A DNA stretch of 64,000 nucleotides from Narthecium ossifragum (Eukaryota; Streptophyta; Magnoliopsida; Dioscoreales; Nartheciaceae), in contig OY986966.1 in NCBI GenBank assembly GCA_963920575.1, positions 24,643,717 through 24,707,716 of the forward strand, in the 5' to 3' direction. Position numbers and translations under genes: made by a program. Below are positions 1-64,000 of the stretch, one piece after another. Each line of letters begins with the position of its first letter. The first letter of the stretch is position 1. The notes beneath the pieces are model-generated. The model did no database searches and had not been told where the DNA came from. It saw only the letters and a program-made list of their open reading frames with translations.

Positions 1-1779
1 TCTTTTCGGGGTTTTGAGTTTTCCGGTTTGTTTTGTCTTCTTTTACTTAGATCTGTTTATATAGCTGTTGGTTTTCAGTGATTTTACCGGTTTTGGACTC
101 GTGGGATCTAGATCTACCAGATCCCAGAGTTTCGTCGTATTTGGATGTGTCTTCCGGCGGTATTCCTCGCCGGAAGCACGCCGGAGAACCCATCGGGATT
201 GATCCTTCTTGAGGAAGGATCGATCCTTCTGGTTGGTCATGCCCCGCACGATGAAGGATCGATCTTTTGTTTGGAAAAGATCGATTCTGGTTCTTGGGTG
301 GCATGGTTACCCTTCGTCGTGAAGAAGATCGATCTTCCTGGGAGGAAGGATCGATCATTCTTGTTGCGACGCGAAGGGTGCCCTCTGTCTCAAGAAAGAT
401 CGATCTTCCTGGGAGGAAGGATCGATCTTCCTGGGAGGAAGGATCGATCTTCCTTGCCTCGACAGCGAGGGAAGCTCACTGTTACATAAATGATCGATCC
501 TTCCCTTAGTGAGGATCGATCCTTTAGTAGCAGAGAGGGTTTTTCATGGCTTTTGCCCGCGGGGCTTGGTATGCCGGTTTTACTTATCGCTTTATACCTT
601 GTATATACGATTAAGCATGTTAGCCCTATAATAGAGCAGTGGTGAACCAGGGGAGTGATGACTCCTGGGATTGTGTAGAATAAATGGGCGGGTAGCCCTA
701 CAGCTTTCCATAGCCTTGCATGCCGGCGTGCGCCGAGGGCTTTCACCTGCTATATTGTAGCTGTTGTTTGCGGGGTTGTTTCCCGGTGCAGGTGTTGTGG
801 TGGACTGCTTGCAGTTGGTGGTGGTACCACTGCAGCAGTCCCTAGACCTTAAATTATTGCTCACCACCCCGGGCCGGCAGGGTGCCGTGCCCAGACCTTG
901 TATTTATATCATCACATCATGCTGTATGCTTACATGTATATTTTCTGCGCATGTTCATAGCATGCATTGTGTTGTGCACTAGTTGCATCTGTTTAGGGCG
1001 TTGCCGATCCGGGGCTTCCGGGTAGCCCGGATCTATCTCTTAGGACCGTGCGGGTAGTTTGGTCCATGACTCGATTTGTAGTATTCAGTCTTTTAAATGA
1101 TAGAGTTAGTTGGACTTGAATACTGTTGTGTTTGATGTTTAGAGGTCGTGTCGGCCTCGAGCCAAGTCCTGAGGTGTAGCCGGCGTCCGCCAGTCTTTGA
1201 CTCTTGAGTGGGGCCACTCAGCGGTGTTCTTTCCGCCAGTAGTGTTCACGATCCTGCTGTGAGTCCGCAGTGTTGGGAGCCTGCGTTCTGGGACGTCCGG
1301 TGGGGTTATGGGACCCCTGTGATACACCTAGGCTTTGCTTGGGGGCGACACTGTTGTGTTCCCTTCCTTGTGAGTGTCGTAGTGTAGTGTCCCTGCTGAG
1401 CTTAGTGCTCACTCCTACCCGGGCTGCGTTTTGCAGGTGCTGGCGTGAGTTCTTCTTCGGTCGCCCCTACCGGGCAGGTGTTTGGAGACGTGGCGGCGTC
1501 TGGCGGTGCTTGAGAGGTGGCGATCTTACTGTTTTACCCTTTTTGTATTAGATAGTCTCCTACGGGAGTGATAAATGTATAATTTCCCTGTTTTGAGGTC
1601 TTTATATCTATTTCAGATTCGATGTTCGAGATTTGTAGTTGTGCTTAATACAGGATGATTATGACTTGTTAGGGTAACCACTACGATTAGAGGGAAACCT
1701 CGCCAAATTTTCCGCAGTAGGTTAGGTTCCGGTTCGCGTCGCCCGGCCCGGTTGCGCCTACGCGGGTCGAGGCGCGACA
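1..1779 (-). repeat. LTR of a large LTR retrotransposon, left part outside window
   Basis: This is an inverted copy of the LTR at 12751-15028. Read on the minus strand it starts at 1779 with TGTCGCGCC, the same 5' end as the other copy, and runs off the left edge of the window, so about 490 bp of its 3' end are not seen. It holds nine exact GATCGATC palindromes between about 200 and 530, three of them in a short tandem repeat near 400-455. No coding sequence is credible: the open frames here are low-complexity DRS/GSI translations of the palindromes. Whether it is a solo LTR or the end of a full element cannot be told. Confidence 0.8.
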
Positions 1780-3296
1780 CCTCCGCTCTCTCCTTCCAAA
1801 ATAATACATGAATTCATACGAGATAAGAAGCTGGACGATGTCACATCTTAATATAGAGAGATATTTCTCTCCTTTCTCTCTCTCCTTTCTCTCTCTTACT
1901 TATGTCAGGTGGGATTAAATGATTAGAGAGAGTTGACGAGGGGTATTTTGGTCCTGAATTTATAGATTTGGCATGCTTCGTAAAGAAACACAAAAGTATC
2001 CATTGATTGATAAATGGAAAGACAAATGGATTCAAAAAGAAAATTTATCTCGTGAGAGTAAAGCAAAACAGATCGAATATGTAAAATCGATTATCAAGTG
2101 GATTTAATATGTAAAAAATTCCTCTATTTTATGGCTATAATGCAAAAAGATTTTCATATTATTGGTAACTTTCATCCGGCCGTTCACTTATTAATTTTTG
2201 TAGAAACACCCCTATAGTTAGTTTTCCAAATAATTAAAAGACATGATACTCATATGAATATCACTTTTATTTTTTATTCTATTTGTATTCAAAGTAAATT
2301 AAGTGAGTAATTAAGAATAATTTTTGTTATTCTAACTTATTTGAGAAAGAATAGCAGTATTTAGTTTGATATGAAGACATAAATGGAGTTTATGAGTATA
2401 TTGTAGGACATATCATCTGCAAATTCGTATAGCTTCAGATTTGCATGTCAATTGTAGTCCATTTGGTAACATTGAATTAAGCAATATTTCTGACTCAAGT
2501 GTTCATTTATATATATTGGCAGAAAAAAGTCATCGGTGTTAAGAACGTAACCTTCTAGTGTGGATTATGTTTAAGTGTTTAACAGCGCTGCTTTTGGTAA
2601 TGACTCTTCTTCCTATTTTTTTTTTATAATATAAGCATGTTGGGAGATTATTTATTATTATATAAGATCAGGTGTATTCTATCAAACAACTAAAGATGTC
2701 CGATCCAAGTTATGCCTAGATGATAGAGATGAAATCACATGAAATGGATTAGTGAAGGGTGGTGGTTAGTGAGTGATTAGGAGAGAGAGACATGAGTAAT
2801 AGAGGGTGATAGTTACCCGTGTCATATGACAAGAGGGCAAGAGGAGGTCATCTAGTACTGTACATACAATCCATCGGAGAAGTTTATACTGCAAATACAA
2901 TCTACTAGAGAAGTAAATACAAAGGATCACCCCATTGGAAGATGATTTGTAAGGCGGAGGATGATCTAAGACTTGGTTTATATTGATCGGTCGCCAAGGC
3001 AAGATAGTAAAATCCGAGTTATGAGTGATCATTGGGTACTGGATGAGACACTGCAGTTGAAGCTGGTCATGGTTAATGAAGACAGAGCAGAGAACATGGT
3101 GGTTAGGAATTTGAGGAATAATGGAGGCTGGCACAACAGCTTTGTTAAGAAATTATTCCACCCTTGGGCTCAATTCATCAAAAAAAAAAAAAACTTATCC
3201 ATACATTCTATACACTGAAGATATATTATACACATACACATCCTCATGGATAATTTATAATAAAAAAAAAACTTATGCATACATTCTATACACTAT
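1780..3296. other. AT-rich intergenic stretch, no gene seen
   Basis: There is a CT-rich tract near 1855-1895, then AT-rich sequence. Near 3200-3290 a segment of about 75 bp containing poly-A and the string ACATTCTATACACT occurs twice. The second copy is interrupted by the MITE that begins at 3297. No conserved protein is recognisable in any frame. Confidence 0.5.
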
Positions 3297-4096
3297 GGGG
3301 CCGTTTGGCAGGCCATGTATGAGATGAATCCAATGAGTTAAGGGATGAGCGGATCCCGGATTCACTGTATCCTATTGTTTGGCGTGAATGGTGTATGAAA
3401 TCCGGCGAATCCGACTCACGTCGGATTCCAACATTTTAGAATCGCGGATTCCGCTGAAATCGAGCGGACGACCGCTGCGGGGATCCCTCCATCCCGAATT
3501 TGAAGAAATGTTATAATGACTCTTATATTCCCTTGATATTTAAAATGATTATATTTATCATAACTTTAACTATACATATTGAAACTTTATGAAATTAGTC
3601 TCATTAGAAAGATATCATCGATATCTTCATTATGAGACCAATATTGAGTATTTTTTAAAACAAATATTTAATATAATTTAATTTATAAAATCATTTAATA
3701 TATTATAACTTAAATTATACCTAAATTTTCAATAATTTCAATCAATCATTTTACATGATTAGATGCATTCAAAGAATTAATTTGATTTAAATTTTCAATA
3801 ATTTCGATCAATCATATCTCGTGGGTATTGTTATTATTATAATAAAAAAAACATGTCTTAATTTGAAGAAAATTTAAAGTTTTATTATTAATTTGAACAA
3901 AATTAGCAGATTCAGCTCATCCATAATAGTCAAGCCAAACACCAAAATCAACAGATTCAGCTCATCCCATACAGACCAACCAAACAACAGAACCAAAATC
4001 CACGAAATCATCAGATTCAGCTCATTCCCCATTCAGCTAATTCCACAGATTCCTCATTCAGCTAATTCATCATATTCAAGTTTGCCAAACGCACCC
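3297..4096. mobile_element. PIF/Harbinger-like MITE, 800 bp, TSD TAT
   Basis: The terminal inverted repeats are GGGGCCGTTTGGCAGG at the left and the complement of GCCAAACGCACCC at the right. The element is flanked by TAT at 3294-3296 and 4097-4099. The target sequence resumes directly after it (GAAGATATATTATACAC is seen both at about 3219 and after 4099). A 3-bp TSD and GGG...TTTGG ends fit PIF/Harbinger. The right half repeats a short AGATTCAGCTCAT motif several times. It has no coding capacity. Confidence 0.7.
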
Positions 4097-4822
4097 TATG
4101 AAGATATATTATACACATACACATCCTCATGGATACACATCCTCATAGATCTAATTCAAATCTCCTCATCATCTTCAAAATTCTCAGCTAGATTAGGAGG
4201 AGGTATTGGAATGCTAAAAACTCCAACAGTACAATTAAGTGAGAGACAATCATCTTTAAGGTAATCTGATGCCTCTAATTCAGTTCTTTTGAAAAACTGA
4301 TTATAACCCCTGCATGATCCAACAACAAATGTAACACACTGTATAAATCAGCCTTTTGAAGTACAAATAAATGGTAATGGAAGACATACACACACTTAGG
4401 GTCAAAATGTGAAAAATAACTAACTGAATGCTGAAAATCGGAAGGTGTTATAATGAAAGAATACTTCTGGGAAATTCAAAAACACAAGACTGTTACAATT
4501 ACTAGCCACTAGAGAAAAATAACTCAGGCCCATCATGAATCAAGTTAAAATTGTAGAAATACCAGTCTAACAATATATGCTTAATTGCAGTCTAACCAAG
4601 GACCACATTGGTGACTCAGTATTTCAAACAGAGCAGAGGAAGAGCTCGGGAGAGGACTGCCACCATTAGATCTAGGGATTTTTATTTTCTATATGGAATG
4701 AAATTGAGGATCTAGAGTATTGCTTTCTTGGTGGTATGAAATTGGCGTTGGCAATAGGGTTTTGATTTTCCTATCCAATATGAAATTGGTGTTTGATCTA
4801 GGGTTTTCATGGAAATGAAATT

Positions 4823-5366
4823 TGTCACGCCCCGACCCAATTAATTCTCATCATACATACATACATACATGAATCATCATATTTATAACATAACATGGTA
4901 TAAATAAGTTTACCATGGGCTCAACCAGCCCAACAAGCTTTAAGCACATCAGGTACATTACCATGGCATATATAGCATCGCATGTACACACCATATTATT
5001 AAAATACATACATGCAGATGTCACGGCATCAACACATTCATATATGCCATTGTAATGTATCTGATGTGCTTAAAGCTTGTTAAGCTGGTTGAGCCCCATG
5101 GTAAGCTTATTTATACCATGTTATGTTATAAATATGATGATTCATGTATGTATGTATGTATGTATGATGAGAATTAATTGGGTCGGGGCGTGACATGCTG
5201 ATATCAGAGCCTAGATTGTAGGTCCTAGGGTGAGATAAGATGTGTTGTTTATAGATTGTGATTGGCAGGTTGTTAATTGTGATTTCACGTGCCTGTGCCC
5301 AAGATCATGCCGAAATTTTTAGAAATTTTTGGGATAATTGGGATTTAATTGGGGCGGGGCGTGACA
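4823..5366 (+). mobile_element. TRIM-like LTR element with TSD AAATT
   Basis: A TG...CA LTR (4823-5195) begins TGTCACGCCCCGACCC and ends GGGTCGGGGCGTGACA. It is followed at 5199-5211 by TGATATCAGAGCC, one base off the initiator-tRNA-Met primer binding site TGGTATCAGAGCC. A short non-coding interior follows, and a truncated right end closes GGGGCGGGGCGTGACA at 5366. AAATT flanks both ends (4818-4822, 5367-5371). The size and lack of ORFs fit a terminal-repeat retrotransposon in miniature. The left LTR is itself a long near-palindrome. Confidence 0.7.
5199..5211 (+). promoter_or_regulatory. Primer binding site (initiator tRNA-Met)
   Basis: The sequence TGATATCAGAGCC lies three bases after the LTR end. 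It differs by one base from the standard plant PBS TGGTATCAGAGCC, which is complementary to the 3' end of initiator tRNA-Met. Confidence 0.65.
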
Positions 5367-5371
5367 AAATT

Positions 5372-7135
5372 GGTGTTAGATCTAATGTTATGTTCTTATC
5401 AGAAATCAGTATCAGCAACGAAATCATTAAAGAAATTAAACTAAAAAGAGAAGCAATTTAAGGCAGGTAATAAGCAGAACGCACTAATTAATGGCATGTG
5501 ATAAAAACCACAACTATGTGTCCAGTATACTATGCTACTGGCACAAAAAACCTCGAGTACGAAGCATGCCAATCGGAATAGTAAGTGTTGAGTCTAATAT
5601 TCATCCCATAAACTCCTTGTTAGTATGCATGATATAAAGGGATTCAACGACAATCAAAAACTACAGATGGGTATATCTTTTGCTGAGGCATAATGCAAAA
5701 ATGGCAATCTCACCATCAAAACTTTTGCTGAGGCATAATGCAAAAATGGCAATCACCATCAAAACTAAGGATGAAGAGGAGAGGACTGAGAACACGAGGA
5801 AGAACCACCACCGTTAGATTTAGGGTTTTGTTTTTCCAATATGGTATGAAATTGATGTTCTATAGAGTGTTTTTTTTTCTGCAATTGGTATCAGCACCGA
5901 CTTATCAAACCAACTAAACAGAAAAAGAAGCAATTTTGAGCACCAATAACAAGCAGGTATCAGGCAACATGCACCCTAATTACGGGTGTGTGACGGCAAA
6001 ACACAGCTATCATCTCAGTAAATTATCAGGCACAATAAACCTAGGAGTCCATAAGGCCTGAAACTAAATCACAGATGAACACAAAGGATGATCGAAACTG
6101 AGGGAGTAAACTTCCGATGTTTGTATGATAGAAAAGTGGGGGCACATAATTCTCATCTCAAATGAGGAACATCAATAAATTCCTATCAGTAGAAAACCTA
6201 TCTTAGCAAGAAAGTGCAATTATTGACATATAAATGAAAAAGAATATAACTAGTCCAGAATATTCATTTTATAGAGCACAGATAGACACATCTATACTGT
6301 TATTAAACAGCAAGTAGTTCTCAACAAAGCCAGTTTAAGAATGTTATTTTCCTGACTTATATCACATAGTGATGTAGCATGGAATTAGGGTCAAATCAAA
6401 GACAATACTAAATGGCTACCGTATTGCAATCTCTGAGACCAAAATTGTTGGTAGTTGCCCATATTCTTCAGACTATGAGAGATGCACTTGAAAACCAGTA
6501 AAAGCACCAGTTTTAACTATCAATTTAAACTAACATGGTCTACATTAAAGATGATTTAATAAGCAATATGCTATCTAACTAATCATGTTTTACATCCTTA
6601 TTCCCTTTATAGCGGAAACTAACATGGTCTAAAAAAAATTCAATTATTACAGCCCATAAGGACCAGCAATACATATCCAACAAAAACCATCAAGGCAGAG
6701 AATTTATTAGATTGAACACATATTCTTAGAACTCACTCAGGTTATCAAAGAATCCAAAATAGTTCAGACCAAAACAGTTGTACTCCTCTCTATTAGTATC
6801 TTATATGAACTTCATAACTGGATTTGAAAGGATGAAAATATTTTTCTTTACATATGCATGTATATAGAAAAATTTTGAGTCCTCAGAAAACCTATCAAAA
6901 CCATTCATTCACTTAAATCCCAAGCATAGGTTTTAGGTGGTTTTATATACTCCTGAAAAAACATCCTTAAAAAAAAACCCCCCGAAAACCTATCCCAAAT
7001 AGAAAACTCCCAAGAAAAGCCTAACACTAACGCAGCTTATCCACAACTCTCAGCCCAATGTTCTACAACAATTCACCATTTGATCGAAACTAGGGATCAA
7101 GAAAGAGATAAGTACCAACAACATTACCAGAAAAC
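5372..7135. repeat. Non-coding stretch with a diverged direct duplication
   Basis: Two diverged direct copies are visible. The part around 4625-4800 (GAGGACTGCCACCATTAGAT, then a first-base-variable ATGAAATTG) resembles 5770-5870, and 5395-5520 (ATCAGCAACGAAAT...AGAAGCAATT) resembles 5885-6000. The unit is about 480-500 bp once the TRIM-like insertion is subtracted. No BTB exon of the BPM gene at 7136-7465 was found in this stretch, although it is where further minus-strand exons would lie. Confidence 0.45.
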
Positions 7136-7139
7136 TCAC

Positions 7140-7465
7140 CGCATGCTGCCACGATGATTGAGTGTGTACGGCCCTCCCTTACGCACCTTATGCTTCTCCT
7201 TGCCACTCTGATCGAGCAGCGTAAGCTCGAAGAGCGCCATCACCTCGGTCCCCACGCTCTTTAGCGCGATGAACACCGACACGTACCCCGCGTTGTCCTC
7301 ATCTCTTTTCCCGTCCGGATAGAAATAGATCGCCCACGCAGACTCTCCCACCATGAACGTATCGGAGGCGATGTACTTCCCAAACCCAATACCCTTCGAT
7401 AGCGAGTACCCCGTGATCAGGAACTGGTGAGAGCCGTTCACTGTCTCGATCACAGGTGTGCCCAT
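7140..7465 (-). pseudogene. BPM (BTB/POZ-MATH) first exon, truncated gene
   Basis: The translation carries the MATH-domain signature of plant BPM proteins: [19 protein letters not shown] near the start, then [20 protein letters not shown] and [15 protein letters not shown] proteins are substrate adaptors of CUL3 E3 ligases; MATH binds targets such as HD-ZIP and ERF/AP2 factors, and BTB binds CUL3. The ATG follows an in-frame TGA by two codons, so this start is firm. A splice donor (CG|GTGAGT) ends the exon at 7140, inside the codon usually given as Trp after GSM. About nine residues are missing between KHKV and GGPYTL compared with the family as I recall it, and no BTB exon is seen downstream. 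It is probably an exon-1 relic, though a long intron to exons I failed to recognise is possible. Confidence 0.65.
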
Positions 7466-7700
7466 AGATCAAATCCCCCGCCAAAATCTAAGCTTTCCGT
7501 TCAAGTATCGCGTTCCCTCGTCGAATTCCAAAAGAAATAGTTCCGATGGATGGGATCCTCCCGGAAAAAGATTCGAATTGACGATTTGAACGGGATAGGA
7601 TTTGAGGATCACGGGGACCAATCGCCTGGGCTAGGGTTTTGTTTGGGATTTAGAGAGAGAGAGAGAGAGAGGAGAGAGAGTAACATCTGAAAGGAGATGC
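7466..7700 (-). promoter_or_regulatory. Putative 5' region of the BPM exon with GA/CT tract
   Basis: Upstream of the BPM start codon the minus strand carries a (CT)n tract (plus-strand GAGA run at 7650-7680). Such tracts are common in plant 5' UTRs and core promoters. No clear TATA box was seen. Confidence 0.35.
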
Positions 7701-8222
7701 GTGTGGTTGACATTTTTAACCGCGTGTTTTGATGACGTGGCTCGAGTCTATTGGTTGAAGAAGAGGAGCCAGACAAAAGTTGCTTCTTTTTTAACTGGTG
7801 GGCTGTGTTGTATGGGCTATGGCCCGCATTGTTTTGGGTCACTCAATTCAATTCAAATATGCAAAGTAATACTGTTTAAATTTGTTAATGGGTTGGATCG
7901 CATTGGATCCGAATTTGTTAATGGGCAATGGATAAGTAATCTAATTTATGTGTTCATTTGTGTATAACTAGGTGCCCCTAGCTCTAGCACGTTTAGTTTC
8001 TAGAAATAACCAAGAAATAACTAGATTCATGTTTATTCTCTAAACTTTGGATTAAAAGCCTCTTCTCTTCCTTTTTCGATGTAAAGTTATTTTTTCTCCA
8101 CCGTCTTTTATAGGGCTGATGACTACAACGCAGTGTTGGTTATTAGCTTCTTTTTTTTTTATTTAGATTACAAAGTCATTTGGGAGACTCTGAAAACAAT
8201 CCACTTGAGGAGTTTATTCTAT
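7701..8222. other. Intergenic, nothing recognised
   Basis: I see only unremarkable AT-rich sequence with a short poly-T near 8150. No conserved frame or repeat structure stands out. Confidence 0.4.
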
Positions 8223-9129
8223 GGGCATGTTTCGTTGCTGAGAAGTGAGCTGATGTGAAGTGACTTCTGGGGAGTGGAGTGGAGTGAAGTGAAGTGAAGT
8301 GACTTCTAGGGGTTTCTGAGTTCTGGTGTTTGATTGGTGTTTGAAGTGGGATATGGTCACCCCCAACTATTTAATATTTTAATATTTTTCTTATATTAAA
8401 ATATTAAAAATAATATTATTTTAGATGACATGGACCAATCACGAGGTGCCACGTGACATGTGGGATCCATTTATATTAATATTTTATTACGGTATAATAT
8501 TATTAACATTATTTGCCATTTAAAACATTAAAATTAAAACATTAAAATAATATTTTAATATTAAAATATTAATAATTTAATAACTTATATTAATATTTTA
8601 TTACATTATAATATTATTAATACTATTTTAGATGACGTGGACCAATCACGAGGTGCCACGTGACATGTGGGATCCATTTATATTAATATTTTTATTACAG
8701 TATGATATTATTAACATTATTTGACATTTAAAATATTAAAATTAAAATATTAAAATAATATTTTAATCTTAAAAATTAATAAATTAATAACTTATATTAA
8801 TATTTTATTACAGTATAATATTATTAATACTATTTTAGATGATGTGGACCAATCACGAGGTGTCACGTGATATGTGAGACCTACTTATATTAATATTTTA
8901 TTATAGTATAATATTATTAATATTATTTCCCACTTCAAATGCCACTTAAATGACTTTAGGCCAAAAAGACCCGAAGTCGAAATGGGAAGTAGCAGCTTTG
9001 GTTACAGTGATTTGGAAGTGGGGCTGAAGTGACTTCAGCCCTACTTCCGAGCAACCAAACACCTGAAGTGGCTCGGAAGTCACTTCAAAAAAGTGACTTC
9101 CAGCCAGTTCAGGTGAACCAAACATGCCC
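8223..9129. mobile_element. PIF-like MITE, 907 bp, with 3 x 207-bp internal repeat
   Basis: The termini are GGGCATGTTTCGTT at the left and the complement of AACCAAACATGCCC at the right. TAT flanks both sides (8220-8222, 9130-9132). The interior is AT-rich and holds three tandem copies of a 207-bp unit marked by GGACCAATCACGAGGTG, whose GATGAC/GATGAT anchors fall at 8424, 8631 and 8838. The GAAGTG-rich ends and the string ATATGGTCACCCCCA are shared with sequence at 61580-61830, so a second family member lies at the other end of the window. Confidence 0.7.
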
Positions 9130-9308
9130 TATATTTAACAACTGCTAGCTAGGTTTCGTGACTAATTTCTCCTTGTAGTCGGTTGCAAATGAATAATTTA
9201 AAAACTCCCTCAAATCATGTAAATGATTATAAAAATATTCTATCATCTAATTCCGATAAAAGTGAACTTCAGCATGGAAATATCAGAAATACCTACGTGT
9301 AATATATT

Positions 9309-12300
9309 TCGGGGTGGACAAAAGGCCCATTAACCCGGGCCCGGACCCGGGTTAGGCCCGGAAATCCGGGTCCAAAAGGGCCTAGGGCCGGGTCCGGGTA
9401 CCCAAGCCCAAAACCCGATTGGGCCTGGCCTGGCCCGGGTTTTTTGAGTTTTTTTTAAATTTTTTATTATATAAGATTATAATATATAAGATTACCATTT
9501 TGCCCTACATAAACGGTCAAAAACGGTTATAATTCGAGGGCAATTTTGACATCCGATTTTTGAATTTGAATTTTGAATTTAAATCTTTTTTTTTTCTTTT
9601 TTTTTCTTAAATGACATCTAGAATGACCTCTTTGCCCTCAAATAGAGTTAAAAAAACGGTCATTTTTAGGAATAATTTTGTCAAATATTTCCTGACATGT
9701 TTTTGTTGTTTAAAGTGTCATATATAATGACCATTTTGCCCTTAATAAATGGCCAAAAACGGTCAAATTATTAGAGCACTTTTGTCATTTTTTACTTATA
9801 TTTAATTTACCCCCGAAAAGTGGCCATAAACAGCCATATTTCAGGGATAATTTGGGAATTGCTCTTCAATAAAGACACTCTATAAAATGAGCTCACTTCC
9901 TTTCATTTGAACCCACAAGATCTCAAAATCTGAAAATCTAAGAGCGCTCTCTCTCTCTCTCTCCCTCATTCAAGCTCCTAACTTCAAGTCTCTCTCTCCC
10001 TCCCTCATTCAAGCTCCTAACTTCAACTCTCCAGCTACTCACTAGATGGATTCCTCCCCATCGAGTTTTTCAGCATGGGATCAACCCATCAACCTTGATG
10101 AGGAGTCCACGCAAGGAGGAGGGCAATGGGAAGCCGCCTACGCCGCCGTCACCGCCGCCACCGCCACCACCGCCACCACTCCTTTGACGAAACGGGCGCG
10201 AAAATCACCTGTATAGGACATTTTCGAAAGAATAGAGAAGAAAGAAGACCCAAATGATCCAAACAAGGTCACCAGCGTCAAAGCTAGATGCTCGATCTGC
10301 AGGCTGAGCTCACTGCTCACCATAAAGCAGGTACGAAACATTTAATTCGGCACATTGAAGGCCATCAAAAGGCCCAAGGCGGTGGACAACAACAAGACAT
10401 CCGACAAAGCTTACTATCACAGTCTTCTTCTTCAGGTTCTCTCTCTACTTTCTCATATGATCCAAACAATGCAAGAATGCAGGTAGTTAGATATATCGTC
10501 ATGAACAATGAGTCTTTTAGCACTGCCGAGAATATTTTTTTGGAGAATATGATTAGATCTGGATTTCAGCCGGCATATAAGAAGTTTTCACAGCGTATTG
10601 CACAATGAGATGTGATGAAATGTTTTAAAATCGAAATAAAAAACCTGATTTCTTACTTATCTTCTATCCCGAGTCGGTTTTCTCTTACTTCCGATATTTG
10701 GACATCTAATCAAACAATCTCTTATCTATGCATTACTATCCATTTTATAGATCAAAACTGGGTTTTACAAAAAAGAATTTTGTCTTTCGTCCCTCTTGAA
10801 GATTGTCATACAGGTGAGTTAATTGCCGATACGATTTTGGCCGAACTTACTACTGCTGGGATTAATGAAAATTTTTTTTACCTAACTTTGGACAATGCTA
10901 GTTCTAATAATGTTGCTGCATCTCGACTCAAAGGCGATCTACCTCTTCCCGGTAATGGGGACTATTTACATTGCAGATGTATGTGCCATATATTTAATCT
11001 TATTGTCCAAACTGCATATGAGCATATCAAAGACAGTATCCAAAAGGTAAGGGATATTGCCTACAGCATTAGAACTTCTGATACAAGATTTAGAAAATTT
11101 TGTTCTATATGCAAGAGGCATGGACTGAAACCTAAAAAGATTCAAATTGATGTAAAAACCAGGTGGAACTCTACCTATTTCATGCTAAATGATGCTATAG
11201 AGTATAGAATTGCCATGAATGAATATGTTGACTATGCTCTTAGTAGATCATCATCATCTTCTGTTATTTTAGGATTGATTACCGATGATGAATGGACTGT
11301 AATAGATAATTTACGTGACATGTTCAAAATCTTCTATAATGCAACTATCGGCCTTTCTCCTTCATATACTCCTACTATAACACTTGGTTGTCTGCACCTT
11401 CACTATATTTTTAAATTTTTTACTAATAATGCCAGTAACTTCTATCTTAGTACCATGATCCAAAGCATGTTTATGAAATTTAATAAGTACTTTAGACCAA
11501 TTCTCATGGTTCTTGGTTTCGGCATGCTGATAAGTCCTAACATAAAGGATACAGGTTTGCTAAAATTTTTTGAAGTGATGTACTCTCCAGATGATCATGA
11601 AATGATGAGCCATCATTCAAGAATTCAGCGAGCTTTTGAAACATTATTTAATGAGTACAATGCTAAGTATGGAACGAGACCCAATCAACCAACATCTTCA
11701 TCTCGCTCGAGTCCAAGAAAAGGAAAGGATCCAGTAGGGATGACGGTCATGGTTAATGACTTATTCTACTCCGGAGCTCCATTAAGATCTGTGACATCCG
11801 AGCTTCAACAATACTACAATGCTCCCGTAGTTGTTGTTGAGCCCGGCAGTGAATTAGATATTGTGGGATGGTGAAAAATACAAGGATCAGTAGCATTTCC
11901 TGTTCTATCCATTCTAGCACGAGATATATTAGTTGCTCAGATGTCTACCGTAGCTTCTGAGAGCGCGTTCAGTTTAAGTGGACGTGTGCTTGATGATTAC
12001 AGAAGTAGCTTAGACCCAATGACAGTCAAAGCTTTGATATGCCTCAAGGATTGGTGGGGTGCAGAAATGAGGCTTCAAGATATGCAAGCTGAAGAAGGGA
12101 TGATGGAAGAATTTGAAGATTTAGATGTAGAAACATGACTGTATAAATGCAATTTTTCTTCTATATTTCTAAGTTTGTAATTTATGTTTTCAGAACTTAG
12201 AGTAGAGGTGCAAATGATTTTATAGGTGGGTAGGTGTCAACCTAGTTGGGATGTGCCCATCCTATTGTGATGCAATACCTCCTCTAAATATGCAATGTAT

Positions 12301-12658
12301 TTGAAAAGCAATGTTGGGAATAAAGAATGTTTTCTACAAATTTTCTGAATTTTTTTTCTGATTTTTTCTGATTTTTTTATGAATTTTTTAAGTATTTAAA
12401 ATATAACATAAATAATTTAAAAAATATAAAAAAAACCGGGCCGGGTGCTTAGGCCCGGCCCTAAACCCGCCCCCGGCCCGGTCCAGAACCGGGCAGGGCT
12501 TAAAGAGGGCCCAGGTCGGGTGGCAGTGCTACCAACCCGGACCCGGCCCCGCCCGGGCCCGTTAGGCTAAAGGGCAGGGCCGGGCATGTGGTAAAGCCCG
12601 GCCCGGGCCCGGGCCCGGAAACCCGGGCCGGGCCGGGCGGGCTTTTTGTCCACCCTTA
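9309..12658 (+). mobile_element. hAT transposon, 3,350 bp, TSD AATATATT
   Basis: The terminal inverted repeats are TCGGGGTGGACAAAAGGCCC at the left and TAAGGGTGGACAAAAAGCCC (complement) at the right. Both ends are flanked by the perfect 8-bp TSD AATATATT (9301-9308 and 12659-12666). Subterminal regions of about 130-200 bp on both sides are dense in GGCCCGG/CCGGGCC. The interior encodes a BED-finger hAT transposase in the orientation given. Structurally it is complete, but the transposase is broken, so it could move only with help from another copy. Confidence 0.9.
10046..12138 (+). pseudogene. hAT transposase (BED finger, hATC), inactivated
   Basis: The frame starts at ATG 10046. The order is a Pro/Ala/Thr-rich leader, a BED zinc finger (CSIC ... 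KHLIRHIEGH), an RNase H-like catalytic region (SLTSDIWTS, then YFMLNDAI) and a C-terminal hAT dimerisation domain (STVASESAFSLSGRVLDD ... ALICLKDWW). It would nick and join element ends in the nucleus. Damage seen: TAG at 10214-10216 where the family has Trp, a 1-bp deletion at about 10303 inside the BED finger, TGA at 10606-10608, and TGA at 11872-11874 in a GW(W)K context. All three nonsense codons can be explained by C-to-T change on one strand or the other. The closest family is the RICESLEEPER/ZBED type of plant hAT. The length, about 690 codons, is normal. Confidence 0.88.
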
Positions 12659-12750
12659 AATATATTATATAGTCATTTGGAGTGTGAGATAAATAACTGA
12701 ACTCATCTGACCCTGTATGTTTCTAAATTCTAATGACAACGTTAGGAAAT

Positions 12751-15028
12751 TGTCGCGCCCCGACCCGCGTAGGCCCAACCGGGCCGGGCGACGCGAACCG
12801 GAACCTAACCTACTGCGGAAATTTTGGCGATGTTTCCCTCTAATCGTAATGGTTACCCTAATGATCACAACCACCCTGTGTTATACAACAATTATAAAGC
12901 TCAACACACAAAGCTGGAATATAGTACAAATCCTCAAACAGGGAATGTTATACAAAATCGCTCCTGTAGGAGACTATCTAACCAAAGATGTACACAGACA
13001 GATCACAGCTCCTCAAGCTCCGCCAGACGCCGCCACGTCACTGAACACCTGCCCGGTAGGGGCTACCGAAGAAGAGCTAGCGCCAGCACCTGCAAAAACG
13101 CAGCCCGGGTAGGAGTGAGCACTGAGCTCAGCAGGGACACTACACTACGACACTCACAAGGAAGGGAACACAACAATGTCGCCCCGAGCTAAGCCTAGGT
13201 GTATCACAGGGGTCCCATAACCCCACCGAATACCCCTGAGTGTCCCAGTCGTGGTCTTCCAGCGGACTGGTCACACACTGGGTCACACTCAGTCAGACAG
13301 GAAACGACACTGCCAACTCACGACAGGATCCTGGGCACTGTCGGCGGGTAGCACCGCTGGGTAGTCACACCTGCCACCCAAGAGTTCTAGAAGGATTGGG
13401 TACCGGCTACACCAGGACTTGGCTCGAGGCCGACACGACCTCTAAACCTCAAACACAAATGTATTCAAGTCCAACTAACCCTATCATCGAAAAGACTGAA
13501 TACTACAAATCGAGTCCTGGACCAAGCTACCCGCACGGTCCTAAGAGATAGATCCGGGCTACCCGGAAGCCCCGGATCGGCAACGCCCTAAACAGATGCA
13601 ACTAGTGCACAACACAATGCATGCTATGAACATGCGCAGAAATAGATACAAGTAAGCATGCAACAGGATGTGATGATATATCAAAGAAGGTCTGGGCACG
13701 GCACCCTGCCGGCCCGGGTGGTGAACAGGTAAAGTAAGGTCTAAGGAACTGCTGCAGTGGTACCACCACCAGCTGCCAGCAGTTCACCACAACACCTGCA
13801 CCGGGAAGCAGCCCCGCAACCAACAGCTTACAGATATAGCAGATAAGGCCCTCGGCGCACGCCGGCATGCAAGGCTATGGAAAGCTGTAGGGCTACCCGC
13901 CCGTTTATTCTAAACATCCCGGGAGTCATCACTCTCCCGGTTCACCACTGCCCTATTATAGGGCTAACATGCTTAATCGTATATACAAGGTATAAAGCGA
14001 TAAGTAAAACCGGCATACCAAACCCCTTGGGCAAAAGCCATGAAAAACCCTCTCTGCTACTAAAGGATCGATCCTCACCAAGGGAAGGATCGATCATTTA
14101 TGTAACAGTGAGCTTCCCTCGCTGTCGAGGCAAGGAAGATCGATCTTTCTTGAGACAGAGGGCACCCTTCGCGTCGCACCAATAATGATCGATCCTTCCT
14201 CCCAGAAAGATCGATTTTCTTCGCGACGAAGGGTAACCATGCCACCCAAGAACCAGGATCGATCTTTTCCAAACAAAAGATCGATCCTTCATCGTGCGGG
14301 GCATGACCAACCAGAAGGATCGATCCTTCCTCAAGAAGGATCAATCCCGATGGGTTCTTCGGCGTGCTTCCGGCGAGGAATACCGCCGGAAGACACATCC
14401 AAATACGACGAAACTTTGGGATCTGGTAGATCTAGATCACACGAGTCCAAAACCGGTAAAATCACTGAAAACCAACAGCTATATAAACAGATCTAAGCAA
14501 AAGAAGACAAAACAAACCGGAAAACTCAAAACCCCGAAGAGAGATATCGGTAGGATCCCTACCGGAGCAAGAGCAGCTTAGATCCAAGCAGCTAGGCCTT
14601 GGATCGTCCTCAGAAGCCTTCAAAAATCGCGAGATCTGAGCTCAAATCGCCGGATTTCAAAAGGGATTCAAGGAAGAAAGTCTCGTCTGCTTTATAGGCA
14701 AACGAACCGACTTATGAAGGATCGATCCTTCCCCAAGGGAGGATCGATCTCTCCATGACGATCACACTTGACTTTCTGGCACAAGAGGATCGATCTCTTA
14801 GCTAGAGAGATCGATCCTTTTTGTGTTGAAAGCTAAACTTAGGCAAGAATTCAAGCCTAAGTCCGGATCTTTCGATCCCGGGTTCCACTAACCATTCTAA
14901 GCAAACATTACCACAAACATGGTCAGTGTGTACAAGCGCGAGTGTGGAACTAGCCGACAAGGTGCAATTTACCAAATTGCCCTTGCGGTCCACAGCGAGC
15001 CACAGGAGGAGAGGGACGGGTCCTCACA
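12751..15028 (+). mobile_element. Solo LTR, 2,278 bp, TSD GAAAT
   Basis: It starts TGTCGCGCCCCGACCC and ends GGGTCCTCACA, with the identical 5-bp repeat GAAAT on both sides (12746-12750 and 15029-15033). This is the signature of LTR-LTR recombination that removed the interior. A likely TATA box, TATATAAA, lies at about 14480. Seven exact GATCGATC palindromes lie within 420 bp upstream of it and four more follow at 14716-14815. No coding frame is credible. It is an inverted relative of 1-1779. Confidence 0.88.
14060..14345. repeat. Cluster of GATCGATC palindromes upstream of LTR TATA box
   Basis: Seven exact GATCGATC sites, several extended to AAGGATCGATCCTT, plus two one-mismatch sites are packed in about 280 bp just upstream of the putative TATA box at 14480. 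The same cluster occurs in the inverted LTR at about 200-530. Regularly repeated palindromes in a U3 region suggest binding sites for a dimeric factor; that role is inferred. Confidence 0.6.
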
Positions 15029-15229
15029 GAAATATTCTCATAATTTCAGTGATTGATATGGGATTGTCAAGATTTGTTTGTGAGAGACTAAGGTGCTGTT
15101 TGGTTGGGATGAATCTCGGATGCACCCTCCACGGCTGATCCTATATTTGGTTCATCATGTATTAACTTATTATGCATGCACCGTGTGATGCATTTTTTAG
15201 ACCAAATAGTGCATCACATGACCGTTTCA

Positions 15230-15712
15230 TTCGATGCACCCTCCGCAATCAATGCGTGGATCGACTGTGAAGTTTGAAAGCTGCATTTTGAGCTAGACGG
15301 CTGAAGCAACGATTGATGCATGAATCGACCCTGGATGCATCATTTCCTCACAGAGGCTGACGGTCAATGCTTCGGTGGATGCGTTGATCGACCATAAAGT
15401 TTGGAAGCTGCATTTTGAATTAGACAACTGAAGCGACGGTCCATACATGGATCAACCCCCCTGGATGGATCATTTCCTCATAGAGGCTGACAATCGATGA
15501 GACGTTGGATGCGTGAGATCGATCGTGAAGTTTGAAAGTTGCATTTTAAGATAGACGGCTGAAGCAATGGTCAATGCATGGATCGAACATGGATGCATCA
15601 TTTCTTCACAAAAGACTGACGGTGGATGCGTGAATTGACCGTGAAGTTTGAAGGCTGCATTTTGAGCCAGACGACTGAAGCGACGGTCGATGCATGGATC
15701 CACCGCCAGCAT
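15230..15712. repeat. Four tandem copies of a 116-131 bp unit
   Basis: The block GTGAAGTTTGAAAGCTGCAT and its variants recur with the GCATTTT core at 15283, 15410, 15541 and 15657. Each unit holds a GCTGACGGTC-type and a GATGCATGGATCGA-type motif. The copies differ by about 10-20 percent, so the array is not recent. Confidence 0.7.
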
Positions 15713-15949
15713 ACGCAACCAAACAAGTGATATGGATTAGGGATGAGTATTTAGTATTCGATACAAAACTGAAATACTGAAATTTATTCGGTATAAAAAA
15801 ACATGAACCAAACCGAACTGAATTTTTTATGTACAATATTTCTAAAACCGAACCAAATTTTTTATGTATAATATTTCTAAAACCGAACCGAATTACCCTG
15901 AAAACCGAACCAAACCGAACCAAAATTGACTAGGCTGTGATATATCATA

Positions 15950-17444
15950 CTAGTGGGAACCCATGCACTTGGCACGGGTGGGCACGATTCTCTCTCTCAC
16001 ACTCCCTCAACTCCTTCATATTAATAAGACTAATCTATTTAATGTAAATATCTCACTAAAATATCTCACTAATCTAGTGAGAACCGTGGCCCTTGCCCAG
16101 CTTGATAGGCTTTTGAGTTGTTCTAGCCCTTGATGAGCAAAGTTTTACATAAACACTACTACTCATCCATTACATGTATAAACAAACATTTAAGTCACCA
16201 TCAACTTCAACTTTCTTCATGGCCAAGAAAACACGTATACATCATGCATGGGACTATGGGAGTCATTCCATGCTCCTAGAAGAACGCCCAAGATCCGGCT
16301 ACTGTATGTTCAAAGCTTGTAGCATCATAATAAGCAAGCATGGACTAATAAAAAAGATAAAATATATATGGAGAGGATATGCAGCAAGCAGGTAGATACT
16401 TTACCTTCATTGCTTGTCACAGATAGCACCTCGTATACGTATTCTAGCACATCTATTCCTGACCAACCCACGCGAGAAAACAAAAAAGGAATCCAAAGAA
16501 ATGGTAAACAAAAAAGAGCAACTTTTAACACATCAATGCCAAAAAATTGTCTAAACTCCTCCTTGAATGACGGCCGGGCGAAGACCTTCGATGGAATCTG
16601 ACGAAATTAGCAATATCCCGAGATCCATGGGAGATGAAATTGCTTCCTCTCCAGCTCTCCTCGTCGGATTCGAAAGAATTAGCACTAGTGATTATAGTTA
16701 GGGTTCTTCTATAGCAGCCAAAATTTGCCGAATTGATCCTTGAGAAGCACAAAGATTCGTCCATTGTCATGGAAATAGCAAGAATTTCGATGAGATGGAG
16801 GAGCTCGTCCGTGATTTCGGATGGGGGTTCGGAGTTGTCGACAACAACGACGATGACAACAATCGGGTGGCTCGTCTGGAGCACGACGCCACCATGGGAG
16901 ACGAAATCTGGGGCAACGCGAGCTCCTTCGAAGCTTTTCGCATGACTTCTAGGGCATATTCCTGAGGACCAAATGCTCAATTGGTTTTCAGAGGAGACAA
17001 GGAGAGAGAGGAGGGAGGATAGAGAGAGAGAGATAGAAAGAGGCCGTTGTTCTTGACGTGGAGAAGGAGGCCGAAGATGGAGAAGGGGAGGAGAGAGCTC
17101 TTGCTGCGATAACCGCACACCCCCCTGGACCGTGATGGAGTAGGAGGTCTTCTAGATCCGATGATTGGTGTGACGGTGACGCTGATCTTGGGCGCGATGA
17201 TGGGGATATGCGTGGTGTACATGGATCCGATGACATTGGGGATTCCAGGAATGGAGAAGTTGGAGTTGATGGAGAACCCCACGTCCCACCATCCGAACCC
17301 CACGTCCCACGTAAATAATTGCACGCGTAACTGTTTTCATTACTAAGGGACATAAGCCATGTGGGCCTCCAGGTAGGACTTCACGTAGGACAATAGGTGA
17401 CAGTAGGACAGTTTAGTAATTGTCACATGATCTTATAAGATAGA
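15950..17444 (-). mobile_element. Non-autonomous Helitron, about 1.5 kb
   Basis: Read on the minus strand the 3' end is a hairpin (stem CCCGTGC / GCATGGG, loop CAAGT, at 15978-15960) followed by TTCCCACTAG ending at 15950. The next base is T, as expected for insertion between A and T. A plausible 5' end TCTATCTTATAAG starts at 17444 with A before it. No Rep/helicase is encoded. The interior (about 16370-17340) is gene-like in base composition and may be captured host sequence, but I recognise no domain. The 3' end is convincing; the 5' end is a best guess. Confidence 0.55.
16795..16965 (+). CDS. Small open frame inside the Helitron, unknown
   Basis: A 56-codon frame starts at ATG 16795 and reads MEELVRDFGWGFGVVDNN, then an acidic Asn/Asp run, ending with TGA at 16963-16965. 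The same frame is open upstream to a TGA at 16741. I do not recognise it. It could be an exon of a host gene picked up by the Helitron, or chance. Confidence 0.15.
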   Translation: MEELVRDFGWGFGVVDNNDDDNNRVARLEHDATMGDEIWGNASSFEAFRMTSRAYS

Positions 17445-17974
17445 TATATAAAGGATACAATATCTTACATTCTTATCAAAAGTATTTCGGTATTTATCGA
17501 ATTTGAAAATAAAAAACTGAATACCCGATTGAATACCGAATTTTGAAGATATAAAAAATCGAATCGAACCGAATATATCGAAAAATCGAACCTAATTTTT
17601 TTCCCGGCTGGATTCTATGATTTCGGTTCAGTTTTGTTCATATCTGATCTGAATGGCTGATAAATGGATCCATGATCTTTTTGCAACAACGATTCGACGA
17701 CCAAACATACCCTAGTATACAATTAAGCAAGATTTGAGAATTTAATATGCTAAAAGCCTTTCCATTTATTAATTAGTATATAGAAGGACGTCTATTACCA
17801 AAGACCAGACATACCAATGGAAAGTCGTAGAACTCTAGACTCCCTCGAGTTTTGTCCTTATTCTGTATTAGTCCGATACAAAGAGGGGAAAAAAGAAAAA
17901 AATCTCGTCCGCATGACGCGCCCCAATTGGTTGATCTTGGATATACACAGGATTCCCCTGCACCACAAATCTTA

Positions 17975-18034
17975 ATGGTTGCGCTTCTCGGATTCCTGGC
18001 GCCACTCGAAAGACAGTATCTTTCTCCAATCTAG
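17975..18034 (+). promoter_or_regulatory. Possible upstream ORF before the five-exon gene
   Basis: An ATG at 17975 opens a 19-residue frame closing with TAG at 18032-18034, 66 bp before the main start at 18100. If it is in the transcript leader it could lower translation of the main frame. The transcript start is not known, so this is tentative. Confidence 0.3.
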
Positions 18035-18099
18035 TCGACCTCTCCAAAGCTGGGTCTGTAGGGTTATCTCCAAGAGAGAGGATAGCGGAGCCATCTCTG

Positions 18100-21000
18100 A
18101 TGGCCTCCGTCGCCTTCTCCTCCGGAGTTTTCCATCCGGACCAGACCATCTCCAGGCCTCCCAAGGTGATGTTTTCTTGTGGTTGAGATTTGTGATGTTA
18201 GTGTTCTATTGGGGAGGTTTCCTGTTGCGGGGTTCGTGAAGTTTTTGATCATTGGAGGGTTTGTTATTAGGTTTTCAAGATGATTGACCAGCTGCCATTG
18301 ATTGTAATTGTTGAATATTTACTCAATTAAACTATTTGAATGCGAATTTTATATGCTTAGGTTTGAGTCGATGATACCTAATTACCTATGTCTGGTGCCA
18401 CTCATCGGATTGTCAAAATTGATGTCAAAAGTTAATCTTGCATCCCAATTTTATATGTTTAGGTTAGAGTTGATGATACCTATGTCTGGTACCACTCATC
18501 GGATTGTGAAAATTGATCTCAAAAGTTAATCTTGGATCCATCCTTGTTGACATGGAATTTACTACTTGATTATGCAGGATTTTCAACCCCTGGTGCCGAT
18601 TCTCGATAGACGGCATGACTTACTGAAATCTGGGAATCTACAGTTGAGTACACTGCAAACTAGGGAACCATGGCAACCTATGAGCTTATCCTCAGATTTG
18701 AACCTTTTGGCTGTGCCAGGTTCAATAAGTGGAAAATCGTTGATAGTCGACGTGCAAGGTTGGGATCTTTGTAACTGTTCGTTCATCCAATGTTTTTGCA
18801 TGTACTTGTCGTACTGCTTTAAGCAATTCTCGACACGAGCATATTGCAGAAGGAACTATCTTCATTTTTCTTTTGATCTAATGGGAAAAGATAACGTACT
18901 TTTTTAGTCTACTTGTCATTCATTGCATCAATTTAATATGGATTTCATAAAGCTAACCAGATGGGATGATGATACTGACCCTTGTACAAACTAATTTCTG
19001 GGAACTTGAAATTAATTAGACCATACCCATAGACCTGGTCGCTCATGTATTCATTCTCTACATTCTGGGAAATTGAAATCGTTTGGACCTAACATAGACC
19101 TTGTTGCTCATATACTATTGAGACGGTGGTGCATTTAAGGGTCAGAGGCGATCAATCAAGTACTCAAATTCGACAGGCATTATATAGAACAAATGTTTAA
19201 ATTCATAAAGAAGGCATCTTTTGTCTGTGACATTTAGTTGTTGCTCTTTGCTCATGCAAATTTTATAAGAATAACGAAATCGAATTTTCCCTGTAATTGA
19301 AAAATCCTTATAAACCCTTTAATGTACTTGCTTCAATGTAGACAAATTTCTGAAAATAACCACAGAATTGCTTAGCATAATCTCTCTTCTTCAACCAGTT
19401 ATTGTTGTTGTTGTGTAGAACATTTGTCGGGCACCTTATCAGATCAAAAGTTGCATGTGTCTGACTAGCCTGCAGGTGTAGATCAATGTGGCATGGTTTC
19501 TATTGTTAAATTGCAATGTCTATGCCACTTCTCATCTCACTTACAAGGTCATGACCTTTCAGCTTTGAATGTAGAATCTGGAACTTAAAGTGTAGTTTAG
19601 GGCTATTTTGCATCAATCTTAATTGTTGGTAATTTAATATGAAGAACTATTTTTTCAATTTCTTGGCCCGTGCTAAAGTTTCCTTTTTTTTCTGAAGAAG
19701 CGAGTAGATGTATTGTCTGGGAAACTTCTTTATTCCTGCATTACCCTTCCAAGCTACGGTGTCTAATTTCACTTTACCAACCCTCATTGTGGTTTTATGG
19801 GGAGACCTATAGTATTTAGATTCTTATGCACCTGTTATTGCACGTATCTTTGTGGTTTTGTTATTGTGACATCATCTTCTTCTCAAGTTTGATATTCTTG
19901 GCTTGGAAACAGATGGTGGCCTTGACTCAGTGCTGTTCAGCTTTGGGATTGCAGAACAATTCGCAAGATATGAGAAGATCTTGCAGTTTCTTATGTCTGG
20001 ATCAAGCATAGTAGAAGGAGGCGGTCTGAATAATTCTTTACTTTCTGACCTTATGGGTCTTCGAACCTTGGCTATTGGCATGCACCCGCAACAAAATGTC
20101 ATATTGGATGATGATTTTCCTCGTTATGAAATCGGAGTGAATGAGTCACACAATTTTCTACAACCGCAAGGGCATCACTACTGCCCTGAGCCTTTCATGA
20201 ACCTTGACGGGAACTTATCTCATGTCCCATTGTCGAAACAACACGATAACAACCAAGTCTTCATCATGAGTGATGTGGCTAAGATGAAAGATCTACTTTC
20301 AATTGTTTCAGAGTATTACTTGCCAAAGAATTCTAAAAGCAGTAAGCTACCAATGGTAGTTCCATACTTCAGATGGTATGGACTTTTGAAGCATCATCTA
20401 CTGTTCTAGTAGTCTAAATTGTGTGCAGGTCTATTATTCTTTAAGTTATTGTTCAATGGATTTTATGCACTTATGGTCTTAGCTTTGCTTATATTGTTGT
20501 TTGCTGTTACATATTGTACTGAGTATGTTTGGGTAGCAAGCCTGCTTTTTTTAATCAACATCTGGTTCTAGTACCAAAAATATCACACTCACTTTAGTAA
20601 ACTGTGCACATTTTCCATTGGTTTTGTTCAATCATATTCTGTAAGTATGATAACTAATGGAACTTATCTATTGAAAAGTCTTTAGTAGTTTCATAGACTC
20701 TTTTTTCTATTAAACGTGGTTTCACTTAGAAGATATGCAAGGAAGTTCAAGGTGGTTATTTTTTCAGATTTTTGATAGTATAGGACCTCTGAAAAGTTGG
20801 AAGTGATGATTCTCCTACATTAGTTTCTTAGTCAGTTAAATTGACATTCAATATTTGCTAGGTCCGAAACTTAAACTCATATTCAACTGGCTTTTGTGGT
20901 TGGATGTGTCAAAGTTTTAGCTTTAGAGTCTAGTTAAGGATTACTTCTAGTAGATAGAGGCATGTTGTACCTATTCAGGTTGAAATTTAAGCTAGCTTGT

Positions 21001-24000
21001 GCTAAGGTCCCATATGATATACGTGCCCTGTCCTTGATGCATACAGTTGAAGAAAGTTGTATGCACCAGCTTGATCGATAACATCTTAGTTTCACCATTT
21101 AAGGATGAGCAAAGAAAGACTAGAGTATCATCTAATAATAATATTAAAGGTTTTTATTCAGCAGAGCTATTACATCATTTTGTTGATGGTCAAGTTTTTT
21201 GTCGTTGGTCAAGTTCATCCATTTTGATGTGAGCTTAAATTATTGCCACGTCTGACATGGTAGTATTTTCTTCTTACAATGGGACAAGTACCCTGTTTGT
21301 GAATCTATAGTGCTACAAAACAAGTTGTCCTCATTGAGTAAACTCCGTTAGATAAAATCAAAAGTTGATTGTCTAATTTCGTAATCGATGTTACCTACAG
21401 ATAGTCTACTACCCTATCTTCAGAACTATTAGGTTCTTTATATATTTATGAGGCACAAATTTTTCTCATTAGGGATGATATCCAACTAGAAGGATGATTG
21501 CGCTGCTTTCATGTGTTTGGTTCTTGTTAATATTATCATGTTCAAGTATATTTCCATCTAGACATTATTGCTTCTAGTTTATTTGGGTTATTGAAAACCC
21601 CTATATTCCAAATAGAGCTCTACTAGTTGCCTTTGGCACAGAGATCCAAATGAAGAGCACCTGCTTTTTGTATTTGTTGATGGATGTTTGTTAATGAAGC
21701 ATGCACCATCCTGACCATACTTTAGTAATCTATTAAATTCATGTTTGTGTCAGCATATGGTGGGGAACGAAGTGTCCAGTTTTAACTTTTAAGTGGAGTC
21801 TTATAGGCTTAAACAACCCAGATTTTTGTAATAGATTACAAGGGAAGAAACAATAATTTTAATCATGGATTTCCATACCGGCCAGTACAGTGTGTACCGG
21901 CCGGTTTTTACCGGACCGGTGGCTAACCGGTCCGGTTTTCCCCCCCGGATCGGATTTGGGGGGGATCGGATGTGTACCGGCCAGTTTGTATCCAAATCGG
22001 CCGGTACATGCCGGTTTGTATCCAAACCGGCCGGTACAAACCGGCCTGTACCGGTTTGAGGAAGAGAGATGGAGAGGGGGAAGCAGAGAAAAAATAAGGA
22101 AGGAGACAAAATAGGTTATTTATATCCATAACCTAATCCGGGTCGGGTCTAAAGACAAAATAGGCCGGATTCACTAAAACAAATCCTAAGATCCATTTTT
22201 GTTCCGGGGGCGCTGCCCCTGGACCCCGTGACCTGACCGGGCAGGTCGATCCCCGCCGGGGCGCTGCCCCGGACCCCGTTCACTCTGCGTAGTGTGTCAT
22301 AGTCGAGTCGGCGACAGAATCCAAGACATCCAATGCACAACAGTATTGTATTATACTACTTTGACAACTTGTCACTCTGCTTTCATATAAGAAATGATAT
22401 TTGACCAATTGGAGATGTTGAATACTAGTGAATATCAACTTTAATTGTTAATTACGTTAGTTAGCTTCAATGTATTTCAAATCAAATAAGAAACGAACCA
22501 AAACACCCTAGAACATGCCAAATAAGCCTTTCATGACCGGTTTGCCGGCGTACCGGCCGGAGACCGGAACGGCGCGTACCACCGGTATGGAAATCCTTGA
22601 TTTTAATTACTGTCATGAGATCGAAGCAAAGTTGCTATTTTAGGAATTTTTGAGTATCTTCTTTGATATCTAGCAGTTTAAAGCCTTCATGAGACCTAGA
22701 AGGTGTAAGCAGCACAGGTTCTTTTAATTGCTGCAGCGTCATATTGTGGACGACTAGACTGCACTAAACTTTAAGATGCCCGTTGTGTCAATCCAATGCC
22801 ATAGCAGTTTTCCTATTTCCTCATGTGGCTCCAAAATTGTTTTGAAAAGATGCATGTAGATAGGTGCTTCATATTATCCAGGTCTCCATAGTGCACAGAG
22901 CGAGAGGTCTCTGCTCTTATGACTTCTATAGGAGCACTGGAGTGCAACTAATTGTCACCATGTTCATGTCAAATGAATGGAGTCTAAGTCCTCGGCTTTG
23001 GTTGTGAAGTCCAGGCAGACCTAAAATTTTGTGAACTAGCCCGTCCTGGACTAGCCAACTGGATAAATGGTGATCTGTCCCACACCTGCATTTGTACTAT
23101 TACTAGGCATTGCAAGGAGATTTATGAGTTTGACTTGCTGCTTTTTTTTAATCCTAGACAACAGCCCACCCATTGCCTAAACCAAGGTTTCTCTCATGCA
23201 GCTTATCTTGTCATGTGTATATATGTTGTTTTCTACTCTATCTTGCTTGCTGTTGCCAATTAGGCTTCCACTTCTAGAGGCTGCATGTACTGTTCCCTCA
23301 CCCCCACTTCCCCCCTGAATGCCATCTTCCCAATTGTTGTGGGAGAACTGTAGGATATGGTTGCTCTACAAAATCTTGTGGAAAGATCTGTAGTAACATA
23401 ATTGGACAATATAATGAATTTGATTTTCTCCAGTCCTCTTTAACGATGCCGGGCTGTGTATTTGTTTTATCAGAATCTTCATGAGAATTGCACGTTAAGT
23501 CCTATTAGCTTATTTATTGCTATCAAGGGCACTGGCCCTATATGCATCTTCTAAAGTTCCTTTCCAGTTTAGATTAGCATATTATTTTGTCAAATAAGTA
23601 CTGTTGATACAGTCTTGCTAGGCTACTTTTGGCAGAAGTAGTCTCATATTTACGAAGTCGATATTTACAACCATCGAAATATGCCATTGAAATTATGTCC
23701 ATTCAGCCAAAAGCCTTGTCATCAATGTATACCCTGATTACTAGTCTACAATTGTTATTTGTGCTTGACTACCAATTTGTAAGTAGGCTGATGTGGAATT
23801 TTCTTTTCAATAGGACGAGCAAGGGTAAACGTGCCAAATGCCAAGGATCTTCTTCAAAGTTGCAAAATGATGTGATTGCTCCTGGAGAAAGGTATAATAA
23901 CATTGCATTGGTTAAGTTCCATGTGGATTGACTTTTGGTATCAGCACATATGATTGTTATGGCTTATGTGCATTTTCCTTGTAAAATAGTAAATTTTATT

Positions 24001-25718
24001 CCATTCTGAACATAAAAAGGATTATTGTGCTGGTGGCTCGTATTTTGCCAATACTCGGCACAGACCTTGTGCCAAAGGCACGTAGTTTTTCATGACTGAC
24101 TTCACGTATCGGCTCAGGATCTTTGCAATACCTTGTCCCCATACATGTATGGTGACAATAAAAGACTGCTATGAAACACACCTGCACGGTTTGGACCGGC
24201 ACAATAATCCTTGAAATGTAATAGAAAGTAGAACAGGTATTTGAAAGAGGTTACAGAGGATTTGTACATCATGAGCAAATATCTAGTTTTATGACAATAC
24301 TTATTGCCCTTCCTCCTTAGTATTATTTGGATCCTGCTATCACACTGACTGAAGGATTCTTCACTAACATGGCATGCCAGACACGTATAAACTCATACTG
24401 CATGTTTAATGCTGTTTCCATAGCATGATTTTTGGTTGCACGGAGGAAATTTATCCCGATATTTCTATCTAATTGGGTAAAGAATAGAAAACACAGTTTG
24501 GCGTTATCTTCTCATGCATTTCAACACATTCTCTGTGCACTGTAAATGTCAGCATCAACTATGTTCCTGGCTGAAGTGGCATTGGTTCAATCAACTTTTC
24601 CACCAACAATCAGTTATGCTTGTCACTGTCATGCTCTCTACCATTGCTGTCAACGAAGTTGCTGATCTGTTAGTGCTACCATTCTACACTGGCAAAACCT
24701 ATTGCGACAACTGTCGATCAACCTTGTTGTAACCACCTTCATTGCCATTACTGCTACCATTAACTCCCAAAAGGTTATAATCCCATGATTGTTATCACCA
24801 CAATCCTCCTAGCACTATCACAACATTACAACAATAGCATAACGAATTCACAGCTAAACCCAACACTAACATCTCTTCTCTTACGTCACTTTCTTCCTTT
24901 TGTTCTTCCTTATTAATAAACCCAGACAAAGGATTTTTCTTTACTTTTCCAAACTTTCTCTAAATTACTTTTCTGCTATATAAGAAGACAATCTTTACAG
25001 TTGTTGTCATTAAATTGTTTCAAATGCTTTATTGTTCATTCTCCTCGGAGCAATGGTGCATCATATGCATATTACCTCCTTTTATATGTTGATATCCATC
25101 TATATACGCCTCAAATGTTTCTGTCTAAATTATCCTTGATGTTTACAGTTTCCTTTTTGCCAGCCTGATTGTTTTGTTTTCTTTATTTGAACAAATTTCA
25201 GTTTTGGTACTTCTGGTCCTAATTCTAGCAAGGTGAAGCCACTGGCAAAGAAAAAGCAGAACAGAAAAGCAGGCAGTGAGAAGGACCTCAAAGAGAACAG
25301 CTATCTATATGCCTATGAATGCCTCATGACTTTCATTACAAGCAAGAACGGGGATACTCATTCACTCGTCTCGCTGAAGAAATCGGGCCATGGAGTAACT
25401 CAGTTCCTCAACGATTTCTCAGCCGGTATTGCTGGGACTGGCATTGCAGCAGTTCTTTTATCCGTCGTATCCAGAGTTGCAAGTGGAAGGGCGGTTTTTT
25501 GTGCTGCTAAGCTGTATAACACGGGATTCGGGCTTGGTCTGGTTTGGCTCTCATTGGCCGTGAATGGGCTTAGAGATACCGTCATCGAAATATGTAAGAA
25601 CTCGAGCAAGGTGAATGTGAAGGATGAGGAGATCACAGAGAGAGTGGACCAAAGTGTCAAAGAAATTATCTTCAGATTCGTAGCATTGATGGCAGTGCTA
25701 ATATTGAAGTTCGGATGA
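18100..25718 (+). CDS. Plant membrane protein of unknown function, 5 exons
   Basis: I join exons 18100-18165, 18578-18758, 19913-20375, 23814-23891 and 25202-25718. All junctions are GT-AG, all phases agree, and the product is 434 residues. It starts MASVAFSSGVFHPDQTISRP. The middle is soluble (VLFSFGIAEQFARYEKILQ, then MVVPYFRW). A basic stretch KPLAKKKQNRK precedes the C-terminal third, which has three hydrophobic segments: FSAGIAGTGIAAVLLSVV, GFGLGLVWLSLAV and FRFVALMAVLILKF. That suggests a tail-inserted membrane protein. I do not recognise the family and give no function. Coherent phases over five exons argue for a real gene. Intron 3 (3.4 kb) contains a hAT-like insertion and a possible alternative exon at 21047. 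Confidence 0.72.
18342..18540 (+). repeat. Two direct copies of about 105 bp in intron 1
   Basis: The strings TTTTATATG(C/T)TTAGGTT, GATGATACCTA and CACTCATCGGATTGT occur in the same order twice, at about 18347 and 18450. The second copy lacks about a dozen bases. It is an old local duplication within the intron. Confidence 0.65.
21864..22599. mobile_element. Non-autonomous hAT-like element in intron 3, TSD ATTTTAAT
   Basis: The ends are CATGGATTTCCATACCGG and, as complement, CAAGGATTTCCATACCGG. The 8-bp direct repeat ATTTTAAT flanks them at 21856-21863 and 22600-22607. The left 200 bp and right 60 bp are dense in CCGG, and the centre is AT-rich with a GC-rich patch (22200-22280). CA...TG ends and an 8-bp TSD fit hAT. 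It has no coding capacity and sits within the intron of the 434-residue protein gene. Confidence 0.72.
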
Positions 25719-26615
25719 GCTAGGCGGAGTTATGTGGCTCGCCGAGCTCTCACTGTTCTATATTCTTCTTTCCTCTTCACGTATTAGTTAGGTTTTGTTT
25801 AGGTATTGTGCAGGTATATATAGTATGGGAACGATACCTTTTGGAGATGTGAGAATCTCTCTCTGCATGGGTTAATGTAAAATTTTTGACTTATTTGGTG
25901 CACAGTTCTTGTCAAACTAAACGCTCGCAGTGCACGCTATGGCAAGGGTTATTGATTGATCATTTGAAAGTTTGTTCATAGATCTATTCGTCCAACAAAC
26001 TAATATAATCAGGTTTTCTAATTAAATATCTGATGTCAGTTGTTGATTATCCACAATAAATTCGTGAGATGTTGGATTTAGGCTTGTGTAGTATTGTTTA
26101 GTTTATGATCTCTTTTTTTTCATCACACTTTCTATCATCTAAACAAAGAAAGTTCAGTCATTTTTGTTCATCATGTTCTTGCAATCAAATAGCCCAAAAA
26201 CGGAGGACCGAAAACTATGGCTCATCTATTCTATTTCAAGTCAAAATAGTAAAGGCAAACCTTTTCATGAGATCACTTTCAGGCACTATATAACCCTAAA
26301 ACACATTCCCTATACTTGATTTAAGAACATTAGAATCTAGGATGCTTGTCCAACCCAAAAGTGAAGATCTTGATTCTCCAATTGGGATGGGAAAGCTCTG
26401 TCCTGTTTATCGTACAGAAAGGTACCATAATAATGGACCCTCAGGGAAAAACCTTATGTTTCCAAAATCTTAAATGGCAGCCCAGATCCATATTTCTTAA
26501 ATGAAGATGTCAATGACTGTCTAATTAATTTGGAAAGAATAGGTTCTACCAAGCAATGGATTAGCTCCACAGACAGCTAGGCATTGCATTAGAATAAAGA
26601 AAGGTACCCTCAAAG

Positions 26616-26831
26616 AGCTCGTTTGGTTCGGGGAAAAATGTGAGAATAAGCGAAAATGAGGGATTTTAGGGATAAATAAAAAAAGTAAAAATAAGTGGAG
26701 ATAATAAGTAATGATTGAAAAGTGATGACTAATTGTTTAAGGATAATTGTTAATAAGGAATTTTGATGGTTGAGGATAAAATAAGGGATAAAGGGGTTAA
26801 CCCCATCCTATTTTCAAATCAAACGGGGCTG
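26616..26831. mobile_element. Small PIF-like MITE with an empty paralogous site
   Basis: The ends are AGCTCGTTTGGTTCGGGG and the complement of AAATCAAACGGGGCTG, flanked by AAG on both sides. The paralogous position near 57170 reads straight through (GCAAAG then TTCCACAGCC) without the insert, which supports both boundaries. It is purine-rich on the plus strand and non-coding. Confidence 0.6.
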
Positions 26832-26904
26832 AAGACTTCCATAGTCAATGATGATAAGATGAATCAGTCAGATATATAATGGATCACAAAACTTGAATAA
26901 TAAT

Positions 26905-26906
26905 GG

Positions 26907-26937
<31 letters not shown>

Positions 26938-26945
26938 GGTTGTTG
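26905..26945 (+). repeat. TTG microsatellite
   Basis: There are about twelve GTT/TTG units in a row. The paralogous site at about 57240 has only two or three, so the array expanded after the duplication. Confidence 0.85.
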
Positions 26946-27146
26946 GTGATGATTTCTTATTCTTGTTTTCATTCTTCTTTATTCATTGTACTAATTTATT
27001 TTAATTTTTTGCCCGGTAGATGACCATCGACTACCGAGCAAAAAACTAAAAATCCCATGTGCTGCGGCTGCGCTGCCAGTCTGCCACGCAAGTTGGTACT
27101 AAAAAACTAAAAATGTAACAATTTCATGAGCTCTATTTATTTGTGG

Positions 27147-27730
27147 TAGGGGTGACAATTCGGGTTCGCGGGTCGGGTTCGGATCGGGTCGGGTCGGGTA
27201 TTGACCCGTTTAATAAAGGTCAAACCCGAACCCGATCCGTTTAATAAACAGGTCAGGTTATATCAACCCGAACCCAACCCATTTATAAACGAGTCAACCC
27301 GATCCGACCCGTTTAACCCGTTTATTAAATGGGTCGATAAACGGGTCGGGTCGGGTCGACCCGTTTAACAACAATCTGACTCGTTTAACAACCATTAAGC
27401 AACAAATTATCAACTAATTAATAATATTATTAAACAATAAAATTACAATTTTTTTCAATTACATCCAAACCATCCAACCTAAACAATAAAATTACAACTT
27501 ATTTTAATTTTCCTTGATGAGATGAGATCACATTCAAATTAGCTCTAAAAGTTTAAGTGATATTAAAATTAAACGGGTTAAACGGGTCGACCCGACCTGA
27601 TCCATTTATTCACGGGTCGTAAACGGATCAACCCGTTTGTGACTCGAATCCGATAACATCAAATCCAAACCCGTTTATTTTGGTCGGGTTGGATCGGATT
27701 CGTGGGTCATGATTCGAATTGTCACCGCTA
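27147..27730. mobile_element. hAT-like MITE, 584 bp, with an empty paralogous site
   Basis: The ends are TAGGGGTGACAATTCGGG and, as complement, TAGCGGTGACAATTCG. The flanks ATTTGTGG and ATTTATGA are an 8-bp TSD with two changes. The paralogue at about 57510 reads CTACCTGTGG directly into GCGTGCTTGACG, so it is an uninserted site. The interior is rich in GGGTCGGGT and ACCCGTTTA repeats. No coding frame. Confidence 0.78.
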
Positions 27731-28437
27731 ATTTATGAGCATGCTTGACGTGCTAATGCGGCAGTACCGCTGACCTTTAAAATAATGTATCAGACTGCCA
27801 GCCTGACGTACAAGCTAGGGTCCTTGGCGTGCCGCGGCAATGCCAGTGGGAAAGCTTGGCTGCGATTTTGACGGGTCATGATTTCTATTGGATTTCTTTT
27901 GGGAACTATACTTGCAATCACAAGTGCACCACAAAGACCGGGTGATAGACTGAACTAGTCTTGACATGAAAATGACATCCTGGGCAACCAAGCAGCTTCT
28001 TTGTTAATTTATATATCTCCAACAATCTTAGATAGGAAGTTTCCTCTCAGCTTCTATGACCTTAATTTCCATCATCAAACACGATTGCAAGCTCAGCCCA
28101 CCGAGAAAAAAACATGACCCAGCATCAATCATGAAAACTAATTAACTATCTGAACATGTCATTTGATAAACCTTTAAACCCAGAAAGAATGTGCGTTTGA
28201 CTACGTCATAGAACAGTAAAACAATCGCTGTCAATGGCGTATATATTTTTGATTACTATAAATGTGATATAATGTTAAGCAGCGATAAGCTATGATCTCT
28301 GTGATGATTTCTTATAAGCTTCTCGTCAGCGTCATACAAGTATAATCAGCTTGTATTCTTGAGAGAAACTATCAGTTAGACTTCAGAAATAGCAAAAAAG
28401 AAAGAAAAGAAAGCGCCAATTAGCTTAGTGGATGTTA

Positions 28438-28548
28438 AGGTTAGCCAACGATGCGCCGTAGACTGTCTTTGTTTCCTTCTACATGACGCGTGTTTGAATC
28501 CCATGTAATGTGGAATTGTAGTCCTGCGAGTCTTGACTTATCAAAAAA
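28438..28548 (+). mobile_element. Short tRNA-like SINE, about 110 bp
   Basis: The insert is flanked by a 16-bp direct repeat with one mismatch: AGCTTAGTGGATGTTA at 28422-28437 and AGCTTAGAGGATGTTA at 28549-28564. It ends in a short A run. A B-box-like GTGTTTGAATCCC lies at about 28490, with an A-box-like TAGCCAACGATG about 50 bp before it, as in RNA polymerase III promoters. Size, A tail and TSD fit a SINE. The family is not identified. Confidence 0.6.
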
Positions 28549-28714
28549 AGCTTAGAGGATGTTACGTAAAAGCTTCATCTTATCATTATTAAAATCAGCG
28601 ATATATTCCACAAGGAAACTAAAGTCTGCACCTTAATTTGGAAGTCCTATGTGGAGATTAATAATGCAGGATTGCTCATTTATGTATATGGTTAAAATCA
28701 TGTATATTACACAC

Positions 28715-28925
28715 ACGGTCCAATCGGTAGTGAGATACCGATAAATTGATCTAATCTATCGGTAGACCAATACCAATGAATTAGATTAATCAATCGGTAT
28801 CTAACTACCGATAAAATATACCAATGATTGGATCGGTAGTGAGGTAGCGATTGGTTAATCTAATCAATCGGTACATTATTATCGATGGAATAAATCAATC
28901 AATCGGTACCTCATTATTGATTAGA
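28715..28925. repeat. Inverted CGGTA-rich repeats
   Basis: ATCGGTAGTGAGATACCGAT-type inverted modules recur three to four times within about 210 bp. The segment can fold into one or more hairpins. It may be a foldback element; no TSD was established. Confidence 0.45.
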
Positions 28926-29351
28926 TGACATATGCATTACACATGTCACATGACTATATATATAAAACTTTATTCATAATGCAGTAAATGTTAGTTGAAA
29001 CTTGAAAGGGAATTAACAAGCAAATAAAACTGCAAAGATAGTGGCGTGTAAAAAAGACGGAGATGGAGAGACCCCTGAGATCTAGAGGCACATAAGCCCC
29101 AAAATCCAGAAGAACAAGAACACAAAATTAAGCTGCAGCACGAGGTACATGTAAGCAAAAATAAATATGATAACATCACCGGCCTGCATACAGTAACTAC
29201 CTAGGTTGTCGCCCATGTAACCATGTTGAAGTCGAAGAGGGAGGGAAAGTGGCAGCAAGGAGATGAAGAGAAGGCAATGAGGTCACTCTATCTCACGTCA
29301 CAGACTTGCTCTCCAACACCTCATTTTAGCTGTACGGTCAAAGCTAGCTTT

Positions 29352-29376
29352 TATATATATATATATATATATATAT
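29352..29376 (+). repeat. TA microsatellite upstream of the ARM gene
   Basis: About twelve TA units lie 120 bp before the start codon at 29495, probably in the promoter or leader. Confidence 0.85.
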
Positions 29377-29494
29377 CATCGCCATCCCTTCAACAATACA
29401 TAGCCTTTGACTTGTTTGCCATCCTCGATCACAACACCGGATTATAATCCATCGACTGAGCCTTTGTCGTCGTGATTTCTTCATCAGGCAAGAG

Positions 29495-32400
29495 ATGATC
29501 ACTAACGAGATCGAGCCATCAACGGAAGGCGAGCCAAGTGTCCAGCGCCTGCAGGTCACCGGACAGCAGCGCTTAGGCAGCGGCAGCTACGTGGACCGCA
29601 CCAACTCCTTCTTCGAACCACATCCAGAAAGTCATGACATTGATCCAAACAGCACCACCAACAACGGGAATTACTCCAGCGAAGCGCCTGAGAAGAAGCT
29701 GACCCTCTTCGCACTACAGCTCGCGGTCCTGGAGAAAGCAGCAACCGTCCTTGGCACGCTGGGATTCATCTGGGCCACTGTGGTCCTCCTCGGCGGGCTC
29801 GCCGTCGCCCTGGAGCCAAAGGACTTCTGGGTCGTGACCGTGATTCTCGTCAGCGAGAGCACCCGCGTCTTCAGCAGAAGCCATGAATTGAAGTGGCAAC
29901 ACCGTGCAACATGCTCACTGAAAGGCGCGGGGCGGTTCAGCTTCCGCGGGCTCATCTCCGACCCCCGCCATATCATCCAAGCTGTCAAAGCCATCTTCCG
30001 GCCATTTGCGGTCATCATCAACTCTGAGAGCGAGCATCACCGCCGCCATATTGCCCAAGATGTCCAGACAGTAGTCACCAGAGCATACCTGCAGCCTACA
30101 CATACTACAACTGCAACCGCAAGAAGGACATGGAGGGATACGGAGGTGCCGCTGCTGCATGGGATCTTTGATTCAAATAACATCACCAGCACATTTCACT
30201 GGCTTCAGCTGCTCGCGGCAATCACATGCGTGATACTCTCGCTGTGGCGTCTCATTAAACAGGACTTTGGTGAGGTTACCTCGGATAGAAGGAACCGGAA
30301 GGTGGCGCTTGACATCTTCTATAGCCTGGCTCTGGCCGAGGCTCTCACGTTCCTGACTGAGAAGGCATACTGGGAGTGGAAGGTCACCCATGGCAAACTT
30401 CTTGTAAAGGTCTGCGAGGAGTGCAACCTCGGACCTCCAGGGCTGGTCCTGATTAAGAGGTTCTTATACGATGCCTACTCGAGCTGCGTCAATGGAAGCA
30501 TCTTTGATGGCCTCAAGAAGGACCTTATCTCCTTCGCTGAGGAGCTGTTGCAATCCGACTCGCATGATGAGCAGCTCATGGGAGCTCAGATGCTCGAAAA
30601 GTTCGTCACGAACCAAAGATCCGCCGCCGACGAGACCCTAAGGAAGATTGGAACCTCAACTTCCGTCATCGAGAGACTGATTGATATGCTGAATTGGAAG
30701 AATCCATCCGAAGAAGAGATCAGGAAGTTGGCTTCGGTTATTGTGTCGGAGCTCGCGAGCAAGAATCAAAATGCGCTTCGAGTCGCTGGGATCCCTGGCG
30801 CCATCGAAGCTATCTCATCGTTGCTGCACACCGGCGGGGATTCAGATGTAAAGCCTTTTGAGATCTGGGAAAGAGATTCACTCGCCGACCAGATGGGCCA
30901 TGCATACTCCATCTTCAACCAGTTTGGCTTGCTAATTCTGAATAGGCTTGCTTACGATCATGACAATTGCTGGAAGATCGGCACTGCAAGAGGCCTCCTG
31001 TCAAAGATCATCGACTTCACCCGCGCCGGCAAGAGGTTGCTCGCCAATGAACACCCAACTGAGTCTCAGATGATCAGAGCCGTGACGCGGTCACTGGAAC
31101 TAGTAAACCAGCTGGTCTCCACGACTGGCGATACAGGAAAAAAGCTTCGAAAAAAGATCGCGGACATCGTATTCACAGTGACCAACATGCGAGAGATCCT
31201 GGAGCATGGCAACAAGCACATGAAGTTGCAGATATTAGCCATTCAGATCCTAACAAGCATGGCAATGGACGAAGAGGCAAGGGAGAAGATTGGAAGCACT
31301 GGTGGAGTCATCAAGCTGCTGCTGTCGATAACTTGCAACCCGGGAGTAACAGATGAGCAAAATTCAGTGAGGCTGGAAGCTGCGGAGGCGCTGGCAATGC
31401 TGGCATTGGATAGCAAACCTAACTGCGGCCGGATACTCGAAGACGGGACTGCTGCGGTTGAGCGGCTCGTGGAAGCGCTGCAGGACCCGTCTGTAAAGAT
31501 AAATGCTGCAAGGATCCTCCGAAATCTGTGTACCTATTCCGGCGATGAAGACGTCTACCAGCTGAGGGGAGCTACCATTGCAGCGCCAACTGTAAGTGTT
31601 CATCCCTATTAATTTGTTGATACCGTAAGGCCTCGTTTGTTACGGGGTTAGAAAAAATAAAGTTAAGCGAGAATAGGGTTAGAAAAAATGGAATTAAAAA
31701 ATAGAAATAGGAAAAAACTAGAATGATAATAATAGATGGATAAAATAATAATGATTATTTTTTATATTTGGAATATGAATGGGGATAAGGCCAAAATAAC
31801 ATATTGCAAAATACACAATCTGAAATTAATAATCCATCCCAACACTAGTAGTAACATCAAAGCCATCCTATTATTGGATATTGAAACAAAATCCTGCAAC
31901 TTGGATTTAGTTGGTCATAGAAATAGAAACCGCCTTGATAGAGGTTTAAACCTCTATAGGCATGTTTTTTTTTTTTTTTTGAAAAGATGAGCCCGCAGGC
32001 TAGGTGATTACAATTTATTAATCACAAGAAACAGCCGTATTGGCCACATTAGCAGGACTGGTACTCATGCCAAATCTCGCCACTTGCCGTGCTTGTTCAG
32101 CAATATGGTCCGCACGCTGATTAGATTCTCGAGGGATGAAGGAGAACTGCACATCCTTAAACCTCCCTACAAGCCACCAAACCTCCTGAATGTGTGTCAA
32201 GATACTCCCTGTACTGGGCAATCTCCCCTTCAGCAAACCAACTGCCAATGCAGAGTCACTCTCCACCAACACCGATCCTACACCTCTCCTTAAGGCTTCT
32301 TCAAGGCCTAGCCTAATTGCAGCAACTTCCCCCAGTAGCACGGGGTCATGCTCAATGTTCACCACCTTGGACGCCGTCCAAACAATATTATCTTCATGAT

Positions 32401-35400
32401 CCACACATACCGCGCCCAACCCCGTTCCAAAAGCAGGGTTAGTCACCGAAGCATCCGTTTGGATTTTCATCCCCTCCCAGTCCTGCCTTCCAGCTGCAAC
32501 TCAACGTTTCTGGTGCACTAGCAGGAACTCCCTGGACAACCATTTGATGCGCCTGATGATACCGGGGAGAGGATCCTGCATCCCTTCGAAAATCAGCGCA
32601 CATCTGGACTTCCAAATGCACCACAACCCATAAGCCATCAGCGACTTTAGCCGTCGTGTTTCCTCCGACTTAGAGGACCTCCCCAACCAGCCAAAGCATG
32701 AGTCATAGTTCCAGTTTACTAGATCAACTGGTGACCGCTGCAGCAGTTCCTCCCAAATCTGTCGAGCAAACCCACATCGAAAGAAGATGTGTTCCAAGGA
32801 TTCATCTTCACAGTGGCATCGCGGGCACTCTTTTTCACTGGTTAAGCAGAGAGACCACAGAGTACCAAGCGACGGGAGCTTACCGTGCGCTAGTCTCCAG
32901 AGGAAAAAACGCACTCTCGGCCCCGCCGGAGCCTTCCACACACTCCACCACCACCGGCCGTATAGCTCTGTAGGTGAGTCACTGGATTCCATAGATTCCA
33001 GGAACCTGTAACAGCTACTCATGGTGATTATTCCTGATGATGAACCCATCCATCGATGGCGGTCCGTTGGCGCCACACGATCAATAGAGGTCTCCCGGAG
33101 AGCCTCTCTCACATGCTGCGGAAGGAAGTCAACACCGTCTCCCTCTAGCCAGTTCCCCTGCGAGTCCATAAGGTCACCAACGACAAGGTCATCGATGCTG
33201 CATTCCATCCTCAACGGGCAAGGAGTACGAGACAGAGGTCCATCTCCAAACCACCATTGTTCCACCACCCTCAGCCTACTTCCAACACAGGGAACCCATT
33301 TCAAACCCAGGTTCAGCTTTGCCGCCGCCTTACAGCAGGAACGCCATAGTGCCGAAGCTCGCTGCCCAGGTTTCAGCAGTGGCAAACACCCCTCCCAACG
33401 ATACTTGCTGCGAACTATCAAGGACCACACAGAGACTTTCCCCGCCAGCAGATCGGCCACTCTCTTCATTCTCATGGATAGCTGCCAGCGCTTCAGATCC
33501 TTCAGACCAAGCCCACCCATCCCCTTATGGCGACAGACCGTCTCCCAGGCGACAACAGATATGCCACCCCTTTTGCCATACCATAGGAACCTTCTAATAG
33601 CCATATCGATCTTGTCTAGCACACCAATGGGGATCTGCATTGCCATCATCTGAAAGACAGGTACAGCCTACAGAACCGCCTGCGACAGCACCGCCCGGCC
33701 AACACCCGCCACCTTACGAGAATTCCATGCCATCAGTCTTTTGTTTACAGCTTCAATGAGGAAACTGAAATCAGACCCAAGTAACCGTCTGCTATCCAAT
33801 GGGGTTCCTAGGTACTTCCAGACCCCCAGGCTTTGCTGTATTCCTAGCTTCCCCGCTAGGCGGCGGCACCGTCGACGCGACAAGACTTTAGAGAACTTGA
33901 CGCTCGACTTCTCTGGATTCATCTGTAGGCCAGAGAGGTTCCCGTACCACTTCAGCACCGTTTGGAGCTTCCAGATTTCAGCCAGTGTTGCCTTCGAAAA
34001 GAAGAGACAGTCGTCCGCATATAATAAGTGGCTAATGCGGAAGTCCATCTGCCGGTAGTGCACCCCATCCAGCGCAAGTAACGGTAGCTTCAGGAGCCTG
34101 GTGAGCACCTCCTGACACAGAATAAACAAATAAGGTGATAAAGGATCACCCTGTCGGAGACCACATTCAGACTTAAAGTAACCATGGACTCTCCCATTTA
34201 TAATTAGAGAGAAAGTTGGGGTCGTCACGCACTCCATGACCCAAGCTATTCAGCGATCAGGAAAGTTCATAGCACGAAGAACCCTCTCCAAAAATTCCCA
34301 ACTCACTGAGTCATAAGCCGCTCTAATATCAATCTTTACAGCCATCAATGGAGTAGACGCCGGTGCTGTGTGAACACTATGCATGACCTCCTGCGCAGCT
34401 CCAAGGTTGTCAAAAATAGTTCTTTCAGGAATAAAGGCGGACTGCTCAAGACTCACCAGGCCCCCTAGAATTGGCTCCAGGCGATTTACCAGGATAGAAG
34501 ATATTAACTTGTACAACACATTGCAGAGAGAGATGGGCCTGAAGTCCTTCACTTTGCGCGGATTCTCCACCTTCGGAATTAAAGAGATAAAGGTAGAATT
34601 CCAATTGTTCGGTAGCTTCCTCGTTCTGAAGAAATCTCCAACCAGTTTGGAAATGTCAGGTCCGACCGTATCCCAATATTCTTTGAAGAACTCCATCGGT
34701 AGCCCATCCGACCAGCACATTTGTTAGAACCCATCTCCCGTAGGGCGTGGTAAATTTCTCCTTCAGAGGGATCAACAGTGAGAGCCGCACTCGCCTCAGC
34801 CGAAACTTGGGGGAGGTTTGGCAAGGCTAAGGACCGGTTCACCTTTTTCTTCTTCCAAAGCTTCCGAAAATAGTCTTCGAAAACCCCTGCAATGGCACTC
34901 TGCTCCTTTACCACCCGCCCCTCATCATTGATGACCTCCAGCACCCGAGATCTGTGGCTTGTTGACTTCATTTGTTGGTGGAAGAACTTCGTGTTGCGGT
35001 CCCCATCTTCAACCCAGCTGGATCTGCGATGCTGTGCCACGTAGGTATCGTGTTGTGAAATTAATGCCACATGTTTATTCTCAAGTGCCCTCATGCGGCG
35101 CTCATCTTCGACTGACAACAGCCCCTGCTCCTCGAGTAAGTACAGGCTTTGAAGATGCTGCATCAACATTTCATTAGTATTAAAGAGATCAAAGTCATCA
35201 CGTCTATTCCAGGATTTTACCAAATTTTTGATCTCCTTGAGCCGCCCCTGTGTCTGGTACTGAAGGGTGCCTCGTCGTTGTCTGCCCATGCATGCTTGAC
35301 TCCTCCACGGAACGCCGGCAGCGGGATCCAAAACTGCTGGAGGCGGAATGGCGTAGGCCCAGCAGGAGTCGAGTCTGGTTCAAGGTCCAACAACAGAGGT

Positions 35401-38139
35401 CTATGATCAGATCCGAAATGGGCAAGATGACTAACCTGGGCCATAGGAAACCAAGCCTTCCAAGATGAAGTACATAGTGCTCTATCCAGTCTCTCTAGGA
35501 CCCGTTTCCGACCAACGCAGTTATTGCACCAAGTGAAAGATGGGCCGCGGAACCCCAGGTCAACAAGACCCCCTTTCGTGATGAACCGTAAGAAATCCTC
35601 CACAGATCTGGTGTAGGTAAAAGGAACACGGCTATGCTTCTCCGACGGGGCCGCCACAGTATTAAAATCACCCACCATGAGGTGAGGCCACCCTGCTTCA
35701 TTGACTCTCTCCAGGTCCTGCCAAAGCGAAGTGCGCCCCTGCCACGTTCGTGTCGCATAGATTGTAGAGATGAACCATTGGCCATGAACCTCAGACGTAA
35801 AAGTTCCATGTACCGCTTGATCAGAAAAGTGAGTGAAGGAGATATGGCCAAGGCCAGTTCTCCACACCACCAGTATGCCACCATGTCTGCCGCGGGATGG
35901 GAGTAGGTAAGTTTCCCAACCTGGGCCAAGGTAAGCCTGCACAAAAGGCATACTTTCTTGCACCACCACCGCTTCCAATAGAAAAAACAGGTCCAGCTGA
36001 TACCTCATTATCAGACTTCTACAAACTCGCACCAATCTCTTTGGCCCCAACCCATGCACGTTCCAGGCCAAGATGCGCTTCATTTAACTATTGGGTTGGG
36101 GTAGGGGTGCCCACCGCATGGGCCTCAACACGACTTCGCTTGAGCCGAGAACCGCTACTCTGCTTCCGCCCCCCATCCTCATGATCTGAAGACAAGATGA
36201 GCCCCGGTGTAGCATCAGCCGTCCCACCATTCAATCGGCTCAGCCCCGCAAGTTCATCATCAACTCGAAGGAGCGCTTTCTGCAAAGCCGCCATACCTTC
36301 TGTATGATACTCTAACATCTTCACAGCACTAAAATCCTGAGGAGGGGCCGCGACTTGGTCGGCGGTGCTTGGGGGGCAGTATCCCCGCGGGATCACTAGG
36401 GGCCCTGGGCGACGGGGATCACCATGTTCTCTTCTATACCAGCCAACAGCATGCGGCGAAAGATCAGCAAGGATCTCATCACTGAGAAACAGAGATGGCC
36501 CGTTCTCCTTTAGCAGGTCAAACCTGTTGCTATTCGACGAGGACCCTTTCACCATGCTCACACTCCTACTATCAGGAGGGAAACGGGTCTTCTCCTTAGA
36601 CCCAACTGGTTTAACCGTTCCAGATTTGCCTCCTTGTGAACCCGACCCAATGAGAGCCTGTTTATTCTTCACTGATTTTGAAGTTTGAACAGCAGGGGAC
36701 TTTCCCCGCGGTGTGCCGCCATCCTGTACATCCAACGCACGTACAGCTGTGAACTTGAAACCTCCATCCGGATTGATCGGTTCAGTATCTTTTACAAAAG
36801 GATTATTCTTATCCAAAGCATTATTCACGGGATTCCCATCCTCACGACTACCATATTGGTCAGAAAAAGCCCCCAAGATTTTCGCAGAGTCCAGATCGGC
36901 CCTCGCCGGCGACTTTGGCACCCATATGCCGGCACCCTTGGCATGACGGCGATTATCACCCCCAGGAGGCTCGCTCTGTTGGTGCTGGCGGCTGCGATCC
37001 CTCCATCGCTTGGACTGAACTGTCTTCCATTCCCCTTCAGAGGCCTTGGTTTGGATATCTCGGACTGTTAGTGGCTATACTTACTCTATAGGCATGTTAG
37101 TGGCTATACTTACTCTATAGGCATGTTAGTGGCTGACAGCAACAAGCTGATCAATTACGCTTAAGATATAATTCAAGACTCCCAGTACTAGATATACTTA
37201 TATTTTCCCAGTTTAACTAACCAACCCTATGAACATCTAGGATCCCGACATACCACAAGTTTTACTTGTTACATAGAAATATGAAACGTACTATATTGTT
37301 GTTCACAGTCTACCTGCAAAGAAAAATAGCATCGATCATTATATATGCCACACCACATAGACAGGCAGGCAGTTGTGTGAAAGAATAATCCTCAGCAGAT
37401 CAAAAAGAAAGAAACACCTATAGCATAGATCACCTTGTTATTTTGGTTAAGTTACATGTACATCACCTTGCTTTATTTTGACAGATTTACTAGGAAAGAA
37501 AGCTGCCATGCAATCTATTTCTTCTCCGGCCTGGAATTATCATAGGCAAATTTATTGCAGATGGCACGCTAACAATTCCTTTTCTAGTACAAATAATATA
37601 CATGCCTAGGTTTAGTTATTGGTCTTCACAAGGTTAAACATCAGTAAATTTAGTAAGTACAGTGCGTGAAAATCCGGAAAAATGGCTTATGCCTTGAAGC
37701 TTTTTATCTGCAGGTGCTCAGCTCAATCATGACAAAGGACGAGAAACCTCTGGAAGTATCAATAGGCCTCGCCACGCAGATCTTCAAACTAATGAGCGCT
37801 GAAGAGTATGCAGAGGAACTTGGAAGAGCTGGCATTGGCAAAACAGACTTTGTGAAGAGGATTGTTGAGATACTGGGAAAGAACACAAACCCAAGTATTA
37901 AGGTTCCAAGAATAAGAAGGTACACAATTGAGCTTGCAATCTGGACGATGGAATTGAATGATGCACATATCCAAATATTCAAGGAATTTGGGATGGAGGA
38001 GGTACTTAAATGCATCGCGGAAACGACATCTGAGCTGGAATGCTACAGTACTTTCTCTGGCAGTGTTGGAATAACCCGGCATAAGGTTCCTGTCTACTCA
38101 CTCATAAACACCGCATTAGCTTTGCTGATCAATGGCTGA
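29495..38139 (+). CDS. ARM-repeat membrane protein, two exons (BLE2-like)
   Basis: Exon 1 is 29495-31591 (699 codons) and exon 2 is 37714-38139; the donor is ACT|GTAAGT, the acceptor is TGCAG, the phase is 0, and the product is 840 residues. An acidic N terminus is followed by hydrophobic segments at about 77-105, 110-122, 235-252 and 270-287, then from about residue 340 armadillo-type helical repeats (MLEKFVTNQ, IASGTSSVI-like, LQILAIQILTSMAMDEEAREKIGSTGG, split here by spacing) to the C terminus. The layout resembles a plant ARM family that I recall as BLE2-like (brassinolide-enhanced in rice); that name is from memory and unverified. The protein probably sits in a membrane with a cytosolic scaffold domain. 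The intron (6.1 kb) holds an antisense LINE. A TA microsatellite lies upstream. No coding damage is seen. Confidence 0.8.
32018..36083 (-). pseudogene. LINE ORF2: endonuclease, reverse transcriptase, RNase H
   Basis: The order is: APE-type endonuclease (MKRILAWNVHGLGP, VGDFNTV, FGSDHRPLLL) at 36083-35250; spacer and reverse transcriptase with SLCNVLYKLISSILVNRL, GLRQGDPLSPYLFILC and the catalytic LLYADDCLFFS at about 34720-33670; a zf-RVT zinc-binding region (CPRCHCEDESLEHIFFRC) at about 32780; and RNase H (QTDASVTNP ... VLVESDSALAVG ... ESNQRADHIAEQA) at 32470-32040. Damage: a frame change near 35270, another near 34720, and in-frame stops near 34240, 33668 and 32501. The catalytic motifs remain readable. 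The C-terminal RNase H marks the plant L1 group. Confidence 0.85.
36088..36921 (-). pseudogene. LINE ORF1 remnant
   Basis: The open frame lies just upstream of ORF2 on the same strand, ending 5 bp before the endonuclease start. It is Ser/Lys/Gly-rich (for example PRGKSPAVQTSKSVKNKQ) and lacks the usual RNA-binding and zinc-knuckle part, consistent with a 5'-truncated element. ORF1 proteins coat the LINE RNA. Assignment rests on position. Confidence 0.6.
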
Positions 38140-38439
38140 AATCAAGTGAAGAAAGTGTTTGGCGATCCTATTACATGCATGCATAGAATTTAACTATGCA
38201 ACCATCCAGTTCAAGCATCAAGTTCTCTTAGATTCTTTTCATGCGTTATATTCCAATTGCATTTCGATCATGCGTTATATTCCAATTGCATGAACATATA
38301 TAGTGTGTGTTGTAATTAAGTATTGTTGGGAGAGCATTGACTGCATCTTCAGCTTAACGAATACGTCATTGATTAGTATGATCATTAGATCGTTCAATCC
38401 ATAAGATGCAAGCACATGTCTTCATTTGATCATTTCAGT

Positions 38440-38580
38440 TTGATCATGCATCTATTTGTTCAACAAACCAATACAATTAGGTAGGTAATTGCATTTGTGA
38501 TGTTAGTTTCTGATTATCCGCAATAAATCAGCAAGATATTGGATTTGGACTAGGGCAGTATTATTGAGACTGGATTACAT
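38440..38580 (+). repeat. Block A, second copy, first fragment
   Basis: This stretch after the ARM gene stop matches 25960-26095 (CAACAAACCAATA, GATTATCCGCAATAAAT, GATATTGGATTTGGA). It continues, after the insertions at 38823-42032 and 42332-56990, at 42236 and 56991. Confidence 0.65.
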
Positions 38581-39009
38581 GAACTGCCAAAGATCCAATG
38601 GAAGTATGTGATTATGCATTGTTCTTGTACCATGATGGAGAATCTTCATGCTTCTTGGTCTGTATTTGTCACAATCTTTGCTTGGGAATACGCTCGCTAG
38701 GCCCATCTAAATGGGCCGTGTCTTTATGCGATAAAACATTGTGTTGGGTGTATATGCTCGATCGGAGGGAACTAAAACATTGATACTCCACTAAATGGAT
38801 ATTAATTCTTGTGGTGCATTTAGGGGCTGTTTGTTTGGTTGAACCGTCACTGCACCCTGATCGTGGAATCCATGCATTAGGTGATACATGCATCGACAAG
38901 TAGATTCACTTGTTTGGTTGCTCCAGTGATTTGAAGCGTGGGCCAAGGGATACATGCACCGTTGTTGTTTGGTTGGTCTTTAGGTTCAGCTGATGCATTC
39001 TTATATATA

Positions 39010-39036
39010 CTAGTGAATGCTCGTGCCTATAACACA
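39010..39036 (-). other. Degenerate Helitron 3' end
   Basis: On the minus strand the sequence GGCACGAGCATTCACTAG ends at 39010 and is followed by T. CTAG|T is the usual Helitron 3' terminus, and it lies about 460 bp downstream of the helicase remnant. The hairpin is eroded compared with the copy at 15950. Confidence 0.4.
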
Positions 39037-39468
39037 GATATTTAGGGTTTCTTTTAGAAAATTTAGGCAGAACCTCCCCAGTACCGAGGGCTAAATGAGA
39101 CAAATACAAAAATGAAATTATAGTAAAAAAGAGGCGAACATTGTCTCCGGGGTAAACATTGTCCCCACAAACCACTTCATCAAATACAACATTATCCCCA
39201 CAAACCACAACTTCAAAGGAAAAAAATACAGAGATTCTGATTTCACAACAATCCAACTATATGCATGTCTAACTCTCCATAGCTCTATGGAATGTTTGTT
39301 TATCAAACTATTTGCATGTCCAACTCCGGAAGCGAGAGAAATGCACAATAATCTGCCAAAAAAAATTAAAAAATCCGTACAATATTTAACATCATGATGT
39401 ATATTATTTCTAAATAATGTGAAACTTCAGTTACCTTATTATGATTTTTTCAATTCTATGAAGTAGCG

Positions 39469-41417
39469 TTACAACAAAACCTCAGTATAAACATATAGTT
39501 GCCATTGACGAAATACAGATGTGCGCAAATCAATCCCAGCAAATTTCACCGATTGGCCTTGAGATTTATTTATTGTCATGGCATATGCCAGTCGAATCGA
39601 AAATTGACGTCTTGTCACCTGAAAAGGCAAACATTCTGAAGTTGATGGAGTCAATGATATCATTGGAATGAATACTAAATTGCCAGATTTATCTCCATTG
39701 AAAATTAGAGCCTCAATTATACGCGAAGCACATCTCACAACCATCAATCGTGTGCCATTGCAAAGTCCATCCTTCGGCGCTATATTCCTCAACAACATTA
39801 CTGGACAACCAACTTTCAACTCTAACTTAAACGGCTGTAATCCAACATGATTCAATGAGTTTAAATACTCATTTGGATAGTGATTAGTTATGGTCGAATC
39901 AAGTTCATCTTGTGAAATTTTGTGAGCTGCTAAATAAGTAATTGTCTCTCCAGGAAAAGCATTTAATGTATATGTATTCATAGAAGTCACGCCATCATTA
40001 CATGCAGAAAGAATTGTGCGTTCAATCAAGAAAGTTGGAGTCACTGTACCCACAACATCGAGTTGTGGATAAATAGTAAAAAACAGCTCATGCAAATTTT
40101 GACATCTACGTGTTGTTGATGAAAGCTCTACAGAATCTTCTTGATTTATCCCAATATACGAATTAAAAATAAATAACCCCAAATCAATGAAATAATATAT
40201 AATATTCAAGCAACATGACTTGAGGATTTCTGCGATTGCGAACATCTAACGTAGAATCCGGGTCATAAATGTAAAGTTGAGAGTACATTACTTCACACCT
40301 TGGTTTTGGTATCAATGATCCTATTTGATGGTGCAATTCACCATGGATAATGAATGTTGCAGGACCTTTTTTAGTAAATACTCTTGAATCCAAAGTAGCA
40401 CCGAGACTTGTAAAAGCATTAGACGCATTGTACTCTCGAGTGTAACGACGAAAGGATTTTGACCGATCATCATTTCCGTCATATAAAACCTTAAGTGCTG
40501 GAGGTGGTGTAATAAGCAACGATAATCGAATTTTTCCTTAAGAACAACAAGTTCCAAAAAGAGCACTCACTAAAGAGGACATTGTCAGTTTTTCATACAT
40601 CTAATGTAAAGCTGAACAATACAGACATAAAACATCCATCCGACCAAGAAAATCTCATCCAAGATCTATGTATGCCCAAGGATGAATCTCTGCATTCAGA
40701 GCTACACCTTTTGATTCATCATCATCATATGATTCAATCAGTTGTTCTATTTCAGTTGGCCTACAAATATAAAATTTATTTTCATCAATAAAAGACTATA
40801 TGAAGAATTTTATTTATTTATCATAAATTAATAATAAATTACCGATTATTTTTTGCAGATAAAGATTCGACTTGCACCGTTATGCATTCGTTTAGATTTG
40901 AAGGATTTATCGTCACTGAAGTTATTCCACGTATAGAATAATCCACCTGATTAGGTGTTTGTCGAATGCCAGTGGACGATGTCCCAGAGGCTCGGATATT
41001 GATTGCTTGCTTGAGTGCAGGTTCAGAAGGTCCAACACATCCTCATAATTTCTCATGTTCTCGCAATGCACGTTGTGCCAAATGCCTATTCGAGATACTA
41101 GTAGACGATGTCCCCGAGACTTGTACAACCATTGCTCGCTTTGGCGCATGTTTTAGAAAATCCAACACATCCTTCTAATTTTTCACGTTCTCGTCGTGCA
41201 TGTTGAGCTAATGCAGCTTTTGATGGCTTATTATTATTAATAATACAAAAATTCATAATAAATTTAGCATGTAAGCCAAAAATTTTTTGAGTAAAATGTG
41301 ACATAAAATAGATCAAATTAAATAAATATTGTAGTAAAAGATAAAAAAACCAACATTCATATGCAAATGACTTACTGTGCCAATGATAGTAAGTCCATTA
41401 CTATTATCATCAGCCAT
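39469..41417 (-). pseudogene. Helitron Rep-helicase gene, internally deleted
   Basis: Pieces in order on the minus strand: a short N terminus (MADDNSNG) near 41417; a basic stretch (SKAALAQHARREREKLEG) that occurs again in diverged form near 41080; a Helitron N-domain segment ([44 protein letters not shown]) at about 40500-40230; then the helicase C-terminal part ([35 protein letters not shown]) at about 39840-39500. The Rep HUH nuclease centre and the helicase Walker motifs are missing, so N- and C-terminal parts are joined across a large internal deletion. Several frame changes are present. It would have driven rolling-circle transposition. Confidence 0.7.
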
Positions 41418-42235
41418 CTGGGTGGATCTACAAAAGGAAAAGATACAATCAATGATAACAACCAGTTTACCTTGGATTTCTTCAGCTGAAAATGCCCATG
41501 GCACAGAAGCTATTGGCTTTACATGTAGTATATATAGAAGTTAAAAGCCTTAGTTGTTGCCCTCATAGTTTGCAGAAATTTGAGGAAATGGTGCAAAAAA
41601 AAAGGAATGAGGGTCGAGCTGAGGAGGAAAAGAGAAGAGAAGAGGAAAGAGTATTGAGTGGATCAGAACCTTGGTGTCGATGGGAACCTTGGTGGTCATG
41701 AAGTAGTCGAGGAGGTCGATGAACTAGAGGATGCCATTCGCGGGGACGATGATAGTGGATCGCGTGGCCAATGACGGGTTGGGTGTGGCCGATGGCGTGG
41801 GGTGAGGTCGACAGCGTGAGGCGAGGTCTCTACAACTCCTCTCATAGCCATTTTGGCCGTTTCATTCGATGCACGATTTGGCCTAAAAAAATGCATCACA
41901 TAGTACATGTATTAACTGATGCATGGGTGAACCAAATACATGATCGACCTCTAAGGGTGCATCGTGCGCGTGATGCATTTCGATTCACCCCAACCCCAAC
42001 CAAATGGTCCCTTAGCCCAACCAAATGGTCCCTTAGCGTCCTGCTTGGATCATTGGTTGCAAGAAGGTAGAGAGGGAAGGTGAGATATATGAAAGTCTTA
42101 TTTTTCTACACGTAGCTTTCTTGAAAATAGATATCATCTTTCAAGTCTTTGGTTGTGTTAGAAATGTCAAGATTTGAAAGTTTGGATGTTACGCAGATGA
42201 ATGACGAAATTTCCCACTTTTTTAAATCTTGAGAG

Positions 42236-42331
42236 AGCAAAACGAAAGTAAAGGCAAACCTTTTCATGAAATCACTTTCAGGGACTTCAAAACCCAAAAA
42301 GGCCATTTCCTATGCTTGATTTGAGAACATC
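42236..42331 (+). repeat. Block A, second copy, middle fragment
   Basis: It matches 26230-26325 (AAAGGCAAACCTTTTCATGA, then GCTTGATTTGAGAACAT) and stops exactly at the 5' LTR of the Ty3/gypsy element. Confidence 0.75.
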
Positions 42332-43591
42332 TGTTAGCCAAAATAATGGCTAACTCATAAATGACGGACACGTAAGCAGAAAGCAATTACTAAATGGACG
42401 ATAACTACATAATCTTATCGATCAGATGAAACCTATCGACCAAATGAACGATAGAGTCTATCGACCAAATGGACGATAAAATATCGACCAAATGAAACGA
42501 TGGAATCTATCGACCAAAATGGACGATAGAATTTTAACCAAATGGACGATATCGTCCATATGGCACCATCATTTAAAGGACTATGGACGATCATCGCCCA
42601 AAAGTCACAATTGGACATGTTACTCAATTTTATCGTCCAAAAGCAATTAACACATGTGCCAAATATGGTTAAAAAACACATGCAGGTATGACGTGGACAA
42701 GAAACGATAAGTAAGCCAGCGTAATCATGACGTATGCAATGAACGAGAATCGACCACGTGTACTCTCCAAACCAGACACAGACGTGGGAGAAGCTGTTAC
42801 GGAGCAGTTCGCACACGATCTCCTCTTTCCATGCCATCAACCCTCAAGGCGGGAGCAGTTATTCAGTTACTTAGTATAAATAGCTTCTCTTCTCCACTGT
42901 AAACCCCCCCGACAACCTGTAACCTGCTCTTAAGCATGGCTTTCGTTTCTTTTGTACCTGTAAGTTGATTAATAAAGCTTTCAGTTTGATTAATGGCGTC
43001 TTTTATTGCTTTCTTAGCATAATCTCAATGATGTAGTCGTTTTAATCGTCTTCTCCTTTTTTCTTTATGTTTTGTAGTTCTAGATTAATGGATTTCTTTC
43101 CGTTTCAGTTTTCTGTCCGTTTCTTTTCCATAGTTTAATTAAGTTAAATTAGTTTACTGTTTACACTTTCTTTTCTTTATGATCATAGGAGTATTTTAAG
43201 ATTAATTTAGGTTTTATCAGTCTTCTTTTACGCTTTCTGTTATTTAAGCTTTCTTTACTGTTTTCCATTAGAATAAGTTACTGCTTTCTTAGATTAAGTT
43301 AATTTAATAGGTTTAATTGCGTTTTCTAGATTCAATAATTTAAGTTGATCTTTATCCTTTATTTAATTCCGTAATCTTAGACAATTTAAAGCTTTTCTTA
43401 GGTTAATTTAAGTTAATCTTGATAATTAGATTATTTAATTAGGTCTAATCTAGATTTCCGTATTACTTGACATCTCTGGTTCGTTAATTCGAAAGAGCAG
43501 AACTCAACTACAATCATCTGATACTTAAGTGTGGAATAGGATTTTGACTTTGACTATTTGACCGGTCAACGGTTAGATTTCCTCTCTAACA
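42332..43591 (+). repeat. 5' LTR (TGTTAG...TAACA)
   Basis: 1,260 bp. It begins TGTTAGCC and ends CTCTCTAACA. U3 contains repeated CGACCAAATG(G)ACGATA units and the 16-bp palindrome TGGACGATATCGTCCA (42543-42558). TATAAATAG lies at 42875-42883 and AATAAA at about 42970. The remainder (R/U5) is T-rich. Confidence 0.93.
42875..42883 (+). promoter_or_regulatory. LTR TATA box
   Basis: TATAAATAG follows the repeat-rich U3 and precedes a CT-rich start region by about 10 bp. The same box is at 56274-56282 in the 3' LTR. Confidence 0.7.
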
Positions 43592-43594
43592 TTT

Positions 43595-43613
43595 TTTGGC
43601 ACGCCCGGTGGGA
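43595..43613 (+). promoter_or_regulatory. Primer binding site candidate
   Basis: TTGGCACGCCCGGTGGGAC lies a few bases after the 5' LTR. It begins with TGG, the complement of the tRNA CCA end. I cannot name the tRNA with confidence. Confidence 0.6.
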
Positions 43614-43614
43614 C

Positions 43615-46600
43615 ATGTGTCAAGTCTTTATGGAAGTCGGTCAAGTTGGACCAGACGGAATGGTCATCACTAGGACTGGTTTAGACACTAATAGTGGTAG
43701 TGGAAATGCCGCCGATCACGGCGATGGCCAACAAAGTCCAATTGTGGTCGAGGAAGAGCCTGTTCTTTTTCCATCTCTCGACCAACCACATGTTTCTCCA
43801 CCTGTTCCCCCACCACACATAGAATACCGAGATAGGGTGGTTTATCGCTCTGTAGAGCGAGGGAACTCATCGGCCAGAGGTGGCCTAGATCCAGGAAACA
43901 TCACGTCAAATACAGCCCAAAATATGGTCGATGAAGCTTTACATGCTAACAACCAGCAAATGACAAGTCATATCGCCACTGCTCTAAGGCCTTTTATTGA
44001 CACTATGCAGACTTTTATAAACGCAACTTTGTCTCAGGCAAACCCTGGATCAAATGTTGCTAGGCCTACCATGTCAGCAATCCCTATCGGCCAAAACCCC
44101 ACCCAAAACAATCGTCCATTTCAGCCCAATACGGTCATGGGACCTGGTGGTAATAACGGTTTTGTTCTTTTACAAAATCCAATGCATAGCCAAAACCGTA
44201 TCGGCCAAAATAGCCAAGTTGGCCAAACTAGTACAACCCATCATCGGCCATCGATGAATAATGATAATAATCCAAGACCAAATTTAATCGGTCAAACATC
44301 TGGGTTGTTTCCATCGCCAACACAAATACCTCATAATAATGAGGTGTTAACTCCTGAAGCAATACCAAACAATGGTGTCCCTCCTCTTCAAGGAGTTCAA
44401 GGTGGTGTTGTGCCTCCTGCACAGGGAGCGCCTAATAATGGAATTCCTTTAGGTCAGGGTATACCAGTAGGTGGAATGCCTTTGGTTATGGGCGAGAACA
44501 TTCTTCAAAACATTCCCCAGAACGTTCCTCCAAATGGCCAGAACTTTGTGTACCCAAACAATGGCCAAAACATGATTTACCCAAACAACGGCCAGAATAT
44601 TGTTTACCCAAACAATGGCCAACACATCGCTTTCCTAAATAATGGCCAAAATATCGGCCAAAATAATAACTTGGATGCTCAAGGCCAAGGGTTTCCACAG
44701 AATAACTATGGGCAACTAGGTGGTCCAGTTAATCGCCCAGTAGGGGATAGTTTTTATAATCAAAGAATGGCCGATGGTCCGCGCATAGGTGATGTTCCTA
44801 ATCAAAATAACTATCGACCATATGAGGCACCACCGTATTATGCTCGACCAAATGAGCAGTATGACCAAGTGTACAACAACCCTCTTTACAATCAGGCCGA
44901 TGCTCTACGTGAACAAGTCGCTGGAATTTTACAAGAGCAAATAGGTTTAGGACGACCAGCTACTCGTCCAACATATAGGAAACCTTATCCTGATTGGGTT
45001 GACTAAATGTACCCTCTCCCTAGGACCTATAAAGTTCCAGAGTTTACTATGTTCTCTGGGGTAGATGAGATATCGACCATTGAACACATAGGGAAGTTCT
45101 CCATGCAATGTGGAGAAGTGAACGATTTTGTCAAACTTAGACTATTCCCTAATTCTTTATCTGGGGTAGATTATTCATGGTTCATCAAATTATCACCCAA
45201 TTCTATTCAAAATTGGCAGCAAATGAAACATGCGTTCCATTCTCAATTTTATAAATCAGAACCAGAAATAACAATGGCCGATCTGGCTCAACTTAGACAG
45301 CGGCCAGATGAGAATGCTGAGTCATTCTTACAACGGTTTAAAAGAGCGAGAAGTAAGTGCTTTATTCCCTTACCTGAAAGGGAATTTGTAAAAATCGCTC
45401 AAAGTGGATTAGCCTTTGAACTTAAAAAGAAGTTCCAAGATAGGGATTTTATTGACCTATTTCAACTGCAGACTAGCGCTATACGTTACGAACAGTTGTT
45501 GAGAGAAGAAGATCAGATGAAATCATCTTCCAAGGGAACTTATTATAGAGATACTAACTATGAAATAAACCAAGTTAGCGAAGTCGATGAAGAAAACTAT
45601 AATATGAATGATGTTTGTTTGGCCGAGCTCCTTAAGGGCAAACTTTATATATGTAAAGCTCTCGCCAAACTTGAGCGAGAACTTAAGGGTAAAGAAGTAC
45701 TTAGAGACGGTAAACGTCCAATGCGAAAGTTTTCTTTTGATGTTTCAAATGCTGATCAAATCTTTGATCAATTACTCAAAGATAAACAAGTTAAATTGAA
45801 AGATGGACATGCTATGCCAAGCCTTGATGAGATCAAGGACAAAAGATATTGTAAGTGGCATAATGCTTGGTCGCATCACACTAACCAATGTTTGGCTTTC
45901 CGTAATGTTTTGCAGGATGCGATTGATTCCGGAAGGATTGGTTTCCCAGCCATGCACATGGGAGTTGACGCAAATCCATTCCCCAAAGCCGCTCCAGTGG
46001 GAATGGTGTTGACAGATGTGGCAAACTTCAAATTGCCAAAGTTCAAGATTGTCATTGACGAGACTGAGGACGACAGTCGTCCAGATGTGTTCACAAGACT
46101 TAGCCAAGATAAAGGGAAGGAACCTGCCATTCCACATGTCTGCCCCAGATGTCATTGGGATCTCAGTCGCCCGATGACACCTTTCTCCGGGACCAAGTTT
46201 CTCCATTTACAGTCAAGGCAGTGGAACCGAGTTAAGCCTCATGTGTTCCCAAAAAGCTTTATGCCTCAGCCTTACAAGCCAGAGCGATGGTACAACTACA
46301 ACTGCTATACTCGTCGGTCAATTCCTGTGGAGGAGATGACAAGGACTCAGTACCGCCGCTACCAGAAGAAGTATGGCCAGATGATGAAGGCCAAACAAGC
46401 CCAGGAAGCTAACCCAAGTCAGGATGAGGAGGCTGAAGATATTGAAGAGGATGTTACTGTCTCTACTGCGACAGAGTCTTCAAAGAGCAAGTTCCATCGT
46501 CCAAACAAGGATTGTGACGATGAGGCTGGAGCAAACCAGGTGATTAAATTCGGAAGACTCCCGTCAGTTATCGTGAACAACTACATCCTGCCAAGCCGCC

Positions 46601-46662
46601 TTGGACAACCATGTCCAACTGAAAGTGACTTAGACATATCAGATATGGCCGATGATGGATAG
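43615..46662 (+). pseudogene. gag of the Tat element
   Basis: The first ATG after the PBS is at 43615. The N-terminal 460 residues are Asn/Gln/Pro-rich, with a tandem NNGQN(I/M)VYP-type repeat near 44520-44680. An in-frame TAA at 45004-45006 precedes the capsid part (FSGVDEISTIEHIGKF, LAQLRQRPDENAESFLQRF), then YCKWHNAWSHHTNQC, a CxxH...HxxxxC cluster in the place of a zinc knuckle. A TAG ends the frame at 46660-46662. Gag builds the particle around genomic RNA. The two parts are in the same frame, so the TAA is either a mutation or a read-through site; mutation is more likely given the other stops. Confidence 0.82.
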
Positions 46663-48126
46663 TCAGCCACACTGGTCGAGGAAGATGGAGATGTATCGGC
46701 TACCTTGGTCGATGAAATGGAAAATTCACCGTAAGTGAACTTAGTGCTCGACGATGGAGATGAATACGTCGAGGTTGAAGAAAAAATCGACGTTACTGAA
46801 GAAGCTTGGAGGAGGAATATATCTACAGAACAGTTGTTAAGACAGTTGTATGAAGAAGGAAATCCAGCAGTTGGACCAGGTGGCCAGCCAAGTGGCCGAT
46901 ATGACTACCTGCGAGTGTATGGGGACGTGAAGGTGAAGCGTCTCGTTAAGAAGACAGAGGTTGTCGCTCAGATCGTTCCATCTACATCGACCACGATTGT
47001 TCCAACAGGCTGGGGTGATGAAGAACAAGAACCCATGGTCGAGGATGTTGAATGGGTGGAAATAGAAGTACCCATCAAAGTCAATGAGGAAGCAGCAAGG
47101 AGAAATATTTCTCAAAAGAAGCTGCTAATGGATCTCTACAAGGCAGGTAATCCAGCTATCAGTACTCAGGGCCAACCAAGTGGAAAGTATGATTACTTGG
47201 TTTGTTATGGCGATCCCGTTGTGAAAAAATGGGTTCCCAAGTCCGATGTTGCCAAATACGCTCCGCCGGCAGAGGAAGTACCAATCGTCCCAACTGGTTG
47301 GGACATGGAAGAAACAGTGACACAGCAGGAACAACACCAAAAGGATCAACAGTGGCCATCATGGGATGGTCAAAAGAACCCAGAGGTCGTCCAGGTTGCA
47401 GCTAAAGCAAAGGGGAAAGCAGTTACCCATCAACCTCAGTCATCGGCTAGTTCGTGCAAAGAAGGTCTTCAAGATCAAGACAAGGCAGTGTTTGAGCGGC
47501 CCCCAGAGGCAATGACTCGCCATTTACGGCCTTTACACATCAAGGCCGATATTAATGGAATCCCAATAAGCAGAGTTCTGATCGATACCGGCGCTGCAGT
47601 AAATGTCATACCAGCTAAGATGATGAAGAAGCTGCGCAAGACTGACAATGATCTTATCCCCACGGATATCACGCTCACGGGATTCAGTAGAGTTCCAGCC
47701 CCAGCAAAAGGAATTCTCCCCTTGGACATAAAAGTTGGAAGTGTCACAAGAACGACAGCGTTCTTTGTCATGGACTCATCGACCAGTTATAACATTCTAC
47801 TTGGACGAGATTGGAACCATGCTAGTCAATGCGTTCCCTCTTCTCTTCATCAATGTCTTTTCCTATGGAATGACAAGGGAAACGTAGAGTCGGTTATGGT
47901 CGATAATATGCCGTACAGCATGGACACCCATGCCTTGGAGGCATCCTTCTACGATTACAATTATGGTCCTTTGCAGTTCCTTCAAATCGACGACAGTCTA
48001 AAGGTCGTCTCTGAAAATGGAGTCATGCTAAGGGAGCGCGTGGCGGAGTTATTCGATCCAGCAAGACCAACGTCAGTGGTCTTTGTGCCTAAAGCTGGCC
48101 GATCATCGGCCACAAGGCTGCAATGA
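46663..48126 (+). pseudogene. Protease region of gag-pol
   Basis: It is in frame with gag, after TAG (46660) and TAA (46732-46734). Two copies of an acidic module occur at 46750-46930 and 47050-47210 (QLLRQLYEEGNPA / KLLMDLYKAGNPA with QPSG(R/K)YDYL). The retropepsin follows: SRVLIDTGAAVNVIP with the active-site DTG at about 47585, then YNILLGRDWNHA. The frame ends TGA at 48124-48126, overlapping the ATGATG where the RT frame opens one base back. Confidence 0.78.
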
Positions 48127-49805
48127 TGGGTTCACAATCCGAGAAGAATCAGGCCGCTGTAACGGCCTTAAAAGCCAAACTAATGGCTTATCAAGTGGAA
48201 GCGTTCGCTGCACAAGAAGAGAACGACCTAGGTTGTCTAAAAGAGATCCCCAAAGAAGACGAGGAAGAAGTCCCCTACGGCAAACATGGAAACATGCAAG
48301 CTCAAGACCCTTTGGAAGAAATCAACCTTGGTGATGGCGAGGAGCATCGTCCAACCTTCATCAGCAAACTTATCGACCAAAAGGTAAGGAACAAACTCAT
48401 TGCTATTTTGCGTTCATATAAATATTGCTTTGCATGGGATTATAAAGAGATGCCTGGTTTAGATAGGAATATTGTAGAGCATGAGCTTCCTACTCGACCA
48501 AATTTCAAACCATATAAGCAGGCGCCTAGACGCTTCGCTCCAAACATAATCCCAGAAGTAAAGAAAGAAATTGAACGATTATTAAATGCTAACTTTATTA
48601 GAACAGCCAGGTTTGTAGAGTGGCTTTCTAATATAGTACCAGTTAAGAAGAAAAATGGCAAACTAAGAGTTTGTATAGACTTTAGAAATTTAAACTTGGC
48701 TACTCCCAAGGATGAGTATCCTATGCTATCGGTCGATAATTTAGTTGATTCCACCGCTGGGCACGAGATATACTCATTTATGGATGGGTATTCTGGATAT
48801 AACCAAATTTATATCGCCGATAATGATGTTCATAAAACGGCATTTAGATGTCCAAGATCACTTGGAAGTTATGAATGGGTTGTTATGCCCTTTGGTCTAA
48901 AAAACGCTGGTGCAACTTATCAGCGAGCGATGAATTTGATTTTTCATGATATGATTGTCCACTTTGTTGAAGTTTATGTTGATGGCATAGTAGTGAAGTC
49001 ACCGATTATGGCCGATCAATTTTCACAATTGATCAAAACTTTTGAGCGAATGAGAGAATATAATTTAAAGTTAAATCCCTTGAAATGTGCCTTCGGAGTA
49101 CAGGCAGGGAATTTTCTTGGTTTTCTCGTCCATCAGCGAGGAATTGAACTTGACCAAAACAAAGCAAAGTCTATAATTGAGGCCAGTCCTCCAAAGACTA
49201 AGAAAGAACTGCAAAAGTTTCTTGGTCAAGTGAATTTTTTAAGAAGGTTTATTGCTAACTGTGCAGGTAAAACTCAAGAGTTTTCATAGCTCTTAAGATT
49301 AAAGAGTGAAGACGATTTCGTCTGGGAAGAGCGACATCAACAAGCCTTTGAACGCTTGAAGCAATGTTTATCAACGCCACCAGTTATGGCGCCGCCAAGG
49401 TTGGAACAACCCATGAAGCTCTACATCGCTGCAGCAGACCGATCAATAGGCGGTCTCTTAGCGCAAGATGGCAAAGATGGATTTGAGAGAGCAGTGTATT
49501 ATCTAAGTAGACAGTTGTTACCTTATGAACAGAAGTACTCGGCCATAGAAAAGTTGTGCTTGGCCTTATATTTTATGTGTACCAAGCTTAGAGCTTATTT
49601 AAAACATGTAACAGTCTACTTGATATCTAAGTTCAATGTATTAAAGTTCTTGTTTTCTCGACCAATTTTGCACCAGCGTATTGGTTATTGGGTTTTAACT
49701 TTGGCTGAGTTTGATATTCAATTTGTATCTCAAAAGGCTGTTAAAGGCCAAGCATTGGCCGATTTTTTAGCTGACTATCCTTGTGTAGATATACCAAAGG
49801 AGTAA
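48123..49805 (+). pseudogene. Reverse transcriptase and first RNase H
   Basis: RT motifs are clear: NIVPVKKKNGKLRVCIDFRN, MDGYSGYNQIYIA, FRCPRSLGSYEWVVMPFGLK and then VEVYVDGIVVKS. The catalytic box, normally YVDD, is YVDG because the codon at about 48993-48995 is GGC rather than GAC. A TAG at 49287-49289 precedes the connection and RNase H part (KLYIAAADRSIGGLLAQDG, YYLSRQLLPYEQKYSAIEKL). A TAA closes at 49803-49805. The usual Asp in the RNase H start (D of AADRS) is kept. The product copies element RNA into cDNA. Confidence 0.88.
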
Positions 49806-49844
49806 GAGCGAGAGATTAATAACGTAGCGCTCACCCCCTGGACG

Positions 49845-51581
49845 ATGTACTTTGATGGTTCTAAAACTATCAGTGGGGCTGGCCTTGGGATCACGATCCT
49901 ATCGCCCATTGGACGCAAATATAAATTTGCGTATACTCTATCGCAATTATGTACTAACAATCAGGCTGAATATGAAGCTCTAATCATCGGCCTAGAAATT
50001 TTGTTAGACTTAGGAGTGTCCAATGTACAAATCAAAGGTGATTCACAATTAGTGATAAATCATATACTTGGACATTATAAATGCCAAAGCGATATTTTAA
50101 TTCCATTTCATCAAATCGCTCTAATGTTGTTAAATCGTTTTAACGATTTTGAACTATTATTCGTTCCAAGATTACAGAACGATGAAGCTAATACCCTCGC
50201 CCAAATAGCATCAGGCTACAAAGTGTTAAAACACTTGGGGGGCACGAACGATTTCCGTTCTGGCATAATTCAATCTGCACTAGAGCGATTTCATCGGCCA
50301 AACGAGGTAAATCACATCGATAGCCAACCGGATTGGCGGACCCCAATCGTCGATTTTTTGAAGGACCCATCGCTTAAGGTCGATAGAAAAATCCGTCTTA
50401 AAGCGATACATTATTTCCTACAAAACGACGTTTTATATAAACGTCGACCAGATGGCGTCTTATTGCGCTGTTTGCACCCTGATGAGGCTAAATTGACGAT
50501 GGCCGAGATACATAATGGCGTTTGTGGAGCACATCAGTCTGGCATCAAAATGCGCTGGCTAATAATGCGCAGTGGCTTTTATTGGCCACGCATGGGGGAG
50601 GAGTGTGCTATATATGCCAAAGGATGTGAAGCATGCCAAAGACATGGTCCATTACAACGAGCTCCAGCAAGTGAATTATCGATCATTGTCAAACCTTGGC
50701 CATTCAGATGTTGGGCGATAGACATTATAGGGAAAATTTAACCTCCATCATCCATGTTGCACAAGTTTGTAATTGTGGCGACAGATTACTTTACTAAATG
50801 GGTGGAAGCGATTCCATTAAAAAATATTTCTGATGATCAAGTGATAAATTTCATTTGGAAAAACATCATATGTAGATTTGGCATTCCACAAACAATTGTG
50901 TCCGATCAAGGGACAATGTTTGTAAGTTCTAGGGTAAAGAATTTTTTGGCGGAGTATAAAATTAATATGGCCAATTCTACACCCTACTATGCCCAGTCTA
51001 ATGGACAAGCTGAAGCGTCCAATAAAACCATCAAGTCAATCATAAGAAAGATGATGGACGATAACCCAAGGCAATGGCATGAAGGTTTACTAAGAGCGTT
51101 ATGGGCACATAGAACTACACCTAAGTCTAGTACTAAGGTTACGCATTACCAATTGGTCTATGGTCAAGAAGCGGTGCTACCGGCTGAGATAAATGTTCTA
51201 TCGCCCAGAGTTATGGAACAAGATCGCTCAACTAGTGAAGAATATGAAGACACATTAATGTATAATCTTTTAAAGCTAGATGAGCAACGAGCTATTGCCT
51301 TAGAAAATATAGAGGCACAAAAATTAAAAGTGGCCGCTATCTACAATAAAAGGGTGGTATCAAAAGAGTTTCAAGAAGGAGATCTAGTTTGGAAAACGAT
51401 CCTACCTATAGATCGTAATGATCCCAAATATGGAAAGTGGTCGCCCAACTGGGAAGGACCATACTTGGTCGATCAAGTATTTCCAAATGGATCATATGAA
51501 CTGAGGAATATTGACGGTGGTTTGCATCGATCAATGATAAATGGTCGATACATTAAGAAATACTACCCATCAATGGAATAA
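49845..51581 (+). pseudogene. Second RNase H (Tat type) and integrase
   Basis: The second RNase H has MYFDGSKTISGAGLG, NQAEYEALIIGLEILL, KGDSQLVINH and NDEANTLAQIASG, so its D-E-D-D set is present. Integrase follows: an HHCC zinc module (H...GAHQSGIKM...CEACQRHG), then a DDE core with AIDIIGK, TIVSDQGTMF and GQAEASNKTI. A TAA at 50739-50741, just after the first Asp, breaks it. A C-terminal GPYLV...GSYELRNIDG segment closes at 51581. The last 19 bp overlap the antisense gene. The extra RNase H is diagnostic of the Tat lineage. Confidence 0.85.
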
Positions 51582-54500
51582 AAGGCATAGAAGAAAAACG
51601 TCCTTAGAATATGGACGATAGCAATTAACAAAATACGTCCTTGAGATTTGGACGAGAACAATTGACAAATATTGTTCATTACAAAATTGTCGGCCAAAAG
51701 CTTTACATTACAAGACTTTATCGCCCATGACAGACCAAAAAAAAAAAAAAAAAAGAGAGCAATTTTTTCACGGACTGCCCTAAAGCGTTGCTTGTTCTTC
51801 ACAAGCTCACCCTTCAACTCGATTTGGCGATCTTTTGAGGAATTCGCCTCCAAAGCGATGTACTCTTGCATCATTTGGTTGCCCTCCTCAGCCAGTTGAG
51901 TAGTCTCGCGAAGGGGATAGTTCTTTTGAGTGGTGCACTGGGCGATTTTTTCCTCTAACTCTTTCATCTGGTTTTGGTAACCAAGGATCTCTGATTCTTT
52001 TTCGCCAATATCGTCAGTGTTTTTCTGAAGCTGCTTAACACGATTACTGATGATGTCTTTGATATGGGTACGCCGCTCCTGACGTTCCCCAATAAGAATG
52101 ATGTCGTTCATCAAGTTGTTTCTCTCAGCAGTCAGACTTTCAATCTTGATCTTAATATTGTGAATATCGTCCATGTCACTGGATGAAAACCCTAAGACTG
52201 TAGGATCCACAGAGAGAAAGGGTGTTATGGCTTTGTCCAGTGCTTCACTATCTAATCTGGTGAAGTCCTCTTTAGGAAACTTGTCCAAAACTACAAGACA
52301 TTGAGATAACGCTCGTCTGAATTCTTCATGTTGACTCCCTTGTGCAACTTCAGGGTCAACAACCGTTTTCTTGGCAGTCACTATAGCATGCCAAGAATCC
52401 GAGAAGGTCTGGACAATATTCTTTAATTGGGCGAGATCACCCTGAAAAGAACAAGCATTTAATAAGAGTTAACACTAAATGGTCGAGAGAATTAAATTGA
52501 ACGATAAAATACCTGTGAAGAGGTAGAACTGGATGGATGAATAGTCACCCTTGTTTGAACATCAGTAGTTGATGTTGGAACATGAGAAGTTGGCGATATA
52601 ATATCGGCCATTACTGGTTCAGGGACACCGCGACGAGGTTTTGGAGATGCAAGTAGTGCCTCTGTTGATGAGACAACTGGAGAAGCAACGATGCCCGGCT
52701 TAACAGTTTTGGCCGAGAGATCTTCAACTTGAGTTGGAGCAGCTGGGATATTAGGAGAAGCTGATACAGAAGATAAACTCGCATTACCAAGGTCTCGTAA
52801 AAAACTATACGGACCATGAACGAGTTTTCTACCAGTTAATGACAAACCTGGTTTAGATGGAGTCGTATTCAAGACGTCAAAGATATTGTTATCGTCTTCA
52901 TCCTCATCTTCTCGACCAGAATTTTGGCCGACAGACTTTTGCTTCCTCGATTCCTAAAAGATTTAAACATTAGAGAATGGTCGATAAATCGATCATCAAT
53001 AAAATAAAAGTTATCTATACTTTTATATTCTTTTGGGCGAGTCGTTTGAATCTACCACCAGAACGTACTTGCGCCTTGGTTTTTGAGGAAGATTTGGCCG
53101 AGGAAGTTGGAGGCACACTCTCATCAGCATGATCAGGAGAAGTTGGAGGATGTTCCTCGATCATTTGTGATGGAGACGTATCAACCACAACCTCAGGAAC
53201 TTTGGTTGTAGGTCGAGAAGGAGACAAAGAATATAAAGAGCTCGGAGTACTAGAGCCCACTTCTACATCAGCCCTGAAGACGCAAAAGTTTAAGTATCAA
53301 GAGGAAAAGGCAAACATAACAAGAAAGAAAATGTTATGATACTCACGTGACATGAGTAGATTGACTGCTTCGATGACTGCTGCTGGGAGAATCAACCTTT
53401 TCCTCTGCAATTGGCCGAGAAGATGATTGATCTTTTTGAGAGGAAGATGGTTGAGGTTGGACGATAGTTTTTCCTTTACTACGTCTCTTTGTAAGCGGTT
53501 CATCATCCTCATCGTCAGAATCTACCGATCGAGGAGATGATTTATTTTTTGGAGAAGAAGATGGTTGAGGTTGGACAACGGTTTTTCCTTTACCGCGCTT
53601 CTTTTTGGGCGGTGCATCGCCCTCATCGTCTGAACCTATCGATCATATTGTATTAGATGAAAAAAGGATATAAAAAATTCAAGGAGAACGATGAAGATAT
53701 ACCTTTTGTCTTTCGTTTGCTTGGTCGATGACTAGCAGCCACTTGCTTTTGTCTTTTCTTCTCCTTTGGAGGAATGAACTTTTCAAAAACTAGGTCCTTG
53801 TCAGCAAAGAAAAGACGTTCATCAACCATTTCTTTCCAGCTATCAGTGATACTAGCTTCAATCTCGCTAGTAGGCTCAAAAGGTCTAAGCCTAAACCTCT
53901 TGATGAGGAGCAATTCTCTCTTATCCACATAAATTACTCGCTCCATCTCTGAGAAGACACATCGCCCTCTAGCGACGATATTAAAGCTGAAGAATGATGG
54001 CACTGGCCAAGACTGTTTAAGGCCAAATTGGCGAGCATCAAAATTGGGAGCGTAAACTTCTACTCCACATTTATTGTTTGCCTTACCCCAAGCCGTATCA
54101 AAATGAAGGTCACGGGCGATGAGAAAACGAGCCCAAGCTAATATTTTATCATCAGACTCTAAGTCTGAAGAAAGGTCAAGCAAAGGCTTAATGGACGATG
54201 GGTGAGACTCAGGATTGAATGGGCGATAAGAAGAAAAATTGGACAGAGTATAGAAATAATTGAAGGCCTGTCGAAAGGACTTGGGAATAGAAGATGAAGA
54301 AAGATACAAATGGCCTTGAAATCTGGCCGATGATGATGAAGGTGGCATATGAAGATCAGGGAAGTAAGCTCTAAGCCATAGTTGGACGAGCCACAAAGGA
54401 CCAAATCCCGTCAAGCTACCCCCTTCTCTCAACTGCTCAAGGACGAGATACATTCCTCGATAAATGGCCGACAAAATAAAAGGAGCAAGAGAAAAAACTT

Positions 54501-55287
54501 GTTTGCCCGAGGAAAGATCCCGAGCGAGTGGGATATACCCCTTAACAGGTTTTTTGGCAGGAAGGCAAAGGACATATTTACAAAGCCAATAATAAATGAA
54601 CGCTAATCGTTCAAGAGAGTTTAGAGGGCCATCGCTCTCAGACAACTTGGCATAGTAACTAATGAAAAGACTATAGTTCTTATCGGCATCAAAAATGATT
54701 TCTTTCTTGGGTACGTCCATATAGGCCGATACAGAAGTACCAAGTGGAGTTAAACCGGTTAAGAGCGATATGTCCATTATAGTTATGGTGAGCGAATCAA
54801 AAGGGAAGACAAAATTGTTATATTCTGTCGACCAAAAAAGAAGCGACGAAATAAGCAAGTTAGAATCTTGAAGAGGAACCCTGGTGCTCAAGTCCAAGAA
54901 ATCCAAAATACCCGCCTCAGAAAAAATTGACTTAGTCTCAGAATGGCCAATCATCCTATTATACCATTTGACAAACTTGTCATCAACTAATGGCCAGGAG
55001 ATGATAGGGTTTTTTGAAGAAAGAGAAGAGAGATTTAGAGTTCCAGAAAAGTGCAAATCGCCAGAAATAGGAAAAGAATTCACAAGAACAGTCTCCTCGG
55101 AACCAAGGGAAGGAATACTTTCCGGAATGAAGTAAGGACCCAAAGTAAATAATTGAGAGTTAAGGTCACCTTCCCGGACCAGATAACCGCTCCTTATATC
55201 ATCCGACTACATGTTTTCATTGAAATCTCCCACGGCGGACGTCACTTCTTTCTGCACATCATTATCAGCTTTGATTTCACGAATCAT
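51563..55287 (-). CDS. Antisense plant-mobile-domain (PMD) protein, 5 exons, one nonsense codon
   Basis: Exons on the minus strand: 55287-53703, 53635-53347, 53273-53021, 52953-52513 and 52441-51563. All four introns are GT-AG and all phases fit, giving 1,149 codons. Exon 1 carries the plant mobile domain (FTLGPYFIPESIPSLGS, ILDFLDLSTRVPL, DISLLTGLTPLG, RLAFIYYWLCKYV, FGPLWLVQLWLRAYFP) and ends with a basic KRKTK. Exons 2-4 are Ser/Pro-rich with a duplicated KGKT(V/I)VQPQPSSS module and basic KKKRGKGK. Exon 5 has a long heptad-like coiled coil (about 51,850-52,180) and ends in a Phe run made by a T17 tract. PMD proteins MAIN and MAIL1 act in silencing and cell maintenance; transposon-borne relatives are known. 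One TAG (55209-55207, codon 27) interrupts it. It overlaps the integrase 3' end by 19 bp. It is nuclear by inference. Confidence 0.8.
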
Positions 55288-55309
55288 GATGACGAATGAG
55301 TGTAGACGC

Positions 55310-55495
55310 CGGAGTTAAGAAGAAAAGAACAAAGAACCGCCGCGGAGGTAGGTAAATAGCAGTAAAACCCTAGGAGACTTGAAGAAGAAGACAGGCGAAG
55401 AAAGTTAAGAAGAAAAGAACAAAGAACCGCCGCGGAGGTAGGTAAAGAGCAGTAAAACCCTAGGAGACTTGAAGAAGAAGACACGCGAAGAAAGC
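55310..55495 (-). repeat. Tandem 90-bp repeat in the antisense gene leader
   Basis: The unit with GTTAAGAAGAAAAGAACAAA, GAACCGCCGCGGAGGTAGG and AAAACCCTAGGAGACTTGAA occurs twice (about 55314-55403 and 55404-55493) with only a few changes. Each copy carries AAACCCTA, the plant telo-box. It lies just upstream of the ATG of the antisense gene. Confidence 0.8.
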
Positions 55496-55517
55496 TCTTT
55501 CCTGGCTAAAGGAAGGG

Positions 55518-55535
55518 ATTTAAATAAAGGGTTTT
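55518..55535 (-). promoter_or_regulatory. Possible TATA box of the antisense gene
   Basis: On the minus strand TTTATTTAAATCCC lies about 240 bp upstream of the antisense ATG and about 25-35 bp before the repeated leader. Its position between the 3' LTR and the gene would allow a promoter independent of the LTR. It is a weak match. Confidence 0.35.
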
Positions 55536-55718
55536 TTGTCGTTACTTGCGAGAAGGTTTAAATGTCGGATCCCAAAAGATTTGGATAGAGAAAAGAAACG
55601 GCGCAGCGGTTCATTTTCCTAAACATCCGCCATGATTAAATTTGAAAACCTAGGCGAAACGGTTAAATCCCGGATGATGCGGTCACCTCGTCATTAAAGT
55701 GTCTCCTCGATTACCGCA

Positions 55719-55730
55719 TGGAGGGCAAAA
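55719..55730 (+). promoter_or_regulatory. Polypurine tract before 3' LTR
   Basis: TGGAGGGCAAAA ends directly at the 3' LTR start TGTTAG, the place where plus-strand synthesis is primed. Confidence 0.65.
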
Positions 55731-56990
55731 TGTTAGCCAAAATAATGGCTAACTCATAAATGACGGACACGTAAGCAGAAAGCAATTACTAAATGTACGA
55801 TAACTACATAATCTTATCGACCAGATGAAACCTATCGACCAAATGAACGATAGAGTCTATCGACCAAATGGACGATAAAATATCGACCAAATGAAACGAT
55901 GGAATCTATCGACCAAAATGGACGATAGAATTTTAACCAAATGGACGATATCGTCCATATGGCACCATCATTTAAAGGACTATGGACGATCATCGCCCAA
56001 AAGTCACAATTGGACATGTTACTCAATTTTATCGTCCAAAAGCAATTAACACGTGTGCCAAATATGGTTAAAAAACACATGCAGGTATGACGTGGACAAG
56101 AAACGATAAGTAAGCCAGCGTAATCATGACGTATGCAATGAACGAGAATCGACCACGTGTACTCTCCAAACCAGACACAGAGGTGGGAGAAGCTGTTACG
56201 GAGCAATTCGCACACGATCTCCTCTTTCCATGCCATCAACCCTCAAGGCGGGAGCAGTTATTCAGTTCCTTAGTATAAATAGCTTCTCTTCTCCACTGTA
56301 AACCCCCCCGACAACCTGTAACCTGCTCTTAAGCATGGCTTTCGTTTCTTTTGTACCTGTAAGTTGATTAATAAAGCTTTCAGTTTGATTAATGGCGTCT
56401 TTTATTGCTTTCTTAGCATAATCTCAATGATGTAGTCGTTTTAATCGTCTTCTCCTTTTTTCTTTATGTTTTGTAGTTCTAGATTAATGGATTTCTTTCC
56501 GTTTCAGTTTTCTGTCCGTTTCTTTTCCATAGTTTAATTAAGTTAAATTAGTTTACTGTTTACTGTTTCTTTTCTTTATGATCATAGGAGTATTTTAAGA
56601 TTAATTTAGGTTTTATCAGTCTTCTTTTACGCTTTCTGTTATTTAAGCTTTCTTTACTGTTTTCCATTAGAATAAGTTACTGCTTTCTTAGATTAAGTTA
56701 ATTTAATAGGTTTAATTGCGTTTTCTAGATTCAATAATTTAAGTTGATCTTTATCCTTTATTTAATTCCGTAATCTTAGACAATTTAAAGCTTTTCTTAG
56801 GTTAATTTAAATTAATCTTGATAATTATATTATTTAATTAGGTCTAATCTAGATTTCCGTATTACTTGACATCTCTGGTTTGTTAATTCGAAAGAGCAGA
56901 ACTCAACTACAATCATCTGATACTTAAGTGTGAAATAGGATTTTGACTTTCACTATTTGACCGGTCAATAGTTAGATTTCCTCTCTAACA
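55731..56990 (+). repeat. 3' LTR
   Basis: 1,260 bp, identical in length to the 5' LTR with about 15 substitutions by eye. It contains the same palindrome (55942-55957) and TATAAATAG (56274-56282). Confidence 0.93.
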
Positions 56991-58170
56991 ACATCAAACC
57001 ATTATTTTACCAAAATCTTTATTGGCAGTCCAGATCCATATTTCTTAAATGAAGACATCAGTGACTCTCTAACTGATTTTAAAAGCATAGGTTCTTCCAA
57101 GCAATGTAGTATTAGCTCCGCAGACAGTTTGGCATCGCGTCAGAATAAAGCAGGTCGTACCCTGTGCAAAGTTCCACAGCCAATGACGATGAACCAGTCA
57201 GGTATCATGGACCACACAACCTCCAACTTGGATAAATAATGGTTGCTGTCCTTGTTGATGATAATTTCTTATTCTTTTTTCTCATGCATTATTGTTAATT
57301 AATCGTATTAGTTTATTTATTTGTTTGCCCCGTAGTTTTTACCGTCAACCAAAGTGTGAGCGACTCACCAACTACAACTTAACCTCTCAATTAATCCAAC
57401 CCCAAGGATTGCAGCTAACCACAACTCCCATGTTCTACGTACATTACTGCTGCGCAAGTTGGTAACTCGGTACTTAAAAAAAACCTAAGACTGACAATTT
57501 CATGAGCTCCATCTACCTGTGGGCGTGCTTGACGCGCTAATGCGTCACCTAATGCGTTACTGCTGACTTGGACATCATGCATCAGACTGCCTGCCTGATT
57601 ATCTTGCTGCTACTCAGGGATATTTGTGGGCTTTCAATGCGATTTTGGACTCAATTTTCACATCTGTGCAACGAGATCGGGTTAATGAAGCGGACTACTT
57701 GGCTGCATGGGTTGGGGAAGGCTAGGCGTTGGCATCAAAGCTGGGTCAGCTTTGATCTGGATCTGAAGCTCCGGATGGTTTTCCTTTTTGTTTAAGTAGT
57801 CAGACTTCTATTTCATGTTAGCCCTGTTGGCTGAATTACTCAAAAAAAAAAAAAAAATCAGACTGTCTGCCTGATGTACAAGCTAGGCTCCTTGGCGTGC
57901 CGCGGCACACACGCCGGTGGGAAAGCTTGTCTCTGATTTTGACTCGTTACTATTGGATTTCTTTGAGGTAACTTACGATCAGAAGTGAGCACGGCTTACC
58001 GAGTAAGAGTAAAGATGATGCGTTTGTACCACTAAGACCAAGTCTGAGTAAACGATTGAACTAATTCTAAAATGAAAACGGCATCATTGACAACGAAGAA
58101 GCTACTATGTTTATCTCCAACGACTCTAGATAGGAAGCATCCTCTCAGCCTCCATTCGTCGGAAATTTTA
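56991..58170 (+). repeat. Block A, second copy, last fragment
   Basis: It resumes after the TSD with sequence matching 26440-26610, 26840-27140 and 27739-28080 in order (CAGATCCATATTTCTTAAATG; GACAATTTCATGAGCTC; TACAAGCTAGG(C/G)TCCTTGGCG). It lacks both MITEs found in copy 1, but has gained a poly-A retroposon at 57599-57857. Confidence 0.78.
57599..57857 (+). mobile_element. Poly-A retroposon, 259 bp, with 17-bp TSD
   Basis: It is flanked by TCAGACTGCCTGCCTGA (57582-57598) and TCAGACTGTCTGCCTGA (57858-57874) and ends in A16. The paralogous site at about 27795 has a single copy of the target and no insert. The same insertion is in the third block copy at 60777-61029. The source (a truncated LINE 3' end, SINE or processed transcript) is not recognised; no A/B boxes are evident. 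Confidence 0.78.
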
Positions 58171-59060
58171 GAACTTGTCCACGGTGCCTGAAACCGGAGA
58201 CTGAAACCGGAGACTAATGTTGGAAAATGTTCTTATGAGTACTAATTTATGCAATCTAATTCACACATGGGTTGGACGTCAAAAACTCTGAAAAGTATTT
58301 CAAGGTTACCTACCTAATCTCTAAAAGTTCTCTCATATTGCTATCATTGACACAAATTTTGTCAGGCAAGTGGCCTAATATCCTGTATGAGTATGCGTGC
58401 CATTATAGATGATTGATTAGTCGATGACAACGTGTTTAAAGGTTGAACAGGATACCAATAAAAAAAATAGATAATTGGTGTTTACACCAATTTTGTGAAA
58501 TTTATTGATGGGTACACCCATGTCATTAGTTTTAAGGTGTAAACGCCAATTTAGATCAGTTATGGTTGTTATGGTTGGTTATATATATTTTTATGACGTT
58601 TCTAAACCTATGACGTCACTGGTTATTAACGTGGTTATGATACAGCTGTGGATCACGGCATCCGACGCGTGGATCACGGCATCCGAAGCGTCTCCTTCTT
58701 GTCTCGGCATGCGAAGCGCCGGGAACAAATTGAGAAGGCTACACACAAGCTCCATCCTCTCATTGTTTGACACATGGATGCATTGTTTGGGGTTATATTG
58801 TTCCGCGAGATACCTGATTACATTTTGAAACATTGGATGAGTGGATGTTGACTTTATGACCTACATATGCTACTCAATTTCACGGGATGAGTGGGTTATA
58901 TTGTTCCGCGGGATACATGATTACATTTCTCTCACACCCGTACGTACATGCCAACATTTATCTCATGTTTGAACATATGCTACTCAATTTCACGCGGGTC
59001 CTACATGCCCATTAATATCCTACGCATAATTAATAGCTATTGGGGAAAGAGACGGTTGAA
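58171..59060. other. Intergenic with short local repeats
   Basis: GTGGATCACGGCATCCGA is doubled at 58649-58690. GGGTTATATTGTTCCGCG and ATATGCTACTCAATTTCACG each occur twice, about 100 bp apart, near 58790-58995. No gene is recognised. Confidence 0.5.
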
Positions 59061-59063
59061 CCC

Positions 59064-59820
59064 CAGAATTCTCTTTTCTCTTTTTGGTGATCTAGTCCAC
59101 TACTTTCACGATTACATTCAAGTATTCAGCTTGAACTTGGACTTTTCACGGTTGCATTCCAGAATTCTCTTTTTTCTTTTCTCTTTTTGGTGATCTAATC
59201 CACTACTTTCACGGTTGCATTACAGAATTCTCTTTTCTCTTTTCTCTTTTCTCTTTTTGGTGATCTAGTCCATTACTTTTCACAGTTGCATTCAATTATT
59301 CTCTTTTCACTTTTCTCTTTTTGGTGTTCTAGTCCACTACTTTTCACGATTGCATTCCAGAATTCTCTTTTCTCTTGTCTCTTTTCGAATTTTCTCTTTT
59401 CTCTTTTTTGTGATCTAGTCCACTACTTTTCATGGTTGCATTCTAGAATTCTCTTTTCTCTTTTATCTTTTTGGTGATCTAGTCCATTACTTTCACGGTT
59501 GCATTCCAGAATTCTCTTTTCTCTTTTCTCTTTTCTCTTTTCTCTTTTTGGTGATCTAGTCCATTACTTTTCACGGTTGCATTCAAGTATTCTCTTTTCT
59601 CTTTTCTCTTTTTGGTGATCTAGTTCACTACTTTCACGGTTGCATTCCAGAATTCTCTTTTCTCTTTTCTCTTTTCTCTTTTCTCTTTTTGGTGATCTAG
59701 TCCACTACTTTTCATGGTCGCATTCCAGAATTCTCTTTTCTCTTTTTGGTGATCTAGTCCACTACTTTTCATGGTTGCATTCCAGAATTCTGATTATGAA
59801 GCATGTCTTTTCTCTTTTTA
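59064..59820 (+). repeat. Minisatellite with TTTTTGGTGATCTAGTCC units
   Basis: About ten units of 50-85 bp share GGTGATCTAGTCCACTACTT, CACGGTTGCATTCCAGAATT and a variable (TCTCTTTT)n spacer. Length variation comes mostly from the TCTCTTTT subrepeat. Open frames across it are artefacts of the repeat. Confidence 0.88.
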
Positions 59821-59990
59821 ACCACAATTCTCTTTTTTCTCATCATGAATAATACACATGTTTGATCTAGAATTCTCTTTTCTCTTTGTGGTTGATAAGC
59901 ATGTTTGATCTAGAATTCTCTTTTCTCTTTGTGTGTTAATGCACATGAATGCCTCCACTATTCTCTTTTCTCTTTGTGCTTGATATTTCT

Positions 59991-60082
59991 CTTTGCAGAA
60001 TTCTCTTTGCAGAATTCCCTTTGCAGAATTCCCTTTGAAGAATTCCCTTTGAAGAATTCTCTTTGTAGAATTCTCTTTGCGG
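59991..60082 (+). repeat. 14-bp tandem repeat CTTTGCAGAATTCC
   Basis: Six to seven units of CTTTG(C/A/T)AGAATTC(C/T) follow the longer minisatellite, each carrying an EcoRI site. Confidence 0.85.
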
Positions 60083-60365
60083 CTGGGGAAGCATGGGGGC
60101 GGAGGATGGATTTGGAGCAGGGGGCGGAGGGCGAGTGGCGGAGCAGGGGGGCGGATCGTGGCTGGGGACATGGGGAACGCCGGATCGGGGCTGGGGATGT
60201 GATAGTCTATTGCAGAAATTATCAAGACATAATTTCTTTTTCAAAATTAAAAAAAAAAGAAAAAAAACACAAAGTAATGGAGAGTACATTTGATTTGAAA
60301 AAAAAGGAGAAAAATTGAGAAAAAAAGAGTCCGACGGAGGCTGCCGGATCGACACGGGGGATGGG

Positions 60366-60490
60366 GACGCCGGAAGGGGGTCGGAGACGCCGGTAGGGGG
60401 CTGGGGACGCCGGTTGGCGGCTGGGGACGCCGGAAGGGGGCTGGAGACGCCGGTTGGGGGCTGGAGACGCCGGTTGGAGGTGGAGGCGCC
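60366..60490 (+). repeat. GC-rich 20-bp tandem repeat at the assembly gap
   Basis: Six units of about GACGCCGG(T/A)(T/A)GGGGGCTGG(G/A) abut the run of N. The repeat probably caused the gap. Confidence 0.85.
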
Positions 60491-60502
60491 CGGATCTTGG
60501 CT

Positions 60503-60702
60503 NNNNNNNNNNNNNNNNNNNNNNNNNNNNNNNNNNNNNNNNNNNNNNNNNNNNNNNNNNNNNNNNNNNNNNNNNNNNNNNNNNNNNNNNNNNNNNNNNN
60601 NNNNNNNNNNNNNNNNNNNNNNNNNNNNNNNNNNNNNNNNNNNNNNNNNNNNNNNNNNNNNNNNNNNNNNNNNNNNNNNNNNNNNNNNNNNNNNNNNNNN
60701 NN
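60503..60702. other. Assembly gap, 200 N
   Basis: Exactly 200 unknown bases, a conventional placeholder length, so the true distance is unknown. Confidence 0.98.
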
Positions 60703-61208
60703 GTGCTGGACACGCTAATGCATCACCTAATGCGTTACCGCTGACTTTGACATCATGCATCAGACTGCCTGCCTGATTATCTTGCTGCTACTCAGGGATA
60801 TTTGTGGGCTTTCAGCGTGATTTTCGGCCTTAATTTCCGGATCTGTGCAACGAGACCGGGTTAATGAAACAGACTACTTGGCTGGGTTGGGGAAGGCTAG
60901 GCGTTGACATCAAAGCTGGGTCTTTGCTCTAGATCTGAAGCTCCGGATGGTTTTTCTTTTTGTTTAAGTAGTTAGACTTCTATCTCTTGTTAGCCATGTT
61001 GGCTGAATTACTCAAAAAAAAAAAAAAAATCAGACTGCGTGCATGATGTACAAGCTAGGCTCCTTGGCGTGCTGCGGCACACACGCCGGTGGGAAAGCTT
61101 GTCTCCGATTTTGACTCGTTACTATTGGATTTCTTCGAGGCAACTAACGATTAGAAGTGAGCGTGGCTTACCGAGTAAGAGTAAAGATGGTGCATTTGTA
61201 CCACTAAA
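60703..61208 (+). repeat. Block A, third copy (partial)
   Basis: It closely matches 57529-58033, including the poly-A retroposon and its TSDs, with differences of several percent. It ends where a PIF-like sequence starts (ACCACTAA then AAGGGTTTG). Its left end is hidden in the gap. Confidence 0.82.
60777..61029 (+). mobile_element. Poly-A retroposon, second copy carried by duplication
   Basis: Same insertion as 57599-57857, with A16 and flanking target copies at 60760-60776 and 61030-61046 (the latter with two changes). Shared position and TSD mean it was duplicated with the block, not inserted twice. Confidence 0.75.
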
Positions 61209-61860
61209 AGGGTTTGTTTGGTTGCTCAAGACTGGGTGGAGTGGAGTCACTTTTTGGAGTGCAGACTTTTGCAAAGTGAAGTCATGTGAAGTGGTCTGTC
61301 CGTTTTTGCTGTTTCGTTGGTGCTGGAGTGGTCCTCAAAGTCGCAATTTAGGCTCACAACACAGCCTATTCCAGCGGGATCAAGGACGCTCGTATGCGAT
61401 GAGAGGAACTTTGGACCCAAAATCAGCCGGAGAACCCAAGATTCAAAGGCCGAGGGAGAAAGGGGGGTGAAGAACCTTAGCCCGATAGCTTTCAAAGTCG
61501 CAGGACTGGAGTGGGGGAGTAAGTGAGCATTAATTCAGTCGCGTCCCACTCCACTCAGCCGACTCTGGCTCTTTTTTAGGGCATGTTTGGCTGCACAGGA
61601 GTGGTTGGACTGGATTGACTCTTTGGAGTGTTGACTTGTAAAACCTGGTTGGATTGGAGTGGTTTGTTAGTTTTTGCTGTTTGGTTGGTGCTTGAAGTGG
61701 AAGCTGAGTTTACTGACTTTTAGACTTTATGGTGTTTGGTTGGTGTTAAAGTGGATACTGGGTTGACAGACTTTTGTAGTTTCTAGTGTTTGGTTGGTGT
61801 TGAGATTGAGGATATGGTCACCCCCACAGGAGTTGGTGAGCTTAAACTCTTGATTTCAAC
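61209..61860. mobile_element. PIF-like MITE fragments
   Basis: GGGTTTGTTTGGTTGCTC at 61209 and GGGCATGTTTGGCTG at 61580 look like left ends of the family seen at 8223. From 61580 the GGAGTGG-rich, TGTTTGGTTGGTG-repeated sequence leads to ATATGGTCACCCCCA as at 8350. Matching right ends were not found, so the copies are truncated or nested. Confidence 0.45.
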
Positions 61861-62159
61861 TCTCAACAAAATCATATCATTTCTTTTCCTCATTTATTGT
61901 CTTTTATTTATTACCTTTATAATAATAGTACTAGACAACTAAAAAACTAGCCATGCCAAATTTTTGAATATATCTTAATTTAATGAGAGGAAATCATTAA
62001 TTTATTCCCCGTATCTCAGTGCTTCCATTTAATTCCAACAAGAACATGTACAACTACAAAGTATCACAATTCACCTACTTCAATAGATCTCATCCAGTGT
62101 TATCAAATTACAGCCATCTTTAACATGTTAACATGTAATATAAATAATGCAACTAACGA
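61861..62159. other. AT-rich intergenic, nothing recognised
   Basis: No domain or repeat is seen. It could be the non-coding downstream part of the minus-strand fragment that ends near 62160. Confidence 0.35.
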
Positions 62160-62396
62160 TCAACACAACGAGCACAAGATCAGTAAAGGAACCGCCGAGT
62201 ACTGACTTTCTTTGTCTAGTTTAACCTTTCCAAACTCAAGCTTGTAATCACCAAATGACGCCAATGCATCGTTATGATTGCGGAACCCACGATAGCAAGC
62301 CCCGCTAAATTTATGCACCTGGGCAAGACACTCTAGCCAGTTGTCATAAACTCATGGCCGTCTTCCTCTGTAGACGACATAAAATTTCTTCGTCAT
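62160..62396 (-). pseudogene. RNase H1 N-terminal (hybrid-binding, viroplasmin-like) domain fragment
   Basis: From ATG 62396 the frame has KKFYVVYRGRRP, then after an in-frame TGA (62354-62352) VYDNW, CLAQVHKFSGACYRGFRN and DALASF. The YVV.RGR.PG.Y..W...Q..GF.GA.YK.F...EA..AF pattern is that of the RNase H1 N-terminal RNA:DNA-hybrid-binding domain, also present in caulimovirus viroplasmins and many plant proteins. The stop falls on the usual Gly. No catalytic RNase H domain was seen. An acceptor-like TTTATGACAG lies just before the ATG. It may be an exon of a decayed plant gene or a piece carried by a transposon; I do not claim viral origin. Confidence 0.6.
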
Positions 62397-62448
62397 AAAA
62401 ACACACCTGTCATAAACAAATAGTCAAATGGTCATATAAGACATGTGC

Positions 62449-62815
62449 TGTGAGGCCCGCTGGGTCTACCGTGGGACAAGATGCCTGCGCCTGGAGGGCG
62501 GGGCTGAGTCGAGTAGCCGGATAAGCAATCCCACAACGCCTGGGTATGGTCCGGGGTTCGATATAAGTATATAGTAAGCCCTTAATAGACACAACGCGTT
62601 TTAAAGCCGTGCTGGCAGTGATCCGCCAGAAAACTCCAAGGTTAAGCGTGCTTGCCTTGGAGCGGTCCCGGGATGGGTGCCCCACTGGAAAGTTTTCCCA
62701 GATTTCTGCGGTGAGCCAAAAGCGGACAATATTGTGTCGGGTATGGCCCTCGGGTGAATCCTGGTCGGACCGGGAGCCCGCGGGTCGGGGCCCAGTGGAG
62801 GGCCGAGGCGTTACA
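62449..62815 (+). mobile_element. Cassandra-type solo LTR with 5S rRNA-like core, TSD TGTGC
   Basis: A 367-bp LTR starts TGTGAGGCCC, ends GAGGCGTTACA and is flanked by TGTGC on both sides (62444-62448, 62816-62820). Its centre (about 62610-62700) aligns with 5S rRNA: CTCC..GGTTAAGCGTGCTTG and GGGATGGGTG.CC..CTGG.AAGT, which are the A box and C box of the internal RNA polymerase III promoter. 5S-bearing LTRs are the hallmark of Cassandra TRIM elements. Only one LTR is present, so it is a recombination product. Confidence 0.85.
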
Positions 62816-62854
62816 TGTGCAACCCAAGAATGTTGCAGTAGTCAATATTAAGTA

Positions 62855-63357
62855 CTACATGAAAGTATGGATAATACGTATAGGGCTGTTAAAGATTTCC
62901 ATATGTGTGATCGATCCTGGCTGTTGAATGTAGAGGTCATGAATTTTACATATTGCCTTCAAAACGACATTAAAATATCGACTGATTGTCTCCCCAGACC
63001 ATAGAAACTCTGTCCGCATCACTCAATTTTTCGTGTTGTGAGCAACAATGTGTAGAAATATACACAATTGTTCTTCGACGGTTATATGATCTGTGTCCTC
63101 TAACAAATGGCGTTCTCTCATTTGCTTGGCTAGTTCATTCAGTGCGTCCACATCCATACTGATGTAACTGACACAATAGTCTCTACCGGCCATCATAATC
63201 CTATCCATGTGCCTTTTTCTAGTTTGCACTCTATGCTCTCGGGGCACATCGTTAATGCGATAGTGTGGTGCGTAGTATTCCTAACTATGACAACTACGGT
63301 AGCGTATACCACATCGAGCATCCTCATCCTCTCGAATTGTTCATCATGATCATCCAT
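62855..63357 (-). pseudogene. PIF/Harbinger nuclease, N-terminal remnant
   Basis: From ATG 63357 (MDDHDEQFERMRMLD) a 1-bp frame change near 63270 leads into PREHRVQTRKRHMDRIM, then DVDALNELAKQMRERHLLEDT, TVEEQLCIFLHIVAHNTKN, a TGA, and SGETISRYFNVVLKAI with IHDLYIQQPGS. This is the N-terminal helical part of plant HARBI1/ALP1-like nucleases. The DDE catalytic part is absent: homology fades about 40 bp before the Cassandra LTR. In an active element this protein cuts at the TIRs with a Myb-like partner. Confidence 0.75.
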
Positions 63358-64000
63358 CTATGAGGGAAGACAATTGAGTTTATAACATACCATCAAAATC
63401 AAGTAAACAACCTCTCGTTACATGGAGAGGGATAAAAAATGAAGCAAATTAGCATTGACAATATGTAGATTCATATAACATAATTAAGCAAATCATGATT
63501 GGCAATATGTAAATTCTTATAAAAAATGAAGCGAATCAGCAGTTCGGACCACATATAGAGCATCTCGTTACATGAAGAGGGAATAATCAAAGGGAAAACA
63601 AGGATCAGAGTGCAACACCACAAAAAATCTCAACAAATTAAAAAAATTGACAGATCCAAGCATATAAGCCTCTTGTTACATGGAGAGGGATCAGAATAAG
63701 GAAAATCATAGGGATCAGACATCAGCTGCATGTACATTCACATAAAAATGAAACAAATTAATAGATCAAAGCACATAAAGAGCCTCTCGTTACATGGAGA
63801 GGGAAGAAATCAACAGCCGAAACAAGCATCAGAGTGCAACAATACCAAAAATCTCAAAAAATTAAAAAAATTGTGGATCTTTGGCAGGGAAAGAACACCC
63901 GGAAAAAAAAACAGAGAAGCGAAGCACAAATCTAGATCAAGCACAAATCCGAGAGGGAGAGTGCACCTTCTAATGCTAGATCAAGCACAAATCCACCACA
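63358..64000. repeat. Non-coding tail with repeated CCTCTCGTTACATGGAGAGG motif
   Basis: The motif occurs at about 63410, 63563, 63668 and 63783, spaced 105-150 bp apart, together with AAATGAAGCAAATTAGCA-type sequence. CCTCTC and GAGAGG can pair around an 8-base loop. It lies upstream of the Harbinger remnant. No coding frame is recognised. Confidence 0.55.

What the first reader, a model, noticed from the sequence alone, without database searches (positions are those of the whole stretch)
51563..55287. A five-exon antisense PMD gene lives inside a Ty3/gypsy element
Seen: on the strand opposite gag-pol, five exons with four GT-AG introns and fully compatible phases give about 1,148 residues with a plant mobile domain, Ser/Pro-rich and basic linkers and a terminal coiled coil. 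Known: the PMD (MAIN/MAIL1 family) occurs in host genes and in some transposons, and antisense ORFs behind integrase are known in some Tat elements. Inference: the element captured a host regulator and keeps it as a cargo gene, possibly against silencing. The combination of PMD, Ser/Pro linker and coiled coil is worth comparing across plants.
Basis: partly seen in the sequence, partly recalled or inferred. Interest (0 to 1): 0.92.

Follow-up and report, generated by a model that had tools for sequence, protein, structure and literature searches.

The report
Spliced antisense gene in plant retrotransposon
A family of plant jumping elements carries, on the strand opposite its replication genes, what looks like its own intron-containing gene, kept intact by selection in the copies that spread, although the copy in this window is broken.

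Summary
Opposite gag-pol of an Ogre/Tat-type Ty3/gypsy element (LTRs 42332-43591, 55731-56990) lies a gene with a plant mobile domain (PF10536, E 1.6e-27), a Ser/Pro-rich basic linker and a long helical region. Its four introns hold in 29 other copies (GT 30/30, AG 29-30/30); indels shared between copies occur in introns (5 in 278 nt), never in coding exons (0 in 3,220 nt). Shared variants sit at third codon positions in the PMD and coil exons (159 of 241; 93 of 134); singletons do not. Pairwise dN/dS is 0.15 and 0.12 there. One copy of a sister family (PMD exon 65% identical) keeps introns 2-4 with the same phases. PMD in Ogre elements and antisense ORFs behind integrase are published; a conserved multi-exon antisense gene was not in what I read. 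Recent capture of a host gene is not supported. Transcription, splicing and any anti-silencing role are untested.

The parts
42332..43591 (+). 5' LTR, 1,260 bp, starts TGTTAG
   Evidence: 1,260 aligned to the 3' LTR, no gaps, 15 differences, JC 0.012
43597..43614 (+). primer binding site complementary to host tRNA-Arg (anticodon TCT)
   Evidence: sequence; complementary tRNA 3' end at three exact places and one with a mismatch in the host genome; the two of these four that were read are tRNA-Arg by ARAGORN
45007..46662 (+). gag ORF
   Evidence: PF03732 E 1.6e-13
46735..48126 (+). protease ORF
   Evidence: PF13650 E 1e-7
48093..49289 (+). reverse transcriptase ORF
   Evidence: PF00078 E 4.6e-25
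49290..50741 (+). RNase H, then a second RNase H (aRH) and the integrase zinc finger; interrupted by in-frame stops in this copy
   Evidence: PF17919 and PF17917, then PF13456 and PF17921; 3 in-frame stops in 48204-51474 in the window, 1 in the one other copy read
50742..51581 (+). integrase core ORF, convergent with the antisense gene
   Evidence: PF00665 E 7.4e-12
55288..55730 (-). leader between the antisense ATG and the 3' LTR; candidate promoter/5'UTR; holds a 90-nt tandem duplication (55313-55492) private to this copy
   Evidence: mean pairwise divergence 0.050 against 0.085 in introns; duplication absent from 29/29 others
53703..55287 (-). exon 1: ATG and PMD; in-frame stop at codon 27 (55209-55207) private to this copy
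   Evidence: no indel in 30 copies; dN/dS 0.151
53636..53702 (-). intron 1 (67 nt), phase 1; not present in the sister-family copy L058
   Evidence: GT 30/30, AG 29/30
53347..53635 (-). exon 2: basic, Ser/Pro-rich linker with a 114-nt tandem repeat (53416-53643)
53274..53346 (-). intron 2 (73 nt), phase 2
   Evidence: GT 30/30, AG 30/30; matching intron and phase in L058
53021..53273 (-). exon 3: linker
   Evidence: 28/30 copies stop-free in the frame used
52954..53020 (-). intron 3 (67 nt), phase 0
   Evidence: GT 30/30, AG 29/30; matching intron and phase in L058
52513..52953 (-). exon 4: linker; 66 nt shorter than in other copies
52442..52512 (-). intron 4 (71 nt), phase 0
   Evidence: GT 30/30, AG 30/30; matching intron and phase in L058
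51755..52441 (-). exon 5: long helical region; native stop lost in this copy
   Evidence: dN/dS 0.117 over 52441-51790; single-sequence AF2 model pLDDT 73, helix of 85 residues; ends compared
   Evidence: 13 shared indels here against 0 in coding exons
55731..56990 (+). 3' LTR, 1,260 bp; 5-bp target duplication ACATC outside the LTR pair (42327-42331 and 56991-56995)

Best explanation
This is a decayed copy of an Ogre/Tat-type Ty3/gypsy element whose family carries an accessory gene on the opposite strand. Borne out by comparison: four small introns, a protein of about 1,116 residues made of PMD, Ser/Pro-rich basic linker and helical coil, and purifying selection on the PMD and coil in the lineage that makes new copies. 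Inferred: the gene has its own promoter in the leader beside the 3' LTR, is spliced, and gives a nuclear protein that self-associates through the coil and helps the element in trans. I think the likeliest job is on chromatin or transcription of the element's own copies, plausibly by mimicking or disturbing the host PMD (MAIN/MAIL1/PP7L) route (about 0.3 for that last step). The antisense position explains how introns persist: the sense RNA that is reverse-transcribed cannot be spliced at them. The confidence given is for the gene and the selection on it, not for the function.
For: GT 30/30, AG 29-30/30, no intron lost in 30 copies. Shared indels 5 in 278 intron nt, 0 in 3,220 coding nt, Fisher p 3e-6; all 13 gap runs in coding exons are private to one copy. 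Shared variants by codon position: exon 1 50/32/159, exon 5 26/15/93; singletons 90/86/97 and 32/27/46. dN/dS over 435 pairs: exon 1 0.151, exons 2-4 0.41-0.61, exon 5 0.117. Sister-family copy L058: four exons, open for 1,069 residues, three introns matching window introns 2-4 with phases 2, 0, 0, a like C-terminus; PMD exon dN 0.27, dS 1.6. Integrase hit downstream on the opposite strand for 65 of 83 listed PMD exons, on the same strand for 0 of 83. Short basic motifs of the K-K/R-x-K/R type: three in the window model, four in L058. PMC7264820 (passages): the antisense protein of maize Grande is nuclear and has its own promoter.
Against: No RNA or protein data, so splicing, promoter and translation are inferred. 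Exons 3 and 4 show no significant codon-position bias (p 0.74, 0.48). Intron 1 is missing in L058 and has no indel among 30 copies, so it is the least certain. A simple motif scan found no TATA-like box in 55288-56100 and no AATAAA-like signal in 51301-51800 on the minus strand. Only 7 of 30 copies are open end to end. L058 is a single copy, and its splice sites were chosen by eye near the matching places. The AF2 model of the PMD failed (pLDDT 32.5) and no PDB relative was found. Heptad pattern of the coil is only modestly above shuffles.
Confidence: 0.85

Rival explanations
1. The protein is an accessory factor for replication rather than for silencing: nuclear import of the integration complex, target choice or RNA handling, like accessory proteins of retroviruses.
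For: Basic motifs and a long helix; PMC7264820 and PMC11963269 (passages) compare antisense proteins of such elements with retroviral accessory proteins; selection on the gene in the active lineage.
Against: The studied host PMD proteins act in gene expression and TE silencing (PMC7156037, passages), which points elsewhere; no direct data either way.
Confidence: 0.35
2. Two separate unspliced antisense ORFs (a PMD protein ending inside intron 1 and a coil protein) rather than one spliced gene.
For: Exon 1 reads about 17 codons into intron 1 before a stop; common-bean elements are listed with one antisense ORF of 211-939 residues each (PMC4093653, passages); intron 1 is absent from L058.
Against: GT/AG kept at four introns; introns 2-4 kept in L058 where the linker is only 32% identical; shared indels in introns but not exons; exons 2-4 open in the spliced frame in 28, 28 and 25 of 30 copies.
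Confidence: 0.08
3. The antisense RNA itself matters (double-stranded RNA, siRNA feedback) and the protein is secondary.
For: Convergent layout with integrase; PMD genes of tea yield phased siRNAs (PMC10673657, passages).
Against: Codon-level constraint in the antisense frame.
Confidence: 0.1
4. Recent capture of a host PMD gene as passive cargo.
For: PMC5418596 (passages) reports capture of host PMDs by MULEs, and PMD-MULEs exist in this genome (L055). L001, a single-exon host-type gene, shares the order PMD, basic linker, coil-like end and lies on the same side of the tree.
Against: Element PMDs not nested in the sampled host or repeated PMDs (15 rows, long branches); two diverged families share the gene; dN/dS far below 1.
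Confidence: 0.06

Closest known systems
Ogre clade of Tat Ty3/gypsy elements with PMD extra ORFs (Neumann et al. 2019, PMC6317226; section 13 and passages read)
   Same: Second RNase H between RH and integrase; PMD (pfam10536) extra ORF, reported in 57% of Ogre elements; tRNA-Arg primer site (stated for Ogre in PMC9289625, passages)
   Different: That survey took unspliced ORFs of at least 250 codons; no introns in the extra ORF are described in what I read
Gypsy-borne PMD-A clades (Ikeda et al. 2017, PMC5418596; passages read)
   Same: PMD encoded by Gypsy elements, apart from PMD-B and PMD-C
   Different: I could not place this gene in their tree; coil, linker, introns and orientation are not described in the passages read
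Antisense ORF2 of 15 common-bean Ty3/gypsy families (Gao et al. 2014, PMC4093653; passages read)
   Same: Between pol and 3' LTR, opposite orientation, some proteins alike, some with an SMC match
   Different: One ORF each; PMD and introns are not mentioned in the passages read
Antisense genes of Grande, RIRE2 and Retand (Vicient and Casacuberta 2020, PMC7264820; Vicient 2025, PMC11963269; abstracts and passages read)
   Same: Antisense gene between pol and 3' LTR, kept in most copies; Grande protein nuclear with its own promoter
   Different: Retand encodes TRP28 (Transposase_28), not PMD; the 2020 review asks that antisense and spliced transcripts be looked for
MAIN / MAIL1 host PMD proteins (Nicolau et al. 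2020, PMC7156037; passages read)
   Same: PMD
   Different: Host genes; the element PMD lies far from L002 and L004, which I call MAIN-like by resemblance and recall

Membership tests
Ty3/gypsy Tat lineage | two RNase H domains | tested here: met
   PF17919/PF17917, then PF13456
Ty3/gypsy LTR element | paired LTRs with target duplication | tested here: met
   ACATC on both sides; LTRs 98.8% identical
Ogre clade | aRH between RH and integrase | tested here: met
   domain order; shared with Retand
Ogre clade | primer site for tRNA-Arg | tested here: met
   complement of host tRNA-Arg 3' end plus CCA
Ogre clade | PMD extra ORF (57% of Ogre) | tested here: met
   PF10536 E 1.6e-27
Ogre clade | intron between gag-protease and RT ORFs | not tested
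   the ORFs overlap in different frames at 48093-48126; splicing there not examined
Ogre clade | RT/RH/INT phylogeny | not tested
   no reference sequences used
Retand clade | antisense TRP28 domain (PF04195) | tested here: not met
   no PF04195 among hits at E <= 0.01 in the three minus-strand ORFs scanned; exons 2 and 3 not scanned
PMD protein (PF10536) | score above curated cut-off 34.9 | tested here: met
   97 bits; L058 77.9 bits
MAIN/MAIL (PMD-C) | falls within PMD-C in a tree | tested here: inconclusive
   outside two MAIN-like loci with strong support, but 15 rows, long branches and no named reference proteins

The most novel reading that the evidence does not exclude
A lineage of Ogre/Tat elements carries a separately promoted, multi-intron antisense gene whose PMD-coil protein disarms the host's PMD-based silencing; the introns survive only because the gene is antisense to the replicating RNA, so splicing also tells messenger from genome.
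Probability: 0.2. Interest if true: 0.85.

Novelty: new variant of a known kind. Interest (0 to 1): 0.58.

Why it matters
Antisense ORFs in Tat elements have been catalogued for years without a known function, mostly as single ORFs. Here one is resolved, by comparison of copies, into a multi-exon gene under selection, with exon borders, native ends and the two domains that selection protects. That gives exact junctions to look for in RNA data and exact domains to test, and warns that ORF-only annotation can split or miss such a protein. It also bears on whether host silencing PMDs came from elements or the reverse.

Tried and rejected
Recent host capture: not favoured, for lack of nesting in a small tree. 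Chance alignment of ORFs: rejected by codon-position and indel patterns. Other PMD copies: the family scan listed 206 matches from 117 scored of 2,033 candidates, and none in 14 control genomes. Of four other groups fetched (L052-L055), none has a Tat pol hit within the stretch; L055 has a MULE transposase and L052 an Ulp1 protease; L054 looks MULE-like by eye; L053 was not resolved. All four carry the label 'mule' in the tree, and 'hostB', 'hostC' and 'MAIN-like' are my labels, from no call. AF2 of the PMD with 6 rows failed (pLDDT 32.5), so no fold search was made. Homologue searches: 5 proteins with the PMD exon, none at E <= 0.001 with the spliced model, 2 with the profile; each scored about 8,000 candidates only. 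PDB sequence search: none at E <= 1. Weak Pfam matches of the coil (CENP-H E 0.0042 and others, all under cut-off) are not used. Heptad contrast of the coil: 5 of 100 and 2 of 100 shuffles reach it. Paper search found no paper.
Full report
What is there. The window holds a Ty3/gypsy element with 1,260-bp LTRs (42332-43591, 55731-56990; 15 differences, JC 0.012) and a 5-bp target duplication ACATC. Gag, protease, RT, RNase H, a second RNase H and integrase follow in order. The primer site is complementary to the 3' end of host tRNA-Arg genes (three exact places and one with a mismatch; the two of them read are tRNA-Arg). These features fit the Ogre clade of the Tat lineage as described in PMC6317226 and PMC9289625. 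RT phylogeny was not tested.

The antisense gene. On the minus strand between integrase and the 3' LTR lies an ORF with PF10536 (97 bits). Three in-frame stops lie in its pol (48204-51474), one in the single other copy read there; pol dN/dS for that pair is 0.07. This copy is broken although its LTRs are only 1.2% apart.

Copies. A DNA search of the host genome (379 Mb, 150 contigs) scored 39 of 701 candidates and gave 30 loci, L021 being the window's own copy. A protein search with exon 1 listed 83 matches, 83 scored of 1,147 candidates. Both are lower bounds, and some of the 83 lie on small contigs with equal scores and may be assembly duplicates. I aligned the window with the other 29 loci; being the best DNA matches, they are a sample of closer relatives.

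Tests of gene structure. GT is kept in 30 of 30 copies at all four introns, AG in 29, 30, 29 and 30; no copy has lost an intron. Indels shared by two or more copies: 0 in 3,220 coding nt; 5 in 278 intron nt (0, 1, 3, 1 by intron), Fisher p 3e-6; 3 in the leader; 13 beyond the native end. Thirteen gap runs in coding exons are each private to one copy. The frame used is stop-free in 14, 28, 28, 25 and 22 of 30 copies for exons 1-5; in the other two frames no copy is stop-free, except 3 of 30 in one frame of exon 2. Seven of 30 copies read from ATG to a stop past codon 1100.

Tests of selection. Shared variants by codon position are 50/32/159 in exon 1 and 26/15/93 in exon 5 (p 3e-26, 5e-18); singletons 90/86/97 and 32/27/46 (p 0.71, 0.06); exon 2 gives 8/11/23 (p 0.011), exons 3 and 4 no significant bias (p 0.74, 0.48). 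This is what one expects of a protein kept by selection in the lineage that makes new copies, with near-neutral decay after insertion. Mean pairwise dN/dS over 435 pairs is 0.151, 0.41, 0.55, 0.61 and 0.117 for exons 1-5: PMD and coil are guarded, the linker is loose. Related copies are not independent, so the p values are guides.

A sister family. L058, one copy of a family whose PMD exon is 65% identical, has integrase remains on the opposite strand and a four-exon gene open for 1,069 residues. Its splice sites were picked by eye at places matching the window. The three introns answer to window introns 2, 3 and 4 and have the same phases (2, 0, 0), and the C-terminus is alike. Intron 1 is absent. 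PMD exon dN 0.27, dS 1.6; linker 32% and coil 44% identical, coil dS saturated (26 of 30 copies used). Searches with L058 list 74 PMD-exon matches (69 scored of 1,218 candidates) and 150 coil matches (150 scored of 509). By position, 65 of 83 window-family PMD exons have an integrase hit downstream on the opposite strand and 0 of 83 one on the same strand within 8 kb; for the sister family (69 places after dropping 5 fragments) 14 and 0; a coil hit downstream on the same strand in 18 of 83 and 44 of 69. Of 139 integrase hits (139 scored of 7,612 candidates), 113 have an antisense coil or PMD exon downstream. The lists are truncated, so misses do not mean absence.

Origin. In a 15-row tree the element PMDs (three rows of one family) join five database PMD proteins (97/98), two named as Prunus avium and Rosa chinensis and three without organism; whether these sit in elements is unknown. 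They lie apart from two MAIN-like loci and four other repeated PMDs of this genome (100/100), while the single-exon gene L001 falls on the element side. Branches are long and the tool warns of false joins. This speaks against a recent capture; the older origin stays open, as PMC5418596 says.

How it may work. Borne out: gene structure and protein-level selection. Inferred: own promoter in the leader (less diverged than the introns, 0.050 against 0.085, but no TATA-like match), splicing, a nuclear protein with coil-based self-association (helix of 85 residues in a single-sequence model, pLDDT 73). The antisense position explains how introns survive reverse transcription of the sense RNA. Function is not shown by any data here; I favour a chromatin or transcription role and give disturbance of the host PMD route about 0.3.

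Known and new. PMD extra ORFs in Ogre, Gypsy-only PMD clades, and antisense ORFs behind integrase are in print. A multi-exon antisense gene with conserved introns was not seen in the passages I read or in the titles and abstract starts listed by searches; several of these listed only the top of their finds (15 of 27, 15 of 359, 25 of 169, 15 of 44 and 15 of 64). Steinbauerova et al. 2011, the first survey, was not read. Hence a new variant of a known kind, as far as I could see.

Noticed in passing
L052-L055; PMD matches: The genome has many other PMD copies; one fetched copy sits beside a MULE transposase (L055) and one beside an Ulp1-type protease (L052), so PMD seems to ride in two unrelated kinds of mobile element here.
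   Followed up: partly
L001:1204-3648: Single-exon PMD gene of 814 residues (335 bits) whose C-terminus looks like a coil by eye after a basic linker, the same order of parts as in the element protein.
   Followed up: partly
window 53416-53643: 114-nt tandem repeat whose first unit (in transcript order) begins inside the end of intron 1, so the intron 1 acceptor lies in a repeat of a coding stretch. With intron 1 absent in L058 this could mark an intron gain.
   Followed up: no
window 39469-40245, minus: Pif1-type helicase fragment (PF21530), perhaps a Helitron remnant.
   Followed up: partly
window 1-1779 and 12751-14542: Long inverted repeat in seven pieces, 86-98% complementary, spanning about 14.5 kb.
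   Followed up: no
window 59106-59812: Array of a 141-nt unit, six copies at 63-94% identity to the reference copy, uneven spacing.
   Followed up: no
window 48093-48126: Protease and RT ORFs overlap in different frames, as if gag-pol needs frameshifting or splicing.
   Followed up: no
host genome G000: 379 Mb with 13 large contigs; PMC8127270 (passages) gives 13 pseudo-chromosomes, ~333 Mb and abundant TatV elements for common fig. A fig relative is possible, not tested.
   Followed up: no
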